Assembly (NCBI RefSeq): GCF_900114385.1
Contig: NZ_FOSW01000008.1
Location: 62,001 to 126,000 of the forward strand
Length of the DNA stretch: 64,000 nt
DNA from: Geodermatophilus ruber
GTDB lineage: Bacteria; Actinomycetota; Actinomycetes; Mycobacteriales; Geodermatophilaceae
Direction of reading: 5' to 3'
Numbering within the stretch: the stretch's first letter is position 1; each line of letters opens with the position of its first letter. The position numbers and the translations under genes are program-made. Shown one piece after another: positions 1 through 64,000 of this stretch. A model generated the notes under the pieces. The model did not search any database, was not told the origin of the DNA, and saw nothing but the letters and a program-made list of their open reading frames with translations.

Positions 1-205
1 CGAGCTTCTCCACCTGGGTGAAGGTCGCCGTCTGCGACATCATCTGGCTGCTGTCGACGGGGTTGGACGGGTCCTGGTAGCGCATCTGCGCCACCAGGAG
101 CTTCATGAACACGTCCTTGCCCATCTGGTCAGGGCGGTCCACCGTCGCGGCGGCCGGGGTGTAGGCCGCCCCGGCACTGCTCACGCCGCTCACTGCGTCC
201 GGCAT
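1..205 (-). CDS. flgD: Flagellar hook capping protein FlgD (5' part; continues past the left edge)
   Basis: The first 68 codons of FlgD are visible. FlgD is the scaffold that caps the growing hook and is needed for hook polymerisation. The segment around residues 28-65 carries the family's N-terminal core: a K-D-x-F-M-K-L-L-V-A-Q-M stretch, then YQDP, NPVDSSQM and a Q-T-A-T-F-x-Q-V-E motif. The start is the ATG at 205-203, with GGAG a few bases upstream, 13 bases after the fliK stop. It is the last gene seen of the long minus-strand flagellar operon, and fliK directly before it fits, since FliK sets hook length. The C-terminal half lies outside the window. Confidence 0.93.
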   Translation of the reverse strand, partial: MPDAVSGVSSAGAAYTPAAATVDRPDQMGKDVFMKLLVAQMRYQDPSNPVDSSQMMSQTATFTQVEKL

Positions 206-218
206 CTGTCGCTCCGTC

Positions 219-1601
219 TCACACGCGGACGTCCACGCCGGTGGACGTGGACGGGAGGGAGGTGGGGGCCGGGCGGCCCTCACCGAGGTCTGCCGACCGC
301 AGCCACGGCCGCGGCCGGGCGTCGCCCCGGTCCTGTTGACCGCTGCGGTCACCGAACTGCTGCTGCGCCGACGTCCACGAGCCGCCGGTGTCCCGGTCGA
401 CCGAGGCGCGCGAGCAGGTCAGCCCGGCGCTCTCCAGGTCACGGCGCAGGTCGGGGAGCGCGTCGAGCAGGGCAGCCCGGCCCGCCTCGGTCGAGCCGCG
501 GAGGCTGAGCTCCACCGAGCCCTGGGCCAGCGTCACCTGCACCTCGACCGGCCCGAGGGCCTCCGGGGTGAGGACGACGGTCATCGTGTGCGCGCCGTCG
601 GGACCGTTGCGCAGGACCGCGACGTGCTGGGCGACCTGCGTGGCGACCGGCTGCGTCGCGGTGGCCGGGGAGGCCGGCGGTGCCGGGGAGGTGGTCGGCG
701 TCGCGGGGACCGCTGCCGTGGCGCCGGTCGTCGTGCCCGCGGCGGGGGCCGGGGCGGCGTCCCCGTCCGGCGTGCTCCCGGTGTCGGGCGACGGCGAGCC
801 GGCGGCCTGGTCCCCGCCGACGGCCGGGCCCTGGGCGGAGCCGACCGTCGGGACGACCTCCGCGGCCGGAGCCGGAGCCGGCGCCGGGGTGGCCGACGCG
901 GAACCGGCCGACGCGGAACCGGCCGACGCGGAACCGGCCGGGGCGGAACCGGTCGGGGCGGTGGGCAGCGCCGGAGCGGTGGGCGCGGCGGGGCCGGCGG
1001 TGACCACGGTCAGGCCGGGAATCGTCGGAGCGCCCGCCCCGGAAGAGGCGGCGCTTCCGGCAGCCGGGCCGGGGACGGTTCCGGCGACCTCGGGCAGGAC
1101 GAGCGCACCGACGGCGACGCCGACGGCTGCCGACGGACCGGGGACCGCGGCCGGTGCAGTGTCCGCGCCGGCGACGCCGATGGCTGCGGCCGTCGAAGGC
1201 ACGCCACCGGCCGCCGAGGGGAGGGCACCCGGGGCGAGGGGCGCGCCCTCGGCCGTCGCGGCGGCCATGGCCGCTCCCGCGACCGCGGAGCCCTCCGCCG
1301 CGTGGGCGATCGCCGGTGTGGCGGCAGGGCCGGCGCCCGCGCGGACCAGCGCCCACAGTCCGGGCGGCAGCGCAGGCACCGTGCCGTCGGCCGTCTGCTC
1401 CTCACCCGGTACGGCGGGCTCGGTCTCAGAGCTCTCCTGCGCGGTGTCGGTGCGGCCCCGTCCGCCGGCACGGGCATGCCCATCGGCGACCGCCTCGTCG
1501 AGTGCGGAGGCGAACCGCTCCGCGCCGGCGGCGTCCCCGGCGGACGCGGGCGCGGCCGGGGTGCTGGGCGATGGTGCGGTGGCAACCACGGGAGCGGTCA
1601 T
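219..1601 (-). CDS. fliK: Flagellar hook-length control protein FliK
   Basis: This 460-residue protein has the two-part plan of FliK. The first ~330 residues are a long Ala/Pro/Gly/Thr-rich linker with little fixed structure, the expected molecular ruler. Residues ~335-395 form the conserved Flg_hook domain (core LTPEALGPVEVQVTL, then VELSLRG), which signals FlhB to switch export from hook to filament substrates. The start ATG overlaps the stop of the preceding muralytic gene as ATGA. Four 15-base tandem units near 895-954 encode (G/A)SAGSA-type repeats in the linker, so its length may vary between strains. The linker is too biased to align, so the call rests on the C-terminal domain and on operon position next to flgD. 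Confidence 0.92.
   Translation of the reverse strand: MTAPVVATAPSPSTPAAPASAGDAAGAERFASALDEAVADGHARAGGRGRTDTAQESSETEPAVPGEEQTADGTVPALPPGLWALVRAGAGPAATPAIAHAAEGSAVAGAAMAAATAEGAPLAPGALPSAAGGVPSTAAAIGVAGADTAPAAVPGPSAAVGVAVGALVLPEVAGTVPGPAAGSAASSGAGAPTIPGLTVVTAGPAAPTAPALPTAPTGSAPAGSASAGSASAGSASATPAPAPAPAAEVVPTVGSAQGPAVGGDQAAGSPSPDTGSTPDGDAAPAPAAGTTTGATAAVPATPTTSPAPPASPATATQPVATQVAQHVAVLRNGPDGAHTMTVVLTPEALGPVEVQVTLAQGSVELSLRGSTEAGRAALLDALPDLRRDLESAGLTCSRASVDRDTGGSWTSAQQQFGDRSGQQDRGDARPRPWLRSADLGEGRPAPTSLPSTSTGVDVRV
895..954. repeat. Tandem 15-bp repeat (four units) inside fliK
   Basis: Three identical units GACGCGGAACCGGCC begin at 895, 910 and 925; a fourth, diverged unit spans 940-954. The repeat is in frame and encodes a five-residue Gly/Ser/Ala repeat in the FliK linker. 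Slippage here would change the linker by multiples of five residues without a frameshift. Confidence 0.9.
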
Positions 1602-2554
1602 CGGTAGGCCTCCGCCTTGCTCGTCACGGCGCGCACGTAGTTCTGGGTCTCGGCGTAGGGCGGGATGCCGCCGTGGCGGCTCACCGTGCCCGGCCCGGCG
1701 TTGTAGGCGGCGAGGCCGAGCTCGGTCGAGCCGAACTGCCGGGTGAGCTGGGCGAGGTAGCGGGCGGCGCCGTCGACGGCCGAGGACGGGTCGAACGGGT
1801 CGACCCCGAGGCCGCGGGCGGTGGCGGGCATGAACTGCATGAGGCCCTGGGCGCCGGCGGGAGAGACCGCGGACGCGTCGAAGCCGGACTCCTGCGCGGC
1901 GACCGCCGCCAGCAGCGCGGGGTCGACCCCGTGCCGGTTGCCCGCGCGGACGAACAGGTCGGAGTAGGGCACGCCGGCCAGCGGCGCGGCGCCGGCGGCC
2001 GGGGTGGCGGCCGCCGGTTCGGCGGGCAGCACCCGGCGGATGACGGCGGGGGAGCCGACGTCATGGATCTTCACCGTCTCGCCCTCCTGCGGGGCCGCGA
2101 TCATCTTCCCGTCGCCGAGGTAGATGCCCACGTGGTCGATGCCGGGGCGGGACGAGTGGTCGAAGAAGACGAGGTCGCCGGGGCGGGCCTGGGCCAGCGA
2201 GGCCACGGCCGTTCCGGTGGTGGCCTGCTGCGCGGAGGTCCGCGGCAGGTCGATGCCGAGATTGCCGAAGACCAGCTGGGTGAAGCCCGAGCAGTCCAGG
2301 CCCTTGGCCGGGTCGGTGCCGCCCCACAGGTAGGGGACGCCGAGGTACTTCTTCGCCTCGGTGATGACCGCACCCTCGGACGCGGCACCGGCCCGCGCGG
2401 CCGCCGTCGACACCGACGAGGCCGCACCGCTGCCGGTCAGGCCCGCGGCGGAGGCCGCCGTCGTCCAGTCGCCGGTGGTCGTGGTGCGCAGGGGGGTGAG
2501 GAAGCGGGCCTGGATCTCACCGATCCGCGCCTGCACGGCGGTCAGTCCGTCCAC
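1598..2554 (-). CDS. Bifunctional NlpC/P60 endopeptidase - SLT lytic transglycosylase of the flagellar operon
   Basis: This 318-residue protein combines two peptidoglycan-cleaving domains. Residues ~62-165 are NlpC/P60: Cys88 in LDCSGF, PGDLVFF at ~125-131 and His141 in DHVGIYLG form the expected catalytic Cys/His pair. Residues ~195-318 are a lytic transglycosylase domain: Glu212 in QESGFD, then GLMQFMPATA and AAYNAGPG. It overlaps fliJ by 13 bases and fliK by ATGA, so it is made with the export apparatus. It has no signal peptide, which suggests export through the flagellar channel, as with FlgJ in proteobacteria. A role in opening the wall for the rod or hook is inferred from position. Confidence 0.88.
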   Translation of the reverse strand: MDGLTAVQARIGEIQARFLTPLRTTTTGDWTTAASAAGLTGSGAASSVSTAAARAGAASEGAVITEAKKYLGVPYLWGGTDPAKGLDCSGFTQLVFGNLGIDLPRTSAQQATTGTAVASLAQARPGDLVFFDHSSRPGIDHVGIYLGDGKMIAAPQEGETVKIHDVGSPAVIRRVLPAEPAAATPAAGAAPLAGVPYSDLFVRAGNRHGVDPALLAAVAAQESGFDASAVSPAGAQGLMQFMPATARGLGVDPFDPSSAVDGAARYLAQLTRQFGSTELGLAAYNAGPGTVSRHGGIPPYAETQNYVRAVTSKAEAYR

Positions 2555-2994
2555 GGCACCTCCTCGGCCGCGGTCCGGCGGCCGGAGCGGCCGGTGACGA
2601 GATCGTCCACGCTCCTTTCCTCGGCAGCCTGCTCGGCGAGTCGGATCGTCCGGACGTGACGTTCCCGCAGCCGTTCCAGCCCCTTGGTCCGCTGGGCGGC
2701 GGCTGTCCAGTCGGCGCGGACGAGCTCGGCCTGCTCGGCGGAGGCGGTGGCCAGGGCCCGGGCAGCCGCGGCGTCCTCGGCGGCGACCCGGGCCAGCGCC
2801 ATGGCGGCGCGGAACCGGCCCGCGGTGAACGAGCCCGCCGGCACGGCGACGGCCACAGCGGCCTCGGCCTCGGTGGCCCGGCGGTCGGCATCGGCGGCCG
2901 CCCGTGCTGCCTCGGCGGCAGCCAGCGCCGCCGCCCGCTCCTCCGTGCGCCGCACCTCGAGGACCGGCTGCAGCCGGAACGCGGCGCGCTTCAT
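2542..2994 (-). CDS. fliJ: Flagellar export chaperone/stalk protein FliJ
   Basis: This is a 150-residue, highly charged, Ala/Glu/Arg-rich protein predicted to be almost entirely helical coiled coil. It starts with the FliJ-like segment FRLQPVLEVRRTEE. FliJ forms the central stalk of the FliI ATPase ring and escorts export chaperones. The ATG at 2994 overlaps the fliI stop as ATGA, which fixes the start; an upstream in-frame ATG at 3027 would lie deep inside fliI. Sequence conservation of FliJ is low, so the call rests on length, coiled-coil character and the fliI-fliJ order. Confidence 0.82.
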   Translation of the reverse strand: MKRAAFRLQPVLEVRRTEERAAALAAAEAARAAADADRRATEAEAAVAVAVPAGSFTAGRFRAAMALARVAAEDAAAARALATASAEQAELVRADWTAAAQRTKGLERLRERHVRTIRLAEQAAEERSVDDLVTGRSGRRTAAEEVPWTD

Positions 2995-4295
2995 GCGGCG
3001 CGCACGATGCGGTTGAGCCACGCCCACGCCTCGGCCGCCGGCGTCAGCTCACCGGTGGGCTGCTGCAGGAAGGCCTCGATCTGCGGGCCCAGCTGCCGGG
3101 CGCGGTCGACCAGCGGGTCGCTGCCGGCCTGGTAGGCGCCGATCTCGATGAGCTCCTTGACGTCCCGCAGCGCACCCATGAGCCGGCGCACCTCCCGCGC
3201 GTCGGCCATCTGCGGCGGCGGGACGACGGCGGTGGCCACCCGGGAGATCGACTCCAGCACGTCGATCGCGGGGAAGTGCCCCGCGGTGGCGAGCTTGCGG
3301 GTGAGCACGACGTGCCCGTCGAGGATGGAGCGGGCGGTGTCGGCGATCGGCTCGTTGTGGTCGTCGCCGTCCACGAGCACCGTGTAGAGCCCGGTGATCG
3401 AACCGACCGCGGCGGTCCCGGCCTTCTCCAGCAGCCGGGGCAGCATCGCGAAGACGCTCGGCGGGTAGCCGCGGGTCGCCGGAGGCTCCCCGGCCGAGAG
3501 CCCGACCTCGCGCTGGGCCATCGCCGTCCGGGTGATCGAGTCCATCATCAGCAGCACGTCGCGGCCCTGGTCGCGGAAGCCCTCGGCGATCCGGGTGGCG
3601 ACGAACGCGGCCTTCAGCCGCACCAGCGGCGGTTCGTCGGAGGTGGCGACGACGACGACCGTGCGGGCCATCCCCTCCTCGCCGAGGTTCTCCTCCAGGA
3701 ACTCGCGCACCTCGCGGCCACGCTCGCCGATCAGGCCGATGACCCGTACGTCGGCGTTCGTGCCGCGGGTGATCTGGGCCAGCAGGGTGGACTTGCCCAC
3801 CCCCGACCCGGCGAAGATGCCCAGCCGCTGGCCCTTGCCGCAGGGCACGAGGGTGTCCAGCGCCCGCACGCCGAAGGTCAGCGGCTCCGAGACCCGGCTC
3901 CGGGTCAGCACGTGCGGGGTCTCGCTGGCCAGGTCGACGAACTCGAGGCCGGCGGCCAGCGGTGGGCCGCCGTCCACCGGCCGGCCCAGGCCGTCGAGGA
4001 CCCGGCCGAGCAGGGCCTCGCCGACCGGGACCTGCAGCGGCATGCCGGTGGCGCGCACCCGCGCGCCGGAGTGGATTCCGGAGAGCTCGCCGAGGGGCAT
4101 GCAGGTGAGCCGGTCGCGGGTCACCGCGACCACCTCGGCGAGCAGGCCGCGGGGGCCGGGGTTGACCTCCACGAGGTCGCCGACGGCGCCCACGATCCCC
4201 TCGACGGTCAGGGTGAGGCCCATCGCGCCGACGACCTGCCCGGTGATCTCCGGGCGGGCGGCGGCGCGGGCGCGGTCGAGCAGCCCGATGCTCAT
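2991..4295 (-). CDS. fliI: Flagellum-specific type III export ATPase FliI
   Basis: This 434-residue ATPase is of the F1-beta/YscN family. The Walker A loop GSGVGKST lies at residues 163-170, preceded by the family signature CGKGQRLGIFAG. A Walker B-like LLMMDSITR near residue 250 and the sequence GEPPATRGYPPSVF fit the FliI/YscN group. It hydrolyses ATP at the base of the flagellar export gate to help unfold and release chaperoned substrates. Length and motifs are complete. It overlaps fliH upstream and fliJ downstream by ATGA, consistent with a FliH-FliI-FliJ complex. Confidence 0.97.
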   Translation of the reverse strand: MSIGLLDRARAAARPEITGQVVGAMGLTLTVEGIVGAVGDLVEVNPGPRGLLAEVVAVTRDRLTCMPLGELSGIHSGARVRATGMPLQVPVGEALLGRVLDGLGRPVDGGPPLAAGLEFVDLASETPHVLTRSRVSEPLTFGVRALDTLVPCGKGQRLGIFAGSGVGKSTLLAQITRGTNADVRVIGLIGERGREVREFLEENLGEEGMARTVVVVATSDEPPLVRLKAAFVATRIAEGFRDQGRDVLLMMDSITRTAMAQREVGLSAGEPPATRGYPPSVFAMLPRLLEKAGTAAVGSITGLYTVLVDGDDHNEPIADTARSILDGHVVLTRKLATAGHFPAIDVLESISRVATAVVPPPQMADAREVRRLMGALRDVKELIEIGAYQAGSDPLVDRARQLGPQIEAFLQQPTGELTPAAEAWAWLNRIVRAA

Positions 4296-5044
4296 GGCGA
4301 GAGGACCGCGCGGACCCGCTCCAGCGCCGAGCCCAGCTGCGCGTCGATCCGGGAGGGACCGGTCTCGGCGATCGCGCCGGCCCGCTCGACCGCGGGATCG
4401 GCGACCACCCGCACCGTGTCGGGCAGGGCGGCGAGGTCCTCGGCGGCGATCTCGGCGAGGTCGTCGGGGTGCAGCCGGACGACGGCCGGGGCGTCGGCCG
4501 GGACGAGGGTCAGCGCGCGGCGGACCGCATCGAGGGCGGGGGAGTCGGCGATCGCCAGTTCCCGGCAGAGCACGTCCTCGACGAGGGTGAGCACCACGGC
4601 CAGCACCGAGTCCCGGACGTCGTCGGCGACCGGCGCGGTCGCCTCGTCCAGGCGGGCGACCGCCGCACCGAGGGCCGCGGTGGCCGAGGCCAGCCGCCGC
4701 TCCCAGCGCGCCTGCACCTCGGCCAGCCGCTCCCCGGCGGCGCGCTCGGCCTCGGCGACGACGGTCTCGGCGGCCCGGCTGCCCTCGGCGTACCCGGCGG
4801 CGTACCCCTCGCGGTGGGCGTGCTCGCGCAGCCGGGCCAGCTCCTCGGCGTACACGTCTCCGAGCCGGAACGAGGGCCGGTTGGCGGGCACGGGCATGTC
4901 GGCGGCGCGGCGAATCGTCGTCCGCCGCTCGACGACGGGCTCCGGGCGCTGCTCCGGAATCGCCTGGCGGTAGGCGACCGCCGCTTCCGCGGAGGCGCCA
5001 CGCAGCAGCGCCGACCCCCGTGACACCTCAGGCGACGAAGTCAT
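4292..5044 (-). CDS. fliH: Flagellar assembly protein FliH
   Basis: This is a 250-residue protein with a basic N-terminal part, an Ala/Glu-rich central helix (~75-140) and a C-terminal FliH/HrpE-type domain ending in a DAQLGSALERVRAVL segment. FliH dimerises, regulates FliI and docks it to the C-ring. The region around REHAHREGYAAGYAEGSRAA contains the small-x-x-x-small pattern typical of FliH. It overlaps fliG upstream by 17 bases and fliI downstream by ATGA. Family conservation is weak, but motif, size and gene order agree. Confidence 0.88.
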   Translation of the reverse strand: MTSSPEVSRGSALLRGASAEAAVAYRQAIPEQRPEPVVERRTTIRRAADMPVPANRPSFRLGDVYAEELARLREHAHREGYAAGYAEGSRAAETVVAEAERAAGERLAEVQARWERRLASATAALGAAVARLDEATAPVADDVRDSVLAVVLTLVEDVLCRELAIADSPALDAVRRALTLVPADAPAVVRLHPDDLAEIAAEDLAALPDTVRVVADPAVERAGAIAETGPSRIDAQLGSALERVRAVLSP

Positions 5045-6113
5045 CCTCGCCTCCCCGCGAGATGGTCAGGACGCCCTGTTCCTCGAGGGTGCGGATGACG
5101 CCGACGACCTTGGCCTGCGCCTCCTCGACCGTGCGGGTGCGGACCGGGCCGAGCAGCTCGATCTCCTCGGCGAGGTTCTCGGCGGCCCGCTCGGAGAGGT
5201 TGCGGACGACCTTGTCCCGGACGTCGGGGCGCACGCCCTTGAGCGCCGTTGCCAGGTCGTTGGCCTCCACCTCCCGCAGCACCAGCTGCAGCGACCGGTC
5301 GTCGATGGTGACGATGTCCTCGAAGACGAACATCTGCGAGCGGACCTGGTCGGCGAGCTCCGGGTCGGTGTTGTCCAGCCACTCGAGGATGGAGCGCTCG
5401 GTCGGCCGGGGGGAGCGGTTGATGATCTCGACGAGGGTCTCCACGCCGCCGACGCTGCTCATGTCCTGGTGGGCCAGGAGCGACCCCATCCGGCGGCCGA
5501 GCTCCTCCTCGACCAGGCGCACCATCTCGGGGGAGGTGCGGTCCATGGTCGCGATCCGGTGGGCGACGGCGGCTTGCTGCTCCGGTGAGAACCCGGAGAG
5601 CACCTCGGCCGACTGCGCCGCGGTCAGGTGGGCGAGCACCAGCGCGATCGTCTGCGGGTGCTCGTCCTTGAGGAAGGTGACCAGCTGGCGGACGTCGGCG
5701 TTGCGCAGCGAGGCGAACGGGACCTCCGTGTAGACGACGTTCAGCCGGGCCAGGACGCTCTCGGCCTTGTCCTCGCCCAGGCCCGCGGCCAGGATCTCGC
5801 GGGCGAAGTCGACGCCGCCGCGCCCGACGAACCGCTGGGCGCTCATCAGGTGGTGGAACTCCTGGAGGACGCCGTCGACGTCGTCGGGCTCCACCGTGCC
5901 GAGCCTCATCAGCTCGCGGGTGACCGCCTCCACCTCGCGCGGGCGCAGCTGGGCCAGCAGCGTGCCGGCCTCCTCCTTGGAGAGCTGGGCGATGAACACC
6001 GCGGCCTTGCGGATGCCGGGCATCTCCGGCCGCTTGGGCGCCGGGGGCGCGCCGGTGGGAACGGGCAGGTTGGGCGTCAGCCCCACGAGCTGCTCGACGC
6101 TGGCCATCGTCAT
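5028..6113 (-). CDS. fliG: Flagellar motor switch protein FliG
   Basis: This 361-residue protein has the usual FliG length and three-domain layout. The N-terminal domain begins with an IRKAAVFIAQLSKEEAG helix that binds FliF. The middle domain contains HPQTIALVLAHL (~150-165). The C-terminal torque helix includes FVFEDIVTIDDRSLQLVLREV (~285-305), with charged residues expected to contact MotA. FliG forms part of the C-ring and determines rotation sense. fliM/fliN are not in this window. The ATG overlaps the fliF stop as ATGA. Confidence 0.97.
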   Translation of the reverse strand: MTMASVEQLVGLTPNLPVPTGAPPAPKRPEMPGIRKAAVFIAQLSKEEAGTLLAQLRPREVEAVTRELMRLGTVEPDDVDGVLQEFHHLMSAQRFVGRGGVDFAREILAAGLGEDKAESVLARLNVVYTEVPFASLRNADVRQLVTFLKDEHPQTIALVLAHLTAAQSAEVLSGFSPEQQAAVAHRIATMDRTSPEMVRLVEEELGRRMGSLLAHQDMSSVGGVETLVEIINRSPRPTERSILEWLDNTDPELADQVRSQMFVFEDIVTIDDRSLQLVLREVEANDLATALKGVRPDVRDKVVRNLSERAAENLAEEIELLGPVRTRTVEEAQAKVVGVIRTLEEQGVLTISRGGEDDFVA

Positions 6114-7699
6114 GACTTGGTCTCCGTCAGCCAGCCGCGCAGCATGGCGGCGACCTCGTCGGGCTTCTCGCTGACCATCGAGGCGATCTCGCCACGGACC
6201 CGCGCCCGCTCGGCGGCCTCGAGCTCCAGCTGCGCGTTGTCCACGGCCGGCATCTCGCGGGTGCTCTCGATGCGGATCCGGTCCAGCTCTGCCAGCACGT
6301 CGTCCGGCAGCCCGAGGGGCTCGTACTCCTCCTCCTCGCCGTCGTTCCGGCGGCGCGAGCGCAGCCAGACGATGAGCACGAGCAGGGCGATGCCGAGCGC
6401 GATGCCGCCGGTCTTGATCATCGACCAGAGCTGCTCCTGCTGCTCGGCCTCGCGGGCGGCCTCCAGTTCGGCCGCGGCCTGCTCGGCGGCGGCGTTGTCG
6501 AAGGCCATCGCGGCGACGGTGATGGCGTCACCGCGGGCCTCGTCCAGCCCCACGGAGTTGCCGATGAGCTCCTCGACCTGGTTCTGGTTGAGGGCGCCGG
6601 CCACCTCCTGGTTCATGACCACCGAGACGGTCAGCCGGTTGATCGCGCCGGGAGCGCCCTGGACGGTCTCGACGGTCTCGCCGACGGCGTTGTTGGAGGT
6701 CGTCGACTCCTTGTTGTACGTCGACTCGCCTCCGCCGGCGCCGGCGTCGGGCTGGTTCTCCGGCCCGAGCACGCCGCCGACCGCGACGCCGTTCCCCGCG
6801 TACTCCTCGGTGGTCGTGCTCTCCGAGACCGGCGGGGTGCCGTCCTCGTAGGTGTAGGTCTTCGAGGTGGTGTCCCGCTGGTCGAGGTCGAGGTCCGCAC
6901 GCACGGAGACGACGGCGTTGCCGGGGCCGAGCACCCGGTCGAGGATGGCCTGGGCGTTGGAGGAGAGGCGCCCCTCGTAGTCCTGCTCCATCTGCGCCCG
7001 GGCATCGCCGGCGGCGGCGGTCACGCCCTGACCGGGGGCCGACAGCACCTGGCCGGTGGAGTCGGCGACGGTGACCTGGTCGGCGTCCATGTCCTGGATG
7101 CTCGAGGAGACCAGGTTGGTGACCGCCTGGATCTGCTCCCCGGAGAGCTGGGTGCCCGGCGCCAGGTCGAGCAGGACCGAGGCGGTCGGCTCGGCCTGGT
7201 CGGTCACGAAGACCTCCTCCTCGGGCAGCGCCACGTGCACCACCGCGGAGCGGACGCCCTCCAGCGACTCGAGGGTCTTGGCCAGCTCGCCCTCCAGCGC
7301 GCGCTGGTAGGAGACCTGCTGCTGGAACTCGCTGGTGGTGATGCCCTGCTCCTCGAGCAGCGCATAGCCGGTGTCGGAGCCGGCGGGCAGTCCCTTGCCG
7401 CTCATCGACAGCCGCAGGTCGTACACCGCGTCGTTGGCGACCATGATCGTGCCCCCGCCGTCGGCCAGCTCGTAGGCGACGCCGGAGGCGTTGAGCTCGT
7501 CGACGATCGCCGACGCGTCGGTGGACGCGAGGTTGGAGAACAGCGGCGCCATCGTCGGTGCGGTGATCCACCGGAGGAAGAAGAAGCCGCCGAGGAGCAG
7601 CCCGGCGGCCAGCAGGCCGATGACGACCTTCTGCCCGAGGCTGATCGTGGACAGCGCGGAGCGGATGCGCCCGAGCGGTCCGGCGAGGGCGGCAGGCAT
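6110..7699 (-). CDS. fliF: Flagellar MS-ring protein FliF
   Basis: This 529-residue protein has a transmembrane helix near residues 24-45 (VVIGLLAAGLLLGGFFFLRW) and a second at ~435-453. The periplasmic ring-building motifs lie between them, starting with APLFSNLASTDASAIVDELN. The cytoplasmic C-terminal ~70 residues are acidic and helical, as expected for the FliG-binding tail. It forms the membrane ring on which the C-ring and rod assemble. The start ATG shares one base with the fliE stop (TGATG). The complete length supports a functional gene. Confidence 0.97.
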   Translation of the reverse strand: MPAALAGPLGRIRSALSTISLGQKVVIGLLAAGLLLGGFFFLRWITAPTMAPLFSNLASTDASAIVDELNASGVAYELADGGGTIMVANDAVYDLRLSMSGKGLPAGSDTGYALLEEQGITTSEFQQQVSYQRALEGELAKTLESLEGVRSAVVHVALPEEEVFVTDQAEPTASVLLDLAPGTQLSGEQIQAVTNLVSSSIQDMDADQVTVADSTGQVLSAPGQGVTAAAGDARAQMEQDYEGRLSSNAQAILDRVLGPGNAVVSVRADLDLDQRDTTSKTYTYEDGTPPVSESTTTEEYAGNGVAVGGVLGPENQPDAGAGGGESTYNKESTTSNNAVGETVETVQGAPGAINRLTVSVVMNQEVAGALNQNQVEELIGNSVGLDEARGDAITVAAMAFDNAAAEQAAAELEAAREAEQQEQLWSMIKTGGIALGIALLVLIVWLRSRRRNDGEEEEYEPLGLPDDVLAELDRIRIESTREMPAVDNAQLELEAAERARVRGEIASMVSEKPDEVAAMLRGWLTETKS

Positions 7700-8031
7700 C
7701 AGACCGGCATCCTCATGATCTCGTTGAAGGCGTCAACGGCCTTGTTCTTGATGGTCACGACCATCTCGGTCGCGAGCTTCGCCTCGTTGGCCGCGATCAT
7801 GTAGTCGTGCACGTCGCGCAGGTCGCCGGTGGCGGCCTGGGTGGCGAGGGTGTCGGAGGCCGACTGGGTCGCCTGCAGCCGGTCGAACGTGGCGGCGAGG
7901 ACGTCGGCGAAGCCGCCGCCCGGCACGGCCTGGGCGCCGCCGGCGGGCTCGACGCCGGGGACGTCGGTGATCCCGCCGATGGCGGGCATGGGCATCACGG
8001 GGAAGCCGATGCCGTCGATGGGTGACGTCAT
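7699..8031 (-). CDS. fliE: Flagellar hook-basal body protein FliE
   Basis: This 110-residue protein has a Pro/Gly-rich N-terminus and a conserved helical C-terminal half (FADVLAATFDRL, then DVHDYMIAANEAKLATEM and AFNEIMRMPV). FliE joins the MS ring to the rod and is the first rod-type substrate exported. The closing EI-R-M-P-V and MV-IKNKAVDAFNE segments are diagnostic. The ATG at 8031 overlaps the flgC stop as ATGA. An upstream in-frame start would run inside flgC and is rejected. Confidence 0.95.
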   Translation of the reverse strand: MTSPIDGIGFPVMPMPAIGGITDVPGVEPAGGAQAVPGGGFADVLAATFDRLQATQSASDTLATQAATGDLRDVHDYMIAANEAKLATEMVVTIKNKAVDAFNEIMRMPV

Positions 8032-8438
8032 GCGTTCCTCCCGAGGTTGAGGGCGGCCTGGTAGGCGTTGGTGGCGCGCTCGACGACGGCGAGGTTGGCC
8101 TGGTAGCCGCGCTGCGCGATGAGCAGCTGGACCATCTGGTCGCCCATGTCGATGTCGGGGTAGCGGACGTAACCCTCGGCGTTGGCCAGCGGGTGGTCGG
8201 GCTCGTAGACGACGCGCCCCTCCGGGTCCCCGCCGAACTCGGCGCGCGCCGCACGCACGCCGCCCTCGCCGGAGCCGTAGTCGATGGACTGGGCGATGAT
8301 CAGCCGCTCGCGGAAGGGCTCCTCGTCGAAGCCCTTGACCGTGTTGACGTTGGCCATGTTGTCCGAGACGGCGTCCAGCCACTTGCGGTGGAGCAGCAGC
8401 CCGGACCCGGAGATGCCCAGGGTGTCGAAGACGGCCAC
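8028..8438 (-). CDS. flgC: Flagellar basal-body rod protein FlgC (GTG start)
   Basis: This 136-residue rod protein begins V(M)AVFDTLGISGSGL and carries the family signature D-N-M-A-N-V-N-T (~25-33). The C-terminal helix is MVQLLIAQRGYQANLAVVE, and the protein ends A-x-N-A-Y-Q-A-A-L-N-L. The rod motif has the usual NxANxxT form. The start is the GTG at 8438-8436, one base after the flgB stop, which matches the conserved N-terminus; longer in-frame options run back through flgB. FlgC forms the proximal rod with FlgB, FliE and FlgF/G. Confidence 0.95.
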   Translation of the reverse strand: MAVFDTLGISGSGLLLHRKWLDAVSDNMANVNTVKGFDEEPFRERLIIAQSIDYGSGEGGVRAARAEFGGDPEGRVVYEPDHPLANAEGYVRYPDIDMGDQMVQLLIAQRGYQANLAVVERATNAYQAALNLGRNA

Positions 8439-8439
8439 G

Positions 8440-8787
8440 TCACTGCGTCCTGAGGGCGGTGCGCATGACGCTGTACTTGCCGTCGAGCGCGTTGAGGGCC
8501 AGCTGGTAGCGCAGCCCGGTCTCGGTGGCGATGACGGTCTCCGCATCCAGGTTGACGTTGTTGCCGTGGGTGTTGGTCGGCTCCAGCGAGCGGGCGACCG
8601 TGCCGGTGGACACCGTGGGTGCCTGGCCGTTCCGCAGGGCGCCGCGCAGGTTGGACTCGAAGTCGACGCGGCCGGCCAGGAAGCCCGGCGTCTGGATGTT
8701 GGCGATGTTGTCCGCGGTGACACGCTGCCGCTGGGCCAGGCCGGCGAGGGCGGCGTGCAGCGCCGACGAGGTGACGTCGCCGATCAT
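8440..8787 (-). CDS. flgB: Flagellar basal-body rod protein FlgB
   Basis: This 115-residue rod protein contains the rod signature ADNIANIQTPGF (~25-36) and ends with the LRYQLALNALDGKYS helix usual in FlgB. It is the first gene of the long minus-strand flagellar operon that runs to flgD and beyond the left edge. Upstream (8788-9096) is 309 bp without a gene. It holds an inverted repeat at 8852-8867, a possible motility-sigma promoter at 8918-8944 and the terminator of the fliD operon at 9035-9083. Confidence 0.95.
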   Translation of the reverse strand: MIGDVTSSALHAALAGLAQRQRVTADNIANIQTPGFLAGRVDFESNLRGALRNGQAPTVSTGTVARSLEPTNTHGNNVNLDAETVIATETGLRYQLALNALDGKYSVMRTALRTQ

Positions 8788-8851
8788 CGGGCGGTGCTCG
8801 TCGGGCGGGCAGGGCTGCGGAACACGATCGGGCCTCCGGGTACGCAGGAGA

Positions 8852-8867
8852 CACTCGCGAGCGAGTG
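8852..8867. promoter_or_regulatory. Inverted repeat in the flgB operon leader (possible operator)
   Basis: CACTCGC-GA-GCGAGTG is a perfect 7-bp inverted repeat with a two-base centre, 65 bases upstream of the flgB start. Its position between the candidate promoter and the gene would suit a repressor site or a leader hairpin. No regulator can be assigned from the sequence. Confidence 0.4.
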
Positions 8868-8917
8868 AGGGGTCCGCCTATCCGTGGCGATGGTTGTGCT
8901 GTCCGTGCTCCTGTCTC

Positions 8918-8944
8918 ATCGGCATCCGGGGCACCCGGGCTGAC
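8918..8944 (-). promoter_or_regulatory. Candidate motility-sigma (FliA) promoter for the flgB operon
   Basis: On the minus strand GTCA is followed after 17 bases by GCCGAT. This is one base from the CTCA-N15-17-GCCGA(A/T) pattern that I recall for FliA promoters in the actinobacterium Actinoplanes; the general sigma-28 -10 is GCCGATAA. It would give a leader of about 120 nt ahead of flgB. Spacing and the full -10 match are seen in the sequence; use by FliA is inferred. Confidence 0.45.
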
Positions 8945-9034
8945 CCGCCGTCGCCCACGGGAGTGGCTGCTGTGGGCGGATGGGGTGAACGAGTCGCGTG
9001 TGACTGCTGAGAGTCACCTGGGGGCGCCGGGACG

Positions 9035-9083
9035 AGAAGAGCCCCCCGCGGCGCCGGGGACCGGCGGGCCGCGAGGGGCTTCT
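9035..9083 (-). terminator. Hairpin terminator after the fliD-fliS operon
   Basis: AGAAG(a)GCCCC(c)CGCGG pairs with CCGCGAGGGGCTTCT across a GC-rich loop, giving a stem of about 15 bp with two bulges. It lies 13 bases beyond the last stop codon of the fliD-fliS-FliT-position operon. There is no clear T-run, as is common in high-GC actinobacteria. Confidence 0.65.
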
Positions 9084-9096
9084 GGTGATGCGGGGC

Positions 9097-9456
9097 TCAG
9101 AGGACCTGGTCGATGTAGGAGGCGACCGGGCGGGTGGGGGCGTAGGACATCCGGGCGGCGACGTCGCGCTGGCGCTGGGACTGGATGATCCGCTCGACCA
9201 GCGCCTCGGCGACGGCCAGCTGGTGCTGGAGCAGCCGGGCGGCGCGCTCGCGGAGGTCTTCGGGGAGCGGCCCGAGGCCGGAGGGCGGCGTCCAGGCCTG
9301 CGCGCGGAGCGCCCAGGCGGCGATCTCGTCCGCCCGGTTCTCCGCGTCCTCGTGCATGGTCGCCTCGGCGGCGACGACCTCGCCCTCGAGCTCGCCGAGG
9401 ACGGTCGCCCAGTCGGCGGGCTCCGGCCCGTCCCCGCCGGGGCGGGGGCCGGTCAT
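9097..9456 (-). CDS. Small helical protein in the FliT position (putative flagellar export chaperone)
   Basis: This 119-residue protein has no motif I can name with certainty. It is mostly helical (VLGELEGEVVAAEATMHEDAENRADEIAAWALRAQAW, then a C-terminal helix with LLQHQLAVAEALVERI). Its ATG overlaps the fliS stop as ATGA, so it is translated with FliS. In many flagellated bacteria the gene after fliD-fliS encodes FliT, a small helical chaperone for FliD. Position, size and helicity support a FliT-like role, but sequence similarity to FliT cannot be claimed by eye. The conserved-looking tail SYAPTRPVASYIDQVL ends the protein. Confidence 0.6.
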   Translation of the reverse strand: MTGPRPGGDGPEPADWATVLGELEGEVVAAEATMHEDAENRADEIAAWALRAQAWTPPSGLGPLPEDLRERAARLLQHQLAVAEALVERIIQSQRQRDVAARMSYAPTRPVASYIDQVL

Positions 9457-9839
9457 GCCGGCGTCGCGGCCAGCGAGGCAGCGGCCTGCCGCCACGCGTC
9501 CCGGAGCGGCTCGACGACCTGAAGGCACGAGGCCACCCGGTTCCGGTCGGCCTTGATGTTGGCCTGGATCAGCTCACCGATCAGCCAGGTGTAGAGCGCG
9601 GCCAGTCGAGGGCCACCGTCCCAGGCATCGACCTGCAAGCTCTCGCGGAGCTCGAAGACGATCTCTTGGGCGTGTTGCAGCTGGGCTGCGGCTTCCTGCC
9701 GATTGCCCTCGCCGAGGGCCACCTGCGCACGCTCGAGGTCTAGGGCCAGCCGGTCGTAGAGCATGACCAGCAGCTGCTGGGGGGAGGCGGTGGCGACGGA
9801 GTCGCCGAGGTAGCGGGCGCGCAGCGAGGCGGCACTCAT
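9453..9839 (-). CDS. fliS: Flagellin export chaperone FliS
   Basis: This 128-residue all-helical protein opens with RARYLGDSVATASPQQLLVMLYDR, the typical FliS start in which the Y..... PQQL(L/I)xMLYD segment is diagnostic. It contains NIKADRNRVASCLQVVEPLRDAWRQA near the end. FliS binds the disordered C-terminus of flagellin, prevents cytoplasmic polymerisation and delivers it to the export gate. In FliW/CsrA-containing bacteria it also competes with FliW for flagellin. It lies between fliD and the FliT-position gene in one transcript. Confidence 0.95.
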   Translation of the reverse strand: MSAASLRARYLGDSVATASPQQLLVMLYDRLALDLERAQVALGEGNRQEAAAQLQHAQEIVFELRESLQVDAWDGGPRLAALYTWLIGELIQANIKADRNRVASCLQVVEPLRDAWRQAAASLAATPA

Positions 9840-9888
9840 CGGGAGTTCTCCTGGTGCGTGGGGAGGAGCCGGTGGGGGACGGCCGAGG

Positions 9889-11247
9889 TCAGGACGAGGG
9901 GAGCGACTTCAGCTGGCCGGCCAGCCAGGTGGACTGGTTCTGCAGCGAGCTCAGCGCGGTCTCCATGGCGGTGAACTGCCGGGTCAGGGCAGCCTTGCGC
10001 TTGGCCAGCCGCACGTCCCAGGCGGCGATGCGGTCCTGGATGTCACGGGCCATGGAGTCCTGCCCCTTGGCCAGCGAGTTGAGTGTTCCCGTCGTGGCGT
10101 CCGAGGTGGCCTTCGCCACGCCGCGGAGCCGCTCGGCGATCCCCGGGACGGCAGCCAAAATATTGCCGTCGGCGTCCTTTCCCTCGGGGGTGCCGACCAT
10201 CAGCTTCTGGGCGAGCGCGGGGTTGTCCTTGAGCGCGGCGGTGAACGTGTCCTTGGTGAAGGCGAGCTTGCCATCGCGGGTGAGCTCGAAGCCGATTCGG
10301 GCGGGGGAGTCCTCCCCGACGGCCTTGGAGAGGGCCTCCAGCAGCTGACCGCTGATCTGCGTGACGGCGTACTCGCCGCGCAGGGCCGCGGTGCTGCCCG
10401 GCGTGTTGTTCGTCTGCTTCTTGATCGTGTCCAGCGCTGAGTTCACCGCGTCGACGAGCGCGGACACCTTGGCGGTGATCGCATCGGGGTCGGAGACCAC
10501 GCTGACGGTCACGGGCGTGGTCTCCTCCCGGGTCACCGTGATCGTCGTGCCGGCCAGGACCCCCTGGAACACGTTCGTGGACGAGGTCACGGAGTAGGCG
10601 GCGGCGGTGGTGCCCACCTTCAGCTCGGCGTTCTGGCCGACGGTGGTGGCCTTGAAGGTCTCGGTCCCCGCCAGGGAGAAGGTCCCGGCCTTGCCGGACA
10701 CGGCGGCGCTGATCTGGAGGGCGAACTCGTCGGTCCCGGTCTGGACCACTGCAGCCTTGAGGCCGAGGTTGCTGCTGCCGTTGATCTTGGCGGCAACCTG
10801 GTCGAGCGACTCGGTGCCGTTGAGGGCGATGGTTCCCTTGCTCGTCGTTCCGTCGAGGCTCTTGACCTCGATGCTCGAGAGGTTCGCCGCCGTCGTCGTC
10901 GACCCCCAGCGGGTGGTGCTCACCGTGGAATGCGTGGCCGCCACCGAGGCGACGGTGAAGGTCAGCGAACCGGGGGTGGCACCCGGCGCGGTCGCCGCCG
11001 TGACGCTGCCCGCGGAACTGGTGCCCTTGGCGCTGGCCCACGTCTCCGGCTTGAGGGCCGTCTCGGCCGCGGTCATCAGGGCCTGCAGGGCGGTGTTCAC
11101 CGTGCGGAAGGCGCCGGCAGCGGTCTGGGTCGCCGTGAGCTTCGCCTTGAGAGCCGCCTGCGGGGCGGCCTCGACCTGCATGAGCTGGGAGACCAGCGCG
11201 CCGGTGTCCATCCCGGAGACCAGGCCGGTGCTGATGCTCATCGTCAT
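9889..11247 (-). CDS. fliD: Flagellar filament capping protein FliD
   Basis: This 452-residue protein carries the FliD N-terminal domain (SISTGLVSGMDTGALVSQLMQVE, residues ~4-26) and the C-terminal domain (DRIAAWDVRLAKRKAALTRQFTAME, ~410-434), which together form the D0 coiled coil of the pentameric cap. The central region is Thr/Ser/Ala-rich and variable. It caps the filament tip and folds incoming flagellin. Forty-nine bases separate it from fliS. The 141-bp gap to the flagellin gene holds the flagellin terminator. Codons 1 and 3 are both ATG, so the start could be two codons later. Confidence 0.94.
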   Translation of the reverse strand: MTMSISTGLVSGMDTGALVSQLMQVEAAPQAALKAKLTATQTAAGAFRTVNTALQALMTAAETALKPETWASAKGTSSAGSVTAATAPGATPGSLTFTVASVAATHSTVSTTRWGSTTTAANLSSIEVKSLDGTTSKGTIALNGTESLDQVAAKINGSSNLGLKAAVVQTGTDEFALQISAAVSGKAGTFSLAGTETFKATTVGQNAELKVGTTAAAYSVTSSTNVFQGVLAGTTITVTREETTPVTVSVVSDPDAITAKVSALVDAVNSALDTIKKQTNNTPGSTAALRGEYAVTQISGQLLEALSKAVGEDSPARIGFELTRDGKLAFTKDTFTAALKDNPALAQKLMVGTPEGKDADGNILAAVPGIAERLRGVAKATSDATTGTLNSLAKGQDSMARDIQDRIAAWDVRLAKRKAALTRQFTAMETALSSLQNQSTWLAGQLKSLPSS

Positions 11248-11305
11248 GTCACTGACTCCTGGCTCGACGGGGAAGGGGGCTCGAGGGATCGACGGCGGGA
11301 AGAGA

Positions 11306-11339
11306 GTGAGGGGGGAGACCCGAGGGCCTCCCCCCTCAC
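11306..11339 (-). terminator. Flagellin gene terminator
   Basis: GTGAGGGGGGAG and CTCCCCCCTCAC form a perfect 12-bp stem with a 10-base loop, 50 bases after the flagellin stop. The stem is strong enough to end transcription without a long T-run. It would separate a highly expressed flagellin transcript from fliD. Confidence 0.8.
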
Positions 11340-11388
11340 CCGGGGTGTTGCTAAGGAACCGTGCCTCAGCTACTCAGCTGATCGCCGA

Positions 11389-12255
11389 TCAGCGGAGCAG
11401 CGAGAGGACGCCCTGCGAGGCCTGGTTGGCCTGCGCGAGCATCGCGGTGCCGGCCTGCGACAGGATCTGGGAGCGGGTGAACCCGACCATCTCCTGCGCC
11501 ATGTCGGCGTCACGGACCCGGCTCTCGGACGCGGAGAGGTTTTCCACCGCGACGTTGAGCGAGTTGATGGTGCTCTCCAGGCGGTTCTGCGAGGCACCGA
11601 GGGTGGCGCGGGCGCCCGACACCGTGCTGATCTGGGCGTCGATGCTGTCCAGGTCGGTCTTGGAGGTGGCGTAGGGGGTTGCGACCGTCGAGGCCTTCAC
11701 GTTGGTCGCCACCGTCTTGATGGCGTCCGCGACCTTGAGGACGTTGGCCAGCGTCACGCTCTGCGTCTCGTTGCCGTTGGCACCGGTCTGGAAGGTGATG
11801 ACCTTGTCGGCCCCCGCCAGGGTGCCGTCGACACCCTGCAGCAGCTTGGTGCCGTTGAAGTCGGTGCGCGTGGCGATGTCCTCGAGCGCCTTGCCGAGCT
11901 CGTCGATCTCCTTGCCGATGTAGCCGGCGGCGGTCGGGGTGACCACGCCGGTGTTCGACGCCTGCACGGTCAGGTCGCGGACGCGCTGCAGGATGCTGTG
12001 CACCTCGGTGAGGGCACCTTCCGCCGTCTGGACGACCGAGACGCCGTCCTGGGCGTTGCGGACGGCGACCTTGAGGCCACCGACCTGCGAGCGCAGGCCC
12101 TCGGAGATCGCCAGGCCAGCGGCGTCGTCGGCGGCCCGGTTGATGCGGAAGCCGGAGGAGAGCTTCTCCAGCGACTTGCTCATCTGGTTGTCGGTGATCG
12201 ACAGGTTCCGGTGAGCGTTGAGCGCCGCAATGTTCTGGTTGATACGCAGACCCAT
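11389..12255 (-). CDS. fliC: Flagellin
   Basis: This 288-residue flagellin consists of the conserved helical D0/D1 domains only. The N-terminal part is GLRINQNIAALNAHRNL ... SLEKLSSGFRINRAADDAAG, the C-terminal part is VENLSASESRVRDADMAQEMVGFTRSQIL ... QANQASQGVLSLLR, and only a short linker replaces the outer D2/D3 domains. The filament is therefore probably thin and smooth. The start ATG at 12255 is fixed by an excellent AAGGAGG site seven bases upstream; the upstream in-frame start is rejected. The leader has several GGA motifs, one inside the ribosome site, as expected of a CsrA target. It has its own terminator. Confidence 0.97.
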   Translation of the reverse strand: MGLRINQNIAALNAHRNLSITDNQMSKSLEKLSSGFRINRAADDAAGLAISEGLRSQVGGLKVAVRNAQDGVSVVQTAEGALTEVHSILQRVRDLTVQASNTGVVTPTAAGYIGKEIDELGKALEDIATRTDFNGTKLLQGVDGTLAGADKVITFQTGANGNETQSVTLANVLKVADAIKTVATNVKASTVATPYATSKTDLDSIDAQISTVSGARATLGASQNRLESTINSLNVAVENLSASESRVRDADMAQEMVGFTRSQILSQAGTAMLAQANQASQGVLSLLR

Positions 12256-12300
12256 GATGATCCTCCTTGGATGGGGTGGTTCCTGGTTCCCGCTGCATCC
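12256..12300 (-). promoter_or_regulatory. Flagellin leader with ribosome site and candidate CsrA-binding GGA motifs
   Basis: On the minus strand the leader contains a direct repeat GGAACC-A-GGAACC (12278-12290), another GGA at 12298-12300, and the ribosome site AAGGAGG with two overlapping GGA cores (12261-12266). In Bacillus, CsrA represses flagellin translation through one GGA site at the Shine-Dalgarno and one upstream. csrA and its antagonist fliW are encoded 4-5 kb away. A GCCGAAAAA motif on the minus strand (12366-12374) could be a motility-sigma -10, but I see no matching -35. Confidence 0.45.
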
Positions 12301-12384
12301 GTGCTGCGGGTGGTACATGTGTGGTTACGGCCGGAGGGGGCCGGGGCTTGAGGCGAGATCCCTACTTTTTCGGCCGGATCTCAC

Positions 12385-13317
12385 TCAGGCGGGTCGGGCC
12401 GCTCCCTGCGCAACGGCCGCCCACGGGTTGCGGTGGGCCGCCGTCGCGCAGGGAGCGTTCCGCGGGTGGGGGAGCGGCGGGGCGTTGCGGCCGGCCACCC
12501 GGTCGACGTACGAGCGCTGCTGGTTGCGTGCCCGGACACCGCCCTCGGCTTGCACAGCCTTGCCCTCCCACACCTCACTCATCGCCGCGTGCAGCAGGGT
12601 GAGTGCCCGCGCCCGCATCTGCGAGACGCGGGAGAGGGTGACGCCGAGGTCGGCGGCGATGTCGGTCAGCGACTCCCCGCCGAAGAAGTTGCGCTCCACG
12701 ACCTCGTCGAGCCGGTCGGGCAGCGCCCGGATTGCCTCGTGCAGGTAGCGCGACCGCTCCCCGCGCAGCAACGCCCGCTCCGGCGACTCCCCGGTGTCGG
12801 GCAGGTCGAGCGAGGTCCCGTCCGGTCCGGTCTCGGCGTCGATGCTCACCATGACCGCGCGGTGGACGTCGACCTGCAGCGAATCCAGCTCGCTCCTCGC
12901 CACGCCCAGGCGCGCGGCGAGCTCCTCCCGCGTCGGCGGCCGGCCCAGCTGCATGGCCAGGGCGTCGGCGGCGGCGTCGGTCCGCCGAGCGGCGGCGCGC
13001 ACCGACCGGCTCGCCCAGTCCCCGGACCGCAGCTCGTCGAGCACGGCGCCCTGCAGGCGGGTCAGTGCGTACGTGGCGAACGACGCCCCCGCGGACGGGT
13101 CGAACCGCCGGGCCACCTCCACCAGCGCCACCTTCGCGCAGGACAGCAGGTCCTCGCGGCTGACGTGACTCGGTAGGGAGATCCGCGAGGCCACCGCGTT
13201 GACGGCGAAGGCGGCGAGCGGCAGGTGTTCGGTGACCAGGGCGTCGACGTCCGTGGTGGACGATGCGGGCCGCGGGGTGGGGGTCCGCTCGATCGCCGGG
13301 GTGCGGGAGGGCGTCAC
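12385..13317 (-). CDS. fliA: FliA/WhiG-type RNA polymerase sigma factor (motility sigma)
   Basis: This 310-residue sigma-70-family protein has region 2 at ~28-95 (DLLSCAKVALVEVARRFDPSAGASFATYALTRLQGAVLDELR). Region 3 lies at ~118-150 (RPPTREELAARLGVARSELDSL), and region 4 at ~195-245 ends with the helix-turn-helix ESLTDIAADLGVTLSRVSQMRARAL. The LDELR end of region 2 is characteristic of the sigma-28 group. The start is GTG at 13317 after an AAGAAGGG site. About 50 residues beyond region 4 form a basic, low-complexity tail, part of which is encoded by a long palindrome (12401-12456). It likely transcribes late flagellar genes and lies divergent to flgN-flgK. Confidence 0.9.
   Translation of the reverse strand: MTPSRTPAIERTPTPRPASSTTDVDALVTEHLPLAAFAVNAVASRISLPSHVSREDLLSCAKVALVEVARRFDPSAGASFATYALTRLQGAVLDELRSGDWASRSVRAAARRTDAAADALAMQLGRPPTREELAARLGVARSELDSLQVDVHRAVMVSIDAETGPDGTSLDLPDTGESPERALLRGERSRYLHEAIRALPDRLDEVVERNFFGGESLTDIAADLGVTLSRVSQMRARALTLLHAAMSEVWEGKAVQAEGGVRARNQQRSYVDRVAGRNAPPLPHPRNAPCATAAHRNPWAAVAQGAARPA
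12401..12456. repeat. Long palindrome in the 3' end of the sigma gene
   Basis: Arms 12401-12424 and 12433-12456 pair over 24 bp with two mismatches around an 8-base loop (GGGTTGCG). The element lies inside codons ~288-306 of the sigma gene, where it encodes an ATAAHRNPWAAVAQGA-type tail. It could be a REP-like element inserted into the coding end, a terminator overlapping the gene, or both. Confidence 0.85.
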
Positions 13318-13489
13318 GCCCTTCTTCTCGGCGGACCCGGGCGGAGTCGGGACCCCCTATCGGCCGAATTCCGCCGAACTTGAGCACCTCGGCTTGAGAC
13401 GTCCCCTGATGGTGCCGAAGCCAGTTCCGAGAACCCGCTGGCAGCACCGGATGACTGCCCCGGGGAGACGACGGAAGGACGGTGGGGGC

Positions 13490-13975
13490 GTGGACTACCA
13501 GCACCTGTCGACGTTGCTCTGGCGGGAGCAGGAGTTGCTGGACCTGCTGTTGTTCAAGGCGGAGGAGAAGCAGTACCTGATCGTCACCGGCAAGACCCGC
13601 TGGCTGGCGCGCATCGCGCACGAGATCGAGGTGGTCCTCGACCAGCTGCGCATGCTGGAGGTCGAGCGGGCCGCCGCGACCGAGGCCATCGCCGAGCGCC
13701 TCGGGGTGGGCGCCAATCCGTCACTGCGAAAGCTGGCCGAGGCCGCGCCGGCGCCGTGGAACGACCTGTACGCCAAGCACCACGAGGCGCTGCTCGTGCT
13801 CGTCACGGACCTGCGCAGCCTCTCCGATACCAACCGCGAGCTGATCGAGGGCGGGCTGGCCGCGCTCGGCGACGCGCTGCTGTCGGTGAAGGCGCCATCG
13901 GCGGGCACCTACGGCGCCACCGGCCGGACCGATGAGCGGGCCAACCGCGCGGTCACCCTGGACGGTGCCCTGTGA
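13490..13975 (+). CDS. flgN: Flagellar export chaperone FlgN
   Basis: This 161-residue, mostly helical protein (LSTLLWREQELLDLLLFKAEEKQYLIVTGKTRWL ... LVTDLRSLSDTNRELIEGGL) resembles FlgN, the chaperone of the hook-filament junction proteins FlgK and FlgL. Both of those are encoded directly downstream, and the stop overlaps the flgK GTG as GTGA. I chose the GTG at 13490, preceded by GGAAGGAC and a purine-rich stretch. An in-frame ATG at 13451 would add 13 basic residues. The intergenic region 13318-13489, shared with the divergent sigma gene, contains three GCCGAA motifs without a convincing -35. Confidence 0.85.
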   Translation: MDYQHLSTLLWREQELLDLLLFKAEEKQYLIVTGKTRWLARIAHEIEVVLDQLRMLEVERAAATEAIAERLGVGANPSLRKLAEAAPAPWNDLYAKHHEALLVLVTDLRSLSDTNRELIEGGLAALGDALLSVKAPSAGTYGATGRTDERANRAVTLDGAL

Positions 13976-15369
13976 GCACTTTCTCCGGGCTGAACACGGT
14001 AACGACGGCGCTGTGGGCGCAGCGCCGCGGGCTCGACGTCACCGGGCAGAACATCGCCAACGTCAACACCGACGGCTACTCCCGGCAGCGGGTCGATCTG
14101 CAGTCGATGGGTGGCACCGCCGTGCCGGCCTTCTTCTCGACGAGCCGCGCCACCGCCGGTGGGGTGAGCGCGGACGACGTGATCCGCATCCGGGACACCT
14201 TTCTCGAGAGCCGAGCCCACACCGAGTACGCGAAAACCGCCCGGCTCACCATCGAAAGCAAGGCCTACGAGATGGTCGAGCAGGCCCTCCGGGAACCCGG
14301 GGACACCGGCATCCAGAGCCAGCTGTCGGACATGTGGGCGGCCTGGGGTGACGTCGCCAACCACCCGACGGACCCCGCGGCCCGAAGCCAGCTGCTGCAG
14401 CGAACCGAGACGCTGGTCAGCGGCTTTCAGGCCGCCCGGTCGTCGCTCGACGCCCAGTGGACCCAGGCGCAGGAGAACCTCGTCGCCCTCGTCGACGAGG
14501 TGAATGCCGTTGCCGGCGACATCGCCAAGCTCAACGAGGCGATCCGCCGGGCCACCCAGGACGGCAAGTCCGCCAACGAGCTGGCCGACAAGCGCGACGT
14601 CCTCGTTCTCAAGCTGGCCGACCAGGTCGGGGCCACCGTGCGGCCGGCCGAGGACGGCGTCCTCAACGTCCTCGTCGGTGGGGTGACGCTGGTGACCGGC
14701 GCCGCCGCGACGAAGCTGGCGGTTCAGGGAGCTGTCCAGCCGGACGACGCCCTCACCGACATGCCGCGCATCGTCACGGTGCCCGGCGGCACTAACGTCA
14801 CGCCCGGCGGCACCGCGCAAGGGCAGATCACCGTCCTGACCGACATCGTCCCGACCTCGCGCGCGGCGCTCGACGAGGTGGCCCAGAAGCTCGTCGCGCA
14901 GGTGAACGCCGTGCACAAAACGGGCGTCGACCTCGCCGGTGCCCTTGGCCTGGACCTGCTGGGACCATTGCCGGCCGGTACGGTGACCGCGGCGACGATC
15001 CGGCTCAACCCCGCGATCGGGCCGGAGCAGATCGCCGCATCGAGTCTTCCGAACAGCACCGACGCGGAGATCGCCGACCGGATCGCCAACCTAGGGACGC
15101 TTCCGGGCAGCCCGGACTCCGTGTACCGCGACTTCATCGTCGCCCTCGGCGTCGAGGCCGCGGTCAGCTTCCGGAACCTCGGCATCCAGAGCGAGATCAC
15201 CACGAACGTCGACGCCGCCCGCGAGTCGGTGGCCGGGGTCAACCTCGACGAGGAGATGTCCAACATGCTCCAGTTCCAGCACGCCTACTCGGCCGCGGCC
15301 CGGATGGTGACCGCGATCGACGAGACGCTCGACGTGCTGATCAACCGCACCGGCCTCGTGGGGCGGTGA
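13972..15369 (+). CDS. flgK: Flagellar hook-associated protein 1 FlgK
   Basis: This 465-residue protein begins STFSGLNTVTTALWAQRRGLDVTGQNIANVNTDGYSRQRV. It therefore carries the rod/hook N-terminal signature NIANVNTxGYSRQ that is diagnostic for FlgK. The C-terminus has the matching hook domain (GVNLDEEMSNMLQFQHAYSAAARMVTAIDETLDVLINRTG). FlgK is the first junction protein between hook and filament. The start is a GTG overlapping the flgN stop, and only four bases separate it from flgL. Confidence 0.97.
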   Translation: MSTFSGLNTVTTALWAQRRGLDVTGQNIANVNTDGYSRQRVDLQSMGGTAVPAFFSTSRATAGGVSADDVIRIRDTFLESRAHTEYAKTARLTIESKAYEMVEQALREPGDTGIQSQLSDMWAAWGDVANHPTDPAARSQLLQRTETLVSGFQAARSSLDAQWTQAQENLVALVDEVNAVAGDIAKLNEAIRRATQDGKSANELADKRDVLVLKLADQVGATVRPAEDGVLNVLVGGVTLVTGAAATKLAVQGAVQPDDALTDMPRIVTVPGGTNVTPGGTAQGQITVLTDIVPTSRAALDEVAQKLVAQVNAVHKTGVDLAGALGLDLLGPLPAGTVTAATIRLNPAIGPEQIAASSLPNSTDAEIADRIANLGTLPGSPDSVYRDFIVALGVEAAVSFRNLGIQSEITTNVDAARESVAGVNLDEEMSNMLQFQHAYSAAARMVTAIDETLDVLINRTGLVGR

Positions 15370-15373
15370 CCTG

Positions 15374-16285
15374 ATGCGCATCACCCAGCGCGCGGTCGCG
15401 CTCACCAGCCTGCAGGGCCTCGGTCGCAACCTCGACGCGGTGGCTCGCCTTCAGGAGCAGCTCACGTCGGGCCGGATGATCAACAAGCCGTCCGACTCGC
15501 CGACCGGGACCAACCAGGCTCTTCAGACCCGCAGCGACATCGCGGCCACCGCCCAGTACGCCCGCAACATCACCGACGGGAAGACCCAGCTCGAGGCCAC
15601 CGACTCGGCGCTCACCACCATGCTCGACCAGGTGCGTCGGGTTCGGGATCTCACCGTTCAGGCGAGCAACACCGGCGCGCTCGGACTGAGTTCACAGAAG
15701 GCCATCGCCGCCGAGATCGATCAACTGCAGCGGAGCCTGCTGGATCTGGCCAACCAGAAGTTGCAGGGGCACCCGCTGTTCGGCGGTATCACCCAGGGGA
15801 CGCAGGCCTTCGACACTGCTGGGGACTACGTCGGTTCGCCCAAGACCGGCCCTCAGGTCATGCGTCGGGTCTCGGACACCGAGCGGGTCCGGGTGAACAT
15901 CACCGGCGAAGAGGCATTCGTGATCAGGGACGCGGTGGGGCTTGACAAGAGCCTATTCGCGGTCGTGGCGGACATCTCGGCCGCCATCAAGGCAACTTCT
16001 GTCGACTCCGCCGCCCTGGCCAACGGCCTGGGCGACCTCGACGCCGTCCGCGACACCATGCTCTCCGCGCTCGCCGACGTCGGTGCCCGGTCGAAGCGGG
16101 TCGAGATCGCCCAGCAGATCACCGCGGACCGGTCGCTGACCCTGGGCAGCCGGCTGGCCGAGACCGAGAACATCGACCTGCCCAAGACCATCATGGAACT
16201 GGAGATGCAGAAGGTCGGGTACGAGGCGGCGCTCTCGGCCACGGCCAAGGCGCTCCAGCCGACCCTCGTGGACTTCCTGCGATGA
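15374..16285 (+). CDS. flgL: Flagellar hook-associated protein 3 FlgL
   Basis: This 303-residue flagellin-like junction protein has an N-terminal helix MRITQRAVALTSLQGLGRNLDAVARLQEQLTSG with INKPSDSPTGT just after, the FlgL variant of the flagellin D0/D1 start. The C-terminus (DLPKTIMELEMQKVGYEAALSATAKALQPTLVDFL) closes the D0 helix pair. It completes the hook-filament junction on top of FlgK. It overlaps fliW by ATGA, so it is part of the flgN-flgK-flgL-fliW transcript. Confidence 0.96.
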   Translation: MRITQRAVALTSLQGLGRNLDAVARLQEQLTSGRMINKPSDSPTGTNQALQTRSDIAATAQYARNITDGKTQLEATDSALTTMLDQVRRVRDLTVQASNTGALGLSSQKAIAAEIDQLQRSLLDLANQKLQGHPLFGGITQGTQAFDTAGDYVGSPKTGPQVMRRVSDTERVRVNITGEEAFVIRDAVGLDKSLFAVVADISAAIKATSVDSAALANGLGDLDAVRDTMLSALADVGARSKRVEIAQQITADRSLTLGSRLAETENIDLPKTIMELEMQKVGYEAALSATAKALQPTLVDFLR

Positions 16286-16686
16286 CCCTGGCGCCGGTCG
16301 CCACCCTGCCGCTGCTCGGGATGACCGAGGCGCTGCCGGGCTTCCCCGGGCACCGGGACTACGTGCTGGTGACGGCCGACGGCGACGGGCGGCTGTTCTG
16401 GCTGCAGTCGATGGACCCCGAGGGGCCGCGGTTCCTCGCCATCGACCCGGGCATGTACTTCCCCGACTACGCGCCCGTGCTGCCCCGCGCGGTGTGCGCC
16501 GACCTCGGTCTGGCCGACCCCGCGGAGGCGCGGCTGTACTGCCTGCTGACCGTTCCCCCGGAGGGGCCGGCCGCCGCGACGGCCAACCTGCGCGCGCCGA
16601 TCGTGGTCAACCCGGCCAACTGGCGGGCCACGCAGGTGGTGCTCCACGACAGCTCACATCCGATCCGGCGTCCCCTGCGCCGATAA
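16282..16686 (+). CDS. fliW: Flagellar assembly factor FliW
   Basis: This 134-residue protein has the FliW beta-barrel pattern, including LPGFPGHRDYVLVTADGDGRLFWLQSMDPEGPRFLAIDPG, DYAPVL, and the closing LRAPIVVNPANWRATQVVL with the family's NL-APIVxN segment. FliW binds flagellin and, when free, binds and inhibits CsrA, so flagellin translation is tied to export. csrA lies 70 bases downstream, the usual pairing. The ATG overlaps the flgL stop. Confidence 0.96.
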   Translation: MTLAPVATLPLLGMTEALPGFPGHRDYVLVTADGDGRLFWLQSMDPEGPRFLAIDPGMYFPDYAPVLPRAVCADLGLADPAEARLYCLLTVPPEGPAAATANLRAPIVVNPANWRATQVVLHDSSHPIRRPLRR

Positions 16687-16756
16687 CTCCTGGGGCGGCA
16701 TCGCCGCCCTCATCCACCGCCATGGACGGCCACCACACACCCACGGAGGGGTTCAC

Positions 16757-17032
16757 ATGCTCACTCTCACCCGCGGCGTCGGCGAGACGATCCGCATCGG
16801 CGACGACATCGAGGTGCACGTCGTCGAGGTGCGCGGCGGCACGGTCCGCCTCGGCTTCAAGGCGCCGCGCGAGGTGACCATCCACCGCGAGGAGGTCTAC
16901 CGGCAGATCGCCGAGGCGAACCTGCTCGCAGCCCAGGTCACCGCCGACACCCTCGGCGCCCTCGCGGCCTTCGCCCCGGTGCCGGCCGACCCCCTTGGCC
17001 CGGCGCAGGCTCCGGAGAAGCCCACGAGCTGA
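16757..17032 (+). CDS. csrA: Carbon storage/translation regulator CsrA
   Basis: This 91-residue protein contains a complete CsrA core in residues 1-60: MLTLTRGVGETIRIGDDIEVHVVEV, GGTVRLGFKAPREVTIHREEVY. The Leu4 and Arg44 region RNA-contact residues of the family are present. A ~30-residue Ala/Pro-rich tail extends beyond the usual ~60-75 residues. It represses translation of mRNAs with GGA motifs at their ribosome site, most likely flagellin here, and is countered by FliW. GGAGG eight bases upstream fixes the start. Confidence 0.96.
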   Translation: MLTLTRGVGETIRIGDDIEVHVVEVRGGTVRLGFKAPREVTIHREEVYRQIAEANLLAAQVTADTLGALAAFAPVPADPLGPAQAPEKPTS

Positions 17033-17033
17033 C

Positions 17034-17110
17034 AGAACTGCACGGAGTCACCCCCTTCTGCTTTGGTGAGAACTGCCCAGAACTGCAACTCGGAGGCTGA
17101 AGCAGCCTCC
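17034..17110 (+). promoter_or_regulatory. AGAACTGC direct repeats and a strong hairpin between csrA and the next gene
   Basis: AGAACTGC occurs three times: 17034-17041, 17069-17076 and 17079-17086. The last two copies are exactly ten bases apart, one helical turn. They are followed by a perfect 8-bp hairpin, GGAGGCTG-AAG-CAGCCTCC (17092-17110). The block could end the csrA transcript and bind a regulator of the downstream gene. No known regulator site matches. Confidence 0.5.
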
Positions 17111-17132
17111 GACACGGGCAAGACCTGCCGAA
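17107..17132 (+). promoter_or_regulatory. Candidate motility-sigma promoter ahead of 17235
   Basis: CTCC, 16 bases, then GCCGAA differs by one base from the CTCA-N15-17-GCCGA(A/T) pattern. It would place the transcription start about 95 bases before the 17235 gene, tying that gene to the flagellar regulon. The -35 overlaps the hairpin at 17092-17110. Confidence 0.35.
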
Positions 17133-17234
17133 GAGATGCCCGGACAACTGCGTCAGGCACAGCGAGTCTTGTACCGGTTACGGGCAGTGCATGCGCGAGA
17201 GTTGCCCCTAAGCACGTAACAGGGGGCGATCACC

Positions 17235-17684
17235 ATGCAACACAACGCAGTCGCGGTAGCCGGCATCGATGCCGGGGTCAGTGTCCCGGCCGGGTTCGCG
17301 GCCGAGTCCGACACGGTGGTCGTCCACGTGCAGCTGCGGCCTCGGCGGGGTTCGGCCCGTCGCTGCCTGGCGATGCTGGCCGAGCTCGCCGACGGGCACC
17401 CCGAGGTCTCCTTCAGCCTCACCGGGCTGAGCAAGGACGACCGCGTCGTCCGGGTGACCGTGGGCGTCGAGCTGGGCCCGCGGACGGCGGTCGCCCGGTT
17501 CTCGCCGCAGGCGCAGGCGGCCTACGCGTTCGTCAGCGCGCTGTTCACCTCGCTGTACGACCACATGCCGGTCTACACGCCCGCGCCGAGCGCTACCGAC
17601 CGCGCGGCCGCCGTCGACCTGATGACCCGCCTGGCCGTGGCCGGCGCGGCGGACCTCGTCCCGGCCGAGCAGATCCCCGCCTGA
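17235..17684 (+). CDS. Uncharacterised 149-residue protein of the flagellar locus
   Basis: I do not recognise a family. The protein has no signal peptide or membrane helix. It contains a plausible alpha/beta core (TVVVHVQLRPRRGSARRCLAMLAELADGHPEVSFSLTGL, then RVVRVTVGVELGP) that reads like an ACT- or ferredoxin-like fold with alternating strands and helices. This is followed by a helical segment (AQAAYAFVSALFTSLYDHMPVY) and an Ala-rich C-terminus. GGGGGCGAT before the ATG is a good ribosome site. A candidate motility-sigma promoter and the direct-repeat block lie upstream. The sigma-like gene at 17756 follows 71 bases later, so the two may act together. Confidence 0.75.
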   Translation: MQHNAVAVAGIDAGVSVPAGFAAESDTVVVHVQLRPRRGSARRCLAMLAELADGHPEVSFSLTGLSKDDRVVRVTVGVELGPRTAVARFSPQAQAAYAFVSALFTSLYDHMPVYTPAPSATDRAAAVDLMTRLAVAGAADLVPAEQIPA

Positions 17685-17755
17685 CCGTCCTCCCGAGCGT
17701 CACTGCGCACGCTCGTCGCGGCCTTGTCTTCCCCGCACAGTCGCCAGGAGATCCG

Positions 17756-18841
17756 GTGAACCACAGCACCCTTCCGACCGAACCGTCCATCCGACGCGCC
17801 CCGCTCGTCTTCGGCGGCATCCCCGAGGCCGAGGGCTGGGCCCTGGCTCCGATCACCCCGCGCGACCGGGTGCACTTCCGCGTCGACCACGAGCTGCCGC
17901 TCGAGGAGTTCCGCAGCGAGCTCCCCGATCGTGTCACCGTGAGCTACGACCAGGGCGAGGGGCTCTACCGGGTCGACGGCGCCTGCGGGTCGGCGCAGAT
18001 GCTGGCCGACTGGGTGCGCGCCTGGTGCGCGGGCCGCGGCTGCACCACGGTGGGCCTGCGGGCGGAGACCGACGTCCGCCGCCGGACGCCGCGGGACCTG
18101 CCGCCGGCCTTCCTGGACGACCTGTGCCGGCACTACCTCCCGCTGAGCCTCAAGCGACTGCAGCGGAACATGAGCACGATCCGGCTGCACCTGCCCGACC
18201 CCGACGACCTCACCCAGCAGGTCAGCGAGTGGATCCTCAAGGCGGTCAGCCAGTACGACGAGGGCAAGGGCGTGCCGTTCGGGGCCTTCCTCGCCACCCA
18301 GCTGTCCAAGTGGGTGCACGACCTGGGCCGCAACGCCCACGGCCGCACCGCGGCGGACACCGAGAACAAGCAGCAGAAGGCGATCGCCGCCTTCGTCGCC
18401 GAGCACCAGCGGCGCCCCAGCGAGAAGGAGCTCGCCGCCTTCATGGGGCAGAGCGTGGCGACGCTGCGCCGCAACTCGCAGACGGTGGCGACCCTCAACG
18501 GGCTGCGCAACCTGCAGTCCCTGGACGGCGGTCCCGAGGCCACCGAGATCCTGCTGCCGGACACGCACGAGGCGCCCGACGAGATCATGGGCGAGGCCGA
18601 GCAGACGCTGCTGTCGCACGCGCTGACGGCGGCCTGCGCGCCGGACCCGACGGCGCGCCGCGACCAGCGGGCCGGTCAGCCCAACGTGCTGGGCTGGGCG
18701 ACCTGGTACCTCACCATGTGGGGCGGGCGGACGAAGACGCAGCTGTCGGCCGAGCTGAACACCTCCGTGCGGAACATGAACGTGCACGCCGACCGGGTGG
18801 AGCGGTCGCTCAAGCTCCGGCTGGTCGAACTCGCAGACTGA
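17756..18841 (+). CDS. Divergent sigma-70-like protein with an extra N-terminal domain
   Basis: This 361-residue protein has a GTG start six bases after AGGAG. Residues ~140-183 (DDLTQQVSEWILKAVSQYDEGKGVPFGAFLATQLSKWVHDLGR) follow the sigma-70 region 2 pattern, including the D-L-x-Q opening, a Y/F-D-x-x-x-G-x-x-F turn and a W-aromatic helix. Residues ~205-232 (RRPSEKELAAFMGQSVATLRRN) resemble region 3, and ~313-350 could form a degenerate region 4 helix-turn-helix. The first ~110 residues (ending WCAGRGCTTVGLRAETDV) are not part of any sigma factor I know. It might be a specialised sigma or an anti-sigma-type decoy for flagellar or chemotaxis genes; function is unproven. Confidence 0.72.
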   Translation: MNHSTLPTEPSIRRAPLVFGGIPEAEGWALAPITPRDRVHFRVDHELPLEEFRSELPDRVTVSYDQGEGLYRVDGACGSAQMLADWVRAWCAGRGCTTVGLRAETDVRRRTPRDLPPAFLDDLCRHYLPLSLKRLQRNMSTIRLHLPDPDDLTQQVSEWILKAVSQYDEGKGVPFGAFLATQLSKWVHDLGRNAHGRTAADTENKQQKAIAAFVAEHQRRPSEKELAAFMGQSVATLRRNSQTVATLNGLRNLQSLDGGPEATEILLPDTHEAPDEIMGEAEQTLLSHALTAACAPDPTARRDQRAGQPNVLGWATWYLTMWGGRTKTQLSAELNTSVRNMNVHADRVERSLKLRLVELAD

Positions 18842-18894
18842 TCAGTTCCATTTGAACGAAAGTGGCTGGAACGGGTCGAACAGCGATCGGGCCT

Positions 18895-18916
18895 GCCGAT
18901 ATCTCTCATCGTGAGA
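18895..18916 (+). promoter_or_regulatory. Candidate motility-sigma -10 and adjacent operator-like palindrome
   Basis: GCCGATAT at 18895-18902 matches the sigma-28 -10 consensus closely; the -35 region (GTCGAA at 18875-18880) is weak. It abuts a perfect inverted repeat TCTCA-TCG-TGAGA (18904-18916) where transcription would begin. The stretch is less GC-rich than its surroundings and lies ~75 bases before the 18976 gene. Confidence 0.4.
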
Positions 18917-18975
18917 AACGGCACGGAGATCCGCCTCGGCGGACCCGTGCGCCGACCGGTGACGGGGGGAGCGTG

Positions 18976-19320
18976 ATGAGCACCCTCGCCGCAGAAGGCC
19001 CCGCGCCGGAGATCCTGGTGCCGCACTGGCTGGCCGCTGCCGACCGCGAGCAGCTGGCCGGCGTCGTGCGGTCCGCGCTGGAGGACCCGGCGGTGCATCC
19101 CGTCGCCGCCGTCCGGCTCTCCGATGTGCTGACCGAGCTCTCCGTGGCCGCCGCGCGCGACGCGGTGTGGCCCGCGCCGGCGGCCCGCGTCCGGCGGGCG
19201 ACCGGCTGGGGGGTCGACGTGCTGCCGGTGCGGCTGTCGGCCGTGGAGCTGGCCAGCGTGCTCGCGCTGCCGACGCTCTCGGCCGCCCTGCGGACCGCCC
19301 TCAGCGGACCTCGGCCGTGA
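18976..19320 (+). CDS. Uncharacterised 114-residue protein
   Basis: I do not recognise a family. The protein is small, soluble and helical (HWLAAADREQLAGVVRSALEDPAVHPVAAVRLSDVLTELSVAAARDAV), with a Val/Leu-rich C-terminal half (WGVDVLPVRLSAVELASVLALPTLSAALRTAL). The ATG at 18976 has GGGGGAG upstream. Its stop overlaps the GTG of the next gene as GTGA, so the two products are likely made together. A good sigma-28-type -10 box upstream suggests it belongs to the flagellar regulon. Confidence 0.7.
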   Translation: MSTLAAEGPAPEILVPHWLAAADREQLAGVVRSALEDPAVHPVAAVRLSDVLTELSVAAARDAVWPAPAARVRRATGWGVDVLPVRLSAVELASVLALPTLSAALRTALSGPRP

Positions 19321-20072
19321 GCCCGCACTCCCTCGGCGGCGGCCTGCTCCAACTGCTGCGCCCGGAGCCGGTGACCGTGCCCGCGCTGCGCCGCGCCATC
19401 GACGATCTGCTGCCGGACCTCGCCGTCCAGGGGCTGCGCCTGGCTGTGCGCGATGACCGGGCCGACGGCCCCGTGGTGGAACTGGAAGAGGGCGAGCGGC
19501 GCGTGCGCGTGCCGCTCCACGACCTCGCCGAGGACATGACCGACGCGCGCGTGCCGTCCACCCCTGAGGGGATCGCCGCGGCGCTGTCGACCTGGGTGGA
19601 TTCCCGGCCGGTGCCGGACGCGACGGCGGCGGATTGCGGCGTCGCCGTCCTGGACTGGACCGACCGGACCGAGACCGCCGTCGGCTGGCAGGTCGTCGTC
19701 CGCCGGGGGGCGCTCGCCCTGCCGTGGACGCCGTCGCCCGGGGCCGACCCCGGGGCCGTGGACCGGATCCGGACGGCGGCCACCGAGCGGGCCGGCGCGG
19801 TCGGCGGCGTGCTGCGGGTCGAGGGGCTCGTGGCGCTGTGGTCGCACCCGGAGGTGCCGCTGCTGGCCTCGGCGGCCCTGGCCGCGCCCGAGCAGCTGCT
19901 GGCCCGGATCGCGACGGCGGGCCTCGACGTGCCGGACCTGCACGTCGTGGTCACCCCGCGCTCCCCGGTGGCATGCGCCAGCTCCGGCGTCGCGGCCCGG
20001 CTGGCCGGCGAGTCCGGGGAACCCTGCCTGCGGCTGCCGTGGCGGCAGCTGACCAGGCTCCGCTGGATCTGA
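19317..20072 (+). CDS. Uncharacterised 251-residue protein co-translated with its neighbour
   Basis: The GTG start overlaps the preceding stop (GTGA). I see no signal peptide, membrane helix or known catalytic motif. The protein opens with SPHSLGGGLLQLLRPEPVTVPALRRAIDDLLPDL. It has a mid-section rich in strands (CGVAVLDWTDRTETAVGWQVVVRRGALALPW) and ends with an alpha/beta segment (DVPDLHVVVTPRSPVACASSGVAARLAGE). With the 17235, 17756 and 18976 genes it forms a plus-strand set of unknowns at the edge of the flagellar locus. A link to motility is inferred only from position. Confidence 0.7.
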   Translation: MSPHSLGGGLLQLLRPEPVTVPALRRAIDDLLPDLAVQGLRLAVRDDRADGPVVELEEGERRVRVPLHDLAEDMTDARVPSTPEGIAAALSTWVDSRPVPDATAADCGVAVLDWTDRTETAVGWQVVVRRGALALPWTPSPGADPGAVDRIRTAATERAGAVGGVLRVEGLVALWSHPEVPLLASAALAAPEQLLARIATAGLDVPDLHVVVTPRSPVACASSGVAARLAGESGEPCLRLPWRQLTRLRWI

Positions 20073-20111
20073 GCCGGACCGCGACGCGGTCCACAGCCGA
20101 ACGGCCGGGCC

Positions 20112-22016
20112 TCAGGCCAGGTGCCCGAATTCCCAGTGCCACGGTTCGGGCTTCTCGCCGCCCGGCCGGGCCCAGTCGGGCTGGACGAATCCGAATCGCC
20201 CGGCGTTCGCGGCCATCCACGCCGACTCCGGCGTCCCGGCGACGTTGATCCCGCCGCACAGGTCCACCGCCAGTGCCCACCCGTGGTTCGACGTGCCCGG
20301 GACGGCCGCCAGGGCCGGCTTGCGCCGGAACGCCGTGACCTGGGCGGCCATCGGGCGGTAGGAGTCGGTGATGCACAGCGGCCGGTCGAACACCGTCGCG
20401 AAGGCGTCGGCGAGCGCGCCGTAGCCGGCCGCGGCGTCGCAGCGCAGCGCGTGGCCCCGGCCGATCGCGCACAGCGCCGTCGACGGGATGCGCCCGTTGG
20501 ACCAGCCGCCCCAGGCCGGCGACACCGGGCCGACCGGAGCGGGAGGTGCGCCGCACGCCCCCCGGCCGGCGGTTCCGGCCGGCAGCGGGGTGTTGGGCTC
20601 CGCCGGAGCCGGCAGGGTCACCCGCACGGCGCCGGACCGGTCGGGCATCGAGCCGACGCCGACCTGGTACGTGGCGGCCGAGGCGCCGACGACCTCCCCC
20701 TCGCCCAGGTAGATGCCCACGTCCGAGCCCCCGTCGGTGAAGACGAGGTCGCCGATCTGCAGCTGGTCGGCCGGGACGGTGGCGCCGGCGGTCCACTGGC
20801 CGGCCGCGGTCGCCGGCAGCCCGTACCCGCCGAGCAGCCAGGCGCCGGCGGTGAAGCCGCCGCAGTCGTAGGCGTGCGGGCCGGTGGCGCCCGGCGCGAA
20901 GGGCGTGCCCACCAGCGCCAGCGCGCTGCTCACGGCGGCGACCGTCTCCGCCGGGAGCACCGTCACCGGTCGGTTGCCGGCGATCGCCCAGGCGACGCCG
21001 GGGATCGGGCGGCCCGCACCGTCCAGCGCGGGGGCGAGGCCTGCCGGGAGCGAGGCCGGGTCGGTGAGGGCGGTCGCCGGCGGTGACTCGATGCCCGCGG
21101 CGGTGAGCACGCCGAGGTACTCCTGCCAGCGGCGCAGCGCCTGCTGGTTGCGCTCCTGCTGCGCCGCGGCCGCGGGCCCGGTCGACAACGCGGCGAGCTG
21201 CGCGGCGACGTCGGTGCCGAGTCCGGCCACCTGCTCCCGCACCGCCGCGAGGACCCCGGCGGCCTGCCGGGCGACGGCGTCGATGGCGGCCCGGGCGGCG
21301 GCGACCTGCCGGGCGGCGACCTCCGCGGCCGTCGCGACGCGCGCGGCCCGGACGGCGAAACCCTCCCGGTCCAGCGTGGCCCGCTCGGCCAGCGCCTGGC
21401 GGTAGAGGACGTCGGGTGTGGCCGCCGGGTCGTGGATGCTCAGATCGAGCAGCGGGACGCGCTCCTCCGCGAGAGACCGGTACAGCTGCGCGGCGGTCCG
21501 GCCGACCGCATCCTGCTCGACGGCCATCCGGTCCCGGGCGGACCGCTCGGCCTGCTGCGCCTGCTCCAGCTCCGCCTGCCGCGCGGCGAGTTCCTCCTGC
21601 AGCTGCCGGTAGCGGCCGGTGCTGTCCCGGAGGGTGGTCTGCGCGGCCAGCGCGAGGCCGGCCACGTCGGTCGGTTCGGCGGCCGTGCCGGGCGCCTGCG
21701 AGCCGGGCACGAGCAGGCCGGCGAGCACGGGCAGCACGAGACCGACGGCGGCCACGGCCAGCCGGACCCGCAGGCGCCGTCCGCCGGCAGCCGGACGGCG
21801 TCGACGCGGCCGGCGGGCGCGGGGCGGGGGACGGCGGCGGGCGGGCGTGGGCCGGCCGGTGGGACGACCGGGGGCGCGTGCTCCCGGGCGCGCAGAGGCG
21901 CCCCCGCCGGCGGCAGCGCGGGCGGCCAGGAGGGCGCGCAGCGCCTCGGCCTCGCGGGGCGTGAGCGGGGGCCGCCCGGCGCCCGGACGGGACGCCGGTG
22001 TGCGTGGTGCAGGCAC
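20112..22016 (-). CDS. Secreted NlpC/P60-like plus M15B DD-carboxypeptidase, coiled-coil (RipA-like layout)
   Basis: This 634-residue protein has an Arg/Pro-rich cytoplasmic tail (1-82), a membrane/signal segment at ~84-104, a long coiled coil (~135-300), an NlpC/P60-like domain (~355-470) and a C-terminal peptidase M15B domain (~515-634). The M15 site looks intact: SYRP (552-555), SNHGWALAVD (576-585; His578, Asp585) and WHWEF (626-630). In the NlpC/P60-like part Cys385 (DCGGF) is present. The position normally held by the catalytic His before VGIYLG is Asp432 (SDVGIYLG), so this domain may be inactive or act as a binding module. The coiled coil suggests regulation by an FtsEX-type partner, as in RipC/PcsB; this is inference. 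Confidence 0.85.
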   Translation of the reverse strand: MPAPRTPASRPGAGRPPLTPREAEALRALLAARAAAGGGASARPGARAPGRPTGRPTPARRRPPPRARRPRRRRPAAGGRRLRVRLAVAAVGLVLPVLAGLLVPGSQAPGTAAEPTDVAGLALAAQTTLRDSTGRYRQLQEELAARQAELEQAQQAERSARDRMAVEQDAVGRTAAQLYRSLAEERVPLLDLSIHDPAATPDVLYRQALAERATLDREGFAVRAARVATAAEVAARQVAAARAAIDAVARQAAGVLAAVREQVAGLGTDVAAQLAALSTGPAAAAQQERNQQALRRWQEYLGVLTAAGIESPPATALTDPASLPAGLAPALDGAGRPIPGVAWAIAGNRPVTVLPAETVAAVSSALALVGTPFAPGATGPHAYDCGGFTAGAWLLGGYGLPATAAGQWTAGATVPADQLQIGDLVFTDGGSDVGIYLGEGEVVGASAATYQVGVGSMPDRSGAVRVTLPAPAEPNTPLPAGTAGRGACGAPPAPVGPVSPAWGGWSNGRIPSTALCAIGRGHALRCDAAAGYGALADAFATVFDRPLCITDSYRPMAAQVTAFRRKPALAAVPGTSNHGWALAVDLCGGINVAGTPESAWMAANAGRFGFVQPDWARPGGEKPEPWHWEFGHLA

Positions 22017-22183
22017 TGCGGTGTCCCCCGGCGGTCTCGGTCGTACGTGGCCGGCCCCGCGTGGTGCAGCGGAGCGCTCGCCGTCGTATCGACGGACCGG
22101 GGGAGTCCCCGGAGGGGTTCAGGGGGCGGTCTCACCCGCCCGGGTGAGGAGGATTCGCGGGTGGCACCCGATCGGCGTACCGG

Positions 22184-22393
22184 TCAGCCGGCCGGGCCGC
22201 TCCGGTCGGCAGGAGCCCACCAGCCGCCGTGGTGGTGCTCGAGCGGGATGCGGAGCTCGCCGCCGTCCTCGGTGGACACCACGAGCTCGACGCGGGCCAC
22301 GCGCCGGGAGGTGCCGTCGAGGTCGACCCTCCGGCCGGTCGCGAGGGGGACGGGCGGGAGGACCAGGTCGTCCTCGGCGCAGGACTCGGCCAT
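22184..22393 (-). CDS. Small uncharacterised protein (69 residues)
   Basis: The ATG at 22393 has a strong GGAAGGAG site seven bases upstream, which is the main reason to call this short gene. The product reads as a single small beta-rich domain (RRVARVELVVSTEDGGELRIPLEHHHGGWW) with an acidic N-terminus. It has no signal peptide and no family I recognise. It lies between the gltA terminator and the cell-wall enzyme gene, on the same strand as both. Confidence 0.65.
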   Translation of the reverse strand: MAESCAEDDLVLPPVPLATGRRVDLDGTSRRVARVELVVSTEDGGELRIPLEHHHGGWWAPADRSGPAG

Positions 22394-22464
22394 CGGGCTC
22401 CTTCCCGTGCAGTCCGCGTGGTGCACCCAGGAGAACATGCTGGCAGAGGGGCCGTGCAGACGCC

Positions 22465-22498
22465 GAGGTCCCGCCGTCCGGGCGGACGACGGGACCTC
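22465..22498 (-). terminator. Second hairpin downstream of gltA
   Basis: GAGGTCCCGCCGTC and GACGACGGGACCTC form a 14-bp stem with a single G-U pair and a six-base loop. It follows the repeated hairpin element at 22501-22563, so the gltA transcript ends in two consecutive strong hairpins. Confidence 0.75.
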
Positions 22499-22500
22499 TG

Positions 22501-22563
22501 GCCCCGCTGCCGGGGCCCTCCGCGAGCCTGCGAGCGGTGGGGGGGCAGCGGGGTCCTTCTTCA
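22501..22563 (-). repeat. Stop-codon-linked repeated hairpin element, copy A (gltA)
   Basis: Read on the minus strand, the gltA stop codon begins TGAAGAAGGACCCCG and leads into CACCGCTCGCAGGCTCGCGG; outer arms CCCCGCTGCC (22502-22511) and GGCAGCGGGG (22544-22553) pair perfectly. Copy B at 27334-27393 has the same lead and the same core but different, still perfectly paired, outer arms. The element probably works as a transcription terminator. Confidence 0.85.
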
Positions 22564-23850
22564 GCGGTCGGCGATGTCGATGTAGGGCCGCTCGGTCTTC
22601 CCGGTGTAGACCTGCCGGGGGCGACCGATCTTGGTGGCCGGGTCGGCGATCATCTCCCGCCACTGGGCGATCCAGCCGGGCAGCCGACCCAGCGCGAACA
22701 GGACGGTGAACATCCTGGTCGGGAAGCCCATCGCCCGGTAGATCAGCCCGGTGTAGAAGTCGACGTTCGGGTAGAGCTTGCGCTCGACGAAGTAGTCGTC
22801 GGAGAGGGCGACCTCCTCGAGCTGGCGGGCGAGGTCCAGCAGCTCGTTGTTTCCGCCGAGCTTGTCCAGCACCCGGTCGGCGGTCTGCTTCACGATCGCC
22901 GCGCGCGGGTCGTAGTTCTTGTAGACCCGGTGCCCGAAGCCCATCAGCTTGACGCCGGGCTCCTTCTTCTTGACCCGCTCGACGAAGCGGTCGATGTCGC
23001 CGCCCTCGCGCTGGATGCTCTCGAGCATCTCCAGCACCGACTGGTTGGCGCCGCCGTGCAGCGGGCCGAACAGTGCGTTGATCCCGGCCGAGACCGAGGC
23101 GAAGAGGTTCGCGTGCGAGGAGCCCACCAGCCGCACGGTCGAGGTGGAACAGTTCTGCTCGTGGTCGGCGTGCAGCACCAGGAGCATGTCCAGGGCCGCG
23201 GCGAGCTCCGGGTCGACCTCGTAGGGCTCGGCAGGGAACCCGAAGGTCATCCGGAGGAAGTTCTCCACCAGGCCGAGGGAGTTGTCGGGGTAGAGGAACG
23301 GCTGCCCGACCGACTTCTTGTACGCGTAGGCGGCGATCGTGGGCAGCTTGGCCAGTAGCCGCAGCGTCGAGATCTCGACCTGCTCGGGGTCGAACGGGTC
23401 CAGCGAGTCCTGGTAGAAGGTCGACAGGGCGCTGACCGCGGAGGAGAGCACCGGCATCGGGTGCGCGTCGCGGGGGAAGCCCTTGAAGAACTGCTTGAGG
23501 TCCTCGTGCAGCAGGGTGTGCCGCCGGATCCGGGAGTCGAAGTCGGCCAGCTGCGCGGCGGTCGGCAGCTCGCCGTAGATCAGCAGGTAGCTGACCTCGA
23601 TGAAACTGGCCCGGCCGGCGAGCTGGTCGATCGGGTAGCCGCGGTAGCGCAGCACGCCGGCGTCGCCGTCGATGTAGGTGATGGCCGACGTGCAGGAGGC
23701 CGTGTTGACGAAGCCGATGTCGAGGGCCACGTGGCCCGTGGTCGACAACAGCTTGCTCGAGTTGATGCCGTCCGCGCCCTCCGTCGCGGGGATCACGGGA
23801 AGGGGCAGTTCTCCACCGGGGTAGCGCAGGGCTACATCTGTCTCGCTCAT
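22561..23850 (-). CDS. gltA: Citrate synthase (type II)
   Basis: This 429-residue enzyme condenses oxaloacetate and acetyl-CoA to citrate at the entry of the TCA cycle. The residues expected for catalysis and substrate binding are seen in LHADHEQN (His220), FGPLHGGANQ (His255), GFGHRVYKNYDPRA (His297) and PNVDFYTG (Asp near 370). Length and the N-terminal beta-strand region (LDIGFVNTASCTSAITYIDG) are those of type II, Gram-negative/actinobacterial enzymes. It ends in the repeated hairpin element plus a further terminator. fumC, on the same strand, lies immediately upstream, giving a small TCA gene group. Confidence 0.97.
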   Translation of the reverse strand: MSETDVALRYPGGELPLPVIPATEGADGINSSKLLSTTGHVALDIGFVNTASCTSAITYIDGDAGVLRYRGYPIDQLAGRASFIEVSYLLIYGELPTAAQLADFDSRIRRHTLLHEDLKQFFKGFPRDAHPMPVLSSAVSALSTFYQDSLDPFDPEQVEISTLRLLAKLPTIAAYAYKKSVGQPFLYPDNSLGLVENFLRMTFGFPAEPYEVDPELAAALDMLLVLHADHEQNCSTSTVRLVGSSHANLFASVSAGINALFGPLHGGANQSVLEMLESIQREGGDIDRFVERVKKKEPGVKLMGFGHRVYKNYDPRAAIVKQTADRVLDKLGGNNELLDLARQLEEVALSDDYFVERKLYPNVDFYTGLIYRAMGFPTRMFTVLFALGRLPGWIAQWREMIADPATKIGRPRQVYTGKTERPYIDIADR

Positions 23851-23903
23851 CAGACAGGAACGCTACTCAGGTCGCGCAAGTTCTGTCCCGTTCCCTCGCC
23901 CTG

Positions 23904-23946
23904 GCGGGGTGGATCCGCAGCCGCACGAGCGGCGGACCCACCCCGC
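23904..23946 (-). terminator. fumC terminator
   Basis: GCGGGGTGGATCCGC (23904-23918) pairs with GCGGACCCACCCCGC (23932-23946) over 15 bp with one mismatch, four bases after the fumC stop codon on the minus strand. It separates fumC from gltA transcription. Confidence 0.75.
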
Positions 23947-23950
23947 GGGG

Positions 23951-25369
23951 TCACGGGTGGGTCATCGAGAGGACATCGAGGGCCTCGTCGAGCTGCGCCT
24001 CGGTCAGCTTGCCCTGCTCCACGTAACCGCGTTCGACGACGACCTGGCGGATCGTCTTCTGCTCGGCCAGCGACTGCTTGGCGACCTTGGCCGCCTCCTC
24101 GTAGCCGATGTACTTGTTCAGCGGCGTGACGATGGAGGGGGAGGACTCGGCCAGCTCGCGGCAGCGGTCCACGTTGGCGGTGATGCCGTCGACGCAGCGG
24201 TCGGCCAGCAGCCGGCTGACGTTGGCCAGCAGCCGGATCGACTCGAGCACGTTGCGGGCCATCAGCGGGAGGGTCACGTTGAGCTCGAAGTTCCCCGTGG
24301 TGCCGGCGAACGCCACGGCGGCGTCGTTGCCGATCACCTGGGCGGCCACCTGGATGGTGGCCTCGGGGATCACCGGGTTCACCTTCCCCGGCATGATCGA
24401 GCTGCCCGGCTGCAGGTCGGGCAGGAAGATCTCACCGAGGCCGGTCCGCGGGCCCGACCCCATCCACCGCAGGTCGTTGGCGATCTTGGTCAGGCCGACG
24501 GCGATGGTGCGCAGCTGGCCGGAGGCCTCGACCAGCCCGTCGCGGGAGCTCTGCGCCTCGAAGTGGTTGCGCGCCTCGGTGAGCGGCAGGTCCAGCTCCC
24601 CGGCCAGCCGCTCGATGATCGCCGCCGCGAAACCGGGCGGGGTGTTGATGCCGGTGCCGACGGCGGTGCCGCCCAGGGGCAGCTCGCCGACGCGCGGCAG
24701 CGAGGCCCGGAGCCGCTCGATGCCGTACTGCACGGCCGCCGCGTAGCCGCCGAACTCCTGGCCGAGGGTCACCGGGGTGGCGTCCATGAGGTGGGTGCGG
24801 CCGCTCTTCACGACCTCGGCGAACTCGTCGGCCTTGCGGGACAGTGACACCTCGAGGTGCTGCAGCGCCGGGATGAGGTCGCGGACGATCGCCCCGGTCG
24901 CGGCCACGTGGATGGCCGACGGGAAGACGTCGTTGGACGACTGCGAGGCGTTGACGTGGTCGTTCGGGTGGACCGGCCGGCCGAGCGACTCGCTGGCCAG
25001 CGTGGCGATCACCTCGTTGGTGTTCATGTTGCTCGACGTCCCCGAGCCGGTCTGGAAGACGTCGATGGGGAAGTGCTGGTCCCACTCGCCGCGGGCCACG
25101 CTCGCGGCTGCCTCGCGGATCGCGGTGGCGACGTCGGCGTCGAGGCCCCCGAGGTCGGCGTTCACCTGCGCGGCCGCCCCCTTGATGGCGGCCAGGGCAC
25201 CGATCAGCTCGCGCTCGATGGGCGTGCCCGAGATGGGGAAGTTCTCGACGGCGCGCTGCGTCTGCGCCCGCCACTTGGCCCATGCCGGAACCCGGACCTC
25301 CCCCATGGAGTCGTGCTCGATGCGGTAGTCGGTGTCGACCTGCTCGGCGCCGTCCTGCTGAAGGGCCAC
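23951..25369 (-). CDS. fumC: Class II fumarate hydratase
   Basis: This 472-residue enzyme of the fumarase/aspartase superfamily interconverts fumarate and malate in the TCA cycle. The signature [11 protein letters not shown] lies near residue 320. The N-terminal [17 protein letters not shown] start, [14 protein letters not shown] and the [18 protein letters not shown] segment with the catalytic His are all present. The class II (iron-free, oxygen-stable) form is clear. The start is GTG at 25369 with GGGAG six bases upstream. The stop is followed by a hairpin and then gltA. Confidence 0.97.
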
Positions 25370-25521
25370 GCTGCGCTCCCGGTGTCGTGTGTGGTGACAG
25401 TGCTCAGGGAGCGACCCTAGAGCCCTCGCGTGCGCGGGTTCCCCGGTGCTGCCGCACCGCCGGGCAGCCGAGCCCTAGCATCCCCAGCGCACACCGACGC
25501 GCAGCCGAGGAGCCCACCAGC

Positions 25522-26607
25522 ATGTCCCAACCGCCCAACCCGCCGCAGGGCGGCGACGAATCCTCGGGCGCCGGGCCGGGCCCGCACGGCTGGGAGCACG
25601 CGCAGCAGCCGGGCGGGCACGACGAGCCGACGCAGCAGCTGGACCGGCCCGCCGTCCCCGCGCCGCAGCCCCTCCACGGGCAGCTGCCGCCGGTGCCGCC
25701 GCCGGCCGGGAGGCAGGAGACGCAGCAGTTCGACCAGACCCCCTTCGGTCAGCAGCCCTACGGCCAGCAAGGCCAGCCCTCGTACGGGCAGCAGCCGCAG
25801 TACGGGCAGCCCTCGTACGGGCAGCCCTCGTACGGGCAGCCGCCCTACGGGCAGCCGCAGTACGGGCAGCCGCCCTACGGCCAGCCCCCGTACGGGCAGC
25901 CGCCCTACGGCCAGCCCGGGTACGGCGGGCCGGTGCCCCCCGGCGGGCCGGGGGGCACCGGCGGTGGCCGCAAGGGCACGGTCATCGCCCTCGTCGTCGC
26001 CGGTGTGGTCGTCCTCGCCGGCATCGCGGTGGCGCTGTTCCTCCTGCTCCGCGACGACGAGCCCACCTGGACCACCGGCGCGACCGGGTCGTCCGCCTCG
26101 AGCCCGTCCAGTTCGCCCACCTCCTCGAGTTCCTCGAGTGCGCCGTCCGGCGGGGCGGAGGATGTGCCGGCGGGCCAGCCGCCGGGCACCCTCGGCGACG
26201 ACGCGTCGCTCGACGCGCTGGCCGAGGCCTGCTTCGAGGCGGACTGGGCCGCCTGCGACGAGCTGTTCTTCTCCAGCGACGTCGGCTCGGAGTACGAGAG
26301 CTACGGGAACGCCTGCGGCGGCCGCAACGAGCCGGCGTTCGGCACCTGCGAGCTGGGCTACACGGGGCAGCTCACGGGCGGCGAGATGGGCGTCCCCGCC
26401 GACGTGCCGGCGGGCCAGCCGCCGGGGACCCTCGGCGACGACGCGTCGCTCGACGCGCTGGCCGAGGCCTGCTTCGAGGAGGACTGGGCCGCCTGCGACG
26501 AGCTGTTCTTCTCCAGCGACGTCGGCTCGGAGTACGAGAGCTACGGGAACACCTGCGGCGGCCGCAACGAGCCGGCCGGCTTCTGCGCGTCCCTCTACGG
26601 CGGCTGA
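25522..26607 (+). CDS. Membrane-anchored protein with PYGQ-repeat N-terminus and duplicated Cys-containing extracytoplasmic domain
   Basis: This is a 361-residue protein. Residues 1-150 are Pro/Gln/Gly-rich with many P-Y-G-Q-type repeats, a disordered cytoplasmic segment. A membrane helix follows at ~155-176 ([23 protein letters not shown]), then a Ser/Thr/Pro linker and two nearly identical ~60-residue modules ([21 protein letters not shown] ... [12 protein letters not shown]), each with three Cys. The two modules come from a 176-bp duplication with four differences. Similar Tyr/Gln-rich N-termini precede small extracytoplasmic domains in many actinobacterial proteins of unknown role. The ATG follows GAGGAG. 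Function unknown. Confidence 0.85.
25740..25922 (+). repeat. Tandem TACGGGCAGCC(C/G)(T/C)(C/A)G-type repeats (PYGQ coding)
   Basis: About a dozen 12-15-base units encoding (P/Q)(S/P)YGQ follow each other in frame, several identical at the DNA level. This is a coding repeat of a disordered N-terminus, not a CRISPR array: there are no unique spacers. Confidence 0.9.
26161..26576 (+). repeat. 176-bp duplicated module within the 25522 gene
   Basis: Copy 1 spans 26161-26336 and copy 2 spans 26401-26576; they differ at four bases over 176. The 64-base spacer encodes a short linker. The high identity in both synonymous and non-synonymous positions points to a recent duplication or gene conversion. 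Confidence 0.95.
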
Positions 26608-26657
26608 CCGCCGTCGTCGGATCTCCGGACGTTCCTGCTCGGCTACGGTCGGCCGCT

Positions 26658-27320
26658 GTGACCTCCGACGCGAGCTCCGACCGGCCGCCCGTCGTCCGGG
26701 CCTCGGACGCCGACCGCGAAGCCACCGTGACCCGGCTGCAGACGGCGGTCGGCGAGGGCCGCATCGACCTGCACGAGTTCGGCGAGCGGGCGGGGGCGGC
26801 CTACGCCGCCGTCAGCACCGCCGAGCTCGACGCGTTGGTGGCCGACCTGCCCGCCGACGCCCCGCCCCCGGTCGAGATCGTCGGCACCCGGATGCCGGAG
26901 ACGATGACCTCCGTCTTCGGCGACATCCGGGTGGAGGGCACCGCCTACGTGCCCCGGCAGGCCTCCACCGTCTTCGGCGACGTCCGGCTGGACCTGCGCA
27001 ACCTGCGCACCGACGCCGACCGCATCGAGCTGGTGCTGGGCACCGTCTTCGGCGACGTGGACGTGATCGTCGCCGAGGGAGTGGACGCCGAGCTGTCCGG
27101 CTGGACGGTGTTCGGTGACAAGAAGACCCAGCTGGCGCCGGTGCCGCGGCTGGCGGGGACGCCGCGGGTGGTGGTCCGCGCCCGGACGCTGTTCGGCGAC
27201 CTGCGGCTGCGCAGCCTGGCGCCGGGGGAGTCGGCCAGCCGCTGGCGCGCGGTCATGGAGCGGCTGGCCCAGCGGCACCTGCCGCCGCCGACGCCACCAC
27301 CCCCGCCTTCCCTGCCCTGA
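26658..27320 (+). CDS. DUF1707 and LiaF-like domain protein
   Basis: This is a 220-residue protein. Residues 12-65 (VRASDADREATVTRLQTAVGEGRIDLHEFGERAGAAYAAVSTAELDALVADLP) form a complete DUF1707/SHOCT-like helical domain, usual at the N-terminus of actinobacterial envelope proteins. Residues ~80-190 form a beta-helix-like stretch with repeated VFGD (e.g. SVFGDIRVEG, TVFGDVRLDL, TVFGDVDVIV, LFGDLRLRSL), the pattern of LiaF-type C-terminal domains. No membrane helix is evident. It starts with GTG at 26658, 50 bases after the preceding gene, and converges on glpX. Confidence 0.88.
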   Translation: MTSDASSDRPPVVRASDADREATVTRLQTAVGEGRIDLHEFGERAGAAYAAVSTAELDALVADLPADAPPPVEIVGTRMPETMTSVFGDIRVEGTAYVPRQASTVFGDVRLDLRNLRTDADRIELVLGTVFGDVDVIVAEGVDAELSGWTVFGDKKTQLAPVPRLAGTPRVVVRARTLFGDLRLRSLAPGESASRWRAVMERLAQRHLPPPTPPPPPSLP

Positions 27321-27333
27321 CAGGTCTCGGTCG

Positions 27334-27393
27334 GCCCCGTCCAGAGGCTCGCCGCGAGCCTGCGAGCGGTGAGGGGGACGGGGTCCTTCTTCA
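27334..27393 (-). repeat. Stop-codon-linked repeated hairpin element, copy B (glpX)
   Basis: On the minus strand the glpX stop codon begins TGAAGAAGGACCCCG, followed by CACCGCTCGCAGGCTCGCGG, exactly as in copy A. The outer arms are CCCCGTCC (27335-27342) and GGACGGGG (27376-27383): different from copy A but again fully paired. It lies between convergent genes and would terminate glpX transcription. Confidence 0.85.
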
Positions 27394-28449
27394 GGCCTGC
27401 TCGTCGCTGCGGTCGAAGGGGACCGCGGAGTAGGCCCGCAGCTTCTCCAGCGAGTGCAGGCTCTCGATCGAGCGGATCGTGCCCGAGCGCGAGCGCATCA
27501 CCAGCGACTGCGTGGTGCAGCCCCCCGCGCGGTACTGCACCCCGCGCAACAGCTCGCCGTCGGTGATGCCGGTGGCGACGAAGAAGACGTCGCCGCGCAC
27601 CAGGTCGTCGAGGTGCAGGACACGGTCGAGGTCGTGCCCGGCGTCGATCGCCTTCTGCCGCTCGCCGTCGTCCTTGGGCCACAGCCGGCCCTGCAGCTCG
27701 CCGCCCATGCACTTGAGCGCGCAGGCGGCGATGATGCCCTCCGGCGTGCCGCCGATGCCCATGAGCATGTCGACGCCGGTGCCCTCGCGCGCGGCCGCGA
27801 TGGCCCCGGCGACGTCGCCGTCGGTGATGAACTTGATGCGGGCGCCGGCCTCGCGCACCTCCTTCACCAGCTGCTCGTGCCGCGGCCGGTCCAGGATGCA
27901 GACGGTGACGTCGCCGGGGGAGCTCTTCTTGGCCCTGGCGACCCGCCGGATGTTCTCGGCGACGGGTGCGGTGATGTCGACCACGTCGGCGGCGGCCGGC
28001 CCGACGGCCAGCTTCTCCATGTAGAAGACCGCCGACGGGTCGTACATCGCCCCGCGGTCGGCGACCGCCATGACGGCGATGGCGTTGGGCATGCCCTTGG
28101 CCATCAGCGTGGTGCCGTCGATCGGGTCGACGGCGACGTCGCACTCGGGGCCCTGACCGTCGCCGACCTCCTCGCCGTTGAACAGCATGGGCGCCTGGTC
28201 CTTCTCGCCCTCGCCGATGACCACGACGCCCTTCATGCTCACCGTGCCGATCAGCGCGCGCATCGCGTCGACCGCGGCGCCGTCGCCGCCGTTCTTGTCG
28301 CCCCGGCCGACCCACCGGCCCGCGGCCATCGCGGCCGCCTCGGTGACGCGCACCAGCTCCAGCGCGAGGTTCCGGTCGGGCGCCGGGCGGTCGGCGCGGA
28401 AGCTGCTCCTGGTGGGGGTGAGCGGGCCGTCGGGGAGGGGCAGAGTCAC
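27391..28449 (-). CDS. glpX: Class II fructose-1,6-bisphosphatase GlpX
   Basis: This 352-residue lithium-sensitive phosphatase hydrolyses fructose 1,6-bisphosphate in gluconeogenesis. The metal-binding motifs are present: [14 protein letters not shown] (~45-58), [13 protein letters not shown] (~75-87) and [11 protein letters not shown] (~105-115), and a [15 protein letters not shown] segment follows near 240. The GTG at 28449 follows AGGAGGT by three bases and gives a typical N-terminus ([11 protein letters not shown]); a GTG seven codons upstream is possible. The stop codon is fused to the repeated hairpin. From memory, glpX next to fum is also seen in M. tuberculosis. Confidence 0.95.
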
Positions 28450-28589
28450 GGGACCTCCTGGTTGGACCACCGCGGAGCGGTGGTTGGCCGCCCGGCGGAC
28501 GTGCCGGCCCGGTGCCGGCGCAGGGCGGGCGGCGGGGCCGCACGGACGCTCGGCGGCGGGGTGGGGGAGCGTGCTGCGATCCTAGGGGA

Positions 28590-29210
28590 ATGACCGGAGT
28601 CGGCCCGACGAGCGAGCGTCCCCAGGAGGCGCCCGCCTCGCCCACGCATCCGCCCGCCCCGTCGCCCGCCGTCGAGCGGGCCACCCGGATGAGCGCGGCC
28701 AACATGGTCCGGTCGCTGGTTCCGCTGGTGCTGATCTGCCTGGTGCTCGTGGCCTGGCAGGCGTTCCGCAACAGCGGCGAGGAGACGGTGCGCGAGGTCG
28801 ACCCCGCCGGCAGCGTGCAACTCGCGGCCGCCCGCGCCTCGTACCCGATGGTCGCCCCCACGGGCCTTCCGGAGGGGTACCGGCCGACCAGCGCCCGCAC
28901 CGACGCCGGCGGTGCCGAGGCCGGTGCGCCGGTCACGCTCGAGGTGGGCTACCTGACGCCGGAGGAGGAGTACGCGGGCTTCGTCGTGAGCGACGACGAG
29001 GGCGGCGAGGTCCTCACCGGCATCCTCGCCGGCGCGGAGGAGCAGGGCACCGTCGAGGTCGGCGGGCAGACCTGGACCCGGTCGACCACGGAGCGCGGTG
29101 AGACGGCGCTGTCCCGGGAGGCCGACGGGGTGACGGTCGTGGTGACCGGTTCGGCCGACGACGAGGAGCTGGAGACGGTGGCCGGCGCGGTCACCCCCGT
29201 CGTCGGCTGA
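28590..29210 (+). CDS. DUF4245 membrane-anchored protein
   Basis: This 206-residue protein has one transmembrane helix at ~38-56 (MVRSLVPLVLICLVLVAWQAF) and an extracytoplasmic domain with the DUF4245 features: ASYPMVAPTGLPEGYRPTSAR, VTLEVGYLTPEEEYAGFVVSD and a final DDEELETVAGAVTPV. It lies divergent to glpX, the same arrangement as I recall for mycobacteria (Rv1099c-Rv1100). Function unknown. The start ATG at 28590 has only a weak GGGGA upstream. Confidence 0.88.
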   Translation: MTGVGPTSERPQEAPASPTHPPAPSPAVERATRMSAANMVRSLVPLVLICLVLVAWQAFRNSGEETVREVDPAGSVQLAAARASYPMVAPTGLPEGYRPTSARTDAGGAEAGAPVTLEVGYLTPEEEYAGFVVSDDEGGEVLTGILAGAEEQGTVEVGGQTWTRSTTERGETALSREADGVTVVVTGSADDEELETVAGAVTPVVG

Positions 29211-29219
29211 CGACGCGGG

Positions 29220-29438
29220 TCAGGCCCGGCCCTGCTCGGGGTCCGGCGCGGCGGCGGACAGCCGCTCGCGGGCGCGGTCGAGCCAGTGCTGGCACAGCCC
29301 GGCCAGCTGCTCACCGCGCTCCCACAGGGTCAGCGACTCCTCGAGGGTGAGGCCGCCGGCCTCCAGCCGGCGCACGACCTCGGCGAGCTCCTCGCGGGCC
29401 TGCTCGTAGGTCGTCGTCGGCTCGGTCGGCTCGCTCAT
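29220..29438 (-). CDS. xseB: Exodeoxyribonuclease VII small subunit
   Basis: This 72-residue helical protein carries the XseB pattern: YEQAREELAEVVRRLEAGGLTLEESLTLWERGEQLAGLCQHWLDRARERL. It has the expected LExGxLxLExSLxxxExG core. Several copies assemble with XseA into the nuclease that degrades single-stranded DNA to short oligonucleotides. The ATG overlaps the xseA stop as ATGA, which rules out the long upstream extension of this reading frame. Confidence 0.96.
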   Translation of the reverse strand: MSEPTEPTTTYEQAREELAEVVRRLEAGGLTLEESLTLWERGEQLAGLCQHWLDRARERLSAAAPDPEQGRA

Positions 29439-30655
29439 GAGGCCCCATCCTGCCGGTCGACGCGCACGGGCAGCCGCCCGCCCGCGACCCGCACCGTCAG
29501 CCGCTCGTCGTCGCCCACCGCGGCCGGGTCGCGGACCAGGGCGCCGTCGGCCCGCTGGACCACCGCGTAGCCGCGCTCCAGCGTGGCGGCGGGGGAGAGG
29601 GCGGCGACCCGGGCGCGGGCGTGTTCGAGGTCGCGCTCGGCGCTCTCCAGCCGGTGGGTGAGGGTGCGGCGGGCGCGGGTGCGCAGCGCCAGCACGTCGT
29701 CCGCGCGCCCCTCCAGCAGCCGCTGGGGGGCCGCGAGCGCGGGCCGGGTGCGCACGCTGTCCAGCCACCGCTCCTGCTGCTCGAGCCGGGCGGCCAGCAG
29801 GTGCCGGGCACGGGCGCGCAGCCCGTCGACCAGCCGCCGCTGCTCGCCGATCTCGGGGACCACGCGGTGCGCGGCGTCGGTGGGGGTGGCCGCGCGGACG
29901 TCGGCGACGTGGTCGACCAGCGTCGTGTCGGTCTCGTGGCCGACGGCGGTGACCACCGGCGTGCGGCAGGCGGCGATGGCCCGGACCAGGCCCTCGTCGG
30001 AGAAGGGCAGCAGGTCTTCCACCGAGCCGCCGCCGCGGGCGATGATGATCACCTCGACCTCGGGGTCGGCGTCGAGCCGGCGCAGCCCGTCGATGACCGA
30101 GGCGGCGGCCGAGGGGCCCTGCACCAGGCTGTGGTGGACGGCGAACCGGATCGCGGGCCATCGGCGGCGGGCGGTGACCAGCACGTCCCGCTCGGCGGCG
30201 CTGTCCTTGCCGGTGACGACGCCGACGAGGGCGGGGGCGAACGGCAGCGGCCGCTTGCGGGCGGCGTCGAAGAGGCCCTCGGCGGCGAGCAGCCGGCGGA
30301 TCCGCTCGATCCGGGCCAGCAGCTCGCCCAGCCCGACGGCCCGGATCTCGGTGGCCCGCAGCGAGAAGGAGCCGCGGGCGATGTAGTAGTCCGGCCGGGC
30401 CCGGACGATGACGCGGGCCCCCTCGGTCAGTTCCAGGCCGGGCCGGTCGGCGACGTCCCGCGAGCAGGTGACCGGTACGGACAGGTCGGCGGCCGGGTCG
30501 CGCAGGGTGAGGAAGACGGTGGCGGCGCCGCGGCGGGAGAGCTGGGCGATCTGCCCCTCCACCCACACCTCACCGAGCCGGCCGATCCACTCGGCGACCT
30601 TGCGGGCCACCGTGCGGACCGGCCAGGGCGCTTCCGGGGAGGAGGGGGCGGTCAT
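29435..30655 (-). CDS. xseA: Exodeoxyribonuclease VII large subunit
   Basis: This 406-residue protein has an N-terminal OB-fold (IGRLGEVWVEGQIAQLSRRGAATVFLTLRD) and the XseA catalytic core: GVVTGKDSAAERDVL, IIIARGGGSVEDLLPFSDEGLVRAI and TAVGHETDTTLVDHVADVRAATPTDAA (~215-290). The rest is a coiled-coil tail that binds XseB. Motifs and length are complete. It lies in a block whose order matches mycobacteria (xseB-xseA-lipid-droplet protein-ispH). Confidence 0.96.
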   Translation of the reverse strand: MTAPSSPEAPWPVRTVARKVAEWIGRLGEVWVEGQIAQLSRRGAATVFLTLRDPAADLSVPVTCSRDVADRPGLELTEGARVIVRARPDYYIARGSFSLRATEIRAVGLGELLARIERIRRLLAAEGLFDAARKRPLPFAPALVGVVTGKDSAAERDVLVTARRRWPAIRFAVHHSLVQGPSAAASVIDGLRRLDADPEVEVIIIARGGGSVEDLLPFSDEGLVRAIAACRTPVVTAVGHETDTTLVDHVADVRAATPTDAAHRVVPEIGEQRRLVDGLRARARHLLAARLEQQERWLDSVRTRPALAAPQRLLEGRADDVLALRTRARRTLTHRLESAERDLEHARARVAALSPAATLERGYAVVQRADGALVRDPAAVGDDERLTVRVAGGRLPVRVDRQDGAS

Positions 30656-30711
30656 GCCCTCCAGCCTGCCGGACGGGACCGACAGGCCGGCGGCCCGGAG
30701 GGGGTCCTCGG

Positions 30712-31569
30712 TCAGATGCCGCGCGGCTTCAGGGGGTTGTCCGGGCTCTCGACCGCCTGCTGCTCCAGCTTCTCCAGCCGGTTGCGCAGCATCCGGACGT
30801 AGGGCTCGCGGGCCCTCGTCGCCTGCTCGTAGGCCAGCAGGTCCTGCACCGTGGCGAGCTGGTAGCCGCGCAGCCGGCCGCGGAGCTGAGCGATCGTGAG
30901 GTCGTCGTAGCCCTCGACGGGTGCGCCGCCGGCGGCGGGCTCCGCCGCCTCGGGCGCCTCCGCCGCCTCGGGTGCCTCGGGGGCGGCCAGGCCCTCGTCG
31001 GTGACCGTGCCCTCCACGGTGGCGACCTCGCCGTCGCGGGTGAGGACGTCGACCTCGCCGGCGCCGTCCTCCGCGCGGGTGCTAGCGGGCGCGCCGTCGG
31101 CCTCCAGCAGGGCGCTGGCGAGCGCGTCCTCGGCGGTGAGCCCCGGTTCGGGGACGCGCACCTCCTCGACGACCCCCTCGGGCGCCGGCTCGGGGGCCCG
31201 GCCGGGGAGCTCTTCCTCGAGGACGCCGGAGGTCGCGGGCTCCTCCTCGCCGTAGTGGCCGAGGTCGACCTCGGGGGTGCGGTCGAAGGCCGATGTGCGG
31301 GCGGCGTTGGCCGGAGGCTCGTCGGGGAGCTCCTCGTCGAACGTGGCCAGGCCCGGTTCGTGCTCGCCGCGGACGCCGGTGAACAGCTCGTCGCCGCGGG
31401 CCACCAGGCCGGCGTACTGCTGCTGCAGCTTCATCGTGATCTGCATGGCCAGCCCCACCACGCGGACCGGGAGGGCGGGCAGCACCTCGGGGAGCCGGCG
31501 GGTCTCGTCGACGACGGTGGCGGCCAGGCCGGCGACGGCACGGACGGCCTGCGGGATCTCACGCGACAT
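30712..31569 (-). CDS. Lipid-droplet-associated-type protein next to xseA/ispH
   Basis: This 285-residue protein has three parts. An N-terminal helical domain comes first ([59 protein letters not shown], residues 4-64). A long acidic, Pro/Ala-rich disordered middle follows. The C-terminal segment ends [48 protein letters not shown]. This is the layout I know from actinobacterial lipid-droplet-associated proteins in the same position (Rv1109c). A cell-envelope or storage-lipid role is the family suggestion only. It is divergent to ispH. Confidence 0.75.
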
Positions 31570-31712
31570 GTGCCCAGCCTGCCGCAGCCCGGGACAGAAG
31601 GCAGCCTCACCCCGGCCGGCGCCCCCGGTCGGGCGCAGCGGCGGGGGCGTGTCTCCCGGCTGCCCCCTGCGCGGCCCCGGGGCGGGCGTGGCCGCGCACC
31701 TACGATGGGGTC

Positions 31713-32684
31713 ATGGCCGATCAGCGCGGACGCGTCCTGCTCGCCGATCCCCGGGGCTACTGCGCCGGCGTGGACCGGGCGGTGGTGGCGGTCGAGCGGG
31801 CGCTGGAGATCCACGGCGCCCCGGTCTACGTCCGCAAGCAGATCGTCCACAACAAGCACGTGGTGGCGACGCTCGAGCGCCGCGGGGCGATCTTCGTCGA
31901 CGAGACCGACGAGGTGCCCGAGGGCTCGGTCGTCGTCTTCAGCGCCCACGGCGTCTCACCGGCCGTGCACGAGGAGGCCACGGCCCGCCGGCTGCGGACG
32001 ATCGACGCGACCTGCCCGCTGGTGAGCAAGGTGCACCAGGAGGCCAAGCGGTTCGCCAAGGAGGACTACGACATCCTCCTGATCGGCCACCGCGGCCACG
32101 AGGAGGTCGAGGGAACCTCGGGTGAGGCACCGGCGCACATCCAGCTCGTGGACGGCGCCGAGGACGTGGCCACCGTGCAGGTGCGCGACCCGGAGAAGGT
32201 CGTGTGGCTGTCCCAGACCACGCTGTCGGTCGACGAGACCCTCGCGACCGTCGACCGGCTGCGGGAGCGGTTCCCCGCGCTGCAGTCCCCGCCGAGCGAC
32301 GACATCTGCTACGCCACGCAGAACCGGCAGCAGGCGGTCAAGCAGATGGCGGGGGAGTGCGACCTGGTGATCGTCGTCGGGTCCACCAACTCGTCGAACT
32401 CCGTGCGGCTGGTGGAGGTGGCGCTGGAGGCCGGCGCCCGCAGCGCGCACCTGGTCGACTTCGCCTCCGAGATCGACCCGGCCTGGCTCGAGGGCGTCGG
32501 CACGGTGGGCGTCACCAGCGGGGCGTCGGTGCCGGAGGTGCTGGTGAGCGAGGTGCTCGATTGGCTGGCCGGGCGCGGTTACCCGGACGTCGAGACGGTG
32601 AAGGCGGCCGAGGAGCGGTTGGTGTTCGCGCTGCCGCACGAGCTGCGCCCGCGGCGCGGCGAGCAGCCGGCCGACCCGGCCTGA
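31713..32684 (+). CDS. ispH: 4-hydroxy-3-methylbut-2-enyl diphosphate reductase IspH
   Basis: This 323-residue iron-sulphur enzyme performs the last step of the MEP isoprenoid pathway, making IPP and DMAPP from HMBPP. The three cluster cysteines are present: Cys17 (GYCAGV), Cys101 (ATCPLV) and Cys199 (CYATQNRQ). The [13 protein letters not shown] and NSSNS substrate-binding motifs are also present. Its position between the xse genes and ychF matches the mycobacterial lytB2 locus as I recall it. The ATG at 31713 agrees with the conserved N-terminus; the ribosome site is weak. Confidence 0.97.
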
Positions 32685-32715
32685 CCCGGCCGGCGCCTCC
32701 CCGGGGGCCGGGGGC

Positions 32716-33402
32716 TCAGCGCCGGGCGGCCCAGCGGATCAGGGAGAGCACCAGCCCGACGCCGGTGGCCACGGCCATCGTCGGGAAGCCCTGGATGAGC
32801 AGGGTCGCGACGGTCGGCAGGCTGAACGAGGCCGACGGCGCCAGCGCGATGTTCACCATCGCCACGGCGATGAAGATCAGCGGCGGGGCGACGACCATCG
32901 TCATCAGGTCGCTGCGGCGGACCCTCAGCGTGCCGATCGCCGTGGCCGCGGTGAGCGTGACCAGGGTGATCAGCCCGAGGCCGATACCGAGGAACGAGTC
33001 GGCGGCGGCGCCGGCGAGCGTGACCAGGAAGACGGCGAGGACGGCGACGATGCCGCGCAGCCGCCCGCCACGCTCGCCGGTCGGCGGCGTGCTCCGGGAC
33101 GTCGCGCCGCGGGAGGACACCGGACGGCTGCGCCCCGCGGACCGGCCGGGTGTGCCGGCCCGGTCCTGTGCGGCGGGGCGCCGGGGGGCGGCGTCGTCGC
33201 GCCCTCCGCGGGCCAGGGGCTCGGGCAGCGGCGGCAGGTCGGGGCGGGCCGGACGCCCCCGCGGGGGCACCGCCGGGCGGGACAGGCGCGCGATGGGTTC
33301 GGAGTCGCCGGCGACGGCGGGATGCGCCCCGCGGGACGCGGTGCGCCGCTCGGCGCGACTCCCGGACTCACGCCACGTGTCGGCCGTTCTCGCCGTGGCC
33401 AT
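32716..33402 (-). CDS. DUF6542-type membrane protein
   Basis: This 228-residue protein has a basic, Pro/Arg-rich cytoplasmic N-terminus (1-110) followed by about four hydrophobic helices (IVAVLAVFLVTLAGAAADSF, GLITLVTLTAATAIGTLRV, MVVAPPLIFIAVAMVNIAL, and the C-terminal VATGVGLVLSLIRWAARR). Disordered tail plus four-helix membrane domain, convergent to ispH, is the arrangement I know for DUF6542 proteins (mycobacterial Rv1111c region). Function unknown. Confidence 0.78.
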   Translation of the reverse strand: MATARTADTWRESGSRAERRTASRGAHPAVAGDSEPIARLSRPAVPPRGRPARPDLPPLPEPLARGGRDDAAPRRPAAQDRAGTPGRSAGRSRPVSSRGATSRSTPPTGERGGRLRGIVAVLAVFLVTLAGAAADSFLGIGLGLITLVTLTAATAIGTLRVRRSDLMTMVVAPPLIFIAVAMVNIALAPSASFSLPTVATLLIQGFPTMAVATGVGLVLSLIRWAARR

Positions 33403-33597
33403 GGCACACCCCCGTCCCGTCCTGGTGAGCCCCGACCGGGCTCGCTGGGAGGCCCACGGTAGCGATGGAGTCTGGGAGCAGCACGGAGGGCGAGGGCGAC
33501 GCGCGACACGTCAGCGTGTCGAATTGGCCACTGTGCGTGACGGCCGTGGTGGCCGGGACGGGACGGTACGCGCGCGACGCGCGGGACGCCGGGCCGG

Positions 33598-34677
33598 TCA
33601 GCCGGTGGTGCCGTCGCGGGTCTCCTCGCGGCCGTCGTCGGTGACCGGCGTCTCCGCGGGGCGCAGCGTCCGGATCGTGGCCTCCAGCGGCTGGGGACTC
33701 GGCACGGGCGCCTCGGCCACGCCGAGGTCGTCGAAGCGGCGCGAGGCGACCAGCACCGACCCCTCGTAGGAGCCCACCGTCTCGTTGTAGCGGGTCATCG
33801 CCGCGCCGAGCGCCGAACCCAGCCGGGTCAGGTGGCCCGACAGCGTGGTGAGCCGGGCGTGCAGCCGGCGGCCCACCTCGAGCACCTGGTCGGCGTCGCG
33901 GGCCAGGCGCTCCTGCCGCCAGGAGTAGGCCACCGTGCGCAGCAGGGCGAGCAGCGTGCTGGGCGTGGCCAGCACCACATCGCGGGCGAAGCCGTACTCG
34001 AGCAGCCCCGGCTCGGCCTCCAGCGCGGTGGTGAGAAAGCCGTCGGAGGGCACGAAGAGCACGGTGAACGGCGCCGCCGGGCGGAACGCCGTCGGGTACC
34101 GGCGGGCGGAGAGCGTGTCGACGTGCGCGCGCAACTGGCGGGCGTGCGCGGCCACCCGCTCGGCGCGCACCGCGACCTCCTCGGCCTGCACGGCCTCGAT
34201 GTAGCCGGTGAAGGGCACCTTGGCGTCGACCACCACCTGGCGGCCGTCGGCCAGGGTGACGACCAGGTCGGGGCGGACGCCGGCGCCGGCGTCGTTGGTG
34301 GCGCTGGGCTGCTCGACGAAGTCGCAGTGCTCCAGCAGGCCGGCCACCTCCACCACCCGGCGCAGCTGCACCTCGCCCCAGCGGCCGCGGACGTGCGGCG
34401 TGCGCAGCGCGGTCACCAGCGCCGCAGTCTCCTGGCGCAGCAGCGTCGAGGTCTGGCCGACGGTGCCCATCTGCTCCCGCAGCTCGCCGTGCGCCGTGGC
34501 GCGGGCCCGCTCCATGCCGGCCAGCAGCCGGTGCAGGTGGTCCAGCGACTCGTGCACCGGCTCCAGCCCCTCGTTCGCGGGACGCCGCCGGGAGAGCAGC
34601 GCGACGACGCCGAGAGTGGCCGCGGTGGCCAGCAGCGCGCCGAGGAGCAGACCGGTGAGCAGGGAAGCGGCGTCCAT
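33598..34677 (-). CDS. rmuC: DNA recombination protein RmuC
   Basis: This 359-residue protein has an N-terminal membrane helix (~6-28), a coiled coil and the RmuC nuclease-like domain: HVRGRWGEVQLRRVVEVAGLLEHCDF (~95-120), RPDLVVTLADGRQVVVDAKVPFTGYIEA with the D-AK nuclease-fold motif, then FTVLFVPSDGFLTTALE and ATPSTLLALLRTVAY. RmuC limits inversions at short repeats. The start at 34677 is chosen because the membrane helix follows directly; upstream in-frame codons belong to an antisense shadow. Confidence 0.95.
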   Translation of the reverse strand: MDAASLLTGLLLGALLATAATLGVVALLSRRRPANEGLEPVHESLDHLHRLLAGMERARATAHGELREQMGTVGQTSTLLRQETAALVTALRTPHVRGRWGEVQLRRVVEVAGLLEHCDFVEQPSATNDAGAGVRPDLVVTLADGRQVVVDAKVPFTGYIEAVQAEEVAVRAERVAAHARQLRAHVDTLSARRYPTAFRPAAPFTVLFVPSDGFLTTALEAEPGLLEYGFARDVVLATPSTLLALLRTVAYSWRQERLARDADQVLEVGRRLHARLTTLSGHLTRLGSALGAAMTRYNETVGSYEGSVLVASRRFDDLGVAEAPVPSPQPLEATIRTLRPAETPVTDDGREETRDGTTG

Positions 34678-34727
34678 GGTCTGCGAGGTTGCCGGACGGG
34701 TCCGACAGTTCGGTGGAGGCGCGGGGA

Positions 34728-35276
34728 TCAGACGACCAGGGTGAGCTGCGGGCGGCGGACCGCGGCCGCCTCGTGGTCGAGCAGCCAGCGCTTGACCGGC
34801 GTCCCCCAGCGGAAACCGCCCAGGCCGCCGTCGGACCCCAGGACCCGGTGACAGGGCACGAACAGCGCGGCCGCGTTGCGGGCGCAGGCGTTGGCCGCCG
34901 CGCGCACCGCGCTGGGCCGCCCGCACCGGGCCGCGAACCCGGCGTAGGTGTCCGGCTCGCCCGGGGGCACGGTGCGCAGCACCTCCCAGGCGTCCTCGAG
35001 GAACGGGCCGGAGCGCTGCCGCACCGGCACGTCGTCGATCGCGGTGAGCTCGCCGGCGACGAAGGCGTCCACGGTGTCGAGCACGGGCAGCCGCTCGGCC
35101 CGCTCGACCCAGGTCGGCCGCAGCGCGCGGTGCACCACGGGGAGGAGCGCGGCGACGTCGTCGGTCCAGCCGGCGGCGAGGACGACGTCCCGGCCGTCGG
35201 CGCCGGGGGTCACGACCACGGTGAACGGCCCGGGTGGGGTGGCGACGGTGGCGAACCGGGCGGGGGGAGGAGTCAT
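34728..35276 (-). CDS. ogt: Methylated-DNA-protein-cysteine methyltransferase (Ogt/MGMT)
   Basis: This 182-residue alkyltransferase repairs O6-alkylguanine by transferring the alkyl group to its own cysteine. The active site PCHRV is at 141-145 (Cys142), preceded by the RAAANACARNA helix and followed by GSDGGLGGFRWG. The usual DNA-binding Arg-finger region (SAVRAAA) is present. Its ATG overlaps the stop of the Ada/AlkA gene as ATGA, so the pair is co-translated and forms a small alkylation-damage operon. Confidence 0.93.
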   Translation of the reverse strand: MTPPPARFATVATPPGPFTVVVTPGADGRDVVLAAGWTDDVAALLPVVHRALRPTWVERAERLPVLDTVDAFVAGELTAIDDVPVRQRSGPFLEDAWEVLRTVPPGEPDTYAGFAARCGRPSAVRAAANACARNAAALFVPCHRVLGSDGGLGGFRWGTPVKRWLLDHEAAAVRRPQLTLVV

Positions 35277-36763
35277 GAGGCGCTCCGTTCGGGGAGGGGC
35301 GGGAGGCGACGGGTGAACAGGGTGGGCACGGCGAGCGCCCACAGGTGCATGACGGCGTAGGACCGCCACGGCCGCCAGCGGGTGCTCGCGTCGGCGTCGG
35401 AACTCCCCAGCGCGGCCAGGGAGCGCCGCAGCGCGAGGTCGCCGGGCAGCCATACATCAGGGTCGGCCAAACCGCGCAGCGCCACCAGGGCCTTCGTCCA
35501 CGGTCCGATGCCGGGGACGGCGAGCAGTTCCCGGGCGGCCTGCTCGCGGTCGGCGCCGGCGTCCAGGCAGACAGACCCGTCGGCGAGGGCGGCGGCCAGC
35601 GCGTGCACCGTGCGGCGGCGGCCGCCGGTCAGCCCGACCGCCGTCAGGTCGGCCTCGGCGAGCGCGGCTGGGCGGGGGAAGGCGTGGGTGAGCGTGCCGA
35701 CCGGTTCGGCCAGCGGGGTGCCGGCGGTCAGCAGCCGGGCGGTCAGCGTGCGGGCGCCGGCGACCGACACCTGCTGGCCGAGGACCGCCCGCACCGCCAG
35801 CTCGGCGGCGTCGGGGGAGGCGGGGACGCGGCGCCCGGGCGCGCCGGCCACCAGCGCGGCCAGGGTGGGGTCGGCGCCGAGGGTGTCGTCGACGGCCGCC
35901 GGGTCGGCGTCCAGGTCGAGCATCCGGCGGCACCGGCTCACCGCCACACCCAGGTCGCGCAGCTCGGCCGGCCGCAGCCGGGCGGTGACCGCCGCGGCGC
36001 CGTCCGGAGCGGGCGACAGCTGCACCACCGCCGGGCCGTGCGGTAGGTCCAGGACGCGGGAGAACGTCGTCCCGTCCCACTCCTCCAGGCCGGGGACGGC
36101 GTGCGCGCCGAGGAAGAGCAGCACCTCGGCGGCGTCGTACGGCGCCCGCGCGGCCAGCCGCAGGGTGAGCCAGCCGGGGGTGCCCCCGGTGGCGACGACC
36201 CGGGCGCGGCGCAGCTGCGTCGGGGTGGCGGCGAAGACCTCGCGCACCGTGTCGTTGAACTGGCGGATGCTGGCGAAGCCGGCGGCGAAGGCGACGTCGG
36301 CCATCGGCAGGTCGGTGGTCTCGATCAGCAGCCGCGCGGTCTGCGCGCGCTGAGCGCGGGCGAGCGCCAGGGGGCCGACGCCGAGCTCGCCCACGAGCAG
36401 CCGGTGCAGCTGGCGCTCGGAGTAGCCGAGCCGGGCGGCGAGCCCGGGGACGCCGCAGCGCTCCACCTCGCCGTCGGCGATCAGCCGCATCGCCCGGGCC
36501 ACGACGTCGGCCCGGACGTCCCACTCCGGTGAGCCGGGGACCGCGTCGGGGCGGCAGCGGCGGCAGGCGCGGTAGCCGGCGCCCTGGGCGGCGGCCGCGG
36601 TGGAGAAGAAGGTGACGTTGCGGGCCAGCGGGGTGCGGGCCGGGCAGGACGGGCGGCAGTAGATGCCGGTCGTGGCGACGGCGGTGAAGAACCAGCCGTC
36701 GAACCGGGCGTCGCGGCTGGCGACCGCGCGGTAGCAGCGCTCGGGGTCCAGCGGCGGTGTCAT
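35273..36763 (-). CDS. alkA: Ada-type regulator fused to AlkA DNA-3-methyladenine glycosylase
   Basis: This is a 496-residue fusion. Residues ~1-75 form the Ada zinc domain with Cys36, Cys40, Cys67 and Cys70 (IYCRPSC, CRRC), which can accept methyl from phosphotriesters. Residues ~85-185 form an AraC-type helix-turn-helix (LAARLGYSERQLHRLLVGELG ... DVAFAAGFASIRQFND). Residues ~190-496 form an AlkA glycosylase with the helix-hairpin-helix LLAVPGIGPWTKALVALRG and a catalytic Asp in LPGDLALRR. It senses and repairs alkylation damage. The start at 36763 begins at the conserved TPPLDPERCYRAV; it overlaps ogt. Confidence 0.95.
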   Translation of the reverse strand: MTPPLDPERCYRAVASRDARFDGWFFTAVATTGIYCRPSCPARTPLARNVTFFSTAAAAQGAGYRACRRCRPDAVPGSPEWDVRADVVARAMRLIADGEVERCGVPGLAARLGYSERQLHRLLVGELGVGPLALARAQRAQTARLLIETTDLPMADVAFAAGFASIRQFNDTVREVFAATPTQLRRARVVATGGTPGWLTLRLAARAPYDAAEVLLFLGAHAVPGLEEWDGTTFSRVLDLPHGPAVVQLSPAPDGAAAVTARLRPAELRDLGVAVSRCRRMLDLDADPAAVDDTLGADPTLAALVAGAPGRRVPASPDAAELAVRAVLGQQVSVAGARTLTARLLTAGTPLAEPVGTLTHAFPRPAALAEADLTAVGLTGGRRRTVHALAAALADGSVCLDAGADREQAARELLAVPGIGPWTKALVALRGLADPDVWLPGDLALRRSLAALGSSDADASTRWRPWRSYAVMHLWALAVPTLFTRRLPPLPERSAS

Positions 36764-36829
36764 GGGGACGAGCATGGCACCGCAGGGGCGAGGGGACTGG
36801 CGGGATTCGGACGCCGCCGTGAACACCTC

Positions 36830-37609
36830 TCAGCTGCGGGCGGGGTCGGCGACCAGCGCCGCGACGCCGTCCAGCAACCGCTCCAGGCCGAACGCGAACG
36901 AGCGCTCGGGGGCGAAGGCCGCCTGCAGTTCCTCCCCGGCCACCGGGCCGACCCGGGCGGCGGTGGGGAAACGCTCGGCGTCGAAGACCTGCGCGAGGTA
37001 GGGCTCGGTGGCCGCCCACCACTGGTCCTCGCCGAGGCCGGTGACCCGCTCGGCATCGGCCCGCTCCTGCACTCCGCCGACGGTGCCGCGCACGAACCCG
37101 GTGACCAGGGTGACCAGCAGGTCCATCTGCACCTCGGACAGGCCCAGGCCGTCGACCGCGCGCAGCTCGAGCTCGTACTTGCGCATCAGGTGGGGGCCCA
37201 GGGGCGGGCGGCCGGTGGCGAGGTGCAGCGCCCACGGGTGGCGGAGGAAGAGGTCCCAGTTGGCGCGGGCGACCGTGGTGAGCCGGTCGCGCCAGCTGCC
37301 GGAGGTCACCGCCTCCTCGGCGGGGTAGAGCTCGCCGAGGACCGAGTCGAGCATGAGGTCGACCAGCTCGCCCTTGCCGGGGACGTGGGTGTAGAGAGTC
37401 ATCGCCCCGACGCCGAGCTCGGCGGCCACCCGGCGCATGGACAACGCCGACAGCCCCTCGGCGTCGGCCAGGCGCACCGCCGCGGCCACGATCCGGTCGA
37501 CGTCCAGCCCGGCCCGGGGGCCCGGGCGGGACACCGGCTCGCCGGGGGTGCGCCACAGCAGCGCCATGCTGCGGGCCGGGTCGCCGGTGCCCGTGAACTC
37601 CGTCGCCAT
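36830..37609 (-). CDS. TetR-family transcriptional regulator
   Basis: This 259-residue repressor-type protein carries the helix-turn-helix at ~35-85 (VDRIVAAAVRLADAEGLSALSMRRVAAELGVGAMTLYTHVPGKGELVDLMLD). The C-terminal domain is of the TetR class-C type, containing WALHLATGRPPLGPHLMRKYE. The preserved MTLYTHVPGK motif is typical. The ligand is unknown. It is divergent to ychF and may act on its own promoter, where a partial palindrome lies at 37634-37651. The start at 37609 avoids an upstream extension that runs through that site. Confidence 0.92.
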   Translation of the reverse strand: MATEFTGTGDPARSMALLWRTPGEPVSRPGPRAGLDVDRIVAAAVRLADAEGLSALSMRRVAAELGVGAMTLYTHVPGKGELVDLMLDSVLGELYPAEEAVTSGSWRDRLTTVARANWDLFLRHPWALHLATGRPPLGPHLMRKYELELRAVDGLGLSEVQMDLLVTLVTGFVRGTVGGVQERADAERVTGLGEDQWWAATEPYLAQVFDAERFPTAARVGPVAGEELQAAFAPERSFAFGLERLLDGVAALVADPARS

Positions 37610-37633
37610 GCCCTCAGCCTCTCGCACACGATC

Positions 37634-37651
37634 TCCGTACCGTGTACCGGA
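37634..37651. promoter_or_regulatory. Candidate TetR operator
   Basis: TCCGTACCGTGTACCGGA has symmetric ends (TCCG/CGGA) around two GTAC half-sites seven bases apart, 25 bases upstream of the TetR start. Size and place suit an autoregulatory site. Confidence 0.35.
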
Positions 37652-37863
37652 ATGCTCTCGGGCGGGGAGCGGCAGCGGCTCGAGCCCCGCGGTCGAGATG
37701 ACCGGCGACAACTCGGTGCACGTGTTCCACGAACCGAGGACCGGCCTGACGTGGCCCCGCGCTTCCGGAGCGTTCCTCGTGCTGACGCAGCCCTGCAGAA
37801 CTCCGAGAGGGCGAACAATGCTCGGAGGGGGGCGGGACTCCGGGGGCCGTACTCTGGACTTCC

Positions 37864-38937
<1,074 letters not shown>

Positions 38938-39654
38938 CTCGGCGCATCCGCGCTGGTCAGCGCAGTGCTCGGCCTTCCGACCCTGCGCGGTCGGAAACGT
39001 TCCTCCGGTAGTTGCTGCGCTGCCCTCCTCATCCGGTCCTCGGCGGTGGGCCAGAGGTGGCTGTCAGTGGTCTGCTGTGCGAGCCGGCCTCGAGAGGGGA
39101 GGTCGCGCAGGTCATCGTCGCCGAGTGGGACGGCAGGAGAGCGTTGCCTGCGTTCCAGTTGCCGAGCCGGGCGGCGCCTCGTGGGCACGTGCGGCTCGAG
39201 AGGCCGCGGGGCGGTGCGCGTGACGGAGCCGGCCTCCGAGTGCGGGCTCGGAGCTATCGGCGGCGCGAGGTGTGGATCGAGCGGGCGTGGTTCCTGTCCG
39301 GCGCGCCCTGGTCGCCCTGCAGCCGGAGGCGATCGTCGGCGATCGGGTGGCCCTGGCGGAGCGGAGTGCCCCAGCTCTGCAGGGCGAGGGGGCGTGGTAG
39401 TCGTCAACTGGGGCTCGACCCCTCGCCGCCGGGCGGTCCGGTGGCGGACCTGATCGCGGGTGTCCGGAGAAGCCGCGCCGATGAGCGTTCGACGCGGACG
39501 TCCTTTCGTGATGTCGCGCTGAGTGGAGGCGATACGGGGCGGGGGCCGGCGGGGCGCCGTGCAGCCCAACAGCGCCCGCGACCCGGCTGATGAGACCCTT
39601 GACACACTCAAACCTACACAGCTAACTTACCTAGCAATCCGCGGAAGGTAACTC
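38938..39654. other. 717-bp region without a supported gene
   Basis: Open frames exist on both strands, but none has a recognisable domain, a good ribosome site or a gene-like neighbour relation, and their products are Arg/Pro-rich as expected from non-coding high-GC DNA. The last ~60 bp are AT-rich for this window and hold the MarR promoter and operator. The region is the boundary between conserved core genes and the accessory catabolic cluster, and may contain decayed sequence. Confidence 0.6.
39599..39635 (+). promoter_or_regulatory. Promoter and palindromic operator of the MarR gene
   Basis: A consensus -35 TTGACA (39599-39604) is followed after 18 bases by TAACTT. The -10 lies inside GCTAACT-T-ACCTAGC (39621-39635), a near-palindrome almost identical to the site before the flavin reductase gene (45961-45975). 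Binding of the MarR protein here would block RNA polymerase, i.e. autoregulation. Confidence 0.75.
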
Positions 39655-40203
39655 TTGAAGACAGTCACCACCACCCGGCCAGAGCTGCTCGACAACGGCG
39701 TCGATGACCAGCGGTTCCGGGCTCTGATCTACGACCTGCTGGCGTTCAGCAGCCGACTGGAGGAGGTTCGAAATGGGCTAGGCGCGCTCCTCGGCGTCAC
39801 GGGGCCGCAGTATTCGACCCTCATCGCCATCAGACTGCTGTCGGGAGAACGCGCCATCGGCATCACTGACGTTGCCGACTTCCTGCATGTCAGCGGCGCT
39901 TTCGTTACATCGGAAGTCAACAAGCTGGTCAAGCTCGCCCTGGTCGAGAAGGTCCGGGACCAGCAGGACCGCAGGCGGGTCTCGCTGTCCGTCACCGCAG
40001 AGGCAGAAGCCCGACTGGACGAGCTGAGCACCTTTCAGCGCCCGGTGAACGACCGCTTGTTCGCAAACATCACCAGGGAGGAATTCCTGGTCTTGTCCAA
40101 AGTGCTGAAGCAGCTGGTCAGCCAGGGCGACGAGGCCGAGCTCTACATGGAATACCTCCTCAAGAAACACCAACCAAGGCTGGCCGATGATGAGGCCGGC
40201 TGA
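39655..40203 (+). CDS. MarR-family transcriptional regulator of the monooxygenase cluster
   Basis: This 182-residue protein has the MarR winged helix-turn-helix: LGVTGPQYSTLIAIRLL, AIGITDVADFLHVSGAFVTSEVNKLVKLALVEKV and the wing DQQDRRRVSLSVT. Such proteins usually repress catabolic operons until a phenolic or aromatic ligand binds. The start is TTG at 39655, six bases after GGAAGG. A palindrome overlaps its own -10 box, and the same palindrome occurs at the start of the reductase transcript (45961), linking both halves of the cluster. hpaB follows 96 bases downstream on the same strand. Confidence 0.92.
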   Translation: MKTVTTTRPELLDNGVDDQRFRALIYDLLAFSSRLEEVRNGLGALLGVTGPQYSTLIAIRLLSGERAIGITDVADFLHVSGAFVTSEVNKLVKLALVEKVRDQQDRRRVSLSVTAEAEARLDELSTFQRPVNDRLFANITREEFLVLSKVLKQLVSQGDEAELYMEYLLKKHQPRLADDEAG

Positions 40204-40299
40204 GATCTGCGGCCGACGACGACGACGGCGCCATCCCATTCCTCCGGGCCGGGTGGTCCGTCGTCTCTGACGGCGGCCCTCAGCGATTGGACTGAAGGA

Positions 40300-41763
40300 A
40301 TGACCAAGACCGGAGCTGACCACCTGAACTCCCTCCGCGACGGCCGGGAGGTCTACGTCGATGGAAAGGTGGTCGAGGACGTCACAGAGCATCCGGCATT
40401 CCGGCAATCGGTCGGGGTGGCCGCGTCGCTCTACGACCTGCACACCGATCCGGTTCTCGGTCCCCAGCTCACGTTCGAGAGCCCGAAGACGGGCGAGCGG
40501 GTCAACCGCTCGTGGGAGCTGCCGACGAGCTACGAGCAGCTCGTCGGTCGCCGGCAGGCCCTCATGAAGTGGCAGGAGCCGCACCTCGGCTTCTTCGGTC
40601 GCTCCCCGGACCACGTGGCGTCCTGCATCGCCGCCATGTACATGTCCGCCCACGTGTACGACGAGTACGACCCCGCGCGCGGCGCCGCCGTGCGCAACTA
40701 CTACGAGCACTGCCGCGACAACGACCTCTACCTGACGTACACGATCATCAACCCGCAGGCGGACAAGTCGAAGTCCGTCAGCGAGCAGGCCGACCCCTAC
40801 CTGACGCTCGGCGTCGTGGACGAGGACAGCGAAGGCATCACCGTGCGCGGCGCGAAGATGCTCGCCACCTCGGGTGTCATGGCCAACGAGGTGTTCGTCA
40901 GCGGGGTGCAGCCGCTGCAGCCGGGGGACGAGCGGTACGCCGTCTCCTTCGCGGTGCCCATGAACGCGAAGGGCCTGCGGATCCTGTCGCGCAAGTCCTA
41001 CGAGGCCGCCGCGCTCTCCACCTTCGACAACCCGCTGTCCAGCCGGCTCGACGAGACCGACTCGGTCCTCTACTTCGACGACGTCAAGGTGCCCTGGGAG
41101 CGGGTCTTCGTCAACCAGGACATCGGCATGCTGCAGCGGCAGTTCCACGGCACGCCGGTGCACGTCTACCAGAACTACCAGTGCAACGTCCGGCTGCTGG
41201 TCAAGTTCCAGTTCCTCGCCGCCATCGCCCACCGGATCGCCGAGATCAACAGCACGCTCGGCTTCCCGCAGGTGCGCGAGCAGCTCGGGCAGCTCGCCGC
41301 GGAGGTGGGCTCGGTCGACGCGCTGCTGCACGCCATGGAGGTCAAGGGCTACAAGTACGGGGAGTACTTCATCCCGGACCCGGCGCTGCTCTACTCCTCG
41401 CAGGTGCTGACCCAGCAGCTGTATCCCAAGGTCATCCAGACGCTGCGCGAGCTCGCCGGCGGCGGCGTCATCATGCTGCCTTCCAGCGCCGACGACTACA
41501 GCAACCCGATGCTGGCCGACCTCATCTTCAAGACCCAGAAGTCCTCCGTCGCCACGCCCGAGGAGCGGGTCAAGCTCTTCAAGCTCGCCTGGGACGCCAT
41601 CGGCAGCGAGTTCGCGTCGCGGCACCTTCAGTACGAGATCTTCTACAACGGTGCGACATTCGTCGTCCGCGGCAACGCCTACCGCACCTTCGACTGGGGG
41701 CGCGGGGCCGAGCTGCTCGACTCGTACATGAAGTCGTACGACCTTCCCGCGGCCGCTCGCTGA
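40300..41763 (+). CDS. HpaB-type FADH2-dependent aromatic monooxygenase (4-hydroxyphenylacetate 3-hydroxylase family)
   Basis: This 487-residue protein matches the HpaB/PvcC/4-hydroxybutyryl-CoA dehydratase family. It has an N-terminal RDGREVYVDGKVVEDVTEHPAFRQSV, a SPDHVASCIAAMYM helix, a flavin-site segment TIINPQADKSKSV, a GAKMLATSGVMANEVFV segment and VPWERVFVNQDI in the C-terminal half. These enzymes use FADH2 supplied by a separate reductase to hydroxylate phenols or other aromatic rings; the reductase candidate is at 46025. GAAGGA precedes the ATG. The exact substrate cannot be read from the sequence; dehydratase activity is less likely because the cluster has a flavin reductase. Confidence 0.9.
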   Translation: MTKTGADHLNSLRDGREVYVDGKVVEDVTEHPAFRQSVGVAASLYDLHTDPVLGPQLTFESPKTGERVNRSWELPTSYEQLVGRRQALMKWQEPHLGFFGRSPDHVASCIAAMYMSAHVYDEYDPARGAAVRNYYEHCRDNDLYLTYTIINPQADKSKSVSEQADPYLTLGVVDEDSEGITVRGAKMLATSGVMANEVFVSGVQPLQPGDERYAVSFAVPMNAKGLRILSRKSYEAAALSTFDNPLSSRLDETDSVLYFDDVKVPWERVFVNQDIGMLQRQFHGTPVHVYQNYQCNVRLLVKFQFLAAIAHRIAEINSTLGFPQVREQLGQLAAEVGSVDALLHAMEVKGYKYGEYFIPDPALLYSSQVLTQQLYPKVIQTLRELAGGGVIMLPSSADDYSNPMLADLIFKTQKSSVATPEERVKLFKLAWDAIGSEFASRHLQYEIFYNGATFVVRGNAYRTFDWGRGAELLDSYMKSYDLPAAAR

Positions 41764-41892
41764 GCCGACCGGGGCCGAAACTCCAGGGACGGCCCCGGGT
41801 GATTCACGGAGTTCCGGCGCAATTCTGATCGGGCTTCCTGGTGACGCCGGCTTGTTCCGGGCGCCCGCCGCCCAGGCGTCACCCCCGATCTC

Positions 41893-41914
41893 GCCGCTCT
41901 TCTCGAGCGGCTTT
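41893..41914 (+). terminator. Hairpin with T-run between hpaB-type gene and ABC genes
   Basis: GCCGCTC-TTCTC-GAGCGGC is a perfect 7-bp stem followed directly by TTT. It lies 130 bases after the monooxygenase stop and 95 bases before the lipoprotein gene, in a comparatively AT-rich stretch. It could end the marR-hpaB transcript or act as an attenuator for the transporter genes. Confidence 0.55.
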
Positions 41915-42008
41915 CTCCACAGCATTATTTCGTCGGCCCCTCACGCCTGGATGTTCAGAAAGTCCGCACCGCTTTCCTGCATCGACAATCGAAGGGAGTC
42001 CCATCGCC

Positions 42009-43145
42009 ATGCGCATGAAGAACTCGGTGAGAGCATTTCTCGCCGGTGCCGTCGTCGCCGTTCTGGCCGCTTGCGGAGCAGCGGGAGGAGCCGGCGAGGA
42101 GGCTGCGGCCGCCCCGGACGCCTCCGAGAACTGGACCATCGCTGCCGACTACACCCAGCCCGACGGCACGACCGAGGAGGCTGACTACGAGCCGATGTCG
42201 CCGGACGGCGTCGAGGGTGACTGGAAGGTCTGTGCCCTGCTGCCGCACGTGAAGGACGCGCTCTGGGTGTCGGCCAATTACGGCAACCTCATGGAGGCCC
42301 AGCGACTCGGCGTGCAGTACAACATGTTCGAGGCCGGCGGCTACGGGAACCTGTCGACCCAGATCTCCCAGATGGACGACTGCATCGTCCAGGGCTACGA
42401 CGCCATCATCCTGGGTGCGATCAGCGCGGACGGGAACTGTTCGACGATCGAGCGGGCGATCGAGGCCGGCATCGTCGTGATCGACTTCATCAACGGCACC
42501 AACTGCTCCGACGCCGTGAAGTCGAGCGAACTGTTCGCCCAGGCCGTCGTCAGCTACTACGACACCGCGGCGCTCGCCGCTGAACACCTCGTCGAGACGT
42601 CCAACGGCGAACCGCGCAAGGTGGGCGTGTTCCCTGGTCCGGACGGTGCCACGTTCGCCAACGACGCCGCGCAGGGCTTCGCCGACGTCACGGAGGGCAC
42701 CAGTGTCGAGACGACCGTCGTCCGGCGGGGCGACACCGGCCTCGACGTCCAGCTCTCGCTGATCCAGGACGCGCTGCAGGCCTACCCGGACATGACCGAC
42801 GTCTTCGGCGTGGACATCGCCGCGGAGGCCGGCGTGGTCGCGCTGCGCAATGCCGGCAAGACCGGTGAGCTGGGCGTCTACGGCTACACGATCATCCCCG
42901 GCCTGTACGAGGCGATCCAGAACGGCGACGCCGCGGGTGCGGTGGCCGACCACACGCCGTTCCAGGGGCGCATCGCGATGGACATGGCGGTGCGGCTGCT
43001 CGAGGGCGAGGAGCTGCGGGCCACGCGAGTCGGCCCGGTCCCGGTGATGGTGAGTGACGAGAACGTCGACGAGGTCGATTACGTCGAGCTGTTCGGTCCG
43101 CGGGACTTCAAGCCGGTCTACGAGTGGGCCCCTTCGGGCAGCTGA
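42009..43145 (+). CDS. ABC transporter substrate-binding lipoprotein (sugar-type/TorT-like periplasmic fold)
   Basis: This 378-residue protein has a lipoprotein signal peptide: basic start, hydrophobic helix and lipobox AVLAAC with Cys22 as lipidation site. The mature part is a type I periplasmic-binding fold (DWKVCALLPHVKDALWVSANYGNLMEAQRLGV ... GYDAIILGAISADG ... VGVFPGPDGATFANDAAQGF). This resembles TorT and ribose-type receptors. With the ATPase and permease that follow it forms an importer. Its place between a monooxygenase and a flavin reductase suggests that it captures the aromatic substrate or a relative. The start ATG lies nine bases after GAAGGGAG. Confidence 0.9.
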   Translation: MRMKNSVRAFLAGAVVAVLAACGAAGGAGEEAAAAPDASENWTIAADYTQPDGTTEEADYEPMSPDGVEGDWKVCALLPHVKDALWVSANYGNLMEAQRLGVQYNMFEAGGYGNLSTQISQMDDCIVQGYDAIILGAISADGNCSTIERAIEAGIVVIDFINGTNCSDAVKSSELFAQAVVSYYDTAALAAEHLVETSNGEPRKVGVFPGPDGATFANDAAQGFADVTEGTSVETTVVRRGDTGLDVQLSLIQDALQAYPDMTDVFGVDIAAEAGVVALRNAGKTGELGVYGYTIIPGLYEAIQNGDAAGAVADHTPFQGRIAMDMAVRLLEGEELRATRVGPVPVMVSDENVDEVDYVELFGPRDFKPVYEWAPSGS

Positions 43146-43172
43146 CCGACTGATCTCGCCGAGGAGAATCCG

Positions 43173-44717
43173 ATGACTGCGACAGTGCCCACGGTGTCTC
43201 TCCAGGAGATTTCCAAGCGGTTCGGTCCCACCCTCGCTCTCGATGCTGTGTCCCTGGACCTCCTACCCGGGGAAGTGCATGTTCTGCTCGGCGAGAACGG
43301 AGCCGGCAAGTCCACTCTGGTGAAGACGCTGCTCGGGACGTATCACCCGGACAGCGGGCAGATCCTCATCAGAGGGCGGGAGGTGGCGCACCACAACCCG
43401 GGCGTGGCCCGGGACGAGGGGATCAACGTGGTGCTCCAGGATTTCAGCCTGGCTCCCACCCTGAGCGTGCTCGACAACCTGTTCCTCGGTCGCCAGCCGC
43501 TGCGGCGGCGGCTGATCGACACCGCAGCGATGCGGGAGGCCGCGGAGCGTACTCGCGAGCTCGTCGGGGGAACCTTCTCGCTCAACGCCGAGGTGGGTGC
43601 GCTGCCGCGGTCGGAGCAGCAGCTCGTCGAGATCATGAAGGCCGTCATGGGCAAGCCCGGGGCCCTCATCCTCGACGAACCGACCGCGGCGCTGAGTGAG
43701 AAGGAGGCCGAACGGCTGTTCGGCATCGTGGACCGCCTCGTCCACCAGGGGTGGGCGATCCTGTACATCACCCATCGCATGGCCGAGATCCGGCGGCTCG
43801 GAACGCGGGTCACGGTGATGCGGGACGGCCGACGGACCGGAACCCACCTGGTCAGCGCGGTGACCGACGACGAGCTCGTGCGCGAGATGATCGGTCGGGA
43901 CATCACGGCGGTCTACCCGCACAAGGCCGACCCCCGGCACCTGGGCCCGACGGTGCTCCGCTTGACCGATGTCAGCAGCGCCAACGGCAAGGTCCGTGAC
44001 GTCTCGCTGCACGTCCGGAGCGGGGAGATCGTCGGGATCGCCGGCCTGGTCGGGGCCGGGAAGGGGGACGTGGCCCGGGTGCTGTCCGGGCTGGAGCACA
44101 CGACCTCGGGAGAGGTCGAGGTGCTCGAGTACCGGACCTCCCGGCCCCAGATCAGGAAGATGTTGGCCGCGGGCGTCGGCTTCATGCCCGAGGACCGCAA
44201 GCGGGAGTCCCTGGCTCTCCAGCTGACCACGGCGGACAACATCAATCTCGAGGCCTCGTCATCCAAGGCCCATGGTCGGTTCGGGTTCCTGCACCGGGGG
44301 CAGCTGCGTGAGGCGGCGATCAGCATGATCCGACGCCTCGACGTCCGGCCCGCGGATCCCCAGCAGGAGGTCGGCCTGCTCTCGGGCGGCAATCAGCAGA
44401 AGGTCGTGCTCGGGCGGGCGCTCACCCGGCCACGGAAAGTGTTCGTCGTCGCTGAGCCGACCGCGGGTGTCGACGTGGGATCGCGCCAGCAGATCTACGA
44501 GGAGCTCAGGAGGCTCTGCGACGACGGCGTTGGTGTCCTCGTCGTGTCCAGCGACCTGGAGGAGATCGTCGGGCTCTCCGACCGGGTCTACGTCATGCAT
44601 TCCGGTGCCGTCTGCGCCGAACTCGTAGGTGACGAGATCAGCGACGAGGCAGTGATCGCGGCCGCCTTCGGCCACGGCGCGGACGAGCCGACAGCGCGAG
44701 TTCAGGAGGCCGTGTGA
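43173..44717 (+). CDS. ABC transporter ATP-binding protein, two-domain (RbsA/MglA type)
   Basis: This 514-residue protein has two fused nucleotide-binding domains. The first has Walker A GENGAGKST (40-48), a degenerate signature PRSEQQLVEIMKAV and Walker B ALILDEPTAAL. The second has a weak Walker A (GLVGAGKGD), the signature LSGGNQQK near 405 and VFVVAEPTAGVD. This asymmetry is normal for the RbsA/MglA class of carbohydrate-type importers. GAGGAG lies upstream of the ATG. It is 27 bases after the receptor gene and overlaps the permease by TGATG. Confidence 0.95.
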   Translation: MTATVPTVSLQEISKRFGPTLALDAVSLDLLPGEVHVLLGENGAGKSTLVKTLLGTYHPDSGQILIRGREVAHHNPGVARDEGINVVLQDFSLAPTLSVLDNLFLGRQPLRRRLIDTAAMREAAERTRELVGGTFSLNAEVGALPRSEQQLVEIMKAVMGKPGALILDEPTAALSEKEAERLFGIVDRLVHQGWAILYITHRMAEIRRLGTRVTVMRDGRRTGTHLVSAVTDDELVREMIGRDITAVYPHKADPRHLGPTVLRLTDVSSANGKVRDVSLHVRSGEIVGIAGLVGAGKGDVARVLSGLEHTTSGEVEVLEYRTSRPQIRKMLAAGVGFMPEDRKRESLALQLTTADNINLEASSSKAHGRFGFLHRGQLREAAISMIRRLDVRPADPQQEVGLLSGGNQQKVVLGRALTRPRKVFVVAEPTAGVDVGSRQQIYEELRRLCDDGVGVLVVSSDLEEIVGLSDRVYVMHSGAVCAELVGDEISDEAVIAAAFGHGADEPTARVQEAV

Positions 44718-45862
44718 TGACCCAGCTACAAGAGCCGGTGCAGCAGGACGCCGTTCCGGCACCCGAGACGACGGCCGGCCGAGGCCGCCGCTACTGGTTC
44801 CTCAAGGCATTCGCCACCGCGGGCCCGCTGCCGTTCCTGCTCCTGCTGCTCGTCGTCGGCGTCACGCTGGTCAACCCGGTATTCCTGAGCAGCAGCAACC
44901 TCAGCTCGGTGGCCACCCAGTCGGTCTACCTGCTGCTCGTCTCCCTGGCTCAGATGCTGATCCTGGTCACGGGCGGCTTCGACCTCTCCGTCGGCGCGAA
45001 CGTCGCCTTGACCAGCGTCACCTCCGCGCTGGTCATGCAGTCGGTGTACGGGGGAGTGGACGAGTACTCCGGCATCGCCCTGATCTGGGGTCTGGTCGTG
45101 GCGCTGCTGGTCGGCCTCGTCGTCGGACTGGTCAACGGGATCGGCGTCGCCGTCCTCAAGGTGAACGCCTTCATCGTCACGCTCGCCAGCATGGGCATCT
45201 TCACCGGCGTGACGATGTTGGTGAGCGGCGGTTCGGAGGTCAGTGGCCTGCCGCGGGTGTTCACCCACGAGGTCGGTTCCGGGCGGGTGTTCGGCGTCGT
45301 CCCCGTCCCGCTGCTCATGATCCTGCCGGTCATCTTCCTGCTCTACGTGCTGCTCCGTCGCATGAAGTACGGGAAGTCGCTGTTCGCCATCGGTAGCAAC
45401 GAGCTCGCCGCCCGGGTGGCGGGGACGCGTGTCGGGACGAACCTGGTCATGGCCTACGTCCTCGGCGGGGTCGTGACCGCGTATGCCGGCTGGCTGCTGA
45501 CCGCTCGCGTCTCCTCGGGGCAGCCGCAGCTCGGGGCCGAGCTGGCGATGCAGTCGATCACCGCCGCCATCATCGGGGGCGCCTCCCTGCTCGGCGGTCG
45601 CGGCAGCGTCGGCGGCACGGTGCTGGGCGTGCTCTTCATCGTCGGTCTCACGAACGGCATGAACCTGATGCGCATGGATTCCAATCAGCAGAACATCGCC
45701 CTCGGGCTCGCGCTGGTCCTCTCCGTGCTGGTCAGCCGCGCCCGTGACCGTGCCCGCCGCGAGGTGGCAGTCATGGAGCTCGACCAGGGTGCGACACCGC
45801 CGGCGGCGGGGCCGGTTGGCAGCCTGCCCGAGCAGCGGAATCCCCTGGCGCCCCCGAGCTGA
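44717..45862 (+). CDS. ABC transporter permease (RbsC/AraH type)
   Basis: This 381-residue protein has eight to ten hydrophobic helices. It shows the branched family motifs of ribose-type permeases: ILVTGGFDLSVGANVALTS, VNAFIVTLASMGIFTGVTMLVSGG, GSNELAARVAGTRV and GGASLLGGRGSVGGTVLGVL. It forms the membrane channel for the importer, probably as a homodimer since no second permease is present. The ATG at 44717 is seven bases after AGGAGG and overlaps the ATPase stop (TGATG); a GTG one codon earlier is possible. Confidence 0.94.
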   Translation: MTQLQEPVQQDAVPAPETTAGRGRRYWFLKAFATAGPLPFLLLLLVVGVTLVNPVFLSSSNLSSVATQSVYLLLVSLAQMLILVTGGFDLSVGANVALTSVTSALVMQSVYGGVDEYSGIALIWGLVVALLVGLVVGLVNGIGVAVLKVNAFIVTLASMGIFTGVTMLVSGGSEVSGLPRVFTHEVGSGRVFGVVPVPLLMILPVIFLLYVLLRRMKYGKSLFAIGSNELAARVAGTRVGTNLVMAYVLGGVVTAYAGWLLTARVSSGQPQLGAELAMQSITAAIIGGASLLGGRGSVGGTVLGVLFIVGLTNGMNLMRMDSNQQNIALGLALVLSVLVSRARDRARREVAVMELDQGATPPAAGPVGSLPEQRNPLAPPS

Positions 45863-45939
45863 CCGTCGACGGGAGCCGCCGCAGCACGTGGCGGTTCCCG
45901 CCCGGGGCGCACTTCCCGGCAGCCACAGAAGACCAACCG

Positions 45940-45975
45940 TTGCCCATGCCTCGATAAAAAGCTAAGTTACTTAGC
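45940..45975 (+). promoter_or_regulatory. Promoter and perfect palindromic operator ahead of the flavin reductase
   Basis: TTGCCC (45940-45945) is followed after 17 bases by TAAGTT (45963-45968). The -10 lies within GCTAAGT-T-ACTTAGC (45961-45975), a perfect 7-bp inverted repeat. The same palindrome with three changes overlaps the -10 of the MarR gene at 39621-39635. The repeated layout strongly suggests control by that MarR protein. Confidence 0.78.
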
Positions 45976-46024
45976 AAAGTTTCTGAGACACTAACGTGCT
46001 CGTGACCCTTGGGAGGGGATCTTC

Positions 46025-46519
46025 GTGGCCAGGACACTGACCGCAGCCGAACTGCGCGGCGCGTTCTCACGATTCGCCACCGGCGTCACCGTGGTGACGT
46101 ACGAGGTCGAGGGGGAGCCGCGCGGATTCACCGTGAACTCCTTCACGTCCGTTTCGCTCGATCCGCCGCTCGCGCTGGTCTCCGTGGCCCGTACCGCCGC
46201 GGCTGCCTCCCGTCTCGCGGGTGCGCGGTTCGCGATCAACGTGCTGAGCGAGGACCAGGAGGCCCTCGCGCTGCAGTTCTGCGGGCGGCAGCAGGACGAC
46301 CTGGAGATCGGCTGGCGGATGACGCCCGGGCAGGCTCCGGAGCTCGACGACGTCGTGGCGGCCTACCAGTGCAGCGGCTGGCAGGTCGTGTCCGCCGGCG
46401 ACCACGACCTGCACGTGGCGGAGGTGCTCTCGGTCCGCGTGGAGCCCGAGAAGAGCCCACTGCTGTTCATCAACGGCAAGTTCGTCACGGCTGCGACCGG
46501 CTTCCTGCTGGCCGGCTGA
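46025..46519 (+). CDS. Flavin reductase (HpaC-type component)
   Basis: This 164-residue protein of the flavin reductase-like family has LRGAFSRFATGVTVVTYEVEGEPRGFTVNSFTSVSLDPPLALVSVAR at residues 9-55, diagnostic for HpaC-type NAD(P)H:flavin oxidoreductases. The C-terminal part is DHDLHVAEVLSVRVE ... PLLFINGKFVTAATG. It should supply FADH2 or FMNH2 to the HpaB-type enzyme 5 kb upstream. The GTG start follows GGGAGGGG. A palindromic operator matching that of the MarR gene covers its promoter. Confidence 0.93.
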   Translation: MARTLTAAELRGAFSRFATGVTVVTYEVEGEPRGFTVNSFTSVSLDPPLALVSVARTAAAASRLAGARFAINVLSEDQEALALQFCGRQQDDLEIGWRMTPGQAPELDDVVAAYQCSGWQVVSAGDHDLHVAEVLSVRVEPEKSPLLFINGKFVTAATGFLLAG

Positions 46520-46561
46520 CACGGCTGTCGAACCGAGGCGGACGTCAGAGAGGCGGAGAAC

Positions 46562-46960
46562 ATGGCGGACCTGAACGAGGCCGTGGTGCAGCGGCTGCTC
46601 GAGGGGCGGAACCACGCGGTCATCTCCACGCACACCCAGGACGGCGCCATCCACAGCGCTGTCGTGTGGGTGAACGTCGAGGACGGGATGCCTGCGGTCA
46701 ACAGCGCCATCGGCCGGCGCTGGCCGGCCAACGCGGAGCGGGACTCCCGGGTGACGCTGCTCGTCTACGACCCGGCCAATCCCTACGAGTACGTCGAGAT
46801 CCGGGGGCGCGCGACGGGGCGTACCGCCGGCGCGGACGACCACATCGACCGGTTGGCCCAGAAGTACTTGGGCGTGGACCGGTACCCCTTCCGGGCCGAG
46901 GGCGAGCGACGGATCACCTACCTCGTGGAGCCCGAACTGGTCCGCCACCAGCAGCAATGA
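46562..46960 (+). CDS. PPOX-class (split beta-barrel) flavin/F420-binding protein
   Basis: This 132-residue protein reads as a pyridoxamine-5'-phosphate-oxidase-like split barrel: VVQRLLEGRNHAVISTHTQDGAIHSAVVWVNVEDGMPAVNSAIG, RDSRVTLLVYDP, YVEIRGRATGRT and the closing YPFRAEGERRITYLVEPELV. In actinobacteria this subgroup often binds F420 or FMN. It lies 42 bases after the reductase with GGCGGAG upstream, so it is probably in the same MarR-controlled transcript. It may reduce an intermediate of the pathway; the substrate is unknown. Confidence 0.85.
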   Translation: MADLNEAVVQRLLEGRNHAVISTHTQDGAIHSAVVWVNVEDGMPAVNSAIGRRWPANAERDSRVTLLVYDPANPYEYVEIRGRATGRTAGADDHIDRLAQKYLGVDRYPFRAEGERRITYLVEPELVRHQQQ

Positions 46961-47118
46961 CGGCCGCTGGACCGGGCCCGGCGGCCGGCGGCACCACCCG
47001 CGACCGCGGGGCGTCCGCCGCCTTCCCTGCCGGCACGGGGGGCGCCCATACGGCCTGACCGGCAAGCCCGACGAAATCGACGACGTTCTGCGTGAATTTC
47101 ACCGACAGGAGAGCGGAC

Positions 47119-47415
47119 ATGCTTCGACACATCTTCATGTGGCAGGTCGCGGAGGGGTGCGACAATCAAGAGATCATCGACCTCCTCGACTCCCTCAAGG
47201 GCCTCGAGCCCCTGCGCAGCTGGGAGCTGGCGGCGCACCAGGGCGAGCCCAACGAGAACGGCCGTCCGTGGGACGGTGTGCTCATCTCCGACTTCGACGA
47301 CTGGGTGGGCCTGGAGGAGTACTCGAACCACCCGCTGCACAGCCAGGTCGTGGAGAAGCTCCTGCCGATGGTGTCCGAGCGCGCTGTCGTCGACTTCGTG
47401 CGCGAGGAGGCGTGA
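47119..47415 (+). CDS. Dabb (stress-responsive A/B barrel) domain protein
   Basis: This 98-residue protein matches the dimeric alpha/beta barrel pattern: LRHIFMWQVAEGCDNQEIIDLLDSLKGLEPLRSWELAAHQ, then WDGVLISDFDDWVGLEEYSNHPLHSQVVEKLLPMVSERAVVDFV, in which the HP-H turn is typical. Such proteins act as small oxygenases, cyclases or binding proteins in aromatic pathways. The ATG at 47119 is five bases after AGGAGAG; the longer upstream start is not preceded by a site. It overlaps the cyclase gene by TGATG. Confidence 0.85.
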   Translation: MLRHIFMWQVAEGCDNQEIIDLLDSLKGLEPLRSWELAAHQGEPNENGRPWDGVLISDFDDWVGLEEYSNHPLHSQVVEKLLPMVSERAVVDFVREEA

Positions 47416-48338
47416 TGGCGCGCGCGGACATCAAGGTCGGCATCAGCCCCTACGGGGCGGACGACGAGCGGGGCGCGCTCAACAAGATGACCGGGGTGTC
47501 ACAGGCGAAGATCCTCGCCCGCGCCGACGGCTCGCACGTGTACGACCTGAGCATCGACTACTTCGTCGGCATGCCCAGCTTCCAGGCGGCCGGTGACCCC
47601 GCCTACCAGATCTTCATGAGCCACACGCCAGCCGGCACGGCGGTCGACAACCTCAACGGCGTCGGCGACGACGTCAACGGGCGGGTGTGCTACTCGGGCG
47701 ACGTGATCTTCATGTACACGCACACCGGGACGCACATCGACGCGCTCAACCACTTCGGCGTGAACGGGAAGATCTACAACGGGTTCACCGCCGAGGACAG
47801 CCTGGGCAGCCGGCACTGGATGCGCGGCGGGGCGGAGCAGATCCCCCCGATCGTCGCCCGGGGCATCCTGCTCGACATCGCCGGGCTCAAGGGCCAGGAA
47901 TGCCTGCCCCCGTCCTATGCGATCACGGTGGAGGACTGCCAGCAGGCGCTGGAGCAGAAGGGCCTGACCCTGGAAGAGGGTGACGTCGCTCTGGTCCGCA
48001 CCGGCCGGATGGCCTTCTGGCCCGACGGGTCCAAGGTGCTGGGTAACCCGCCCGGCCTCAGCCTGGAGGCCGCCCGGTGGATCACCGACCAGGGAATCAT
48101 CGCCATCGGTGCCGACCAGGAGTGCGTCGAGGTAGGCCCCTCGCAGCACGAGGACAACTGGCTGCCCGGCCACTGCCACTTCCTCACCGAGGCCGGTGTG
48201 CCGATGATCGAGCTGATGAACCTCGAGGAGCTGGCACGCGACGACGTCGCGGAGTTCTGCCTCATCGCCGCGCCGATCCGGCTCAAGGGAGCCACCGGTT
48301 CGCCGCTGCGTCCCATGGCGATGCCGCTCATCAGCTGA
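47415..48338 (+). CDS. Cyclase/kynurenine-formamidase-type metal hydrolase
   Basis: This 307-residue protein of the cyclase superfamily carries the metal-binding motif HTGTHIDALNHF at ~101-112 (HxGTHxDxxxH). Other family segments are DLSIDYFVGMPSF, ARGILLDIAGLKG, LEEGDVALVRTGR and SLEAARWITDQGIIAIGAD. Relatives are kynurenine formamidase, isatin hydrolase and ring-opening amide or lactone hydrolases. Together with an HpaB-type monooxygenase this suggests opening of an oxidised ring or amide. It is translationally coupled to the Dabb gene. A very strong palindrome 40 bases after its stop probably ends the transcript. Confidence 0.9.
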   Translation: MARADIKVGISPYGADDERGALNKMTGVSQAKILARADGSHVYDLSIDYFVGMPSFQAAGDPAYQIFMSHTPAGTAVDNLNGVGDDVNGRVCYSGDVIFMYTHTGTHIDALNHFGVNGKIYNGFTAEDSLGSRHWMRGGAEQIPPIVARGILLDIAGLKGQECLPPSYAITVEDCQQALEQKGLTLEEGDVALVRTGRMAFWPDGSKVLGNPPGLSLEAARWITDQGIIAIGADQECVEVGPSQHEDNWLPGHCHFLTEAGVPMIELMNLEELARDDVAEFCLIAAPIRLKGATGSPLRPMAMPLIS

Positions 48339-48378
48339 CCGGGAATGAGCCGGGCGTCCGAGGCCCGGTCCCGAACGT

Positions 48379-48419
48379 GGCTGTGTGCTCGCCGGCCGAC
48401 GGCTGGCGAGCACACAGCC
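48379..48419. terminator. Very long perfect hairpin after the cyclase gene
   Basis: GGCTGTGTGCTCGCC (48379-48393) and GGCGAGCACACAGCC (48405-48419) form a perfect 15-bp stem. The 11 bases between them add GCCG/CGGC pairs, so nearly the whole 41 bases fold into one arm. It is likely the terminator of the MarR-controlled reductase-cyclase transcript, but could also be a mobile palindromic repeat. Confidence 0.8.
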
Positions 48420-48480
48420 GCGTCCAACCAAGGCTGGGCCTGGAGTGCCCACTCGACAGAGGAAGAACGAACGACGAGCC

Positions 48481-49377
48481 GTGACACGACTTCCGCAGCC
48501 GACGCCCTCCGCACCGGTCGGGCATGACGCCCGGCCGGTGCTCCAGGTCCGTGTCGTCCAGGTCGCTTATGGCGACGACGAGTCCGTCGAACAGCGAGTG
48601 ACCCGTGTCGCCCAACTGGTGCGCCAGCAGCAGGACGCGGACCTCATCGTGCTGCCCGAACTGTGGTCGCACGGCGGGTTCGCACACTCCGCGTGGCGTG
48701 CGCGTGCCGAGCCGCTCACCGGCCCGACGGTCGCCGCCCTGTCGGCCGCCGTGCGGGAGACCGGTGCCGTCGTCCACATCGGCTCGTTGGTGGAACGGGT
48801 CGCCTCCGGGTCGTCGCCCGGCCCGGAGGGGCGTGGCCTCTGGAACACCTCCGTGGTTCTGGGCCCCGACGGGCAGATCCGCGCGACGTACCGCAAGGTG
48901 CACCGTTTCGGGTTCGGTGAGGGTGAGCCGGTGCTCCTCGAGGCGGGGGAGGAGATCGTCACGAGCGAGCTGACCGGCCGGCGCGGGGGCGGGGTCACGC
49001 TGGGCCTCGCCACCTGCTACGACCTCCGGTTCCCCGAGATGTTCCGTGCTCTGCTCGACGCGGGCAGCGAGGTGTTCGTCGTCCCCGCGGCGTGGCCCCT
49101 GGCTCGGGTGGAGCACTGGCAGCTCCTCGGTCGTGCCCGTGCCCTGGAGAACCAGTGCTTCGTCATCCAGTGCAACACCGCCGGGACGCACAGCGGCGTG
49201 GCCATGGGCGGAAACAGCCAGGTGGTGGGGCCGGACGGAGCAGTGCTGGCCCGCGCGGGAGTGGGGGAGGAGGTGCTGTCGGTCGCCCTCGACCTGGCCG
49301 AGTTGGAGGACTTCCGCAGCTCGTTCCCGGTACTCGGTGATCGCCGGCTCCTTCCGTCCTCCGGTCACGACAGCTAG
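48481..49377 (+). CDS. Nitrilase/omega-amidase-family carbon-nitrogen hydrolase
   Basis: This 298-residue protein has the nitrilase superfamily triad: Glu near 58 in LIVLPELW, Lys near 138 in RATYRKVHRFGFGEGE, and Cys near 178 in LGLATCYDLRFPEMFR. The R-F-P-E-M-F-R segment and the AWPLARVEHWQLLGRARALENQ helix suggest an omega-amidase or N-carbamoyl-type amidase rather than a true nitrilase. The start is GTG at 48481; the ribosome site is unclear. It lies after the palindrome, on the same strand as the catabolic cluster, and could hydrolyse an amide produced there; that link is inference. Confidence 0.9.
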   Translation: MTRLPQPTPSAPVGHDARPVLQVRVVQVAYGDDESVEQRVTRVAQLVRQQQDADLIVLPELWSHGGFAHSAWRARAEPLTGPTVAALSAAVRETGAVVHIGSLVERVASGSSPGPEGRGLWNTSVVLGPDGQIRATYRKVHRFGFGEGEPVLLEAGEEIVTSELTGRRGGGVTLGLATCYDLRFPEMFRALLDAGSEVFVVPAAWPLARVEHWQLLGRARALENQCFVIQCNTAGTHSGVAMGGNSQVVGPDGAVLARAGVGEEVLSVALDLAELEDFRSSFPVLGDRRLLPSSGHDS

Positions 49378-49737
49378 AGGGGCACGGGTACCGGTTCGCG
49401 AAGACGCGGGAGATCGCCGGCAGTGGGAGCCGGGTCCACGGAGGCAGGGCCACCTCGGCATCGTTCTTGGTGGGGCCGGTGCCGGGACTTTCCGATCTCG
49501 GGCACAGCACGCGCAGGCAGCGCTCATGAGCTACGAGGGGGCGCGTGGAGGAGCTCCGCCGCTGTTCATCGCCTCTTGTCAGACCCCGAGCGCCTGCTGG
49601 GGACTCACCATCCCGGCGTCGAGAGGCGGAGGGTGCCCGTCAGGGCAGTGGGGTGCGGTCGATCCGCCACAGCGGATGAGGCGCTGTCCCGGCGCGCCCG
49701 CGAGGCTGAGGCCTGCGAACCGAAGTGAGGTGACGGC
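49378..49737. other. 360-bp gap without a supported gene
   Basis: Only short frames lacking domains or ribosome sites are present. I see no hairpin with a long stem and no tRNA-like sequence. The last bases hold the GAGGTGA ribosome site of the next gene. Confidence 0.6.
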
Positions 49738-50289
49738 ATGCTGCGAGGCAGGCGGGAACGACGCGAGGAGCGGCGGGAAGAGCGCCGGGGCGGCGAACAG
49801 CGGGTGCACTACAGAATGCGCCAGCGGCTGGTCTCCATCGGCGACGACTACTGGATCGAGACCGACCGCGGGCAGCGAGCGTACAAGGTCGACGGCAAGG
49901 CGCTGCGGCTGCGCAAGACGCTGGTCTTCGAGGACCCGGACGGGCGCGAGTTGGCGAAGATCCAGGAACGGGTCGCCCGGATCAAGGACTCGATGGAGAT
50001 CGAGGACGCCGAGGGCCACCGGGTGGGGATGGTGAAGAAGGCGCTGATCACCCCGCTGCGGGATCGCTGGGTCGTGAAGATCGGAGACGGGCCGGACCTG
50101 GACATCCAGGGCAACGTCCTCGACCACGAGTACACGGTCACCGACGGCCGCACCCCGGTGGCCAGCGTGTCGAAGAAGTGGTTCCGGGTGGCCGACACCT
50201 ACGGCGTGGAGATCGCACCCGACCAGGACCCGGTCGTCGTACTGGCAGCCACGGTCGCGGTCGACATGATGGCGCACCAAGGGCGGTGA
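49738..50289 (+). CDS. LURP-one-related (LOR/YxjI-type) protein, paralogue 1
   Basis: This 183-residue protein has an Arg/Glu-rich N-terminus (~1-22). It is followed by the beta-barrel pattern of LURP-one-related/tubby-like proteins: YRMRQRLVSIGDDYWIETDRGQRAYKVDGKALRLRKTLVFEDPDGRELAKIQERV, DIQGNVLDHEYTV and VASVSKKWFRVADTYGVEIAP. These domains probably bind lipids or nucleotides; bacterial roles are poorly known. GAGGTGAC upstream supports the ATG. A second, more distant member is at 61603. Confidence 0.88.
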   Translation: MLRGRRERREERREERRGGEQRVHYRMRQRLVSIGDDYWIETDRGQRAYKVDGKALRLRKTLVFEDPDGRELAKIQERVARIKDSMEIEDAEGHRVGMVKKALITPLRDRWVVKIGDGPDLDIQGNVLDHEYTVTDGRTPVASVSKKWFRVADTYGVEIAPDQDPVVVLAATVAVDMMAHQGR

Positions 50290-50332
50290 CACCGGCGCCG
50301 GCCAACGAGGCGAACGCCGAGGGTCGGCGCCC

Positions 50333-50434
50333 GTGAATGCGACGGCCGTCCTCGTCATCGCCGCGGCGATCTTCCTGTGGGCCGTGCCGTCGGCGCGGTT
50401 GGAGCGGGCAGGTCCCGGCCCGGGGCGCGGCTGA
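50333..50434 (+). pseudogene. Possible remnant of a cation:proton antiporter N-terminus
   Basis: The frame GTG AAT GCG ... TGA encodes a 33-residue peptide with one hydrophobic helix (ATAVLVIAAAIFLWAVPSARLERAG). The F-x-W-x-x-x-SARLERA pattern reminds me of the first helix of actinobacterial CPA1-type Na+/H+ antiporters, after which the similarity is lost. There is no strong ribosome site. It could instead be a genuine single-helix small protein. The surrounding 50290-50713 holds no other supported gene. Confidence 0.3.
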
Positions 50435-50713
50435 CATTGGCCGCGCGGGTGGCCACCAAGCCCGGCTGTCGGCGTTCCGGTCCGTCACCGCCGGAGCTGG
50501 ACCACCTCGTCGAGCCGGAGGTCAACCGGCCGTGACGCGCGGGGTGGGCGACCCGGGCTCGCACCGCGGGTGGTCGTGGATCACCGTCTGCCACTCGCGT
50601 CACGGCTCGACGCATCAGCGGATGCGAATGCCCAGCTCAGCGACATCCCGCTGCTACTTTCCCGGCGCTTCGCACGGGAACCTTCCGCGTGCGTCCGACC
50701 CGGGGAGATAGTC

Positions 50714-51028
50714 ATCAGCCGCACCGCACGCCGCCTGTACCTGTTGGCAGCCGCGCCCGCACTCGTTCTCGGCCTGAGCGCCTGCTCGAGCTCCATCGCC
50801 TCGGACGACCTGGCGACCCGGACCGCCGATCTCCTCGAGGAGGAGGTCGGCGTCCGTCCGGACATCTCCTGCGACGAGGACCTCCCGGCGGAGGTTGACG
50901 CGACCACCCGCTGCCTCCTCACCGACGAGGAGACGGGCGAGGAGTACGGCGTCACGATCACCGTGACCGCGGTCGACGGCAGCGACGCCGAGATCGACAT
51001 CGCGGTGGACGACGCCCCGAGCGAGTGA
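50714..51028 (+). CDS. DUF4333-type lipoprotein with an unusual (ATC) start
   Basis: The frame encodes a lipoprotein signal peptide (SRTARRLYLLAAAPALVLGLSAC, lipobox LSAC) and a ~75-residue acidic domain with DISCDEDLPAEVDATTRCLLTDEETGEEYGVTITVTAVDG, the DUF4333 pattern with two Cys. No ATG, GTG or TTG lies at the right place. A GGGGAG ribosome site (50702-50707) is followed, after six bases, by ATC (50714) exactly where the signal peptide should begin. A rare ATC start, an ATG-to-ATC mutation or a sequencing error are possible. The GTG at 50570 would add 48 residues before the signal peptide. Confidence 0.75.
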   Translation: MSRTARRLYLLAAAPALVLGLSACSSSIASDDLATRTADLLEEEVGVRPDISCDEDLPAEVDATTRCLLTDEETGEEYGVTITVTAVDGSDAEIDIAVDDAPSE

Positions 51029-51097
51029 CGACGCCGGGAACCGGCGTCCGGCAGGGGCGGGCGCAGCACTCGAGCGCCGGCGCCTGAGGATTCCGGA

Positions 51098-51132
51098 CCC
51101 CGGGGCGGTCGTCCCTGACGGCCGCCCCGGGG
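51098..51132. terminator. Bidirectional terminator between convergent genes
   Basis: CCCCGGGGCGG (51098-51108) and CCGCCCCGGGG (51122-51132) form a perfect 11-bp stem with a 13-base loop between the DUF4333 lipoprotein and the oppositely oriented exchanger gene. Confidence 0.75.
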
Positions 51133-51138
51133 GCCTCA

Positions 51139-52209
51139 TCAGTCCAGTTCGACGGGAGCTCCGCCGAACGCGACGAGGCTGACCACCCAGTAGGCGGCGT
51201 AGAGCGCCAGCAGGGTGCAGCCGTGCCATCGCTTCAGCCGGCCGGTGGACAGGAAGTACGCGGCGAGGCCGGTGAGGCCGATCAGCGCCGGCAGGTGCCA
51301 GGTGAGCACGTCCGCGCCGACGACGATGCCCCCCGCCAGCAGGGTGATGCCCAGCTTCCCGGTGACCGAGAAGACGACGCTGCCGATGACGTTTCCGACT
51401 CCCATCTCCGGCACGCCCCGGCGGAAGGACTCCACCGTCAGGAAGATGTCCTCGATGGTCAGCACGGCGGTGGCGATGGTGGCCCCGAACACCGTGCCCT
51501 CCAGCCCGTAGGTCGAAAGGATCCCCGCGGTCCCGGTGCTGGTGGTCGCCGCGCCGATGATGAGCCCGGCGAGCGCGAGCACCGCCAGCCCGAGGTTGGC
51601 CCAGCCGGGCAGCTCGCGCGCCTGGGCGATCGGCATGTCGTCGAGGGCCTGCCGCTCCCGCTCGGCCGCGTCCCGTGCTCCGCCGCCGGCCGGTTCGACC
51701 CGCCCCACGTACGTCTCCGGCCCACCGACGGTGGCGGCCTCGTAGATCTCCACGTCCCGGAACACCGGCACGCTCCGGCGCAGCTCCCGCGCCGCGACAT
51801 AGGCGATGAACAGGACGAACAGGCCCAGGAGGATCAGGCCGTCGGTGCGGGTGAGCGGCGCGGTGAGCGTGAACGGCACCGTCACCAGCGGGGCGGCGGC
51901 GAACAGGACGACGTAATCCCGCGGGATGTCGACCCGGCTCGGCGTGAGGATCGCGGCGAGCGCCAGCACCACCCCGGTGAACGACAGTGCCGTCCCGAAC
52001 ACGATGCCGAGCGCGACCCCGCTGAACCCCTCGAGGTTCAGCGCGACGCCCAGCGTGATGTCGTCGAACTCCACCCCGGTGAACACGATGGCGAGCAGGA
52101 ACAGCGGGAGCCGCAGACCGCTGGCCGCCCCGACGAGGTGGGTGATCAGCTTCTCGGCGCTGACGATCAGCAGCGTCGCCCCGGAGATGAAGATGAAGAT
52201 CGAGGTCAC
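51139..52209 (-). CDS. Sodium/calcium exchanger-type (CaCA) membrane transporter
   Basis: This 356-residue protein has about ten transmembrane helices in two halves separated by a hydrophilic loop (~155-205). The first alpha-repeat region contains FTGVEFDDITLGVALNLEG and GVALGIVFGTAL. The second contains GATIATAVLTIEDIFLTVESFRRG and MGVGNVIGSVVFSVTG. The GNVIGSVVF motif and the acidic residues in the alpha repeats are those of the YRBG/CaCA family. It probably exchanges Ca2+ or another divalent cation for H+ or Na+; ion choice cannot be read. Confidence 0.88.
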   Translation of the reverse strand: MTSIFIFISGATLLIVSAEKLITHLVGAASGLRLPLFLLAIVFTGVEFDDITLGVALNLEGFSGVALGIVFGTALSFTGVVLALAAILTPSRVDIPRDYVVLFAAAPLVTVPFTLTAPLTRTDGLILLGLFVLFIAYVAARELRRSVPVFRDVEIYEAATVGGPETYVGRVEPAGGGARDAAERERQALDDMPIAQARELPGWANLGLAVLALAGLIIGAATTSTGTAGILSTYGLEGTVFGATIATAVLTIEDIFLTVESFRRGVPEMGVGNVIGSVVFSVTGKLGITLLAGGIVVGADVLTWHLPALIGLTGLAAYFLSTGRLKRWHGCTLLALYAAYWVVSLVAFGGAPVELD

Positions 52210-52409
52210 AGGCGGAGCTCCTCCCCGCCGCGGCCGGACGGCCGGGGCGTCGAAGCCTCAACCCGCGCAAGCTAGGGCGGCGCCGGGCGGGGTGACAATC
52301 CCTTCGGACCGCGGAGACGCCGGGTTCGCCGCGGAACGGCGGGGCCGCTGGGCGCGGCACACACGAAGCGCTACGGCCGGCGAACTCCCACCGGACCGGA
52401 ACCGCGCGA

Positions 52410-52991
52410 TCAGAGCCAGCGGCGTAGACCCCGGGTGACGACCGGCATCACGACGTACGTCATCAGCGTCAGCAGCACCAGCGGGAACAGCGCCGAACGC
52501 ACCGGGAGCGGCAGGGACTCCGTGCGGGGCACGACGAAGGTCTGGAAGGCCAGTACCAGCGGGTAGATGGCCAGCAGCGAGACCAGCCACATCTTCCACC
52601 GCGGTGGGGGCCGCATCATCGCCGTCGGATGGGAGGGGACGTGGAACCAGGTCTCCAGCCCGGTCCGTTGCTGCACCGCCGTGCGGGCATCCGCCAGCGC
52701 GGCGCCCCGCTCGACCCACCGCGCCCGTTCCTCGGAGTCCAGCCAGCGTTGGAGGTCGCTCTGGTGGGCGAACTGGTGGATCAGGTGGAAGTCGCGGCTG
52801 CCGTCCTCGTGGATGACGGTGGCGCCCAGATGCCCGCGGAACCGGGCCGTCGCCGCGTGCGCCTCCTGCGCCCAGTCGGCGAACTCCTCCTCGCGTCCCG
52901 GCGCGGCCCGCCAGCTGAAGACGGCGGTCACCGGGTCGTCGCGGACAGCGCCGCGCCCTCGCTCAGCGGACTCGTCGCCGGCCCCGGCCAT
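52410..52991 (-). CDS. ABM (antibiotic biosynthesis monooxygenase)-like domain with two membrane helices
   Basis: This is a 193-residue protein. Residues ~20-105 (DPVTAVFSWRAAPGREEEFADWAQEAHAATARFRGHLGATVIHEDGSRDFHLIHQFAHQSDLQRWLDSEERARWV) form an ABM-type dimeric alpha/beta barrel. Two membrane helices follow (WLVSLLAIYPLVLAFQTFVV and ALFPLVLLTLMTYVVMPVV). This membrane-anchored variant is found in several bacterial phyla without an assigned role. The start at 52991 has GAAGG upstream. About 200 bp upstream of the exchanger gene (52210-52409) show nothing of note. Confidence 0.88.
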   Translation of the reverse strand: MAGAGDESAERGRGAVRDDPVTAVFSWRAAPGREEEFADWAQEAHAATARFRGHLGATVIHEDGSRDFHLIHQFAHQSDLQRWLDSEERARWVERGAALADARTAVQQRTGLETWFHVPSHPTAMMRPPPRWKMWLVSLLAIYPLVLAFQTFVVPRTESLPLPVRSALFPLVLLTLMTYVVMPVVTRGLRRWL

Positions 52992-53027
52992 GCCTTCAGT
53001 GTCCGGCCGACACCGCGGCCCCACCAC

Positions 53028-53048
53028 ACGTCCTACGTCCTACGTCCT
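53028..53048. repeat. Three tandem ACGTCCT units
   Basis: ACGTCCT occurs three times in a row and is followed by a degenerate fourth unit. It sits at the decayed downstream end of the SixA remnant. Confidence 0.85.
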
Positions 53049-53061
53049 GCGTCCGGCTCCG

Positions 53062-53250
53062 CAGCCCGGCCTCGACGTCGCGCCGGGCCGTCGGGCTGCC
53101 CTGACCGTCGTCGAGAACGCCTGCCAGTTCCCCGACCGACGGGTTGTGGCCGACGACGGCCAGCGTCCGCACGTCCTCGGGCACGTCCCGTCAGGCGGAG
53201 AGCAGCGACTCGACGGAGTTGCCGTAGATCCGCGCGTCGACGAGGAGTCG
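53062..53250 (-). pseudogene. Remnant of a SixA-type phosphohistidine phosphatase
   Basis: In one minus-strand frame the sequence reads VDARIYGNSVESLLSA, then a TGA stop (53191-53193), then RDVPEDVRTLAVVGHNPSV and GELAGVLDDGQGSPTARRDVEAGL. The IYG...LL...PEDV-TL-VVGHNPSVGELA pattern is the C-terminal half of actinobacterial SixA/histidine phosphatases, including the second catalytic His in GHNP. The N-terminal RHG motif and the C-terminal strand are missing and an in-frame stop interrupts the rest. It is therefore a truncated, inactive gene lying between two hydrolase/ABM genes. Confidence 0.75.
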
Positions 53251-53270
53251 GCGTGGCTGCACCGGCAGCG

Positions 53271-54089
53271 TCAGGTCCCGGCGACGGCCAGGCCCACCTG
53301 CGTCCGGACGAACTCGGCCACGACCTCGTGCACGGCCTCGCGGTCGTGCTCGTTGAGGACGTCGTGCAGGTCGCCGGGGAAGGTGCGCAGCGTCGCCCGC
53401 GGCAGCTGCGCGACGAGCGCCCGCGAGTCCACGACCGGGACCATCGGGTCGTCCTCGCCGTGCACGAACAGCGTCGGGATCGACGGCCGGCCCTCGGCCA
53501 CCGCGGCCGCCACCTCCGGCCAGGTGCGCATCACCGCCTCCATGGTCGGCCGCGGGGCAGGCCCGCGGTAGACCAGCGGATCGTGCAGCAGCGCGTCCAC
53601 GTAATCGGGGTGCGTGCTGAACATCTGCCGGGGGTCGGGCGACTCGATCTCCTCGGCGCCGGCCTCGAGCTCCGCCGCCACCCACGGCAGCGGACTCGCC
53701 GGCGGCGCGGAGACGACCAATGCCTGCGCCAGCCGGGGCGAGCGCTGGGCCAGCAGCAGGGCGGCCAGCCCTCCACCGCTGTGCCCCATCAGCACCAGCG
53801 GCCGGTCCGGGTGCTCGGCGCGGGCGAGGTCGGCCAGCGTGCGCGCGTCGTCGACGTACTCGTCCCAGGACAGGAACAGGTCACGCTCGCCGTCGCTACG
53901 GCCGTGGCCGATGGCGTCCAGGGCGTGCACGGCCATCCCGTCGGCGGTCAGCCGCCGGGCCAGCGCGTCGTAGAGCCCGAGGTGCTCGCCGAACCCTCCG
54001 TGGCAGAAGACGACGATGCCGCGGACGTCGCCGTCCGGCAGCCAGGCGTCGTGGTGGATGCGTCCCCGGGAGCCGATGAAGAACGGCAT
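53271..54089 (-). CDS. Alpha/beta hydrolase (monoacylglycerol-lipase type)
   Basis: This 272-residue serine hydrolase has the oxyanion segment VVFCHGGFGEHLGLYDALARRL, the nucleophile elbow VLMGHSGGGLAALLLA (Ser near 103), an Asp in FVHGEDDPMVPV and a His in FPGDLHDVLNE. The HGxxEHxxxY opening and the overall length point to the monoglyceride lipase/lysophospholipase group. The ATG at 54089 follows GGAAGG. Its stop is close to the decayed SixA fragment. Confidence 0.92.
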   Translation of the reverse strand: MPFFIGSRGRIHHDAWLPDGDVRGIVVFCHGGFGEHLGLYDALARRLTADGMAVHALDAIGHGRSDGERDLFLSWDEYVDDARTLADLARAEHPDRPLVLMGHSGGGLAALLLAQRSPRLAQALVVSAPPASPLPWVAAELEAGAEEIESPDPRQMFSTHPDYVDALLHDPLVYRGPAPRPTMEAVMRTWPEVAAAVAEGRPSIPTLFVHGEDDPMVPVVDSRALVAQLPRATLRTFPGDLHDVLNEHDREAVHEVVAEFVRTQVGLAVAGT

Positions 54090-54171
54090 CGTCGGGATCC
54101 TTCCTGAACGGGCCCGTCCAGCAGATGGCGGGGAGCATCCACCGGTCATCGCGCCGCCCGCAAGGCGGTGG

Positions 54172-54507
54172 CTACTCGGCCTGGTCCGGGTCGTCGCCGT
54201 GCGCCTCGGCCGGAGGGTCGTTCGCGGGGTGGTCCGGCTCAGGTACGGCGTCGGGGCGCATCTCGTCGAGGCGACGCTGCAGGTCGCCGCGGACGGCGTC
54301 GTTGCGAGTGCTGTCCCTGGCCTCGGTCAGAGCCGCGCGGTAGGCCAGGGCGCCGACCGCCGTGCCTGCGGCTCCTGCCCGCCGGTACCACCCGTACCTC
54401 TCGACCACCTCGCCGGTGCCGGAGTGCAGTCGGCAGACCAGGTGCCACTCCTGCTGCTTGCGCAACGTCCAGTAGGTGCCATCGCGCGTGTACGCCGTGT
54501 AGGACAT
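54172..54507 (-). CDS. Uncharacterised 111-residue protein
   Basis: The N-terminal half (SYTAYTRDGTYWTLRKQQEWHLVCRLHSGTGEVVERYGWYRRAG) looks like a small beta domain. It is followed by a helical region (AVGALAYRAALTEARDSTRNDAVRGDLQRRLDEM) and an acidic, Pro-rich tail. There is no signal peptide or known motif. I chose the ATG at 54507 because the upstream extension is Arg/Pro-rich and overlaps the divergent MFS gene promoter. The gene lies alone between two oppositely facing neighbours. Confidence 0.6.
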   Translation of the reverse strand: MSYTAYTRDGTYWTLRKQQEWHLVCRLHSGTGEVVERYGWYRRAGAAGTAVGALAYRAALTEARDSTRNDAVRGDLQRRLDEMRPDAVPEPDHPANDPPAEAHGDDPDQAE

Positions 54508-54599
54508 GGGCTCCGTGTACCCCGCCGACACCGGGCAGCCCCAACCCGACGGCGAGAGGGCATGCGGCGCACGGCGTTCGACCGGCGCACAGTGATCTG

Positions 54600-55865
54600 G
54601 TGACTTCGACGCGCGACGCCGCAGGCGCTCCGTCGCCACCGGCCGGGTCGGCGGACCACGCGGGCCACCGGGTCGGTGAGCCCGGTTACCGCCGGATCAC
54701 GGGAGCGCTGTTCGCCGCGGGGGTGGCGACCTTCGCGGTGCTGTACAGCACCCAGGCGCTGCTCCCGGAGCTCGCCCGCGCGTTCTCCGTCTCCGCCGCG
54801 CAGAGCACGCTGTCGCTGTCGCTGACCACGGTCGGCCTCGGCGTCGCGCTGCTCGTGGCCGGCCCGCTCTCGGAGGTGGCCGGCCGCACGCGGCTGATCC
54901 ACCTCTCGCTGACGGCGTCCGCGGTGGTGGCGCTGGCCTGCGCGGCCGCGCCCAGCTGGGAGGTGCTCCTGGGCATGCGGCTGCTGGAGGGGATCACCCT
55001 CGCCGGGCTGCCGGCGGTCGCCACCGCCTACCTGCGCGAGGAGTTGCACGCCGACACCCACGCCCGCGCCGCCGGCCTCTACATCGGCGGCACCGCCCTG
55101 GGCGGGATGACCGGCCGCCTGGTCACCGGCGCCGTCGCCGACGTCGCGGGCTGGCGCTGGGCGCTGGCGGCCGTCGGGGTCCTCGTCCTCGCCTGCGCCC
55201 TCGTCGTCCGGCTGTTGCTGCCGCCCTCGCGCAACTTCGTCCCCGCACCGGCCCGGCTGGGTTCCCTCGCGACCATGACGCGGCGCGCGGTCGCCGACCG
55301 CGGCCTGCTCGCCCTCTACGCCATCGGCGCCACCTCGATGGGCGCGTTCGTCGCGGTCTTCAACGCGATGGGCTTCCGCCTCACCGCGGCGCCGTTCTCC
55401 CTGGGGCTCGCCGCCGCCGGCCTGGTCTTCCTCGTCTACCCGATCGGCTCGCTGAGCTCGATCGTCGCCGGACGCCTGGCCGACCGCTTCTCCCGCCGCG
55501 GGGTCGCGCCCATCGGCTGCCTGATCACCGTCGCCGGCGTGCTGCTCACGCTGCCCGGCTCGCTGCCGCTCGTCCTGCTCGGCCTCGCCGTGATGACCGC
55601 TGGGTTCTTCGCCGTCCACGGGGTCGCCAGCGGCTGGGTGCCCACGCGTGCCCACGCCGGCGGCGTCGCCGCCGGCCAGGCGGCCTCGCTCTACCTGTTC
55701 GCCTACTACCTGGGGGCCTCGGTCTTCGGCAGCCTCGCCGGCCGGGCCTGGACGGCGGGCGGCTGGCCGGCGGTCGTCGCGCTGTCCTCCGCGCTGGTCC
55801 TCGTCAGCGGCCTGCTCGCCCTCCTGCTGCGGCGCACCCCCTCGCTCGACCCGGTCCGTCGCTGA
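54600..55865 (+). CDS. MFS transporter (YnfM-type)
   Basis: This 421-residue protein has about 12 hydrophobic helices. Motif A-like sequences are GPLSEVAGRTRLIHLSL after helix 2 and AGRLADRFSRRGVAP in the second half. The region FAVLYSTQALLPELARAFSVSAAQSTLSLSLTTVGLGVALL matches the YnfM/arabinose-efflux-like subgroup of drug or metabolite exporters. The proposed GTG start at 54600 begins a ~25-residue hydrophilic leader; the ribosome site is weak. The substrate is unknown. Confidence 0.9.
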   Translation: MTSTRDAAGAPSPPAGSADHAGHRVGEPGYRRITGALFAAGVATFAVLYSTQALLPELARAFSVSAAQSTLSLSLTTVGLGVALLVAGPLSEVAGRTRLIHLSLTASAVVALACAAAPSWEVLLGMRLLEGITLAGLPAVATAYLREELHADTHARAAGLYIGGTALGGMTGRLVTGAVADVAGWRWALAAVGVLVLACALVVRLLLPPSRNFVPAPARLGSLATMTRRAVADRGLLALYAIGATSMGAFVAVFNAMGFRLTAAPFSLGLAAAGLVFLVYPIGSLSSIVAGRLADRFSRRGVAPIGCLITVAGVLLTLPGSLPLVLLGLAVMTAGFFAVHGVASGWVPTRAHAGGVAAGQAASLYLFAYYLGASVFGSLAGRAWTAGGWPAVVALSSALVLVSGLLALLLRRTPSLDPVRR

Positions 55866-55964
55866 CCCGGGGGGCTCAGGTGCGCGGATCGTTCACGACG
55901 GCGAGGAACAAGGGCGAGCGCGTCGCGGGCCGATCTCGATCCCGTGACGCCGAGGGCTGCGGGG

Positions 55965-56864
55965 CTACCCCCGGGCCCCGAGGCTCGCGATCTGCTCCCG
56001 GTAGGCGGCGAGGAAGGCGCGGCCGGCGGCTCCGCGGAGCGTCTCGTCCCGGGTGACGATGCCGAGCTCCCAGAGGGGGGCGCCGGTCAGCGTGGCGACG
56101 GCGACGCCGTCGAAGATCTCGTGGTCGACGCAGTCACGCGGCCCGTAGGCGATGCCCATGCCCTGCTGCACCATGCTCAGGAGACCCCACCAGCCGTCGA
56201 CCTCGAGGCGTACCTGCCGCCGCACGCCGTGCTCCTCCAGCAGCCGGTCGAACAGCTCGCGGGACTGCCATCCGGGGGTCAGGTCGATGATCGACTCGTC
56301 GACGAGGTCGTGGGGGTCCACGTCGTGCGCTCCGGCCAGGCGGTGCCCCGCGGGGCAGAAGACGGCGAGCGGCGTGCTGATCAGCGGCTCGAACTGCAGC
56401 GCGGGAGTCATGCGCTCGGTCCTCGGGGCGAGCGCGAAGTCGACCTGACCGTCGATCACCAGGTCGGTCATGGACCTCGCACCGGCCGGCACCACGCGCA
56501 CGTCCACGCCCGGATGCTCGGCGTGGAACCGGCGGATCGTCGCGACGATGTCGAGGCTGCGGGGGGCGGCCACGGCAGCGACGCGGACCGACCCGCGGAG
56601 CAGCCCGGTGATCTCCGCGACGGCGTTCCGTGCCCGGTCGGCGTGCTCGAGCACGGCCCGCGCCGGCTCGAGGAAGGCCCGGCCCGCATCGGTGAGCTCG
56701 GCGCCGCGCCGGCCACGGATGAACAGCTCCGTGCCGAGCTCGCGCTCGAGCGCCAGCAGCGATGCCGAGAGGCTCGACTGCGCCAAGAACACGCGTCCTG
56801 CGGCGGAGGTGAACGAGCCCCCCTCGACGACGGCCAGGAAGTGTTCCAGCTGTCTCAGTTCCAC
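55965..56864 (-). CDS. LysR-family transcriptional regulator
   Basis: This 299-residue protein has the N-terminal winged helix (VELRQLEHFLAVVEGGSFTSAAGRVFLAQSSLSASLLALERELGTELFIRGRRGAELTDAG) and the C-terminal effector-binding domain (GLLRGSVRVAAVAAPRSLDIVATIRRFHAEHPGVDVRVV). The start is probably the GTG at 56864, giving the standard MELRQL-type N-terminus; the upstream ATG at 56984 would add 40 atypical residues. It is divergent to the hydrolase gene at 57034, which it likely controls from the 169-bp shared region. Confidence 0.93.
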   Translation of the reverse strand: MELRQLEHFLAVVEGGSFTSAAGRVFLAQSSLSASLLALERELGTELFIRGRRGAELTDAGRAFLEPARAVLEHADRARNAVAEITGLLRGSVRVAAVAAPRSLDIVATIRRFHAEHPGVDVRVVPAGARSMTDLVIDGQVDFALAPRTERMTPALQFEPLISTPLAVFCPAGHRLAGAHDVDPHDLVDESIIDLTPGWQSRELFDRLLEEHGVRRQVRLEVDGWWGLLSMVQQGMGIAYGPRDCVDHEIFDGVAVATLTGAPLWELGIVTRDETLRGAAGRAFLAAYREQIASLGARG

Positions 56865-57033
56865 AAACGGAGGAAACGATCGATGCGGACAACGGCAACG
56901 GAGAGTGATCTTGGGTGCTCGGCTCCACCGGCAGAAGTGATGGCCCCCGGCGTGCCGACCTGACGGCGTCCGCGCCCCGGCCACGCCCTACGCTGGGCAA
57001 AACGCTTTCCTCCACCCAGCGAGAGAGGCTTCC

Positions 57034-57786
57034 ATGCACTCCGGGTCCGCGTCATCCCTCCCGACCTCCACCGTGACCCCCACGGTCGTCCTCGTCCACG
57101 GGGCCTGGCACGGTCCCTGGTGCTGGGACAAGATGCTGCCCCTGCTGGCCGAGCAGGGCCTCCAGGTGCGCACGGTAGACCTGCCCAGCAGCGGCCCCGA
57201 CGTCGACGCCCTGGGCACCCTGGACGACGACGTCGCCGTCGTCACCGCGCTGCTCGACGAGGTGCCCGGCCCCAAGGTGCTGGTCGGCCACTCCTACGGG
57301 GGGCTGCCGATCACCGAGGCCGCGGCGGGGCGGGACGACGTGGTGCACCTGATGTACGTCTGCGCCTTCATGCTCGACGTCGGCGTCAGCCTGCTGGACG
57401 CCGCCGGTGGTCAGCCGATGTCGTGGTGGCAGGTCTCCGAGGACGGCCGGTCCATCACGGCGGGACGGCCGGAGTCGGTGTTCTACGACGACTGCGACCC
57501 GGAGGAGACGGCGGCCGCGGTCGCGCGCCTGACCCCGCAGTCGATGAGCTCGTGCACGACCCCGCTGCGCGCTGCCGCCTGGTCCACGGTCCCCTCGACC
57601 TACGTCGTGGCCGACCTCGACCCCGAGCTGCCCCAAGCCGTGCAGGAGATGATGGCCGCCGGCAAGGCGACGCACGTGCGGCACATCGACGCGGCGCACT
57701 CCCCGTTCCTCTCCCGCCCGCGGGAGCTGGCCGCGCTCATCACCGAGACCGTGCGCGCGGCAGTGGCGGAGCCGGCCGAACGCTGA
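57034..57786 (+). CDS. Alpha/beta hydrolase divergent from a LysR gene
   Basis: This 250-residue protein has VVLVHGAWHGPWCWDKMLPLLAEQG at its start, the nucleophile elbow VLVGHSYGGLPITEA (Ser near 88), an Asp in YVVADLDPELP and a His in HIDAAHSPFLSRPRELA. This is the esterase/acyl-hydrolase group that includes plant methyl esterases and many bacterial enzymes of unknown substrate. GAGAGAGG lies upstream. A perfect 15-bp hairpin ends the transcript. Confidence 0.92.
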   Translation: MHSGSASSLPTSTVTPTVVLVHGAWHGPWCWDKMLPLLAEQGLQVRTVDLPSSGPDVDALGTLDDDVAVVTALLDEVPGPKVLVGHSYGGLPITEAAAGRDDVVHLMYVCAFMLDVGVSLLDAAGGQPMSWWQVSEDGRSITAGRPESVFYDDCDPEETAAAVARLTPQSMSSCTTPLRAAAWSTVPSTYVVADLDPELPQAVQEMMAAGKATHVRHIDAAHSPFLSRPRELAALITETVRAAVAEPAER

Positions 57787-57801
57787 GTTCCCCCGGCGGC
57801 T

Positions 57802-57835
57802 GCCGGCGAGGAGCCCGGACGGGCTCCTCGCCGGC
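57802..57835 (+). terminator. Hydrolase gene terminator
   Basis: GCCGGCGAGGAGCCC and GGGCTCCTCGCCGGC form a perfect 15-bp stem with a four-base loop, 15 bases after the stop codon. Confidence 0.85.
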
Positions 57836-57859
57836 CGGTCATCCGGCACGCTCACCGAC

Positions 57860-58165
57860 ATGAGCGACACCGCGCAGGTCGGGCTGGCCGTCGTCTGCTA
57901 CGCCGTGGCGGTGTCGGCGCAGCTGGCCGGCCTCGCCCTGCTGGTCACGGAGGCGCGGAGGACCGGCGCCGCCCTGCGCCGGTGGCGCGACGAGGATCCC
58001 GAGCGCCGGTGGAGCGACGAGGACCCCGAGCCGGCGGGGCAGCACGGGGACCTCGACCGCGTGGTGGCCCGCCTCGTGGGCAACTCCTTCGACCGGACGG
58101 CCGCCGTCGTCCTGCTGGCGGTCGGCGTCGTGGCCGGCGCCCTGGGCCACTTCCTCAGCCTCTGA
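57860..58165 (+). CDS. Small protein with two membrane helices
   Basis: This 101-residue protein has hydrophobic helices at ~6-30 (VGLAVVCYAVAVSAQLAGLALLVTEA) and ~80-99 (AAVVLLAVGVVAGALGHFLSL). A charged loop between them contains two WRDEDPE/WSDEDPE-like repeats. No family is recognised. The neighbours are a hydrolase and a PspC gene on the same strand. Confidence 0.65.
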   Translation: MSDTAQVGLAVVCYAVAVSAQLAGLALLVTEARRTGAALRRWRDEDPERRWSDEDPEPAGQHGDLDRVVARLVGNSFDRTAAVVLLAVGVVAGALGHFLSL

Positions 58166-58251
58166 CCGGGGACCTCCCCGACCCCGGAACCCGGGACGGA
58201 TCCGGGCGTTCCCCGATGGTCCGCGGCCGGGCCGGTCGCGAGGCTGCTCCC

Positions 58252-58593
58252 ATGACTTCAACGCCGAACCCCGTCCCGCCGGCCGTGGCCCAGCCCACCG
58301 GGGAGCAGCGCCCGCCGGTCCGCCCCCTGCTCCGCAGCGGCACCGATCGGATGGCCGGGGGCGTCTGCGGCGGGCTGGCCGAGTACAGCGGCATCGACAC
58401 GGTCCTCTGGCGCGTCGGCTTCGTCGTCCTCACGCTCCTCGGCGGGGCCGGCGTCCTCGTGTACCTGCTGCTGTGGGTCCTCACCCCGTCCGCGCCCCTG
58501 GCGCCGGACCGCGCGCCCACCCCGCTCGACGGGCTGGTCGACCGGCTGCACGCGACGCTCACCGGCCGCCCCCGCCCGGGTGAGCGCGGCTAG
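58252..58593 (+). CDS. PspC-domain membrane protein
   Basis: This 113-residue protein carries a single PspC domain: PLLRSGTDRMAGGVCGGLAEYSGIDTVLWRVGFVVLTLLGGAGVLVYLLLWVLTPSAP, with the GGVCGGLAEY motif at ~39-48 and one transmembrane helix. PspC proteins sense membrane stress or anchor partners at the inner membrane. The start ATG at 58252 is chosen to give a short Pro-rich leader, as is usual. The 58594-58824 gap holds only the leader of the next gene. Confidence 0.93.
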   Translation: MTSTPNPVPPAVAQPTGEQRPPVRPLLRSGTDRMAGGVCGGLAEYSGIDTVLWRVGFVVLTLLGGAGVLVYLLLWVLTPSAPLAPDRAPTPLDGLVDRLHATLTGRPRPGERG

Positions 58594-58824
58594 CGGACCG
58601 GCGCTGGGCAGGGGCGATCAGCCGCGGGCGGGTGCCTGGCCGCATCGGACCGGAGGCGCCGTCGCCCTCGCGCGAGTCCATCGCTACGCTGGGTGAGTGG
58701 CTGCTGCCGCATTCCGCACCGCCGGGATGGGGTTGCCGCTGCTGACAGTCGGGTGCGACGGTCTCCGGGAAGGGTGCCTCGCCTCAGGAGATCCGAACAG
58801 CACGGGGGAGATGGAGGCGCGCGC

Positions 58825-59964
58825 TTGGACATCCCCGCGATGCGGGCCAGCTTCGCCAAGGCCGCTGCGGCCGGCGACGAGGCTCCCCTGTACTTCTACT
58901 CCCACCTCTTCCTCAGCCACCCCGAGACCCGGCGGTTGTTCCCCGTCTCGATGGCCCACCAGCGCGACCGGCTGTTCCAGGCGCTCGGCGACGTGGTCGC
59001 CTACGTGGACGACCTCGACCGGCTCGTGCCGATCCTCCAGGCGCTGGGGCGCGACCACCGCAAGTTCGGCACCGTCGCCGAGCACTACCCGGCCGTCGGC
59101 GCCAGCCTGCTCGCCACGCTCCAGCACTTCGACGACGAGTGGACCCCGGAGCTGGCGCAGGACTGGACGGCGGCCTACCAGCTGGTCGCGCAGGTGATGA
59201 TCGAGGCGGCCGAGGAGGCCGCCGATGCGCCGCCGTGGTGGAACGCCGAGGTCGTCGCGCACGAGCGGCGCACGATCGACACCGCGGTCCTGTGGCTGCG
59301 TCCCCGGCCGGACTTCCCGTACCTGTCGGGGCAGTCGGTCTCGCTGGAGACCGACATCCGCCCCAAGCTGTGGCGCTACTACTCCCCGGCCAACGCCCCG
59401 CGCCCGGACGGGCTGCTGGAGATCCATGCCCGCGCCTACGCCGGCGGCCCGGTCAGCACCGCCCTCGTGCGCCGGGTCGGCGTGGGCGACGTGCTCCGCC
59501 TGGGGCCGCCCCTGGGGCACATCGACTTCGACGTGGACTCCGACCGCGACCTGCTGCTCGTCGCCGGCGGCACGGGGCTCGCGCCGCTCAAGGCGGTGAT
59601 CGACCAGGTTGCGCGGTACGGGCCGCCGCGCCGGGTCGACCTCTACGTCGGGGCGCGCACCGAGGAACAGCTCTACGACCGCGCCGACCTGGAGCGCCTG
59701 GCGGCCGAGCTCCCCTGGCTCACCGTGACCTTCGCCGTCTCCGACGACGAGCTCTCCTCCCTGGAGCACGGGGACGTGGGGGACGTCGTCCTGCGGCACG
59801 GTCCGTGGGCGAGCCGGGACATCTACGTCGCCGGGCCGGAGCCCATGGTCGAGGACACGAACCGGCGGCTGCTCAAGGACGGCGTGCGGCCCGAACGGAT
59901 ACGCAGCGAGGTGTTCGCCCCCAGCCGGCTGGGGCCCAGTCTCGACGGAGAGGTGACCGAATGA
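58825..59964 (+). CDS. Globin-FAD/NAD(P)H oxidoreductase (flavohaemoglobin-like)
   Basis: This is a 379-residue fusion. Residues ~6-135 form a globin domain with FLSHPETRRLFPVS and a probable proximal haem His78 in GRDHRKFG. Residues ~155-255 form an FAD-binding barrel (LSGQSVSLETDIRPKLWRYYSPANAP, with the R-x-Y-S motif). Residues ~260-375 form an NAD(P)H-binding domain (LLLVAGGTGLAPLKAVI, DIYVAGPEPMV). Related enzymes convert NO to nitrate or sense oxygen. The start is TTG at 58825, about seven bases after GGAGG. The stop overlaps the next gene, a DivIVA-like protein, as ATGA. Confidence 0.9.
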   Translation: MDIPAMRASFAKAAAAGDEAPLYFYSHLFLSHPETRRLFPVSMAHQRDRLFQALGDVVAYVDDLDRLVPILQALGRDHRKFGTVAEHYPAVGASLLATLQHFDDEWTPELAQDWTAAYQLVAQVMIEAAEEAADAPPWWNAEVVAHERRTIDTAVLWLRPRPDFPYLSGQSVSLETDIRPKLWRYYSPANAPRPDGLLEIHARAYAGGPVSTALVRRVGVGDVLRLGPPLGHIDFDVDSDRDLLLVAGGTGLAPLKAVIDQVARYGPPRRVDLYVGARTEEQLYDRADLERLAAELPWLTVTFAVSDDELSSLEHGDVGDVVLRHGPWASRDIYVAGPEPMVEDTNRRLLKDGVRPERIRSEVFAPSRLGPSLDGEVTE

Positions 59965-60701
59965 CCAGCCACGAGCACGGCCCCGTGCAGGGCGAGCGAC
60001 GTCTGGCCCCGGCCGACGTCCGGAACGTCCAGTTCACGCGGGGGACCATGCTCCGCCCGGGCTACAGCGAGGACGAGGTCGACCGCTTCCTGCTGTGGAT
60101 GGCCGACGAGCTGGCCCACCTCCACGCGGACAAGGCGGAGCTGCGCGACCAGGTGCGCGCCCTCCAGGCGCAGGTGGCCGACGCCTCCGCGGTCGAGCCG
60201 CCGAGCGAGCAGGCCGTGCGCATACTGGCCACCGCGCAGCAGACGGCCGACAGCTACGTCGCCGAGGCCGAGGACTTCAGCCGGCAGATGACCACCGATG
60301 CCCGCGCGCAGTACGAGGAGCAGCTGCGCCGGGCGCGGGACAACGCGGGCGCGATCATCGCCGCGGCCCAGGAGGCCGCGGCCAAGCTGGTCGCTGGCGG
60401 GCAGCCCGCGCCCGACGCCGCCGAGCGCCCCACCACCCAGGAGCTCGAGGACCAGGTCGCCTACCTGAAGGCGTTCGCCCAGGCCTGCCGGGTGCAGCTG
60501 CGGGCCTACCTGGAGGCGCTGCTCACCGACGTCGAGACCGAGTGGGGCCGGGCCGACCCGGGCTCCCTGCCGCAGCCGCCCCTCCGGGCCCCGGCGCAGC
60601 GCTCGACCGCCGACGCCGCCTCCTCCGCGCTGAACGTGGCCCGCGAGGTGCCGCTGGACGACAGCACGGGCAGCTCCGGGGTGATCACGCCGCGCGGGTG
60701 A
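59961..60701 (+). CDS. DivIVA-like coiled-coil protein coupled to the globin gene
   Basis: This 246-residue protein has a DivIVA-type N-terminal segment (LAPADVRNVQFTRGTMLRPGYSEDEVDRFLLWMADELAHL, ~16-55) that carries the F-x-x-x-R-x-GYSEDEVD-FL motif. A long Ala/Glu-rich coiled coil follows (~60-200), then a Pro/Ser-rich tail. Such proteins mark curved or polar membranes and recruit partners. Overlap with the globin gene by ATGA means that both are translated together, so the globin may report oxygen or NO status to this scaffold; that is inference. Confidence 0.85.
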   Translation: MTSHEHGPVQGERRLAPADVRNVQFTRGTMLRPGYSEDEVDRFLLWMADELAHLHADKAELRDQVRALQAQVADASAVEPPSEQAVRILATAQQTADSYVAEAEDFSRQMTTDARAQYEEQLRRARDNAGAIIAAAQEAAAKLVAGGQPAPDAAERPTTQELEDQVAYLKAFAQACRVQLRAYLEALLTDVETEWGRADPGSLPQPPLRAPAQRSTADAASSALNVAREVPLDDSTGSSGVITPRG

Positions 60702-60713
60702 GCCCGGGACCGC

Positions 60714-60995
60714 TCAGCGGGCGGCGAAGTGCTCGCTGATCCGGCGGGCGTAGTACTGCTCCCAGGGCTGCGCCGGCTGCACGTCGGCGATCTCCCTGTC
60801 CAGGAGGACGAGGAGGTAGGTCAGCTCGCTGCGCACCGGTGTGCGTCCCAGCAGTTGCGGTAGCTCGGACAGCTCGACGAGCCACTGCGCGTACCAGGAC
60901 GCCCAGTCCGGGTCCTCCCCGTCGGTGATCCGGTAGACCCGGTGGTGGGTCTCGGCGGCCTCGTGCAGGAGATCGGCGATCGGTCCCGGTTCCAT
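60714..60995 (-). CDS. Uncharacterised 93-residue helical protein
   Basis: The sequence (IADLLHEAAETHHRVYRITDGEDPDWASWYAQWLVELSELPQLLGRTPVRSELTYLLVLLDREI) matches small conserved proteins of unknown function often seen in bacteria with the DG-DPDWA-WYA-WL pattern. No cofactor motif is visible. It lies 16 bases after the glyoxalase-type gene on the same strand and is probably co-transcribed with it. Confidence 0.8.
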   Translation of the reverse strand: MEPGPIADLLHEAAETHHRVYRITDGEDPDWASWYAQWLVELSELPQLLGRTPVRSELTYLLVLLDREIADVQPAQPWEQYYARRISEHFAAR

Positions 60996-61011
60996 TGCGG
61001 CCCGTCCCCGG

Positions 61012-61407
61012 TCAGCCGCGCGGCGCGGCCTGGTCGATGCACATGGTGTTGCCCTCGCTGTCCTTGAACCAGGCCGCCCGGCCCATGCCGTCCAGGGTGG
61101 CGATCTCGCCGTCCCACCGGACGCCGGGCATGTCCGCGTAGACCTCGAAGGTCACGCCCTTGGCCTTGAGGTCACGCACCTCGGCCTCGATGTCGTCGAC
61201 GTGCCACTGGGCGATCGTGTGCCCGGCCTGCCCGGCGTAGGCGGTCCGGTAGATCTGGAACGACGTCCCGCCCGCGGTCGTGTAGGCGAGGTACACCTCA
61301 TCGACCTCGAGGGTCGGGGAGAGGCCGAGCTTGTCGGCGTAGAAGTCCCGCGCGCGCCGCAGATCGGCCGCCGGGATGTTCGCCTCGACCCTGCTGGTGG
61401 TGAGCAT
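61012..61407 (-). CDS. Glyoxalase/bleomycin-resistance-type (VOC) protein
   Basis: This 131-residue protein has the paired beta-alpha-beta-beta-beta VOC layout: EANIPAADLRRARDFYADKLGLSPTLEVDEVYLAYTTAGGTSFQIYRT, then IAQWHVDDIEAEVRDLKAKGVTFEVY and AAWFKDSEGNTMCIDQ. The usual metal-ligand positions are partly kept (His in QWHVDD, Glu in DSEGN). The function could be detoxification or ring cleavage; it cannot be specified. The ATG at 61407 begins a typical N-terminus (LTTSRVEANIP). Confidence 0.88.
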   Translation of the reverse strand: MLTTSRVEANIPAADLRRARDFYADKLGLSPTLEVDEVYLAYTTAGGTSFQIYRTAYAGQAGHTIAQWHVDDIEAEVRDLKAKGVTFEVYADMPGVRWDGEIATLDGMGRAAWFKDSEGNTMCIDQAAPRG

Positions 61408-61602
61408 GCTTGCTCCCGACTCGCTGTCGTGCGCGCTGCACCGCTGGGGTGCCGCGACGCTAGTCCTGGCGCCGGCAGCGGGCAATGCCTGCGCCGACGC
61501 GGGAGCCCACCTCACCACGTCCGTGCTCCCGCCCGGGGGGTGCGCCAGGATGAGGTCCGCTCTCACCGCTGCACTCAGCCTCCGACTCCCGGGAGTCCCG
61601 CC

Positions 61603-62220
61603 GTGACCTCTCCTTCCGGCCAGCCGCCGGCCGCCATGGTCGTGCCCGCGTTCTTCGTGAAGCAGCGGATCACGATGATGGTCAACCGGTACGAGATCCT
61701 CGCCGCCAACCCCGACGGCAGCGAGGGGCAGATGCTGGCCTTCGCCGAGCAGAAGCGGATGAAGCTCAAGGAGGAGGTCGTCTTCTTCGCCGACGAGTCG
61801 AGGACCCGCCGGGTGTTCTCCTTCCGGGCGCGCCAGGTGCTCGACGTCTCGGCGCAGCACGACGTCCTGGACGAGAACGGCGTGGCGCTGGGCATGTTCA
61901 GCAAGGAGTTCGGCGCCAGCCTGCTCCGCTCGACGTGGCACCTGTCCGCGCCGGGCATCGAGGCCGTCGGCCAGGAGCGCCGCCCGCTCATCGCGATTCT
62001 CCGTCGGGTCTGGGACTTCATCCCCTACGTCGGCGACGTGTGGGTGCCCTTCGTCTTCCACTTCGACTTCGTCGACACCGCCACCGGCGCGGCCGTCCTG
62101 GTCAGCGAGCGGCAGAAGGCCATCCGCGACCGCTATGCCGTGACGGTGCCCGACCCCCGCCTGGACTTCCGCGTCGCGGCGTCCATGGCCGTGGCGCTGG
62201 ACGCCCTGCAGAGCCGCTGA
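61603..62220 (+). CDS. LURP-one-related/scramblase-like protein, paralogue 2
   Basis: This 205-residue protein has the LOR/tubby-like pattern: FFVKQRITMMVNRYEILAANPDGSEGQMLAFAEQKRMKLKEEVVFFADESRTRRVFSFRARQVLDVSAQHDVLDENGVALGMFSKEF, then VGDVWVPFVFHFDFVDTATG and a C-terminal hydrophobic helix MAVALDALQ. It is related in fold to the gene at 49738. The GTG start follows GGGAG. Role unknown; a lipid-binding or membrane-associated function is the family suggestion. Confidence 0.85.
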   Translation: MTSPSGQPPAAMVVPAFFVKQRITMMVNRYEILAANPDGSEGQMLAFAEQKRMKLKEEVVFFADESRTRRVFSFRARQVLDVSAQHDVLDENGVALGMFSKEFGASLLRSTWHLSAPGIEAVGQERRPLIAILRRVWDFIPYVGDVWVPFVFHFDFVDTATGAAVLVSERQKAIRDRYAVTVPDPRLDFRVAASMAVALDALQSR

Positions 62221-62613
62221 CCCCGGCGAGGAGGGGGGCACCGGCTGTCGACCGGTAGCCGCCACCCGACCATGCGCTGGCCTCCCCGCACACAGGATCC
62301 CCAGGACGACGTCGACTCCGGCGCAGCAGCACTCCTCCACATCGCCGCCCACGTAGGTCCCGTCGGCAGCGCCGTGTCCGGCCTCGCGGCCGGCATCCGG
62401 GGGGTGCCTGCACCCGCATGTCGTCGGCGCACTCGCCGACTGTGCGTGGGGCCTTGACGACTGTGATGCACGTCCCTAGCCTTTGACTCAGTGAGACGCC
62501 ATTCCGTTCAGCGGAACCACCTCACATGCATTGTGTCCTAACCGCAATACGGCGGGCTCTGTCACTCCCGGCATGGGAACGGCCTGTCGAACCACATCAA
62601 GGGAGATGCCTCC
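62221..62613. other. 393-bp gap with no supported gene; leader of the SDR operon
   Basis: No frame has a domain or ribosome site. A TTGACT hexamer at 62482-62487 could be a -35, but I see no good -10 at the right distance. A CCGTTC-AGC-GGAAC-like short palindrome lies near 62507-62517. The last 15 bases hold AAGGGAG before the SDR gene. Confidence 0.5.
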
Positions 62614-63444
62614 ATGGGACGTGTCGAGGGCAAGGTTGCATTCATCACCGGGGCGGCTCGCGGGCAGGGGCGGTCTCACGCGGTGCGGCTGGCCCAGGAG
62701 GGCGCCGACATCATCGCCGTCGACTTCTGCACCCAGATCGACACCGCCCCGTACGACCTGGCGACCCCTGAGGACCTGGCGCAGACGGTCAAGGAGATCG
62801 AGGCGCTCGATCGGCGGGTCGTCGCGGTCCAGGCCGACGTGCGGGACTACGGCGCGCTGAAGGCCGCGCTCGAGCAGGGCGTCGCCGAGCTCGGCAAGGT
62901 CGACATCGTCGTCGGAAACGCGGGAATCCTCAGCCTCGGTCGGGCGCACGAGCTCACCGAGCAGGAGTGGCAGGACATGCTGGACATCAACCTCACGGGC
63001 GTCTGGCACACCGTGAAGGCCGCCATCCCGCACATGCTCGAGGCCGACAACGGCGGGTCGATCATCCTGACCAGCTCCACCGCCGGCACCAAGGGGCTCG
63101 GCAACGCGGCCCACTACGTCGCCGCCAAGCACGGTGTCGTCGGCATCATGAAGACGCTCGCCGTCGAGCTGGGGCCGCACAACATCCGCGTGAACACGGT
63201 GCACCCCACCCAGGTGAACACGCCGCTGATCTTCCACAAGCCGCTGTACAAGGCGTTCCGGCCCGACCTCGAGGACCCGACGCTGGAGGACTTCATCCCG
63301 CCGTCGATCGGGATCAACCTCATCCCGGTTCCGTGGATCGAGTCCGTCGACGTCAGCAACGCGGTGCTGTTCCTCGCCTCCGACGAGGCGCGTTACGTCA
63401 CCGGCACCGAGCTGCGCATCGACGCCGGAGCCCTCACCAAGTAG
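62614..63444 (+). CDS. Mycofactocin-type short-chain dehydrogenase (carveol-dehydrogenase-like SDR)
   Basis: This 276-residue SDR has the coenzyme motif FITGAARGQGRSHAVRLAQEGADIIAVD at ~10-38. It carries an extra segment FCTQIDTAPYDLATPEDLAQTVKEIEALDRRVVAVQADVRD that characterises the mycofactocin-dependent SDR subfamily (TIGR03971). The N-A-G motif (VVGNAGIL), catalytic Ser (TSSTAG) and YVAAKHG (Tyr/Lys) are intact. In this subfamily NAD is held tightly and recycled by mycofactocin; no mycofactocin genes are in this window. AAGGGAG precedes the ATG. It probably forms an operon with the aldo/keto reductase. Confidence 0.9.
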   Translation: MGRVEGKVAFITGAARGQGRSHAVRLAQEGADIIAVDFCTQIDTAPYDLATPEDLAQTVKEIEALDRRVVAVQADVRDYGALKAALEQGVAELGKVDIVVGNAGILSLGRAHELTEQEWQDMLDINLTGVWHTVKAAIPHMLEADNGGSIILTSSTAGTKGLGNAAHYVAAKHGVVGIMKTLAVELGPHNIRVNTVHPTQVNTPLIFHKPLYKAFRPDLEDPTLEDFIPPSIGINLIPVPWIESVDVSNAVLFLASDEARYVTGTELRIDAGALTK

Positions 63445-63468
63445 TCCGCCGGGATGGTGACCGAGGCC

Positions 63469-63511
63469 AGGGATGGGTCGCGATCGACTGCGCGTCCCGC
63501 GACCCATCCCT
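63469..63511. terminator. Perfect hairpin between the SDR and aldo/keto reductase genes
   Basis: AGGGATGGGTCGCG (63469-63482) and CGCGACCCATCCCT (63498-63511) form a perfect 14-bp stem with a 15-base loop. It may end the SDR transcript or lower expression of the downstream reductase. Confidence 0.75.
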
Positions 63512-63555
63512 CAGTCCGGCCGGCGGTGCGGCCCCCACATCTCAAGGAGACAGGC

Positions 63556-64000
63556 ATGCAGACGCGTCCGCTCGGTCGGACCGGCGTGGAGCTGACGGTC
63601 CTCGGCATGGGCACCTGGGCGATCGGGGCGGGCAAGCGCCGCACCTCGAACCTGGGTCCGGTGGATGACGAGGAGTCGGTCGCCGCCATCCACCGCGCGC
63701 TGGATCTGGGGATCAACTGGATCGACACCGCGGCCTACTACGGCTTCGGGCACGCCGAGCGCATCGTCGCCCGGGCGCTGCGCGGCCTGCGGGAGCGGCC
63801 GCTGGTCTTCACCAAATGCGGGCTCGTGCCGAGCGAGGTCGCCGACTTCGAGAACCGCATCACCGCCGCCTCGATTCGCGAGGAGGCGGAGGCCAGCCTG
63901 GCCCGGCTGGAGACCGACGTCCTGGATCTGCTGATGATCCACTGGCCGATCCCCGACGACGACATCGAGGAGGGGTGGAGCGCGCTGGCCGACCTCAAGG
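63556..64000 (+). CDS. Aldo/keto reductase (5' part; continues past the right edge)
   Basis: The first 148 residues of a TIM-barrel aldo/keto reductase are visible: QTRPLGRTGVELTVLGMGTWAIG at the start, the catalytic Asp and Tyr in INWIDTAAYYGFGHAERIV, Lys in LVFTKCGLV and His in DLLMIHWPIPDD. The full tetrad is therefore present. AAGGAG lies before the ATG. The C-terminal half, with the NADP-binding loops, is outside the window, so substrate class cannot be judged. Confidence 0.94.
   Translation, partial: MQTRPLGRTGVELTVLGMGTWAIGAGKRRTSNLGPVDDEESVAAIHRALDLGINWIDTAAYYGFGHAERIVARALRGLRERPLVFTKCGLVPSEVADFENRITAASIREEAEASLARLETDVLDLLMIHWPIPDDDIEEGWSALADLK

Follow-up and report, generated by a model that had tools for sequence, protein, structure and literature searches.

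A candidate hydroxypyridine catabolic cluster in Geodermatophilus ruber that joins an HpaB-type monooxygenase and a sugar-type ABC importer to a known ring-opening module

Background

A module of Dabb, cyclase, and nitrilase genes has been described as converting 2,3,6-trihydroxypyridine (THP) to α-ketoglutaramate and then to 2-oxoglutarate (PMC6214936, PMC9304392). In the nicotine pathway of plasmid pAO1 from Paenarthrobacter nicotinovorans (enzymes DHPH, PKC, and NIT), activity of the amidase on α-ketoglutaramate has been demonstrated, and the cyclase is induced by nicotine, its opening of THP being presented as a hypothesis (PMC6214936). The 2-hydroxypyridine (hpo) pathway of Rhodococcus rhodochrous PY11 is described as using HpoH, a THP-opening enzyme termed there a THP "hydroxylase," together with the ketoglutaramate amidase HpoI (PMC6214936). 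A polyketide cyclase is likewise described as opening THP at the C-N bond to give α-ketoglutaramate in Rhodococcus and Arthrobacter (PMC9304392).

Two further systems are related through their oxygenases. The 4-hydroxyphenylacetate (4-HPA) 3-monooxygenase HpaB/HpaC uses a separate flavin reductase, and the reference HpaB triad is Arg100-Tyr104-His142 in Thermus numbering (PMC10537072). Pyrrole-2-carboxylate monooxygenase from Rhodococcus, which acts on an N-heteroaromatic substrate, is tabulated as a two-component enzyme of group D, the HpaB type (PMC6165268). Our comparisons with this enzyme and with the hpo pathway are based on their published descriptions.

Organization of the cluster

The window, a 64,000-nucleotide stretch of the Geodermatophilus ruber genome, carries ten genes on the + strand at positions 39655 to 49377, and Pfam/NCBIfam profile searches matched all predicted families. 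The genes named in the preliminary description of this locus (HpaB, ABC importer, reductase, PPOX, Dabb, cyclase, and amidase) are all confirmed by these matches. The first gene, a MarR-family regulator (39655..40203; TTG start; Pfam MarR_2, 7.5e-9), was missing from that list.

The window's gene set, without the PPOX gene, was seen in one other genome, that of Ruicaihuangia caeni. This locus (L005) carries MarR-HpaB-SBP-ATPase-permease, plus reductase-Dabb-cyclase, with 42-74% identity to the window proteins.

Ring-opening module

The distal part of the cluster encodes a Dabb protein (47092..47415; Dabb, 5.6e-16), a PF04199 metal-dependent hydrolase or "cyclase" (47412..48338; Cyclase, 1.3e-26), and a nitrilase-superfamily amidase (48481..49377; CN_hydrolase, 8.4e-47), whose start was assigned by a codon-composition gene caller. 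The metal motif of the cyclase is intact within the PF04199 domain (HTGTHIDALNH, conforming to HxGTHxDxxxH), as are the Glu/Lys/Cys motifs of the nitrilase (PELW, YRKVH, and LATCYDLRFPE). The residues of these motifs presumably have their usual catalytic roles in the window proteins.

The cyclase is 72-83% identical to those of eight of the nine loci compared, which belong to nicotine-type, Rieske-type, and luciferase-like clusters, and 63% identical to that of the ninth, L005. On pAO1, Dabb and cyclase genes lie between kdhC and dhpH. The proposed ring-opening "polyketide cyclase" beside dhpH is 73-75% identical to the window cyclase; in the comparison with the pAO1 stretch, the cyclase, Dabb protein, and amidase are 74.5%, 49%, and 47% identical to their window counterparts. 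Both systems end in a Dabb-cyclase pair and an omega-amidase, putative in the window. They differ in how the ring is oxidized: in the pAO1 pathway, THP is made by the class A flavoprotein DhpH after Mo-hydroxylases, and the window HpaB, receptor, and ATPase have no match in the 41-kb pAO1 stretch examined. In all ten related loci examined, the Dabb gene adjoins the cyclase gene and a nitrilase gene lies within 8 kb.

A second copy of the module is present in the same genome, in a cluster (L085) that carries a Rieske oxygenase, a ferredoxin, an SDR, and a reductase; its Dabb, cyclase, and nitrilase are 70%, 83%, and 68% identical to the window copies. The hpo pathway of PY11 also reportedly begins with a Rieske-type oxygenase system, unlike the window cluster. 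Long stretches near the metal motif are invariant among the window, pAO1, and Rieske-cluster cyclases, and the window cyclase falls in a clade (support 0.96) with Rieske-linked, pAO1, pSI-1, and most nicotine-type cyclases. Its branching within this clade has support of just 0.53-0.56, which counts against a hydroxypyridine assignment, as does the finding that the nitrilases of L005 and pSI-1 are of a diverged type (32-37%). The best NCBIfam model for the window nitrilase, deaminated glutathione amidase, scores 119.5 against a cut-off of 355.

From these sequence relationships, we propose that the cyclase is a hydrolase of THP (as its 3-oxoglutarimide tautomer) of the PKC/HpoH type, and that the nitrilase is a 2-oxoglutaramate (omega-)amidase. 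Cyclase relatives at 53% identity in Rhizobium, Aminobacter, and Variovorax have an amidase nearby and no Dabb gene annotated within 8 kb, where annotation is incomplete; for these reasons, they were not counted among the THP hydrolases.

HpaB-type monooxygenase

The second gene encodes a 487-residue HpaB-type, FADH2-dependent monooxygenase (40300..41763; HpaB_N, 7.8e-95; HpaB, 3.5e-52). It shares with 4-HPA 3-monooxygenases the HpaB_N and HpaB domains, a separate flavin reductase, and the conserved Arg. It differs from them in the order of the catalytic residues, R101-H105-Y147, in which His and Tyr take the places of Tyr104 and His142, and in having V203/Q204 at the positions where the Thermus enzyme binds the aryl-acetate carboxylate through Ser/Thr. 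Its scores are below the equivalog cut-offs (TIGR02309, 323.9 versus 480.2; TIGR02310, 276 versus 885.2). A role in 4-HPA or phenylacetate hydroxylation was rejected on account of the swapped triad and the lost Ser/Thr.

The Tyr/His swap occurs in 61 of 61 sequences of this HpaB clade and in 0 of 32 others. Members are found in actinobacteria, Burkholderiales, alphaproteobacteria, and acidobacteria, and are often labeled 4-hydroxyphenylacetate hydroxylase in the database records seen. Outside L005, the nearest relatives of the window HpaB reside mostly in clusters with cupin, DUF2848, and amidase genes, an association that counts against hydroxypyridine as the substrate class. No mention of DUF2848 was found in the literature searched. 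A search for HpaB at E <= 1e-120 in the order of G375 gave 0 of 166, with no positive alongside, so this empty result shows little.

We tentatively suggest, at somewhat less than even odds, that the Arg-His-Tyr clade represents unrecognized two-component hydroxylases of N-heteroaromatics. Such enzymes would supply two or more ring-opening modules that are not homologous to each other: one of cupin, DUF2848, and amidase in most genomes seen, and another of Dabb, THP hydrolase, and nitrilase in the window cluster and Ruicaihuangia.

Importer

Three genes encode a Type I (TorT-like, CUT2) periplasmic binding protein (42009..43145; start from the gene caller; Peripla_BP_4, 4.2e-29), a two-domain ABC ATPase of the CUT2 (ribose/arabinose) type (43173..44717; ABC_tran in two stretches), and a single CUT2-type permease (44714..45862; BPD_transp_2, 1.2e-32). 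This is the make-up of CUT2, or sugar-type, importers, and the family matches agree with the earlier assignment to that type. The receptor scores 229.8 bits with TorT model NF008185 (cut-off 200) and 159.4 with TIGR02955 (below 310), and its best solved relative is 4yhs (1.8e-66). Its nearest named relatives are thus TorT and sugar receptors, which counts against a hydroxypyridine cargo. The ATPase scores 451 bits with the AraG model, under the equivalog cut-off of 689.

Importer relatives with 37-41% identity were found at six loci in four other genomes. One of these loci is a cluster with cyclase (83%) and nitrilase (69%) genes, and at the other five an amidohydrolase accompanies a flavin monooxygenase of class A type. 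These neighborhoods point to oxidized nitrogen-containing rings as a possible cargo.

Reductase, PPOX protein, and regulator

The flavin reductase (46025..46519; FerA/HpaC/StyB type; Flavin_Reduct, 2.4e-34) scores under the FerA, HpaC, and StyB equivalog cut-offs, and is 59% identical to that of L005. We propose that it supplies FADH2 to HpaB. The PPOX split-barrel protein (46562..46960; PNPOx_N, 1.2e-7) belongs to the F420-type subfamily TIGR03618 (88.9 bits; cut-off 79.05), in keeping with its earlier description as a split-barrel flavin/F420 protein. It has no match in L005 and is an accessory member of the cluster.

The MarR protein is 51% identical to one that occupies the corresponding position next to HpaB in L005, and is a probable ligand-responsive repressor of the cluster. 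As candidates for a shared MarR operator, just weak inverted repeats were found.

Proposed pathway and alternatives

Gene content and homology suggest that the cluster probably encodes a hydroxypyridine catabolic pathway in which HpaB and its reductase make THP. The TorT/CUT2-type importer would take in a (di)hydroxypyridine. With FADH2 from the reductase, HpaB would then hydroxylate the ring to THP; candidate substrates are 2,6-, 2,5-, and 2,3-dihydroxypyridine, each of which needs one oxygen. By orthology, the Dabb-associated cyclase would hydrolyze a ring C-N bond of THP to yield α-ketoglutaramate, from which, by homology, the nitrilase would free ammonia to leave 2-oxoglutarate. The formulas balance (dihydroxypyridine + O = THP; THP + H2O = ketoglutaramate; ketoglutaramate + H2O = 2-oxoglutarate + NH3). 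Conceivably, PPOX keeps the easily oxidized THP reduced, like the nicotine-blue oxidoreductase on pAO1, and MarR might sense the pathway substrate. The earlier view of the locus as combining uptake with the oxidation of an N-heteroaromatic ring and its opening by hydrolysis, the amidase acting last, is supported.

Pyrrole-2-carboxylate is isomeric with dihydroxypyridine by formula and could likewise lead to ketoglutaramate, which counts against the hydroxypyridine reading. HpaB and the reductase would form 5-hydroxypyrrole-2-carboxylate; hydration and opening would then give α-ketoglutaramate for cleavage by the nitrilase, this later chemistry being our own reasoning. The two-component, HpaB-type nature of pyrrole-2-carboxylate monooxygenase fits such a route, as do three swapped-triad clusters (L062, L101, and L102) that have a nitrilase at 42-47% identity and no cyclase match. 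However, the route has no clear need for the cyclase and Dabb pair, which groups with hydroxypyridine-linked ones at 72-83%, and we consider it unlikely.

A substituted pyridine, or another cyclic imide or lactam precursor, has a similarly slim chance of being the substrate; the cyclase and nitrilase would then act on a THP analog and a substituted ketoglutaramate, respectively. In favor of this reading, identity between the two cyclase copies of this genome is 83% rather than 100%, the extra PPOX and separate importer suggest a substrate other than that of the Rieske cluster, and amidases neighbor the more distant (53%) cyclases in different contexts. Against this stand the invariant metal-motif stretches common to the pAO1 and Rieske-cluster enzymes. 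An indole/isatin-type or aryl-acetate pathway, the former proposed in the preliminary description and compatible with the HpaB family and with the isatin-hydrolase superfamily of the cyclase, is rejected as very improbable because the cyclase matches isatin hydrolases weakly (33 bits over about 90 residues, versus 94.6 bits for the uncharacterized 5ibz) and is far closer to the cyclases of the eight clusters above, while HpaB lacks the aryl-acetate residues and no aminotransferase, CoA, or catechol-dioxygenase family is present among the ten genes.

Returning to the hydroxypyridine pathway, the preliminary description had listed the whole route as a candidate undescribed pathway. This holds for the upper half, a swapped-triad HpaB joined to a sugar-type importer, of which no description was found in the literature searched; it does not hold for the lower half, because Dabb, cyclase, and nitrilase constitute the known THP module. 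If the proposal is correct, one conserved three-gene ring-opening module receives THP from yet another unrelated type of oxygenase, the third or fourth when class A flavoproteins, Rieske enzymes, and perhaps luciferase-like enzymes are counted first, and the module would therefore be a marker for hydroxypyridine pathways. The proposal would also assign a concrete substrate class to the HpaB clade whose catalytic center is rearranged, and suggest N-heteroaromatics as the cargo of some "sugar" ABC importers.

Genomic setting

A comparison of the whole cluster DNA with plasmids gave just three matches of 40-46 bases, all within the ATPase gene. The island has a GC content of 67.9%, versus 73.5% in the rest of the window, where the lowest value among 175 overlapping stretches of equal length is 70.4%. 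Its distribution across genomes is patchy, and the cluster is probably a horizontally acquired catabolic operon.

Gene cluster for a candidate hydroxypyridine pathway

Ten genes on the forward strand, separated by short gaps or overlapping, fill positions 39655-49377, in the order MarR, HpaB, receptor, two-domain ATPase, permease, flavin reductase, PPOX, Dabb, cyclase, and nitrilase. The flanking genes, which encode a YchF GTPase upstream and a LURP-one-related protein downstream, are unrelated. The GC content of the cluster is 67.9%, versus 73.5% in the remainder of the window.

We base a pathway on the gene content, motifs, orthology, and synteny of the cluster, and on formulas that balance. 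From a hydroxylated pyridine taken up by the importer, probably a dihydroxypyridine, HpaB and its reductase would make 2,3,6-trihydroxypyridine (THP), the predicted intermediate, in one or possibly two hydroxylations. The cyclase would open THP to alpha-ketoglutaramate for conversion to 2-oxoglutarate by the nitrilase. PPOX might keep THP reduced, and MarR might sense the substrate. The preliminary description proposed the pathway as a candidate undescribed one. This does not hold for the Dabb-cyclase-nitrilase half, which is already known from nicotine and hydroxypyridine counterparts, but, for the literature searched, it stands for the upper half, which is unusual.

The known lower half

The best matches of the cyclase in a plasmid collection are on pSI-1 (76%) and on ten Arthrobacter or Paenarthrobacter plasmids (73.9%), including pAO1, where kdhC is followed by Dabb, cyclase, dhpH, an SRPBCC gene, and a carbon-nitrogen hydrolase. 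According to excerpts of one paper (PMC6214936), the pAO1 cyclase is expressed only with nicotine, its opening of THP to alpha-ketoglutaramate is a hypothesis, the activity of the pAO1 amidase is stated as shown, and Rhodococcus PY11 uses HpoH (termed a THP 'hydroxylase') and the amidase HpoI. According to another (PMC9304392), Rhodococcus and Arthrobacter open the THP ring at C-N with a polyketide cyclase.

The Dabb gene adjoining the pAO1 cyclase (19696-20001 of locus L060) is probably Q93NG5, which the excerpted paper (PMC6214936) gives as induced by nicotine and lists as 'ORF106, putative molybdenum transport ATPase', because this accession neighbors those of the cyclase (Q93NG4) and DHPH (Q93NG3), and order and size agree. 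If so, the name 'putative molybdenum transport ATPase' is wrong.

Ten cyclase loci were compared: L005 (Ruicaihuangia caeni), L060 (pAO1), L061 (pSI-1), L085 (in the window's own genome), L086-L090, and L098. L142, whose contig ends within the cyclase, and nine further plasmids with a cyclase match stand outside this count. In all ten loci, which include the close pairs L087/L088 and L089/L090 and thus are not independent, Dabb lies 606-634 bases from the cyclase, center to center, and a nitrilase lies within 8 kb; in L005 and L061, this nitrilase has just 32-33% identity. The upper genes vary: HpaB in L005; a Rieske oxygenase in L085 and L086; a class A flavoprotein in L060 (annotated dhpH), L087 and L098 (Pfam scan), and L088-L090 (equal gene size and place); and a luciferase-like gene in L061.

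Mean column identity is 80% across ten aligned cyclases (window, L085, L060, L061, L098, L089, L087, L090, L086, and L005), and the metal motif is invariant but for one variable position inside it. The window cyclase falls in a clade (support, 0.96) with all ten loci except L098 and L005; support for its closer placement is low (0.53-0.56).

On pSI-1 (Arthrobacter sp. AK-1), positions 19660-27017 of L061 carry the Dabb-cyclase pair (76%) along with genes for a luciferase-like oxygenase, a flavin reductase, a fumarylacetoacetate hydrolase, and a C-N hydrolase at 32% identity. The luciferase-like set is possibly a further upper route to THP.

HpaB with a swapped triad

An excerpt on the HpaB family describes Arg100-Tyr104-His142 as highly conserved and Ser197/Thr198 as serving the carboxylate (PMC10537072). 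In an alignment with the Thermus enzyme, the HpaB of the window instead shows Arg101-His105-Tyr147 and Val203-Gln204. Among 93 aligned HpaB sequences (duplicate loci and L059, a match in two pieces, being omitted), Arg-His-Tyr occurs in 61, window included, which are mostly from Burkholderiales and not independent; they form one clade (support, 1.0) in a midpoint-rooted tree. The other 32 have Arg-Tyr-His (11), Arg-Phe-His (one), or other states (20 distant sequences, 24-31% identity).

Neighbors within 5 kb were counted after flanks shorter than 4 kb were dropped, which kept 51 of 61 clade loci and 10 of 12 Arg-Tyr-His or Arg-Phe-His controls. Swapped-triad loci have a reductase (47/51), DUF2848 (43/51), a small cupin (42/51), and a match to one or more of the C-N hydrolase and cyclase probes (33/51), versus 10/10 for reductase, 0/10 for DUF2848 and for cupin, and 1/10 for C-N hydrolase in controls, a contrast biased toward the clade because the probes came from clade loci and the window. 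Cupin and DUF2848 have no match anywhere in the window, nor within 8 kb in L005; in both clusters, Dabb and cyclase occupy their place.

The literature searched yielded no mention of DUF2848 and no report of HpaB with dihydroxypyridine. Among the titles and abstract openings listed, mostly outside the subscription literature, for HpaB with a cyclase-family protein and an ABC transporter, for two-component hydroxypyridine clusters, and for hydroxypyridine with 4-hydroxyphenylacetate hydroxylase (the 20 best of 277), none describes the upper module of the window.

A widespread Burkholderiales and acidobacterial cluster (L063 and many of L006-L049) combines swapped-triad HpaB, flavin reductase, small cupin, and DUF2848 protein, often also with amidase, MarR, and LIV-type ABC genes. 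Around swapped-triad HpaB, L043, L045, and L052 carry another C-N-hydrolase set, whose members were assigned by eye as an amidase, an amidohydrolase, and a polysaccharide-deacetylase/PuuE-like protein.

The importer

The receptor exceeds one TorT model cut-off and falls below another, and its nearest solved relative is the CUT2 receptor 4yhs. Importer relatives at E <= 1e-40 occur in 5/298 genomes of the order, own included, and at six loci beyond the own genome. At five of these six, the importer adjoins a flavin monooxygenase, and an amidohydrolase belongs to the same cluster, with families assigned by Pfam scan (L140, L141) or by blastp to these or each other at 71-88% (L143, L144, L164). 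At L142, it is clustered with cyclase (83%), nitrilase (69%), XdhC, and 5-oxoprolinase-type genes. These neighbors favor an N-heteroaromatic ligand over a sugar.

At L142 2037-6247, the CUT2 importer is flanked on one side by 5-oxoprolinase-type genes (PxpA and PxpC models), which enclose genes that by eye are biotin carboxylase-like, and on the other by XdhC, nitrilase, and the THP-hydrolase-type cyclase.

Distribution and a second module

The cluster occurs in 1/55 named-genome loci, a partial view retrieved via exact short peptides and with short flanks in several. This locus, L005, matches the window in MarR (51%), HpaB (74%), receptor (64%), ATPase (63%), permease (69%), reductase (59%), Dabb (42%), and cyclase (62%); its nitrilase is diverged, and PPOX has no match there. 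HpaB at E <= 1e-120 is found in 5/397 genomes of the order (the four besides own at 42-46%), in 1/378 of the family of L005 (L005 itself), and in 0/166 of the order of G375, another genome.

The window's own genome holds a second module (L085; G000:C10:1-19000, about 6272-14917), with Dabb, cyclase, and nitrilase 70%, 83%, and 68% identical to the window's. A Rieske oxygenase, Rieske ferredoxin, SDR, and reductase lie alongside, as does a gene for a 539-aa protein, permease-like in look, with no family match. L085 is likely a 2-hydroxypyridine (hpo-like) cluster, judged by its resemblance to hpo gene content.

Within the genus, cyclase matches above 38% occur in the own genome alone (1/26), as the window gene and this second copy. 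Matches of at least 73% occur in 6/112 genomes of the family, and matches at E <= 1e-100 in 2/394 genomes drawn from the class, own included in both counts. This patchy spread and the low GC content are in keeping with horizontal acquisition of the cluster.
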